IMG/VR virus record: IMGVR_UViG_3300032675_001017
Location: 1 to 21,313 of that record
DNA length: 21,313 bases
Reading direction: 5' to 3' (one strand)
Source: a virus
Shown: one piece after another, positions 1-21,313 of the stretch
How positions within the stretch are numbered: the first letter of the stretch is position 1
How the letters are laid out: every line of letters starts with the position of its first letter
Notes under the pieces: model-generated
What the model saw: the letters and a program-made list of their open reading frames with translations, nothing else
What the model was told of the DNA's origin: nothing
The model's database searches: none
Translations under genes and position numbers: made by a program

Positions 1-2
1 CA

Positions 3-485
3 GTCGTAACTGTTGATGGTTATGGTCGTGTCTCTTCAGTATCCAATACTGCAATTGGTATAGACCAATCACAGGTAACAACTGGTATATTCCCAATTGC
101 TCGTGGTGGTACAAACAACAATACATTCACAAATAATACTTTAACATTCTTTAATGGTACAAGTGTTGTTTCTCTTGCTAACGTATCATATACAGCAACG
201 GGTACTGGTGGCACAGGAAATACTCTAACATCTATAACAGTAGATAATTTTGGTAGGGCTAGTGCTGTTACTTTTGCACCTATTTCTGGATTGACTGTAT
301 CCCAAGGTGGTACTGGTGCAAGTAATATTACACAAAATGGTGTTGTTTTTGGTAATGGTGCTGCTAGTTTGGGTGTGACCGCAGTGGCAGGAATTAGTGA
401 TCAAACATGGAGCAATCAAATCCTTACTGTTACTAATGCTGGAGTACCTGTTTGGTCATCAGCAATGGATGGTGGTTCTTTTTAA
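3..485 (+). CDS. Tail fiber protein, C-terminal part (5' end outside window)
   Basis: The open frame enters from the left edge and stops with TAA at 483-485, giving 161 residues of a longer protein. It is rich in Gly, Thr, Ser, Asn and Val. It carries phrases common in phage fiber shafts and tips, such as VTVDGYGRVSSVSNTAI near the start, a related ITVDNFGRASAV about 75 residues later, and VSQGGTGASNITQNGVVFGN further on. No S74 chaperone is present at its C-terminus, unlike the two large fibers downstream. Instead it ends in DGGSF, the same five residues that end the next protein. A fiber or adhesin role is inferred from composition, motifs and neighbours; the N-terminal attachment domain cannot be seen. 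Internal ATG codons, for example at 291, are not needed as starts because the frame is open upstream. Confidence 0.75.
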   Translation, partial: VVTVDGYGRVSSVSNTAIGIDQSQVTTGIFPIARGGTNNNTFTNNTLTFFNGTSVVSLANVSYTATGTGGTGNTLTSITVDNFGRASAVTFAPISGLTVSQGGTGASNITQNGVVFGNGAASLGVTAVAGISDQTWSNQILTVTNAGVPVWSSAMDGGSF

Positions 486-493
486 TCTTACTA

Positions 494-499
494 TATAAT
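494..499 (+). promoter_or_regulatory. Possible sigma70-like -10 box
   Basis: A perfect TATAAT lies in the short gap before the coiled-coil gene, 23 bases upstream of its ATG. No convincing -35 box is seen at the right distance. The region is very AT-rich, so chance occurrence is likely enough that this is only tentative. A very similar arrangement precedes the sulfotransferase gene. Confidence 0.25.
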
Positions 500-510
500 T
501 ATTTGATCAT

Positions 511-515
511 AGGAG
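511..515 (+). promoter_or_regulatory. Ribosome binding site AGGAG
   Basis: AGGAG sits 7 bases before ATG 523. It is one of the strongest Shine-Dalgarno matches in the window and fixes the start of the coiled-coil gene. Confidence 0.75.
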
Positions 516-522
516 TTTTGTT

Positions 523-1053
523 ATGAGTAATGAAAAGTATGTGAATTATTATATTGAAACATTAACTAGCGTTATGAATGACGCAATTATTAATAATGTT
601 TCCTTACAAGCAAATTCTAAAGTTATTGATGATGTTATATTAGAACAATCAAAAGTAATAGAAGAATTGAAACAACATATAGAATCAATGAATCAATTGG
701 AAAACAATCAGATTGATTCATTGAATAACACCATAAATACTCTTAATGCTGAGATTTTTAATTTAAGAGTTGAGATTAATAATTCAAACAAATTAAAAGT
801 TGAATATGATAATACTAAAAATCAAATTCAACATTTAGATACCTTTAGAAATGAATTATTGAAATCACAAAAAGAAAATGAAAATATTCGGTTAGAATAT
901 GAATATAAAATAAAAGGACTAGAAGAAAGGATTGAATATTTGCAATTATCTCCAGCGAAAAGAAAAAAGATTGATGAATCACAATCAAATAATAAAACCA
1001 CAATTTCTACTACATTAGAAGTAGAAGGTGTAAAAGATGGTGGAAGTTTTTAA
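523..1053 (+). CDS. Coiled-coil protein with C-terminal DGGSF, probable fiber-associated protein
   Basis: This 176-residue protein is unlike the Gly/Ser/Thr-rich fibers around it. Residues 1-45 form a short N-terminal part (NYYIETLTSVMNDAIINNVS). Residues about 45-140 are rich in Glu, Lys, Gln, Asn and Leu with heptad-like spacing, so a long coiled coil is expected. A basic patch PAKRKKID follows, then a low-complexity Ser/Thr tail ending in DGGSF. No signal peptide or membrane segment is visible. It lies between two fiber genes and shares its last five residues with the upstream fiber, which suggests a common partner or docking site. Small coiled-coil proteins of this kind sit beside fiber genes in marine T4-like phages, but I know of no defined function. 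The start is supported by a strong AGGAG. Confidence 0.7.
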   Translation: MSNEKYVNYYIETLTSVMNDAIINNVSLQANSKVIDDVILEQSKVIEELKQHIESMNQLENNQIDSLNNTINTLNAEIFNLRVEINNSNKLKVEYDNTKNQIQHLDTFRNELLKSQKENENIRLEYEYKIKGLEERIEYLQLSPAKRKKIDESQSNNKTTISTTLEVEGVKDGGSF

Positions 1054-1057
1054 ATAA

Positions 1058-3772
1058 ATGTCAGTTGCAAATACCACAATTATATTAAAGAAATCTGGTT
1101 CTACCGGAAATGTACCATCATCATTAAATTATGGTGAAACAGCATTAAACTATGCTGATGGTAAACTTTACTATAAAAATTCTCTTGGTAGTATTGCATA
1201 TATCACCAATAGTCAATCATTTGCAACAATCAATGCAAATAGTTCACTAATACTCGCTAGTTCTCCCACAGATACATTATCTATTGTTCCCGGACAAAAT
1301 ATATTCATATCTGCATGTACAGCAACTAAGACTATTACAATTAGTGCTAATGCAACTGGTGGAGGCGAGTCAACATTAGCACAAGCGGCATTTAATCAAG
1401 CAAATTCAGCCAGTTCAAATACTATCTATACACAAGGTGTAGATGCTACACAAAATACTTGGATTTCTAGTAATAATAGTTATTTTCAAGGAGCATTGAA
1501 TGCAACTAATACTAGTATATCTAATGCTAACACGTTCTTACAAGCAAATGATGCATTAACATTATCTGCTGCTTTTTCTTATACTAATAGTGCAAACTCA
1601 TCAATACAAGGTAATATATCATACTTAACTGGTGTTAATAATACACAAAATACTTGGATTTCTGCAAATAGTATCTATTCTCAAGCATCATTTGGACAAG
1701 CAAATAGTGCTTCTGCAAATACAATATACATTCAGAACAATCTGAATACTGCTAATGCTAATATTGCATATATTCTTGGAGTAGATATTACTCAAAACAA
1801 TAGATTATCTACAGTAGAATCAAATACAGTATATACATTCGGTGTTGATGCACAACAAAATACTTGGATTTCTAGTAATAATAGTTATTTTCAAGGAGCA
1901 TTGAATACTGCTAATGCCAATACAGTATATATTCAGAGCGGTCTTAATACTGCTAATGCTAATATAGCATATATTCTGAGTGTAGATGCTACACAAAATA
2001 CTTGGATTTCTAGTAATAATGCTTATTTCCAAGGAGCATTGAATGCAACTAATACTAGTATATCTACATCAAATACATTTTTACAAGCAAATATAATATC
2101 TGGACTTGCTAGTGCTAAATCATACTCAGATGCTTCTAATACATCAATACAAGGTAATATATCATACTTAACTGGTGTTAATAACACACAAAATACTTGG
2201 ATTAGTTCTAATGTAGCATATATTTCTGGTGTAGATGTAACACAGAACACAAGATTAGGTGTAGTAGAAGCAAACACCATTTACATTCAGAACAATCTGA
2301 ATACTGCTAATGCTAATATTGCATATATTCTTGGAGTAGATATTACTCAAAATACTGCTATTGGTAATGCTAACACATTAGCACAAACATCATTTAGTAT
2401 TGCTTCTAGTGCCAGCTCTAATACAATCTATACTCAAGGTGTTGATGCTACCCAGAACACTTGGATTAGTGCTAATGTAGCATATATTCTTGGTGTAGAT
2501 GCACAACAGAACACTTGGATTAGTGCTAATAATAGTTATTTCCAAGGTGTCACAAATCAACAAAATACTTGGATTTCTGCAAATAGCATTTATTCTCAAT
2601 CATCGTTTGGACAAGCAAATAGTGCTTCTGCAAATACAATATACATTCAAAATAATTTGAATACTGCTAATGCTAATATTGCATATATTCTTGGAGTAGA
2701 TATTGCTCAAAACAATAGATTATCTACAGTAGAATCAAATACAGTATATACATTCGGTGTTGATGCACAACAAAATACTAATATTACTGGTGTAGGTACA
2801 TTTGCTCAAGCAGCATATAATACTGCAAATACTGATGTAACAAGTATTAATACTACGCCAGGAACATATGGGAGTACAACAGTTGTTCCAGTAATAAATC
2901 TATTAGCAAATGGTAGAGTATCATCAATAACAAATACATCAATATCCACATCTGCTAATAATCTAACTGGTGCAATACCAAGTACAGTTCTTGGTGCTAA
3001 CTCATTATACATTGGTACTACAACAATTGCATTGAATCGTGCTAGTGCATCTCAAGCATTAACTGGTATCATTTCAATAGACGGTGGAGCACCAGCAGGA
3101 CAGTTAACTGGTTCTACATTAAGTTCTAATGTCACTTCTTCTAGTTTGACTTCAGTAGGAACAATAACATCAGGAACATGGTCTGGTTCTTTTGGTGCTG
3201 TATCTGGTGCCAACTTAACTACTTTAAATGCATCCAATCTATCTTCTGGTACTGTATCTACTGCACAATTAGGTTCTGGTACTGCAAATTCAACAACATA
3301 CCTAAGAGGTGATAGTACTTGGCAGGTTATTTCTGCATCAGGTGGTGGTGCAACAATCACCGATGATACAACAACCAATGCTACAAGATATGTAACACTG
3401 ACAAATGCTACATCTGGTACTATGTCTGTTGCAAATACTTCATCATCAAAATTGTACTTCAATCCAAGTACAGGTACATTATCTTCAACAGTATTTAACT
3501 CATTGTCTGATGCGTCACAAAAGACAAACATCAAGATAATTGAAAACGCAACAGACACTATCAATCAAATAGAAGGGGTTGAGTTTGATTGGGTAGACAA
3601 TGGTGAAAAATCATCTGGTGTAATCGCACAACAATTAGAAAAGATATTACCACATTTAATATCAAATAATGATGGTATCAAGAGTGTTAACTATTCTGGT
3701 TTAATTGCATACTTGATACAATCCAATAAAGAATTAACAGAGAGAATAGAGAAATTGGAGAATATGATATAG
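1058..3772 (+). CDS. Repetitive tail fiber with S74 intramolecular chaperone
   Basis: This is a 904-residue fiber. Residues 1-95 form an N-terminal module (GETALNYADGKLYYKN) resembling the Mtd-type N-terminal domain of phage fibers. Residues about 110-600 are a repeat shaft with units such as VDATQNTWISSNNSYFQG and NTANANIAYILGVD. The next 200 residues are Gly/Ser/Thr-rich and beta-like. The last 88 residues match the S74 (endosialidase-type) chaperone, which in known members drives trimer folding and then cuts itself off; the Ser-Lys pair appears as SDASQK with Ser817 and Lys822. Conserved SSGVIAQQLEKILP and a C-terminal coiled segment are present. The mature fiber would thus end just before Ser817. 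It starts 4 bases after the upstream stop, with GGAAG 11 bases away as a weak ribosome site. The shaft and distal module are shared in part with the giant fiber downstream. Confidence 0.88.
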   Translation: MSVANTTIILKKSGSTGNVPSSLNYGETALNYADGKLYYKNSLGSIAYITNSQSFATINANSSLILASSPTDTLSIVPGQNIFISACTATKTITISANATGGGESTLAQAAFNQANSASSNTIYTQGVDATQNTWISSNNSYFQGALNATNTSISNANTFLQANDALTLSAAFSYTNSANSSIQGNISYLTGVNNTQNTWISANSIYSQASFGQANSASANTIYIQNNLNTANANIAYILGVDITQNNRLSTVESNTVYTFGVDAQQNTWISSNNSYFQGALNTANANTVYIQSGLNTANANIAYILSVDATQNTWISSNNAYFQGALNATNTSISTSNTFLQANIISGLASAKSYSDASNTSIQGNISYLTGVNNTQNTWISSNVAYISGVDVTQNTRLGVVEANTIYIQNNLNTANANIAYILGVDITQNTAIGNANTLAQTSFSIASSASSNTIYTQGVDATQNTWISANVAYILGVDAQQNTWISANNSYFQGVTNQQNTWISANSIYSQSSFGQANSASANTIYIQNNLNTANANIAYILGVDIAQNNRLSTVESNTVYTFGVDAQQNTNITGVGTFAQAAYNTANTDVTSINTTPGTYGSTTVVPVINLLANGRVSSITNTSISTSANNLTGAIPSTVLGANSLYIGTTTIALNRASASQALTGIISIDGGAPAGQLTGSTLSSNVTSSSLTSVGTITSGTWSGSFGAVSGANLTTLNASNLSSGTVSTAQLGSGTANSTTYLRGDSTWQVISASGGGATITDDTTTNATRYVTLTNATSGTMSVANTSSSKLYFNPSTGTLSSTVFNSLSDASQKTNIKIIENATDTINQIEGVEFDWVDNGEKSSGVIAQQLEKILPHLISNNDGIKSVNYSGLIAYLIQSNKELTERIEKLENMI
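1744..2779 (+). repeat. Direct repeat pair of 121 bp within the 904-residue fiber gene (1744-1864 and 2659-2779)
   Basis: By hand alignment, 1744-1864 and 2659-2779 differ at only one base (ATTACT versus ATTGCT) at an offset of 915 bp. A further exact 71-bp copy of the same shaft unit is seen between 1727-1797 and 2282-2352. The coordinates given span the whole repeated interval. The pattern suggests recent in-frame duplication or conversion of shaft segments. Confidence 0.85.
2762..2892 (+). repeat. 131-bp near-identical segment shared with the giant fiber gene (copy at 9235-9365)
   Basis: This segment of the 904-residue fiber gene matches 9235-9365 of the giant fiber gene at 129 of 131 positions by hand alignment; the two differences are adjacent, after TACTAC. 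It encodes NITGVGTFAQAAYNTANTD and the start of the following module. Flanking regions diverge faster, which suggests gene conversion or module exchange between the two fibers. Confidence 0.85.
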
Positions 3773-3778
3773 CAGATG

Positions 3779-3786
3779 AATAAATA
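3779..3786 (+). promoter_or_regulatory. T4-type late promoter motif (AATAAATA)
   Basis: AATAAATA fits NATAAATA, the form of the T4 late promoter (TATAAATA) reported for T4-like marine phages. It lies 39 bases upstream of the gp15 start, in one of the few real intergenic gaps. Its spacing and placement before a structural gene fit late transcription. AT richness leaves room for chance. Confidence 0.5.
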
Positions 3787-3825
3787 AGAATGTTAATCAT
3801 AATATTTCAATCTGCTTTGTTATAA

Positions 3826-4890
3826 ATGGCCATTACAAATAACAATAAAATAATAAGAAAATTAATAGTTGCCTTTGGCAATCTATTTAATAATATCTCT
3901 CTTGTTAGGTACAACACTGATGGTACAGAACAGGAAAGATTCTTAGTGCCAATAACATATGCACCAAAAGAATTGTATGTTCAGAGATTATCTTCTGACC
4001 CAGATTTAGATAAAAAAGTACAAATGACTCTTCCTAGAATGTCATATGAAATGATAGGGATGACATATGATTCTTCTAGAAAACAGAACACTAATATTAA
4101 AAATTTTGCACAATCTGGTTCTTTATTCTCACAATATAATCCAGTTCCATATAATTTTGATTTTTCATTATTGATTTACACCAGAAACTTTGAAGATGTA
4201 CATCAAATAGTAGAATATGTGTTACCGTTTTTTACTCCTGATTATACAATAAAAGTTAATCTAATACCAGAAATGGGCGTTACAAAAGAAATTCCCATTG
4301 TATTAAATTCAACTGATCGTGAAGTTCTGTATGAGGGTGATAGAGAATCTGACCCAAGAATGATTGTGTGGACATTGAACTTTACTGTTAAAGGGTTTGT
4401 GTTTGGTAATATATCTAATGCTAATAAAGGTTTGATATTAAATTCAATAACACACATCTATAACGAAATAACACCAGACTCTGTTATCTATTTTACTTTA
4501 GACCCAAATTCTGGAATGGGTACTTACACAATAGGTGAAATGGTTTATCAGGGGTATTCACTTACAACTGCAACTGCAACTGCACAAGTGGTGTCTTTTG
4601 ATGATACAAATAACAACTTGTATTTAAACAATATACAAGGAAATTTTGTATCTAACTTACCTGTAATTGGTGTTAAATCAAAAGCATCATACAAATTTAC
4701 ATACTACAGTGCAATCACCATAAGTGAAACTCCATCTGTAACAATTGATATACTATCTGAATATGCAAATACAATAATAGATGAAGCAAATAATCTACCA
4801 ATACAGATACCAGTAGATATATACGACTATCCAAATTTGGCAAATACGTCAGACAATTTCGTTATTGTTACAAAAATAACAGAAACATAA
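3826..4890 (+). CDS. 15: Tail sheath stabilizer and completion protein, gp15-like
   Basis: Residues 1-200 align well by eye with T4 gp15, the ring protein that caps the tail tube and sheath and joins the tail to the neck. Matching features include the IRKL...GNLFNNI start, RFLVPITYAPKE (40-50), TLPRMSYEMIGMTYD (68-82), SQYNPVPYNFDFSL (102-115), IYTRNFEDVHQIVEYVLPFF (117-136) and VWTLNFTVKGFVFG (181-194). T4 gp15 has 272 residues; this one has 354. The added part includes a small beta-rich module (GEMVYQGYSLTTATATAQV to GNFVSNLPVIGV, about 236-285) of a type seen in marine phage structural proteins. There is no good Shine-Dalgarno before the ATG, but the match at the N-terminus supports this start. 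In T4 the order is 13-14-15; here fiber and enzyme genes separate gp15 from gp13. Confidence 0.92.
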   Translation: MAITNNNKIIRKLIVAFGNLFNNISLVRYNTDGTEQERFLVPITYAPKELYVQRLSSDPDLDKKVQMTLPRMSYEMIGMTYDSSRKQNTNIKNFAQSGSLFSQYNPVPYNFDFSLLIYTRNFEDVHQIVEYVLPFFTPDYTIKVNLIPEMGVTKEIPIVLNSTDREVLYEGDRESDPRMIVWTLNFTVKGFVFGNISNANKGLILNSITHIYNEITPDSVIYFTLDPNSGMGTYTIGEMVYQGYSLTTATATAQVVSFDDTNNNLYLNNIQGNFVSNLPVIGVKSKASYKFTYYSAITISETPSVTIDILSEYANTIIDEANNLPIQIPVDIYDYPNLANTSDNFVIVTKITET

Positions 4891-4899
4891 AGGATCAAA

Positions 4900-7800
4900 A
4901 TGGCAGGTATAAAACTTTCACAATTACATAGACTAACATCATTAGATCCAGCATCTAATACCACTCTATTGTTAGCATCCGATGAGAGTTACCCTTATTC
5001 ATCTGTAACTTTTGGGTTGGACGCACTTTTCAATGCTCTAAACACATCATTAACCGCAGATGTATCACAGGCATTTAATAGAGCAAATGATGCTATCATA
5101 TTAGCACAGAACGCATATGATAATTCCAACACATATCTAGGTAAGATTGATTCTGCTAACACCTTCTTACAGGCAAATGATAGTCTGACACTTTCCAGAG
5201 CAATTCAATACACAAATTCTGTTGTATCTTCTAATGTTTCATATGTTTCTGGGGTAGATATTGCACAGAACACCAACATATCTAATACACAAGCTTGGTT
5301 GAGTTCCAACGTTGCTTACATTGCTGGCGTAGATGCTACCCAAAATACTAATATCAGCAATTTAAATACTTGGTTAAATTCTAATAACCAATATAACACT
5401 GGTGTAAATGCTAGTCAGAATACTAATATTACTAACTTACAAAGTAATTTAAGTTCCAACGTATCATATATTGCTGGTGTAGATTCCACTCAAAATACTA
5501 ATATTAGTAATCTTAATACATGGTTAAATTCTAACGTTGCTTACATTGCTGGTGTAGATTTAAGTCAGAATACTAACATAAACAACTTGAATGCATGGTT
5601 AAATTCTAATGTTGCTTATATTGCTGGTGTAGATGCTACTCAGAATACCAATATCAGTAATCTACAAAATGCCTTAAATTCTAATGTATCGTATAATGAT
5701 GGTGTTAATGTTTCCCAGAATACTAGCATCAGCAATTTAAATACTTGGTTAAATTCTAATGTATCATATGTTGCTGGTGTTGATTACACACAGAATACTA
5801 ATATATCTAACTTAGGTAATTGGTTAAATTCTAATGTATCATTTATTGCTGCTGTAGATGCTACTCAAAACTCATGGATTAGTTCTAATGTTGCATATTT
5901 TACGGGTGTTGATTTAAGTCAGAACACTAGTATTAGTAACTTACAAAGTGGTTTAAGTGCTAATGTTGTTTATATTGCTGGTGTAGATGCTCAACAAAAC
6001 ACATGGATTAGTTCTAATGTTGCATATTTTGTTGGTGTTGATAACAGTCAAAACACTAATCTACAAACAGCAAATACTTTCTTACAAGCAAATGATTTAT
6101 TAACACTATCATCTGCTAAATCATACACAGACACATCAATATCTGGATTAAACAATTCTATATTAACATATGTTGGTGGTGTAGATGCTCAACAAAACAC
6201 ATGGATTAGTTCTAATGTTGCATATTTTGTTGGTGTTGATGCTACTCAGAATACTAATATAACAAATTTAACAACTTGGTTAAATGCTAATGTTGTTTAT
6301 ACACAAAATATAAATGATAGTCAGAATACAAATATTAGTAATTTAAATACATGGTTAAGTTCCAATGTATCATATATTGCTGGTGTTGATTTAAGTCAGA
6401 ATACCAATATCAGTAATTTAAATACTTGGTTAAATTCTAACGTTTCTTATATTGCTGGTGTGGATTTAAGTCAGAATACTAATATTACTAACTTACAAAG
6501 TAATTTAAGTTCTAACGTTTCTTATATTGCTGGTGTGGATTTAAGTCAGAATACTAATATTACTAACTTACAAAGTAATTTAAGTTCTAATGTTGCTTAC
6601 ATTGCTGGTGTGGATGCTACACAGAATACCAATATCAGTAATTTAAATACATGGTTAAGTTCTAATGTTGCTTATATTGCTGGTGTAGATTTAAGTCAGA
6701 ATACTAATATCAGTAATTTAAATACTTGGTTAAATTCCAATAACCAATATAATACTGGTGTAAATGCTAGTCAGAATACAAGTATATCAAATTTACAAAG
6801 TGGTTTAAGCGCCAATTTACTCTACATCAAAGGGGTAGATGATAGTCAAAACAACAGTATAACTAATACTCAATCGTGGTTAACTTCTAATGTAGCATAT
6901 TTACAATCCATAGAAAATTCACAGAATACCTATATTTCATCCGTATTCAATACTGCCAACGTTGGAAATACTTTTGTCAATTCTGGTGGAACAGTTTTTG
7001 GCAGCGTCACTATATCCAATGATGCTTTGATTAAAGGAAACCTATCAGTATTAGGAACAACCACCACAACATATTCGTCATCTATTCAAGTAGGTGATTC
7101 ATTATTATTACTTGCAAACAATAATACACTATCAGATTCTGTTGATATTGGATTTGTTGGTACATATAACGTTAGTGGTAATGCATACACAGGACTTTTC
7201 CGTGATCCAATATTAAAAGAATACATCTTCTTCAAAAACTATACACCTAAAGTTCAGTCAAACACACTCATCAATATTGCTGATCCATCTTTTACATATT
7301 CAAATGTATATTCTGCATATTTCAAAGGAAATGTCATAGCTTCTAATGTTGTAGTTAATGGAACTGATATAATCAATTTCACAACATCTGTATTCAATAC
7401 TCAAAACACTAATATAAGTAACCTCAATAGTTGGTTAAATTCTAATATTGCTTATATACAGAGTATTAATAATGCTCAAAACACAAACTTACAGTCTGCT
7501 AACACCTTCTTACAAGCAAATGACTTATCAACATTAAATCAGGCAAATTATTATACTAATATAACAGTTGCTTCTAATTCTAGTTCTATATTAGCATATG
7601 TTGGTGGGGTGGATGCTCAACAAAATACATGGATCAGTAGTAATGTTGCTTACATTGCTGGTGTTGATGCTACACAGAATACATGGATCAGTAGTAATGT
7701 TGCTTACATTGCTGGTGTTGATGCAACTCAAAATACTAATATCAGTAATTTAAATACTTGGATTAGTTCTAATGTATCATATATTGCTGGTGTTGATGCT

Positions 7801-10218
7801 ACTCAAAATACCAATATCAGTAATTTAAATACATGGTTAAATTCTAATAACCAATATAACACTGGTGTAAACGCAAGTCAAAACACCAATATAACCACTA
7901 CTCAATCATGGTTAAGTTCTAATGTTGCTTATATTGCTGGTGTAGATTTAAGTCAGAATACTAATATAACCACTACTCAATCATGGTTAAGTTCTAACGT
8001 ATCATATATTGCTGGTGTAGATGCAAGTCAGAATACCAATATTGGTAATCTTAATACATGGTTAAATTCTAACGTTGCTTACATTGCTGCTGTAGATTTA
8101 AGTCAGAATACTAATATCAGTAATTTAAATACTTGGTTAAATTCTAACGTATCATATATTGCTGGTGTAGATTTAAGTCAAAACACTAATATAACCAATA
8201 CACAATCTTGGTTATCTGCAAATATTTCCTATATTGCTGGTGTAGATTTTACACAGAACACTAATATTAGTAATTTAAATACTTGGTTAAATTCCAACGT
8301 TGCTTATATTGCTGGTGTAGATGCTACTCAGAATACAAGTATCAATAACATTATTTCTTGGATTGGTGCTAACAATTCATATTTTCAAGGTATAGAGAAC
8401 TCACAGAATACTAGTATCACCAACTTGCAGAGTGGTTTAAGTGCTAATGTTGCTTATATTGCTGGTGTAGATGTTACACAGAATACAAGTATCACTAATT
8501 TGCAGAACGCATTAAGTGCTAACTTACTTTATATCCAAGGGGTAGACGTTTCTCAGAACTCTAGCATATCAGGACTGACTATACAGATTAGTTCTAACGT
8601 TGCTTATACTCAAGGGGTTGATGCTCAACAGAATACTTGGATCAGTGCTAATAATAGTTATTTCCAAGGTGTATTAAATGGACAAAATACCAGTATTGGT
8701 AATCTTAATACATGGGTAAGTTCTAACGTTGCTTATACTCAAGGGGTTGATGCTCAACAGAATACTTGGATTAGTTCTAATGTAGCATACTTCCAGGGTA
8801 TTGAGAATACTCAAAATACTAATATTACAACAGCAACCAATTTAGCACAGGGTGGATATAATAAAGCAAACCTGTCTATCAGTATACTTGGATGGCAACC
8901 AAATGCTGTGATATTTGCCAACTCTGGTGGTTATTTGGCAAATGATGCTTCACACATAGCATTCGTTACATCAAATAACACTTTAGTTGTTTCAAATATT
9001 TCTGTTCCGACAATATACACAACAGTGGGTGGTATTGTATTCCCAGATGGAACCACACAAACAACATCAACATATATTGCACCTGTTGATTTAACTGCTA
9101 GAGCAATTGCCCAATCAGCATTTATTCAGGCAAATACTGCATCAAACAATACAGTATATACTTTTGGTGTAGATGCAAGTCAGAATACTAGAATATCAAC
9201 ACTAGAAGCAAATACCATTTATACTTTTGGTGTAGATGCACAACAAAATACTAATATTACTGGTGTAGGTACATTTGCTCAAGCAGCATATAATACTGCA
9301 AATACTGATGTAACAAGTATTAATACTACAGCAGGAACATATGGGAGTACAACAGTTGTTCCAGTTATTACTTTACTTGCAAATGGTAGAGTTTCATCAA
9401 TAACAAATACTGCAATATCAACATCTGCTGGTAATTTAACTGGTACTATTCCTAATACAGTATTAGGTAATTCATCAATTTATGTTGGTACTACAGCAGT
9501 TGCTTTAAATAGATCATCAGCACCTCAAACATTAACTGGTGTGAGTATTGATGGTAATGCTGGTACTGTAACAAACGGTATATACACCACCAATTACAAC
9601 TCGTACTCACCAACACTAACAGGTGGCGGTGCTTCTGGTTCTTGGAGTATTAGTGTAACTGGTTCTGCTGGTTCTGTTGCAGCTTCTGGTATAACAGGAA
9701 CGATTCCTACTGCAACATTAGGTTCTGGTACCGCAAATACAACAACATATTTAAGGGGTGATAACACTTGGCAGGTTGTTTCTGCATCAGGTGGTGGTGC
9801 TACAATAACAAATGACAATTCAACCAATACCAATTATTACCTTGGTATGGCAGGTATTACTTCTGGTTCTTGGACTACTGCATATGTTTCATCAAATGAA
9901 TTGTATTTCAACCCAAGCACAGGAACACTTAATGCAACCATATTTAACTCATTATCAGATATATCATTAAAGGATAATATTACATCATTAAATAATTGTA
10001 CTGACATTATAAATATGGTAAATCCTGTAGGATACACATGGAAGAAATCTGGTAAGAAATCATATGGTGTAATTGCTAATGAACTTGAAAAGATACTTCC
10101 AGAATTGGTTTCAGAAAATGATGGAATTAAATCCGTAGAATATAACTCATTAATAGCATTCTTAATTGGTGCAGTACAAGAGTTATCTGATAGAATAGAG
10201 ATATTGGAGAATAAGTAA
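4900..10218 (+). CDS. Giant repetitive tail fiber (1772 aa) with S74 intramolecular chaperone
   Basis: The N-terminal module (GIKLSQLHRLTSL) resembles virion-attachment segments of marine phage fibers. From about residue 110 to 1310 runs a shaft of about 43 units built on VDxxQNTxIxNL, mostly 25 residues long (for example VDATQNTNISNLNTWL plus NSNVAYIAG) and in seven cases 18. A globular insert of about 140 residues interrupts it (about 690-830; GNLSVLGTTTTTYSSSIQVG, then an LFRD segment). After the shaft come Gly/Ser/Thr-rich beta-type modules, and an 87-residue S74 chaperone with Ser1686 and Lys1691 in SDISLK. S74 proteins are trimers that release the chaperone by self-cleavage, so a long trimeric fiber is expected. 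AGGA 7 bases upstream supports the start. The stop overlaps the next ATG by one base. Confidence 0.9.
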   Translation: MAGIKLSQLHRLTSLDPASNTTLLLASDESYPYSSVTFGLDALFNALNTSLTADVSQAFNRANDAIILAQNAYDNSNTYLGKIDSANTFLQANDSLTLSRAIQYTNSVVSSNVSYVSGVDIAQNTNISNTQAWLSSNVAYIAGVDATQNTNISNLNTWLNSNNQYNTGVNASQNTNITNLQSNLSSNVSYIAGVDSTQNTNISNLNTWLNSNVAYIAGVDLSQNTNINNLNAWLNSNVAYIAGVDATQNTNISNLQNALNSNVSYNDGVNVSQNTSISNLNTWLNSNVSYVAGVDYTQNTNISNLGNWLNSNVSFIAAVDATQNSWISSNVAYFTGVDLSQNTSISNLQSGLSANVVYIAGVDAQQNTWISSNVAYFVGVDNSQNTNLQTANTFLQANDLLTLSSAKSYTDTSISGLNNSILTYVGGVDAQQNTWISSNVAYFVGVDATQNTNITNLTTWLNANVVYTQNINDSQNTNISNLNTWLSSNVSYIAGVDLSQNTNISNLNTWLNSNVSYIAGVDLSQNTNITNLQSNLSSNVSYIAGVDLSQNTNITNLQSNLSSNVAYIAGVDATQNTNISNLNTWLSSNVAYIAGVDLSQNTNISNLNTWLNSNNQYNTGVNASQNTSISNLQSGLSANLLYIKGVDDSQNNSITNTQSWLTSNVAYLQSIENSQNTYISSVFNTANVGNTFVNSGGTVFGSVTISNDALIKGNLSVLGTTTTTYSSSIQVGDSLLLLANNNTLSDSVDIGFVGTYNVSGNAYTGLFRDPILKEYIFFKNYTPKVQSNTLINIADPSFTYSNVYSAYFKGNVIASNVVVNGTDIINFTTSVFNTQNTNISNLNSWLNSNIAYIQSINNAQNTNLQSANTFLQANDLSTLNQANYYTNITVASNSSSILAYVGGVDAQQNTWISSNVAYIAGVDATQNTWISSNVAYIAGVDATQNTNISNLNTWISSNVSYIAGVDATQNTNISNLNTWLNSNNQYNTGVNASQNTNITTTQSWLSSNVAYIAGVDLSQNTNITTTQSWLSSNVSYIAGVDASQNTNIGNLNTWLNSNVAYIAAVDLSQNTNISNLNTWLNSNVSYIAGVDLSQNTNITNTQSWLSANISYIAGVDFTQNTNISNLNTWLNSNVAYIAGVDATQNTSINNIISWIGANNSYFQGIENSQNTSITNLQSGLSANVAYIAGVDVTQNTSITNLQNALSANLLYIQGVDVSQNSSISGLTIQISSNVAYTQGVDAQQNTWISANNSYFQGVLNGQNTSIGNLNTWVSSNVAYTQGVDAQQNTWISSNVAYFQGIENTQNTNITTATNLAQGGYNKANLSISILGWQPNAVIFANSGGYLANDASHIAFVTSNNTLVVSNISVPTIYTTVGGIVFPDGTTQTTSTYIAPVDLTARAIAQSAFIQANTASNNTVYTFGVDASQNTRISTLEANTIYTFGVDAQQNTNITGVGTFAQAAYNTANTDVTSINTTAGTYGSTTVVPVITLLANGRVSSITNTAISTSAGNLTGTIPNTVLGNSSIYVGTTAVALNRSSAPQTLTGVSIDGNAGTVTNGIYTTNYNSYSPTLTGGGASGSWSISVTGSAGSVAASGITGTIPTATLGSGTANTTTYLRGDNTWQVVSASGGGATITNDNSTNTNYYLGMAGITSGSWTTAYVSSNELYFNPSTGTLNATIFNSLSDISLKDNITSLNNCTDIINMVNPVGYTWKKSGKKSYGVIANELEKILPELVSENDGIKSVEYNSLIAFLIGAVQELSDRIEILENK
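5236..8826 (+). repeat. 75-bp and 54-bp tandem coding repeats of the giant fiber shaft
   Basis: About 43 in-frame units encode VDxxQNT-type repeats. Most are 75 bp (25 residues); seven are 54 bp (18 residues), which lack a seven-residue segment. They fall in two blocks, about 5236-6950 and 7390-8826, separated by the globular insert. Many units differ only at synonymous or few sites, and stretches such as GTTGCTTATATTGCTGGTGT recur many times. Unit counts are by hand and may be off by one or two. Confidence 0.9.
9235..9365 (+). repeat. Second copy of the 131-bp segment shared between fiber genes
   Basis: This is the partner of 2762-2892, offset by 6473 bp. It marks the border between the shaft and the distal beta-type modules of the giant fiber. 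Confidence 0.85.
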
Positions 10219-11402
10219 TGTCAGTTGGTAATCCAAGTAACTTTCAAAAAGACGATCCAATATTTGGAAGTATAGATTTAGATGATGAGTATATTACTGA
10301 TCAATGGTTAGTTGATCAGTTTGTTGGAAATACTTTGTTTGCATGTGGATATAATGCAAATGGTCAATTAGGTAATGGAACAATAGTATATTATTCTTCA
10401 CCAATACAAGTGGGATCATTAACTAATTGGAAACAAGTTTCTTGTGGATATAAACATACAGCAGCAATAAAAACTGATGGTACTCTATGGACATGTGGAT
10501 ATAATATAACTGGAACATTAGGTAATGGAACAATAGTATATTATTCTTCACCAATACAAGTGGGATCATTAACTAATTGGAAACAAGTGTCATGTGGAGG
10601 CACCCATACAGCAGCAATAAAAACTGATGGTACTTTGTGGACATGGGGATATAATAATTGGGGAAATTTAGGTAATGGAACAGTAATAAGTTATTCTTCA
10701 CCAATTCAAGTAGGATCATTAACTAATTGGAAACAAGTTGCTTGTGGCGGCCGCCATATGGCATCAATAAAAACTGATGGTACTTTGTGGACATGTGGAT
10801 ATGGTCTTTTTGGTCAATTAGGTAATCCGCCGCAGACACTTCCTAGAAATTATTCTTCACCAGTACAAGTAGGAACATTCACTAATTGGAAACAAGTTGC
10901 TGGTGGAGCAATTCATACAGCAGCAATAAAAACTGATGGTACTTTATGGTCATGGGGGAATGGTACTAATGGTCAATTAGGTATTGGGGCAACACCAACA
11001 TCAAGAAGCAGTCCTACACAAGTAGGAACATTAACTAATTGGAAACAAATTGCTTGTGGAAGTTTGTTTACAGCAGCAATAAAAACTGATGGTACTTTAT
11101 GGTCATGGGGAGACTGCGCTGGAGGTCAATTAGGTAATGGAACAAATATCACATATTCTTCACCAATACAAGTAGGATCATTAACTAATTGGAAACAAGT
11201 TGCTGGTGGAACAATTCATACAGCAGCAATAAAAACTGATGGTACTTTATGGTCATGGGGAGGTAATGGTAATGGTCAATTAGGTAATGGAACAACAGTA
11301 AACTATTATTCACCAATTCAAGTAGGATTATTAACTAATTGGAAATATGTTAATGGTAATTATAATACTACAGCAGCAATACCTTTCGCAGATATAACAT
11401 AA
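10218..11402 (+). CDS. RCC1-type seven-bladed beta-propeller protein, probable adhesin (first of three)
   Basis: This is a 394-residue protein. Residues 1-38 are a short acidic leader with DLDDEYITDQWLV, similar in pattern to leaders of the two later propellers. From residue 39 there are seven repeats of about 50 residues with the RCC1 signature: G-x-L-G-N-G, SSPIQVG, TNWKQV, C/GG, HTAAIKTDG and TLW[TS][CW]G. Seven repeats match the usual RCC1 propeller. In eukaryotes RCC1 acts on Ran; nothing here suggests that, and the fold is better read as a binding scaffold. The position right after a fiber gene points to a receptor-binding or fiber-tip role, which is inferred. No signal peptide or membrane segment is visible. 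GGAG 8 bases upstream and a one-base stop/start overlap support the start and coupling to the giant fiber. Confidence 0.85.
   Translation: MSVGNPSNFQKDDPIFGSIDLDDEYITDQWLVDQFVGNTLFACGYNANGQLGNGTIVYYSSPIQVGSLTNWKQVSCGYKHTAAIKTDGTLWTCGYNITGTLGNGTIVYYSSPIQVGSLTNWKQVSCGGTHTAAIKTDGTLWTWGYNNWGNLGNGTVISYSSPIQVGSLTNWKQVACGGRHMASIKTDGTLWTCGYGLFGQLGNPPQTLPRNYSSPVQVGTFTNWKQVAGGAIHTAAIKTDGTLWSWGNGTNGQLGIGATPTSRSSPTQVGTLTNWKQIACGSLFTAAIKTDGTLWSWGDCAGGQLGNGTNITYSSPIQVGSLTNWKQVAGGTIHTAAIKTDGTLWSWGGNGNGQLGNGTTVNYYSPIQVGLLTNWKYVNGNYNTTAAIPFADIT
10332..11390 (+). repeat. 150-bp tandem coding repeats (7 RCC1 blades)
   Basis: There are seven units of about 150 bp, slightly variable. Units 1 and 2 share 72 exact bases (10367-10438 and 10517-10588). 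The variable part of each unit lies mainly around the two loops after TLWxxG and after GNG; the strands stay nearly constant even at third codon positions. Confidence 0.85.
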
Positions 11403-11420
11403 TTATTAGGGTTTATAGAA

Positions 11421-12101
11421 ATGAATTATATATTAGTAAAAAATCAAGAACAAGTATTTTTAGGTCCATTTGATTGGAAACCTAGATATATTCAATCTGA
11501 AATTGATCAATTAATTGAAGATGGTGAATTAAGTACATTTTATCAAGTTCCACCAGTAGAACAAGGTTATATTGATATTGGAGATGGGTTTGAAATAATT
11601 CCTATTACTGATTCATCTATACCTGCTATTGATCCTCTTTTTGAAGATCCTATTGGTCCTTTCTATACCTATGCAAATAATAATGCAACAGTTACTTATT
11701 CTAAACAAGATAGACCATTACATTTTATTAAATCTGATTTGATACAACTTGCTGGTTCAATAAGATATAACAATGAGGTTGCAGGAACAACTGCAAATAC
11801 TTCTGTTGGTTCTATTTCAGTTTCTACAGATAGAGATAGTAGATTACAATATTCCAACCTATTATCATCAATGGGGTCTAATACAATCAATTTTAAAACT
11901 GGTACTGAATTTGTCACATTAACCAGTAATGATATGCAGATTATTGTAAATACTATTCATAATCATGTTCAAGAACAGTTTGATTGGGAATTACAAACAA
12001 TTAATGAATTAAATACAATAGATAATATTGATGATTTTAAATCAATATTATTAAATAAATTAACTCCACCAACAGAGAATACTGGATTACCAAATGCCTA
12101 G
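11421..12101 (+). CDS. DUF4376-like protein, tail-fiber associated
   Basis: This is a 226-residue protein. The N-terminal half (MNYILVKNQEQVFLGPFDWK; about 1-85) looks like the small head domains of phage fiber-assembly or collar-associated proteins. Residues about 105-212 fit the DUF4376 pattern seen in such proteins: SVSTDRDSRLQYSNLLSSMG, INFKTGTEFVTLTSNDM, IHNHVQEQFDWE, then a helical end. The family has no firm biochemical function; it is common next to fiber and adhesin genes. It sits between the first two propeller genes and overlaps the second by 8 bases (ATG inside its last codons), so joint translation is likely. A TTAGGG lies 9 bases before the ATG. A chaperone or adaptor role for the propellers is a guess. 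Confidence 0.65.
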   Translation: MNYILVKNQEQVFLGPFDWKPRYIQSEIDQLIEDGELSTFYQVPPVEQGYIDIGDGFEIIPITDSSIPAIDPLFEDPIGPFYTYANNNATVTYSKQDRPLHFIKSDLIQLAGSIRYNNEVAGTTANTSVGSISVSTDRDSRLQYSNLLSSMGSNTINFKTGTEFVTLTSNDMQIIVNTIHNHVQEQFDWELQTINELNTIDNIDDFKSILLNKLTPPTENTGLPNA

Positions 12102-13326
12102 TAATTTTGATCAGTATCATCCATATACGGGATTTCAAGTAACTGACCCAAATACCAGTAATACTCAAGATTTAGGTCAAAGGTATACTACCAAATCTTA
12201 TTTACTTGATGTTTATCCTAATATTGCAAGTACTTTAGGTGCAAGAACAAGTCCTGGATTATGGACATGGGGACAAAATAATAATGGTCAATTAGGTAAT
12301 GGAACAACAACAGGTTATTCTTCTCCTATACAAATAGGAACATTAACCAATTGGAAACAGGTTTCTATGAATTCAAGCGGGGCAGGAATTAAAACTGATG
12401 GAACTGTATGGACATGGGGTTATAATTTTTTGAGTCAGCTAGGTATTGGAGTATATAATATAAATTATTCTTCACCAATTCAAGTAGGATCATTAACCAC
12501 ATGGAAACAAGTTTTTTGTGGATATAATAACATAGCATCATTAAAAACAGATGGAACTCTGTGGATGTTTGGTGGAGATAATAACTATGGCGAAATGGGT
12601 AATGGATCATCTGTTGTTATGTATTCTTCACCAATACAAGTGGGGGCATTAACGAATTGGAAACAAGTTTCTTGGGGATCTCAACATATAGTAACAGTAA
12701 AAACTGATGGAACTTTATGGACATGGGGAATTAATAATCAAGGTCAATTAGGACTTGGAACGGTAACAACATTTGGTTATTTTTCACCACTACAAGTAGG
12801 AACATTAACTAATTGGAAACAAGTTTCAAGTTTAAACAATTTTTCAGCAGCAATTAAGACAGATGGTACTTTATGGGCATGGGGAAACAATCAATATGGT
12901 CAATTAGGTAATGGGGCAAATGGTGTATATTATTCATCCCCAATACAAGTGGGATCATTAACTAATTGGAAACTGGTTTCCGTTGGAGGAAGACATTTAT
13001 CTGCTATTAAAACTGATGGTACATTATGGACTTGTGGATATAATGGTTGTGGTCAATTGGGTAATGGAACAGGAATATATTATTCATCCCCAATACAAGT
13101 GGGGGCATTAACTAATTGGAAACAAGTTGCTTGTGGATACCAACATGTTGTGGCAGTAAAAACTGATGGAACTTTATGGACATGGGGATATAATTTTAAT
13201 GGACAATTAGGTAATGGAACAACAACAACATATTCTTCACCAATACAAGTGGGATCATTAACTAATTGGAAACAAATTTCTGCTGGCAAAAATAATACAG
13301 CAGCAATTTCAGACGGATATATTTAA
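12094..13326 (+). CDS. RCC1-type seven-bladed beta-propeller protein, probable adhesin (second)
   Basis: This is a 410-residue protein. Residues 1-54 form a leader (MPSNFDQYHPYTGFQVTD, then DLGQRYTTKSYLLD) that partly resembles the other two leaders. Seven RCC1 repeats of 50-52 residues follow, with SSPIQVG, TNWKQV, KTDG and TLWTWG. Blades 1 to 4 are less regular than those of the neighbours; for example the third has GGDNNYGEMGNGSSVVMYSS and the first lacks the HTA element. The last three blades are close to those of the other two genes. The ATG lies within the end of the DUF4376-like gene. A binding role at the virion tip is inferred as for its neighbours. Confidence 0.83.
   Translation: MPSNFDQYHPYTGFQVTDPNTSNTQDLGQRYTTKSYLLDVYPNIASTLGARTSPGLWTWGQNNNGQLGNGTTTGYSSPIQIGTLTNWKQVSMNSSGAGIKTDGTVWTWGYNFLSQLGIGVYNINYSSPIQVGSLTTWKQVFCGYNNIASLKTDGTLWMFGGDNNYGEMGNGSSVVMYSSPIQVGALTNWKQVSWGSQHIVTVKTDGTLWTWGINNQGQLGLGTVTTFGYFSPLQVGTLTNWKQVSSLNNFSAAIKTDGTLWAWGNNQYGQLGNGANGVYYSSPIQVGSLTNWKLVSVGGRHLSAIKTDGTLWTCGYNGCGQLGNGTGIYYSSPIQVGALTNWKQVACGYQHVVAVKTDGTLWTWGYNFNGQLGNGTTTTYSSPIQVGSLTNWKQISAGKNNTAAISDGYI
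12256..13320 (+). repeat. 150-bp tandem coding repeats (7 RCC1 blades, second gene)
   Basis: There are seven units of 150-156 bp. Strand-coding segments such as TTAACTAATTGGAAACAAGT are the same as in the first and third propeller genes, while loop-coding segments differ. This gives many short stretches of identity between the three genes. Confidence 0.85.
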
Positions 13327-13330
13327 AATT

Positions 13331-13837
13331 ATGAAAAACATTATTATTTGTGACAACTTTTATAGTGATATTGAACCACTTTCTAATATCATTTCTACTA
13401 TGGAATTTGAAAGTGATATCTATGGAGAAGAAATAAAAGACTTCTCATATATCCCAGAACAATTACATAGTTTGTTTAATGGAATTCTAAATGAACCAGT
13501 AGAAATACAACCAAATACTGGTGTATTCAGAAAACCAAATTCAGCAGTTCTATTTGAGAATTTTTATCAACATGCATTATGGAAATGTATTGTGGCACTT
13601 GAAGATACTGTATTAAAAATACATGAACAAGAAGGTATTAAAACATTCTTTAATGTAGATAATGTTGAAGACTTTGTATTAAACAATTCTTTTGATTCTT
13701 CAAAATGGAATACTGTAAATTCAATAAATATCAAGAAAAATGATTTTGTTTTCATTAGACCTTGGTTTTGGCATAGTCTAGAAGAAAATAAATTAGTACA
13801 AGTATTTCTATTGAACCAAGAAATTAAGGAAGAATAA
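13331..13837 (+). CDS. Hypothetical protein, cupin-like or 2OG-oxygenase-like fold
   Basis: This 168-residue protein has a C-terminal segment, INIKKNDFVFIRPWFWHSLE followed by LVQVFLLN (about 133-162), that reads like the last strands of a double-stranded beta-helix, with His148 in the place of a metal-binding His. If it belonged to the Fe(II)/2-oxoglutarate oxygenases, an HxD or HxE pair would be expected near residues 71-80; there the sequence is SAVLFENFYQHALW, so the first His appears to be missing or shifted. It may therefore be inactive, use other ligands, or be a plain cupin. It lies between the second and third propeller genes, and its stop overlaps the next ATG by one base. No good ribosome site is seen. 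The gene is real judging by length and packing; the fold is a tentative reading. Confidence 0.5.
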   Translation: MKNIIICDNFYSDIEPLSNIISTMEFESDIYGEEIKDFSYIPEQLHSLFNGILNEPVEIQPNTGVFRKPNSAVLFENFYQHALWKCIVALEDTVLKIHEQEGIKTFFNVDNVEDFVLNNSFDSSKWNTVNSINIKKNDFVFIRPWFWHSLEENKLVQVFLLNQEIKEE

Positions 13838-15390
13838 TGGCACAGTTTCCATCGGGTTATACATTTTCTAGAACTGCTCAAAATTTTGTAATTTGGAGTG
13901 AACAATATATTACTCCTTATTGGGATGTTACATCATATCCTATGACTATTGTTCCTAATGCAACTACTGCGCCAGATGGTACGAATACTGCGTACTCTGT
14001 AACAGGCACCACCACAGGTGTCGGTGGTTTATTTGCACAAACTGTTTCAGCATCTACTGGTATAGGTTCTGGTATACAAACATCTTCAATATATGCCAAA
14101 GCAAACACCACAACACAGTTTACATTAAATTGTTACTATGGTGGAGATACCGAAGTTAATGTCACATTCACATTAACAGGAGCAGGATCTGCTACTGCTG
14201 GTGGAACGATTGTTAGTATCGGTAATGGGTGGTATAGATGTTCAATACAGACACCAGCAATGATAACTGCTAATGCATCATTTGCATATCGTGTATGGCC
14301 ACAATTAAGAGGTAATCTAGCAGCAGTTGGTTGTTACTTCTGGGGTGCTGCTGTAAATAATGGTTCTACTTTATTACCATACATCGGAACTCTAGATAAA
14401 CAATTAAATCAAAATTTTGGATCAGTTCCTGTTGATATGGCAGATATGTTTGTCCGTAAGGAATTATTTTTGAATGCTGGATTGTGGACATGTGGATATA
14501 ATAATAATGGAGGATTAGGTAATGGAACAACAGTAAACTATTCTTCACCAATACAAGTTGGTTCATTAACTAATTGGAAACAAGTTGCTGGTGGATTTGG
14601 ACATACAGCATCAATTAAAACTGATGGTACTCTATGGACATGTGGATCTAATCAATATGGTCAATTGGGTAATGGAACAACATCAAATTATTCTTCACCA
14701 ATTCAAATAGGATCATTAACTAATTGGAAACAAGTTTCTGCTGTATATTATCATACAGCATCAATAAAAACTGATGGTACACTATGGACATGGGGATGGA
14801 GTCTTTATGGTCAATTAGGTAATGGAACAATAGTATATTATTCTTCACCAATTCAAGTAGGAACATTAACTAATTGGAAACAAGTTGCAGGTGGTGGTTA
14901 TCATACAACATCAATTAAAACAGATGGTACTTTATGGACATGTGGATATAATGGTTCTGGTCAATTAGGTAATGGAACAATAGTATATTATTCTTCACCA
15001 ATACAAGTAGGATCATTAACTAACTGGAAACAAGTTGCTGGTGGATTAGTACATACAGCAGCAATAAAAACTGATGGTACTTTATGGACATGTGGATCTA
15101 ATCAATATGGTCAATTAGGTAATGGAACAACATTAAATTATTCTTCACCAATTCAAGTAGGAACATTAACTAATTGGAAACAAGTTGCAGGTGGTGGTTA
15201 TCATACAACATCAATAAAAACTGATGGTACTTTATGGACATTTGGATACAACAATTATGGTCTATTAGGTAACGGAACAACATTAAATTATTCTTCACCA
15301 ATTCAAGTAGGAACATTAACTAATTGGAAACAAGTTGCTGGTGGACTTTATCATACAGCATCAATTTCATCACCAGATTTACCTGCATAA
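13837..15390 (+). CDS. Carbohydrate-binding-like domain fused to six RCC1 blades, probable adhesin (third propeller)
   Basis: This is a 517-residue protein. Residues about 8-187 fit a beta-sandwich carbohydrate-binding-like domain frequent in phage adhesins: NFVIWSEQ, NATTAPDGTNTAYSV, SSIYAKANTTTQFTL, IGNGWYRCSIQTP and YFWGAAVNNGSTLLPYIGT. A linker with DMADMFVRKELFL (200-212) resembles the leaders of the other two propellers. From residue 215 there are six RCC1 repeats of exactly 50 residues, one fewer than in the two other genes. Blades 3 and 5, and blades 2 and 5, share long near-identical stretches, so the array was probably shaped by duplication and loss. Two binding units in one chain suggest a glycan-binding adhesin. 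This is the last gene of the adhesin block; a 48-base gap follows. Confidence 0.82.
   Translation: MAQFPSGYTFSRTAQNFVIWSEQYITPYWDVTSYPMTIVPNATTAPDGTNTAYSVTGTTTGVGGLFAQTVSASTGIGSGIQTSSIYAKANTTTQFTLNCYYGGDTEVNVTFTLTGAGSATAGGTIVSIGNGWYRCSIQTPAMITANASFAYRVWPQLRGNLAAVGCYFWGAAVNNGSTLLPYIGTLDKQLNQNFGSVPVDMADMFVRKELFLNAGLWTCGYNNNGGLGNGTTVNYSSPIQVGSLTNWKQVAGGFGHTASIKTDGTLWTCGSNQYGQLGNGTTSNYSSPIQIGSLTNWKQVSAVYYHTASIKTDGTLWTWGWSLYGQLGNGTIVYYSSPIQVGTLTNWKQVAGGGYHTTSIKTDGTLWTCGYNGSGQLGNGTIVYYSSPIQVGSLTNWKQVAGGLVHTAAIKTDGTLWTCGSNQYGQLGNGTTLNYSSPIQVGTLTNWKQVAGGGYHTTSIKTDGTLWTFGYNNYGLLGNGTTLNYSSPIQVGTLTNWKQVAGGLYHTASISSPDLPA
14479..15380 (+). repeat. 150-bp tandem coding repeats (6 RCC1 blades, third gene)
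   Basis: There are six units of exactly 150 bp. Segments 14854-14940 and 15154-15240 (offset 300) differ at only two or three bases, and TGTGGATCTAATCAATATGG recurs at 14641 and 15091 (offset 450). It is the most homogeneous of the three arrays, which suggests the most recent expansion or conversion. Confidence 0.88.
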
Positions 15391-15401
15391 TATATCACAT
15401 A

Positions 15402-15407
15402 TATAAT
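15402..15407 (+). promoter_or_regulatory. Possible sigma70-like -10 box before the enzyme operon
   Basis: TATAAT lies in the 48-base gap between the adhesin block and the sulfotransferase gene, 31 bases before its ATG. No clear -35 box is seen (TTACCT at 15379 is poor). The gap is almost entirely A and T. A separate promoter for the enzyme operon is plausible but unproven. Confidence 0.3.
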
Positions 15408-15427
15408 ATTGTAATGAATATATTATT

Positions 15428-15432
15428 AGGAG
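15428..15432 (+). promoter_or_regulatory. Ribosome binding site AGGAG
   Basis: AGGAG lies 6 bases before ATG 15439. Together with the following TTT it repeats the AGGAGTTT leader seen before the coiled-coil gene at 511. Confidence 0.75.
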
Positions 15433-15438
15433 TTTGCA

Positions 15439-16212
15439 ATGAAAAAGTACAATTTTATCTCTGGTCTCCCAAGAAGTGGAACCACCCTTCTTTCAACGAT
15501 TCTCAAACAGAATCCAAAGTTTGAAGCATCTATTTCTGGTCCTTTAGCAAGATTTACTAGAGCAGTTATTCAAGAATCATCTTCTCAGGGTGGTTATCGT
15601 TTTGAATGTCCACCAGAAAAACGCAAGAAACTTATCAATGGTTTATTTGAAAATTATTATGACGATCCTACCAAAGAAGTTGCTTTCAATACTAACAGAG
15701 GATGGGGATTACTTCTTCCTACCATCAAAGACCTTTATCCCGAATCAAAGTTAATTCTTTGTGTTCGTGATATTTCTCAAATTTTAAATTCATTTGAGTG
15801 GTTATTAAGAAAACAACCGTACGTTTTTTCTTCCATGTTTTCTCCAGAAGAAAATACTAATGTTTATACTCGTTGCGAAACATTGATGAATCCGGGAAGA
15901 ACTCTGGGGTTTGCTTATAATGCAGTTAAACAGGCGATTACTTCTGAATATAAATCTTCAATTATGATTATTGAATATGATAAATTAGCCAAGAATCCAG
16001 AGTTTATTATGAAGACTCTATATAATTTTATTGAGGAACCATATTTTGAACATGATTTTAATGACGTAGAAGCATCTTATACCGATTTTGATGAAGATGT
16101 CCAAATTGAAAATTTACATACTACTAGAAAAAAAGTAGAATTTAAACCGCAAGATATGATTATTCCTCCAGATATTCTTCAAATGGTGAAAAATATGGAA
16201 GTCTGGAAATGA
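15439..16212 (+). CDS. Sulfotransferase family protein
   Basis: This 257-residue protein should move a sulfuryl group from PAPS to an acceptor, most likely a sugar or peptide. The 5'-phosphosulfate loop is clear: SGLPRSGTTLLS at 8-19. The 3'-phosphate site fits CVRDISQILNS with Arg110 and Ser118 eight residues apart, as in the family. Length is normal for a compact bacterial or phage member. A mid-protein segment YDKLAKNPEF (about 177) also fits the family. It opens a tightly packed operon of sugar-modifying genes, and its stop overlaps the next start as ATGA. The acceptor is unknown; phage fibers or host surface glycans are both possible. The start is supported by AGGAG and by the close position of the PAPS loop to the N-terminus. 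Confidence 0.85.
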   Translation: MKKYNFISGLPRSGTTLLSTILKQNPKFEASISGPLARFTRAVIQESSSQGGYRFECPPEKRKKLINGLFENYYDDPTKEVAFNTNRGWGLLLPTIKDLYPESKLILCVRDISQILNSFEWLLRKQPYVFSSMFSPEENTNVYTRCETLMNPGRTLGFAYNAVKQAITSEYKSSIMIIEYDKLAKNPEFIMKTLYNFIEEPYFEHDFNDVEASYTDFDEDVQIENLHTTRKKVEFKPQDMIIPPDILQMVKNMEVWK

Positions 16213-16940
16213 TTTATAATATCACAAAATCCACATTTGGTACTTTAGGTACTAGATGTGGAGACCTGATTGCTATTTGTAATATCATTGAATATCTTAG
16301 AAAGACCAAAGAACAACATATACAATTTTACATTCCAAAATATGTTCTAAATCAAGACGATTATATTCATAAATTCTATGATTATCTTTGTGATATCACA
16401 GATTACTTTTCCAAAGAAGAAGGGTTTCTAGAACTACCATTCTTCAATGTTTCGGTATGGGATTTTAGATCCATCATTGGTGACCATGTAATCATTAAAA
16501 ATCCAATTGGAAACATGGATTATAAAGTCGTTATATTTCCACTATATGATGCAGAATATAATAATCAAAGAAATTGGTCTATTGATTGTATGAATGATAT
16601 TTTAAATGAATGTAGAACGAAATATCCTCATCACAGAAAAGTTATTTGCTCAAAAGAACCACCACCAGATGGACTATTTGATTATTCTGGATTTGAAATA
16701 TCAACAGATTTCATAACAAATATTCATCATATAGAAACTTCTATGGTATTTTATGGTGGTGATACTGGTGTTTCTCACTTTGCATCTGTATTGGATAATG
16801 GTCCAGAATTGAATTATATATATTCAAATAGGTGTTTATTACACACAACTCCTTTCTATTCTATAGGTGAAAATAGTAAAGGAAAATTGAGAACATTTTG
16901 GTTAGATTTTATGGGAGACGCGAAGTGGGACTTAAAATAA
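16209..16940 (+). CDS. GT9-like (heptosyltransferase-like) glycosyltransferase
   Basis: This is a 243-residue protein. RCGDLIAICNIIEYLRK at 16-32 resembles the N-terminal GD-motif of GT9 glycosyltransferases, and FYGGDTGVSHFASVL at 181-195 matches the C-terminal motif that contacts the nucleotide sugar. At 243 residues it is shorter than typical heptosyltransferases (about 320-350), so it is a reduced GT-B enzyme or has lost part of one Rossmann domain. It follows the sulfotransferase with an ATGA overlap and overlaps the methyltransferase. Substrate unknown. A nonenzymatic sugar-binding role cannot be excluded because of the small size. Confidence 0.65.
   Translation: MIYNITKSTFGTLGTRCGDLIAICNIIEYLRKTKEQHIQFYIPKYVLNQDDYIHKFYDYLCDITDYFSKEEGFLELPFFNVSVWDFRSIIGDHVIIKNPIGNMDYKVVIFPLYDAEYNNQRNWSIDCMNDILNECRTKYPHHRKVICSKEPPPDGLFDYSGFEISTDFITNIHHIETSMVFYGGDTGVSHFASVLDNGPELNYIYSNRCLLHTTPFYSIGENSKGKLRTFWLDFMGDAKWDLK
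16913..16917 (+). promoter_or_regulatory. Ribosome binding site GGGAG that selects a GTG start
   Basis: GGGAG lies 7 bases upstream of GTG 16925, inside the end of the GT9-like gene. It favours GTG 16925 over the TTG at 16898, which lacks such a site. Confidence 0.6.
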
Positions 16941-17518
16941 ATTTAGGTAGTGGGTTTAAAAGAATTGATGGATTTCTTAATGTAGATGATGATCCTTTGG
17001 TTGAACCAGATTATATTGTCAATCTAGATGATGTTAATATCAAACTTCCCTTTGAAGACAGTTCTGTAGAAGAAATCAGAGCACACCACATTCTTGAACA
17101 TATCGGTGATGGATTCATTCCATTAATGAAAGAGTTATATCGTGTATCAGAACATGGATGTATTCTTGATATAATTTCTCCAAACGAAACCCACTCAGCT
17201 TTTCATGGCGATCCAACACATAAAAGAGCAATCAATGTAAATGTGATGTACATGTTTTCCAAAAATTACATCAAGTACCATATAGAAAAACACAATTCCA
17301 GTACTGGAATGGCACTTAAATATGATATCAATTTTGATGTAATCCATTATGAATTTGAATATGACCAATTCTATGTTCCTATGCTAGAGGACTTCTTCAA
17401 AAGAAAAGAAGAAGGGAAAGTATCACCAGAAGAGGATTTTGGTGTCCAACGACTTCTTAGAGAAGCAAATAATGTAGCAATGAATAATATTATCAAATTG
17501 GTAGCAGTCAAGGAATAA
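16925..17518 (+). CDS. SAM-dependent methyltransferase (class I)
   Basis: I choose GTG 16925, giving 197 residues beginning MGLKINLGSGFKRIDGFLNV. This places the SAM-binding motif LGSG directly at the N-terminus, as in many sugar-operon methyltransferases of the Methyltransf_11 type. LPFEDSSVEEIRAHHILEHI (about 41-60) is the matching motif around strand 4, and MKELYRVSEHGCILDIISPN follows as the next helix and strand. The reaction is transfer of a methyl group from S-adenosylmethionine; the acceptor is probably a sugar, from context. It overlaps the upstream gene by 16 bases and is followed after 2 bases by the TPR-glycosyltransferase. The frame is open further upstream to a TTG at 16898, but the residues added there are not family-like. 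Confidence 0.8.
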   Translation: MGLKINLGSGFKRIDGFLNVDDDPLVEPDYIVNLDDVNIKLPFEDSSVEEIRAHHILEHIGDGFIPLMKELYRVSEHGCILDIISPNETHSAFHGDPTHKRAINVNVMYMFSKNYIKYHIEKHNSSTGMALKYDINFDVIHYEFEYDQFYVPMLEDFFKRKEEGKVSPEEDFGVQRLLREANNVAMNNIIKLVAVKE

Positions 17519-17520
17519 CT

Positions 17521-18945
17521 ATGGATCAGAATGATACTTATGGTGAAGGTGACCCTTTAGTTTTTATAGTCAAACAACTAATTAAAGGTCAATATGAAGA
17601 ATTAGCAGAACAAGTTGTTGATGTTTTTGCAAATGCAGCAATACATATTGAATCTGTTAATACTATATCAAAACTTTATTATGATGTCAGAAATTATGAC
17701 AAGGCAGAGAAATTTACATTAAAAACATTGGATATGTGTGAGACGAATGAACAGAGATATAATGTTCGTGCCAATTTGGGTAAATTGTATAATAATTTTA
17801 ATGAACCTGTCAAGTCGTTATTTTATTCAAAACAGAATCTTGCAGTTAATCCAAACAATCCAGATACTTTATTGGAAATGGTATTCTCCTATTTTCTCAA
17901 TGGTCAAAAAGAACCAGCAGAAAAAATTCTTAGAGAACTGAAAGAAAGAGAACATGAACTTGGAGAAAGACACAGAAATATCGTAAATTTCAATCTTGGA
18001 ACTTATGATATGGAAGCAGGACATTTCTTGAAAGGTCTTGGTGGATTCCTCATTAATGTTAAAAAACTAGAACTTTGGTTTAACCATGAAGAAATTCCAT
18101 TGAAGTATTGGACTGGTGGGTTATATCCAGGCAGAACTTTGATTTTCCATATGAATGGTGGTGGATTTGGTGATTCTTTTATCGCAATCTCATATTGGAA
18201 TAAATTAAAAGCAGCAGGATTTAATCCAGTATATTCCAATTCCAATAAAGATATTGTTGATATATTCAATCGTTGTGGTTACACTTCTGTTACTGATTGG
18301 AGAGATGTCAAAGATCCAGATGCATTATGGTGTTTTGCATTTGAAGTTCCTTTATATCTCAACATGAAACCACAAATAATGTTAACCGAACATTATTTGT
18401 GGGCATCAGATCAAGCAAGAGAAAAATGGAGTTGGTTAAAGGAACGTAAGAAACTTAAAGTAGGTGTCAGGTTCATTGGTAACATGCGAAATAATGCTTT
18501 GCTTTATAGACATATTGAACTTGACAATATGATGAATTTCTTACATGAAACTTTTGAGGGACAAGATGTAGAATACTATTCACTACAAAAGGGTGATGGT
18601 GAAGAAGAGGCAAGGAAATGTCCAGAATTAATTGATGTTGCAGGTCAAATCAATTCTTTTGATGATACTATTGCATTGATAGAAAATCTAGATATAGTTA
18701 TTTCCACATGTACTTCTGTGGTTCATATTGCAGGTGCAGTTGGAACCAAAACCGTAGTGTTTGTTCCTATAGCCGCATACTTCACATATTTAACACCGAC
18801 ATTAGAAGGAAGACCACCACACACAAGTCCTTGGTATAGTGACAGCTTCAGATTCTTTAGACAAGTAAAACCAAAAGTTTGGGATGAACCCATGTTGGAA
18901 GCAAAAGAATACATTAAAGGACATTTACTTGAAAATAATGAATAA
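17521..18945 (+). CDS. TPR-repeat glycosyltransferase (GT9-like C-terminal domain)
   Basis: This is a 474-residue protein. Residues about 20-185 are helical with tetratricopeptide-like features (SKLYYDVRNYDKAEKFTLKT, NLGKLYNNFNEPVKSLFYSK). Residues about 195-460 form a GT-B domain: W-TGG-LYPGRTLIFHMNGGGFGDSFIA at the N-terminal side, and IDVAGQINSFDDTIALIENL followed by STCTSVVHIAGAVG (395-408) at the nucleotide-sugar site. Such TPR plus glycosyltransferase fusions often act on proteins, with the TPR part holding the substrate; that is known for OGT, and only an analogy here. AGGA 6 bases upstream supports the start. The last codons overlap the next gene by 8 bases. Fiber proteins are attractive but unproven targets. 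Confidence 0.8.
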   Translation: MDQNDTYGEGDPLVFIVKQLIKGQYEELAEQVVDVFANAAIHIESVNTISKLYYDVRNYDKAEKFTLKTLDMCETNEQRYNVRANLGKLYNNFNEPVKSLFYSKQNLAVNPNNPDTLLEMVFSYFLNGQKEPAEKILRELKEREHELGERHRNIVNFNLGTYDMEAGHFLKGLGGFLINVKKLELWFNHEEIPLKYWTGGLYPGRTLIFHMNGGGFGDSFIAISYWNKLKAAGFNPVYSNSNKDIVDIFNRCGYTSVTDWRDVKDPDALWCFAFEVPLYLNMKPQIMLTEHYLWASDQAREKWSWLKERKKLKVGVRFIGNMRNNALLYRHIELDNMMNFLHETFEGQDVEYYSLQKGDGEEEARKCPELIDVAGQINSFDDTIALIENLDIVISTCTSVVHIAGAVGTKTVVFVPIAAYFTYLTPTLEGRPPHTSPWYSDSFRFFRQVKPKVWDEPMLEAKEYIKGHLLENNE

Positions 18946-19645
18946 TATATTTCTAGTCCCATCAGGGATATATACCAAGCAAACTTTATTCTCTGTAGAA
19001 GATAGGATAAATCAAACAATAGAAACTGCAATTGACATTCGTAAAAAAGTTCCAGATGTAAAATTGTATCTATTAGAGGGTGGTGATAAATCACTATCAT
19101 TTGATGAGAGGTCTAAATTTCTAGAAGTGTATGATGATGTTTTAGATTTCACAGGTCATGAAGTAATTAAATTTTCGCACCAGTTGGGTGGTGGGACAAT
19201 GAAAAGTTCTTGTGAAACCTATATGTTAATGCAATCCATTAAATTGCTTAATGTACCAGAACAATCAAGAATTTTTAAGATATGTGGAAGGTATAGATTG
19301 TCTGATAGATTTGATTTAAGTAAACATCATAGTGCAACTGGAAAATATTTGTTTAAGAATAAGGAACCAGGATTAGAGTTCATTGCAGAATATACCAAGT
19401 CAAAAACTTCATTGTATCGTTATGAAACTAGATTGTTTTCTTTCTGTGGATCAATATTTGATACTGTTGTTAAAGACTTTGAAAAGATATTCTATAGTTT
19501 GATTGATATGTATTCAAACAATTTATATAATGATGTAGAACATATGACATATATGGTATTAGACCAATCTCTAGTTTTAGACACAGATTGTATTGGTGTA
19601 GCTGGACTTCGTGGTGAAGAGAAAGATTCAATTATAGATGAGTAA
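18938..19645 (+). CDS. Unknown protein, first of a paralogous pair (possible glycosyltransferase-like)
   Basis: I choose ATG 18938 (235 residues, MNNIFLVPSGIYT), which overlaps the upstream stop by 8 bases; an ATG at 18884 in the same frame would add 18 residues that look unlike the paralog. The protein shares a clear pattern with its downstream neighbour: KVPDVKLYLLE near residue 45, a Gly-rich segment GGGTMKSSCETYMLMQSIKL, IFKICGRYRLSDRFDLS, and YETRLFSFCGSIFD. No signal peptide or membrane segment is seen. I do not recognise a named family. The alternation of strands and helices and the enzyme context would fit a small GT-A-like glycosyltransferase, but no DxD motif is obvious. Ribosome site is weak, so translation is probably coupled. 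Confidence 0.65.
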   Translation: MNNIFLVPSGIYTKQTLFSVEDRINQTIETAIDIRKKVPDVKLYLLEGGDKSLSFDERSKFLEVYDDVLDFTGHEVIKFSHQLGGGTMKSSCETYMLMQSIKLLNVPEQSRIFKICGRYRLSDRFDLSKHHSATGKYLFKNKEPGLEFIAEYTKSKTSLYRYETRLFSFCGSIFDTVVKDFEKIFYSLIDMYSNNLYNDVEHMTYMVLDQSLVLDTDCIGVAGLRGEEKDSIIDE

Positions 19646-20369
19646 TGACATGAGTGATTTTTATACTTTTATAGTAACATCAACTATTAATGCATCTGTT
19701 CAAGGTGGTGTTAATGTATATGGAACGGCAAATAGGTTTGAAGAAACATTAAAAACTTTTGATTCTATCAGAAGTAAAGTTCCCAATGTTAAAATTATAT
19801 CTATAGACAATTCTAATATTCCATTGACAGAAGAACAAAAAGAAATTATCAAATCAAAAGTAGATTACTTTCACCAAATAGATCACAATATTTTCACACT
19901 ATTCGTCAATAGAATAGGTTCTAAAGGAATGGGTGAATCATACATTATGTATGAGGCACTTAATATTATAGAAAAGAATAATTTGTTAGGTAAAAGAGTA
20001 TTTAAAATAACTGGAAGATATTGGTTGGCAGATTCTTTTGACATTTCATTCTATGAAAAACCGGAACTTATTGGTAAATATGCTCATAAAATAAATCAAT
20101 GGGATGTAAGCACCGATAATTTTGTTAGTCATAGAGAAAGAGTTGTGTATTTTGAAACCAGATTATGGTCTTTCTGTTGGACATTATTTGACAACTATAG
20201 AGAATTAATTCAAGTTATATTTGATACACAGGCAAGCAATGTAGGAAGACCTATGTGTAATCTGGAAAGGAGTCATTGGTACCATACACCAAGAGATAAA
20301 CTATATGAATTAGAAACTGCCCATGTAGAAGGTTATACTGCCCATGATGGTGTTTATAAGTTTGAATAA
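19638..20369 (+). CDS. Unknown protein, second of a paralogous pair (possible glycosyltransferase-like)
   Basis: This is a 243-residue protein if ATG 19638 is used; an in-frame ATG at 19650 (MSDFYTFIVTST) is equally plausible and lines up better with the N-terminus of the paralog. It shares with that paralog KVPNVKIISID, a Gly-rich segment near GSKGMGESYIMYEALNII, VFKITGRYWLADSFDIS and YFETRLWSFCWTLFD. Identity looks moderate, so the duplication is not recent, unlike the DNA repeats in the fiber genes. The C-terminal part differs (RSHWYHTPRDKLYELETAHV). The gene ends the enzyme operon, 41 bases before gp13. Function is unknown; a sugar-related enzyme is suggested only by context and the general alpha/beta look. 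Confidence 0.65.
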   Translation: MSNDMSDFYTFIVTSTINASVQGGVNVYGTANRFEETLKTFDSIRSKVPNVKIISIDNSNIPLTEEQKEIIKSKVDYFHQIDHNIFTLFVNRIGSKGMGESYIMYEALNIIEKNNLLGKRVFKITGRYWLADSFDISFYEKPELIGKYAHKINQWDVSTDNFVSHRERVVYFETRLWSFCWTLFDNYRELIQVIFDTQASNVGRPMCNLERSHWYHTPRDKLYELETAHVEGYTAHDGVYKFE

Positions 20370-20377
20370 TAAACTGA

Positions 20378-20385
20378 CATAAATA
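20378..20385 (+). promoter_or_regulatory. T4-type late promoter motif (CATAAATA)
   Basis: CATAAATA fits NATAAATA and matches T4 TATAAATA at 7 of 8 positions. It lies 25 bases before the gp13 ATG in the 41-base gap after the enzyme operon. This is the second such motif in front of a neck or tail completion gene in the window. Confidence 0.55.
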
Positions 20386-20410
20386 GTTGATAACTCAATA
20401 GAGATTAACT

Positions 20411-21190
20411 ATGGCAGATATAACTTCAAGAGTAGATTTTAAAAATTATTGTCTTCGTAGACTTGGTTTTCCAGTAATAGAAATTAACGTAGATGATGAT
20501 CAAATAGAAGACAGAATTACCGATGCTATTCAATATTTTGTTGATAGACATGCTGATGGTACACAGAAAATCTATTATGTTCGTTCATTAACAGCACAAG
20601 ATTTGACTAATAGATATTTAGATTTAAGTCCAACTGTTGCTGTAGACGATCATGGTAATCATGTGGATATTGTTGGTGTTACACGTATATTTCCTATTAT
20701 GGATTCACAAGCAACCATCAACATGTTTGACTTGAGATATCAATTACGTTTAAATGAACTCTACGACTTCACCTCTGCCTCATACATCAACTATACACTC
20801 ACACAACAACACTTACGATCACTAGAGATTATGTTCACTGGTGAGGTTCCTATTCGCTTTAATAGACATATGAAAAAACTCTATATTGATTGGGCATGGG
20901 GTTCTCAAGAAGCACCAGCTGGAACAATTGTTGTTGCTGAATGTTATGCTACTTTGAATCCTGATGCATATCCTTGGGTGTATAATGATAGATGGTTAAA
21001 GGAATATGCCACAGTACTTATTAAAATGGCATGGGGTGCTAACTTAAAGAAGTTCAATAATATTCAACTACCAGGTGGTGTTACGCTCAATGGTGATAAA
21101 ATTTATGATGAAGCAAATCAGGAAAAACTGAGACTTGAAGATGAGATGGAGTCACAACATGGTGGTGTTTTGGAATTTTTCTTAAATTAA
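20411..21190 (+). CDS. 13: Neck protein, gp13-like
   Basis: This is a 259-residue protein. The N-terminal segment (YCLRRLGFPVIEINVDDDQI, then EDRITDAIQYFVDRHADGT; 13-51) is the hallmark of gp13 neck proteins of T4-like marine phages; length is close to theirs and below the 309 residues of T4 gp13. In T4, gp13 with gp14 forms the neck that closes the DNA-filled head and accepts the tail. The C-terminal part (ATVLIKMAWGANLKKFNNIQ, then LPGGVTLNG and a helix ending LEFFLN) also fits. A weak AGAG lies upstream, and a late-promoter-like motif is close by. In T4 gp14 follows; here the next frame is a GIY-YIG endonuclease, 3 bases after the stop. Confidence 0.88.
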   Translation: MADITSRVDFKNYCLRRLGFPVIEINVDDDQIEDRITDAIQYFVDRHADGTQKIYYVRSLTAQDLTNRYLDLSPTVAVDDHGNHVDIVGVTRIFPIMDSQATINMFDLRYQLRLNELYDFTSASYINYTLTQQHLRSLEIMFTGEVPIRFNRHMKKLYIDWAWGSQEAPAGTIVVAECYATLNPDAYPWVYNDRWLKEYATVLIKMAWGANLKKFNNIQLPGGVTLNGDKIYDEANQEKLRLEDEMESQHGGVLEFFLN

Positions 21191-21193
21191 AAT

Positions 21194-21313
21194 ATGAAAT
21201 ACACAATTTATAGAATAACCAATAAAATTAATAACAAATCATATATTGGTTTTACTAGGAAGAAAATAGAAGAAAGATTTAAAGAACATCTATATGAATC
21301 TCACAACAAAAAT
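21194..21313 (+). CDS. GIY-YIG homing endonuclease, N-terminal part (runs out of the window)
   Basis: An open frame starts at ATG 21194 and continues to the right edge with 40 codons and no stop. The sequence TIYRITNKINNKSYIGFT (4-21) is the GIY-YIG core, here with IYR and YIG, spaced by about ten residues. It is followed by a basic helix RKKIEERFKEH with the Arg expected in the catalytic domain. T4-like phages carry freestanding GIY-YIG genes (seg type) between structural genes; they cut related phage DNA lacking the gene and spread themselves. The location immediately behind gp13, where gp14 would be expected, fits this. The DNA-binding C-terminal part cannot be seen. Confidence 0.8.
   Translation, partial: MKYTIYRITNKINNKSYIGFTRKKIEERFKEHLYESHNKN

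Follow-up and report, generated by a model that had tools for sequence, protein, structure and literature searches.

A three-slot set of RCC1-type propeller genes in a T4-like freshwater phage, likely diversified by recombination

The window analyzed here, that is, the whole 21,313-nucleotide stretch of the viral record IMGVR_UViG_3300032675_001017, comes from a T4-like freshwater phage, as shown by the gp15-type tail sheath stabilizer and the neck protein that lie around the block under study. Features whose coordinates are written with two dots are all on the plus strand. The T4 gp15-type stabilizer (3826..4890; PF16724, E 2.9e-64) is followed by a giant fiber of 1772 aa with a C-terminal S74 intramolecular chaperone (4900..10218; PF13884, E 1.4e-11; phrog_5668, tail fiber), the end of which, at 10218, coincides with the start of the first of three RCC1 genes. 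Slot 1 (10218..11402; PF00415, E 4.7e-83) consists of a leader at approximately 10218-10331 (DLDDEYITDQWLVDQFVGN) and a 7-bladed propeller at approximately 10332-11378; slot 2 (12094..13326; PF00415, E 8.7e-69) combines its own leader (DLGQRYTTKSYLLDVYPN) with 7 blades at approximately 12259-13308; and slot 3 (13837..15390; PF00415, E 7.4e-70) has a third leader (PVDMADMFVRKELFLNAG) and, in this contig, 6 blades at approximately 14482-15363. Between slots 1 and 2 lies a DUF4376, tail-fiber-like gene (11421..12101; PF14301, E 3.9e-7; phrog_10508, tail fiber), and between slots 2 and 3 an orphan ORF of 168 aa (13331..13837) for which searches of Pfam and PHROG gave no family match. Slot 3 is followed by a sulfotransferase gene (15439..16212; PF13469, E 8e-14; E 4e-30 against gp345 of the isolate cyanophage S-SRM01), and on the far side of the block the neck protein (20411..21190; head-tail adaptor Ad2, phrog_211, E 6.5e-39) matches those of T4-like phages. 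No annotated phage matched the window in a near-DNA search. The original prediction placed three RCC1 propeller genes behind a giant fiber at 10218-15390; this held, given the PF00415 matches and the S74 fiber that abuts gene 1, but its account of the block was incomplete, lacking the DUF4376 gene and the orphan ORF.

The 20 RCC1 repeats mapped in the window (7+7+6 blades) satisfy the definition of an RCC1-like propeller (PF00415 or PF25390; tandem repeats of about 50 aa above the gathering score, 7-bladed), with gene 3 having 6 blades. AlphaFold predicts a 7-bladed propeller for the slot-1 protein with confidence (mean pLDDT 90.4), and its nearest folds in the PDB, with TM scores of about 0.8, are UVR8 (0.81-0.86), HERC1/HERC2, RPGR and RCC1; the beta-lactamase inhibitor BLIP-II (1jtd_B) is also among the fold matches. 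For the 6-bladed gene 3 the blades are confident and the N-terminal domain is poorly modeled. This domain (13873..14388) is related to the head spike fiber of RcGTA (phmmer, 6tb9_F3, Rcc01080, E 2.6e-7) and to the tail proteins of phrog_5939 and phrog_11922. A Pfam scan of the three genes found RCC1 repeats and no NACHT domain, and none of the three matched the T4 gp38 family in Pfam or PHROG.

At the DNA level, the blades resemble each other far more closely than expected by chance, forming several 150-bp repeat arrays (TRF scores 504-1414). Best-matching blades in the window are 73-92% identical, and exact runs of 33-51 bp are common to different genes, so that the description of the strand-coding DNA as shared almost base for base was partly right and too strong. 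In all three gene pairs of the window, the number of shared 24-mers exceeded the codon-shuffled expectation, with none of 40 shuffles, built from the genes' own codon usage, reaching the observed value.

Relatives were gathered by a search of viral contigs with gene 1, which produced 75 loci, to which we added S-SRM01. In most of the 75 loci, three RCC1 genes are arranged as in the window. The blade counts of complete proteins lie at or near multiples of seven, with 7 blades in 109 of the 135 distinct proteins and 14, 21 or 28 in others. Fused multi-propeller proteins (14, 20-21, 27 and 28 blades) were seen in L016, L014, L032 and L033, at equivalent positions or just upstream, and L037 has a second slot-3 gene. 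Each slot has a distinct leader of about 35 aa, with the consensus DLxxxYITDxWLVDQFVGN in slot 1, DLGxxxVTKxYLLDVYPN in slot 2 and DFDDxFVRxELFxxGN in slot 3. When slots were labeled by gene order only, because labels based on leader patterns would make the test circular, 64 of the 69 leaders had their closest match in their own slot (23 non-redundant loci). In S-SRM01, whose host is Synechococcus KCZYC6 and whose three RCC1 proteins are gp335, gp337 and gp344, the order is fiber, RCC1 with a slot-1 leader, a DUF4376-like gene (E 4e-18 to its counterpart in the window), RCC1 with a slot-2 leader, other genes, RCC1 with a slot-3 leader and sulfotransferase. Given that order and leaders are retained across the loci and in this isolate, the three RCC1 genes are old paralogs whose order is fixed and whose N-terminal leaders are conserved and specific to each slot, rather than products of recent local duplication. 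The first propeller of S-SRM01 has 6 blades, so 6-bladed forms occur in an isolate genome. None of the slot leaders was found on a non-RCC1 ORF in the fetched loci, which gives no sign of heads of another type on these anchors.

RCC1 itself was the main route by which relatives were recovered. Among loci fetched through gp15 and gp14, the RCC1 set was present in only 5 of 71 and 7 of 78, respectively, which indicates that the propeller set is optional, one choice among fibers. Bacterial hosts were also considered as a source of the genes, an idea that was set aside; the peptide patterns used gave a single distant match in 84,980 bacterial and archaeal species genomes.

Several features of the neighboring genes bear recording in their own right. 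The region 15439-20369, between the propeller block and the neck gene, includes the sulfotransferase, methyltransferase-like and TPR/glycosyltransferase-9-like genes and further unknown genes; downstream of slot 3, S-SRM01 has sulfotransferase, glycosyltransferase and nucleotide-sugar genes. At the position of the 168-aa ORF, L015 and L016 show a gap of equal size, and comparison of this ORF with the 2OG-Fe(II) oxygenase of S-SRM01 lent no support to their equivalence. Within the DUF4376 gene, positions 11540-11598 show 7 differences in 59 bp from the sister contig L018, most of the adjoining sequence being identical; this patch resembles a recombination tract. The end of the neck gene (20512-21190) differs from L018 at about 40 positions, mostly synonymous and limited to that gene, which could reflect either recombination or a chimeric contig end. 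The two S74 fibers (4900-10218 and 1058-3772) both contain arrays of 54-75-bp units (75 bp in the giant fiber), and these look homogenized as well.

Comparison of leaders and propellers across the 23 loci reveals opposite patterns of relatedness. Propeller identity is 0.632 within a genome as against 0.542 between genomes for the same slot and 0.541 for other slots, whereas leader identity is 0.159 within a genome, 0.365 between genomes for the same slot and 0.173 for other slots. Accordingly, slot labels change 7 times on the leader trees and 36 times on the propeller trees, and repeats group by genome, not by ortholog, as defined for the HNWD genes of fungi. A scaffold peptide tends to be common to the three genes of a phage and distinct among lineages (SPIQVGSLTNWKQV in the window, TPVTTAGGTNWKQV in others and TPVTTFAGGTNWKQV in S-SRM01). 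Exact 24-mers were shared above every one of the 40 codon shuffles in 40 of the 69 gene pairs. Thus, RCC1 propellers evolve in concert inside one phage, and their scaffolds are homogenized by exchange.

Closely related phages diverge in the DNA of the propeller and are nearly alike outside it. Where flanking proteins are 84-95% identical, the RCC1 proteins are mostly 55-84% identical. In the comparison of L033 with L037, DNA identity is 94-100% up to the first blade, falls to 65-80% across propeller 1 and returns to 100% directly after; similar edges are seen in slot 2 of these two phages and in the pair L028/L029. The pN/pS values for L033 and L037 are 0.033/0.219 in the flanks, 0.03-0.05/0.04-0.16 in the leaders and 0.20-0.23/0.48-0.52 in the propellers, and in the closest pairs synonymous divergence is about 0.5 in the propeller as opposed to 0.16-0.33 in the flanks. 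Because synonymous change is raised as well, which selection alone would not accomplish, we conclude that divergent sequence was imported by recombination. Moreover, blade orthology is lost and blade order is scrambled: in L033 versus L037 only 2 of 50 blades have their ortholog as the closest DNA match, in the window versus L016 none of 20 do, and in both comparisons most of the best-matching blades are other blades of the same genome.

At the finest scale, individual events can be discerned. Over 10 kb the contigs L019 and L023 are 99.9% identical; they are set apart by the clean in-frame loss of one 150-bp blade, 79% like its neighbor, that left a chimeric blade, and by four SNPs within 8 bp of one top loop. 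The window and L012 show 6 differences over 15,082 bp, 5 of which are nonsynonymous SNPs clustered in 59 bp of blade 5 of slot 1 (10950..11008). A search for donors of this patch among the blades and all fetched loci left two of the five alleles without a donor, so that point mutation, or a donor outside the sample, contributes as well. In L018, gene 3 has 7 blades, the additional one being an exact 150-bp copy, and the difference between 6 and 7 blades may therefore represent assembly collapse in other contigs. Short-read assembly of repeats is indeed error-prone; the main tests depend on sequence differences of a kind that assembly would hardly create, and on a single isolate. The RCC1 genes of L009 and L011, which come from other samples, are identical to those of the window, and the alleles of L254 and L255 are identical as well, which argues against a per-generation hypermutator and indicates that change is not fast on that time scale. 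A reverse transcriptase (PF00078) above the cut-off was found in none of 20 related records, several of which exceed 150 kb and some of which are fragments.

Most affected by amino acid change are the loops on a single face of the propeller. In the slot-1 model, every blade is a four-stranded antiparallel meander. One face, denoted top, carries the A-B loop (blade columns 10-23) together with the C-D loop (42-44), and the opposite, bottom face carries the blade linker (columns 1-4) together with the B-C loop (30-35); the assignment of faces is inferred from the antiparallel strand order in the model. Across eight close pairs, the frequency of residue differences was 0.50 in top loops, 0.16 in bottom loops and 0.23 in strands, reaching 0.71-0.85 at columns 10, 12, 13, 21, 23, 43 and 44. 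At the hypervariable columns, pN/pS was 1.29 in the window and 1.03 overall, compared with 0.34-0.41 in the scaffold; these columns were picked after the entropy was seen, and the ratio is merely suggestive of positive selection, which remains a possibility. Since the leader joins the propeller ahead of strand A, on the side of the conserved face, the variable face should point away from the anchor, an inference that rests on strand order, not on coordinates.

Taken together, these results largely support the original prediction of a recombination-driven propeller adhesin set and add to it the anchored slots and concerted evolution. The concentration of variation in loops held, with the excess in top loops making the alternative of conserved loops false, as did the shuffling of blade order and, in the 20 related records, the absence of a reverse transcriptase. 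Variation by recombination between blades and genes is supported, the homogenization of scaffolds within a phage having been missed. The claim that leaders are variable failed, as they are slot-specific anchors. The adhesin role stays an inference from the gene neighborhood and one homology, in the absence of virion data.

The nearest analog of this set is the HNWD family, het-d, het-e and het-r, of Podospora anserina, with WD-repeat propellers in which repeats are exchanged within and between genes, scaffolds are homogenized and top-face residues are selected (PMC1805685, PMC2873952). In both cases, propeller repeats are alike within and between genes and evolve in concert, a constant scaffold supports a variable top face, repeats are gained and lost, and conserved non-repeat domains preserve gene identity. 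However, the HNWD proteins are fungal STAND allorecognition proteins with WD40 repeats subject to RIP mutagenesis, whereas the phage set consists of RCC1 blades encoded in a tail block, with short docking leaders and no NACHT domain. By analogy, then, the phage set would work alike, yet its protein family and its biology are different, and it is not a member of HNWD.

Known phage adhesins share with the RCC1 set the logic of a fixed scaffold and a variable surface, but not the mechanism. The T4-type gp38 tip adhesins have conserved glycine-rich motifs and hypervariable segments and are spread by recombination. As in the propellers, conserved scaffold motifs lie between hypervariable loops, but gp38 (structural work in PMC12892980) is a polyglycine sandwich encoded by a single gene, in contrast to 7-bladed propellers encoded by three genes with exchange between blades. 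Adhesins diversified by retroelements (Mtd type; tentaclins, PMC10743442) likewise present one variable face of a fixed fold on a receptor-binding protein; in the phage set, by contrast, no reverse transcriptase passed the cut-off in those 20 records, synonymous sites change and blades move. Recently amplified, highly repetitive RCC1/BLIP-II propellers, with a few viral members, have been traced to amplification from single blades (PMC9218822), and, as here, they are of RCC1 type and differ in blade number among paralogs. Term searches of that paper found no mention of phages and no "gene conversion" wording, and its relevant sections describe neither slot-anchored sets nor face-specific hypervariability. 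The jumbo coliphage phAPEC6 similarly carries several RCC1-like genes, eleven in total, proposed to order DNA (PMC7247149); unlike the present analysis, the relevant sections of that report contain no analysis of loops, leaders or recombination. In the literature searched, we found no description of a slot-anchored phage propeller set.

We consider it likely that the block is a three-slot receptor-binding propeller set of a T4-like phage, diversified by recombination. No virion or binding data are available, and the adhesin role, host-surface binding and virion location are all inferred from the gene neighborhood and the RcGTA head-spike homology. An alternative that retains recombination but restricts it to allelic import, with whole propellers swapped between co-infecting phages through the conserved leader and the downstream gene and no exchange of slots or blades inside a genome, accounts for the sharp identity edges exactly at the propeller ends and for synonymous divergence that is raised inside the propeller alone. 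It appears unlikely, because it would preserve the slot signal across genomes, of which almost nothing is seen, and leaves unexplained the scaffold peptides common to all three genes of a genome, the excess of exact DNA sharing between slots and the best-matching blades in other genes of the same genome. Still less plausible is point mutation with diversifying selection on loops, under which the likeness of scaffolds would reflect purifying selection and codon bias, and recombination would have no special role. Five of the six SNPs between the window and L012 are nonsynonymous and fall in one blade, and pN/pS is about 1-1.3 at hypervariable columns, as this model would have it, but it is contradicted by the raised synonymous divergence of propellers (about 0.5 versus 0.16-0.33 in flanks), by orthologous blades that are not best matches and by the existence of whole-blade indels.

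Other alternatives concern function. The proteins could be secreted or intracellular binders, and not virion adhesins, with variable host proteins as their targets, as might serve superinfection exclusion or counter-defense; the RCC1-like BLIP-II is a known protein binder that inhibits beta-lactamase and matches the fold, and no virion data are at hand. Against this possibility, which we deem improbable, tail genes flank the set on one side and a neck gene on the other, the S74 fiber comes right before it, the order is kept in distant relatives, slot 3 bears a head-spike-fiber domain, and some phage RCC1 proteins found by BFVD matches are annotated as tail fiber proteins. A role in organizing DNA, implied by the family name, by database labels ("regulator of chromosome condensation", the PHROG category of DNA metabolism) and by the suggestion made for the eleven phAPEC6 genes, can be all but ruled out: loops hypervariable on one face and slot-specific leaders are ill-suited to binding invariant DNA, the neighborhood is one of tail fibers, and the suggestion in PMC7247149 was based on the eukaryotic name only.

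Under the favored reading of a recombining adhesin set, each leader would dock its own propeller at its own site on the tail or fiber, with the variable face outward. Homologous recombination between near-identical strand-coding stretches would move, convert, add and delete blades, either inside one of the three genes or from one to another, and would also bring in propellers from co-infecting relatives. Scaffolds would remain interchangeable, and selection would retain those loop combinations that bind current host surfaces, so that the rewriting of propellers probably lets the phage change what it sticks to. A bolder interpretation, towards which we lean by a narrow margin, is that this is a phage counterpart of the repeat-based recognition repertoires of fungi and animals: a three-slot RCC1 set, widespread among aquatic phages of the T4-like group, whose interchangeable propellers are docked by fixed leaders and whose new receptor-binding faces arise, without a retroelement, from gene conversion within the genome together with blade shuffling.

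Phage RCC1 proteins are currently filed in PHROG families 7220, 4219 and 16766 under "DNA, RNA and nucleotide metabolism", a label that probably misleads automatic annotation, given that the present data suggest host recognition; if our interpretation is correct, the genes now assigned to DNA metabolism would move to that category. The cultured S-SRM01 carries the whole set, which makes the idea open to bench testing. Hypervariability in phage adhesins is known to arise mainly through diversity-generating retroelements, site-specific inversions and exchange of fiber-tip segments. Interchangeable propellers on fixed anchors, kept recombinable through concerted evolution and seen in many aquatic phage contigs, would, if confirmed, constitute a further route to adhesin diversity.
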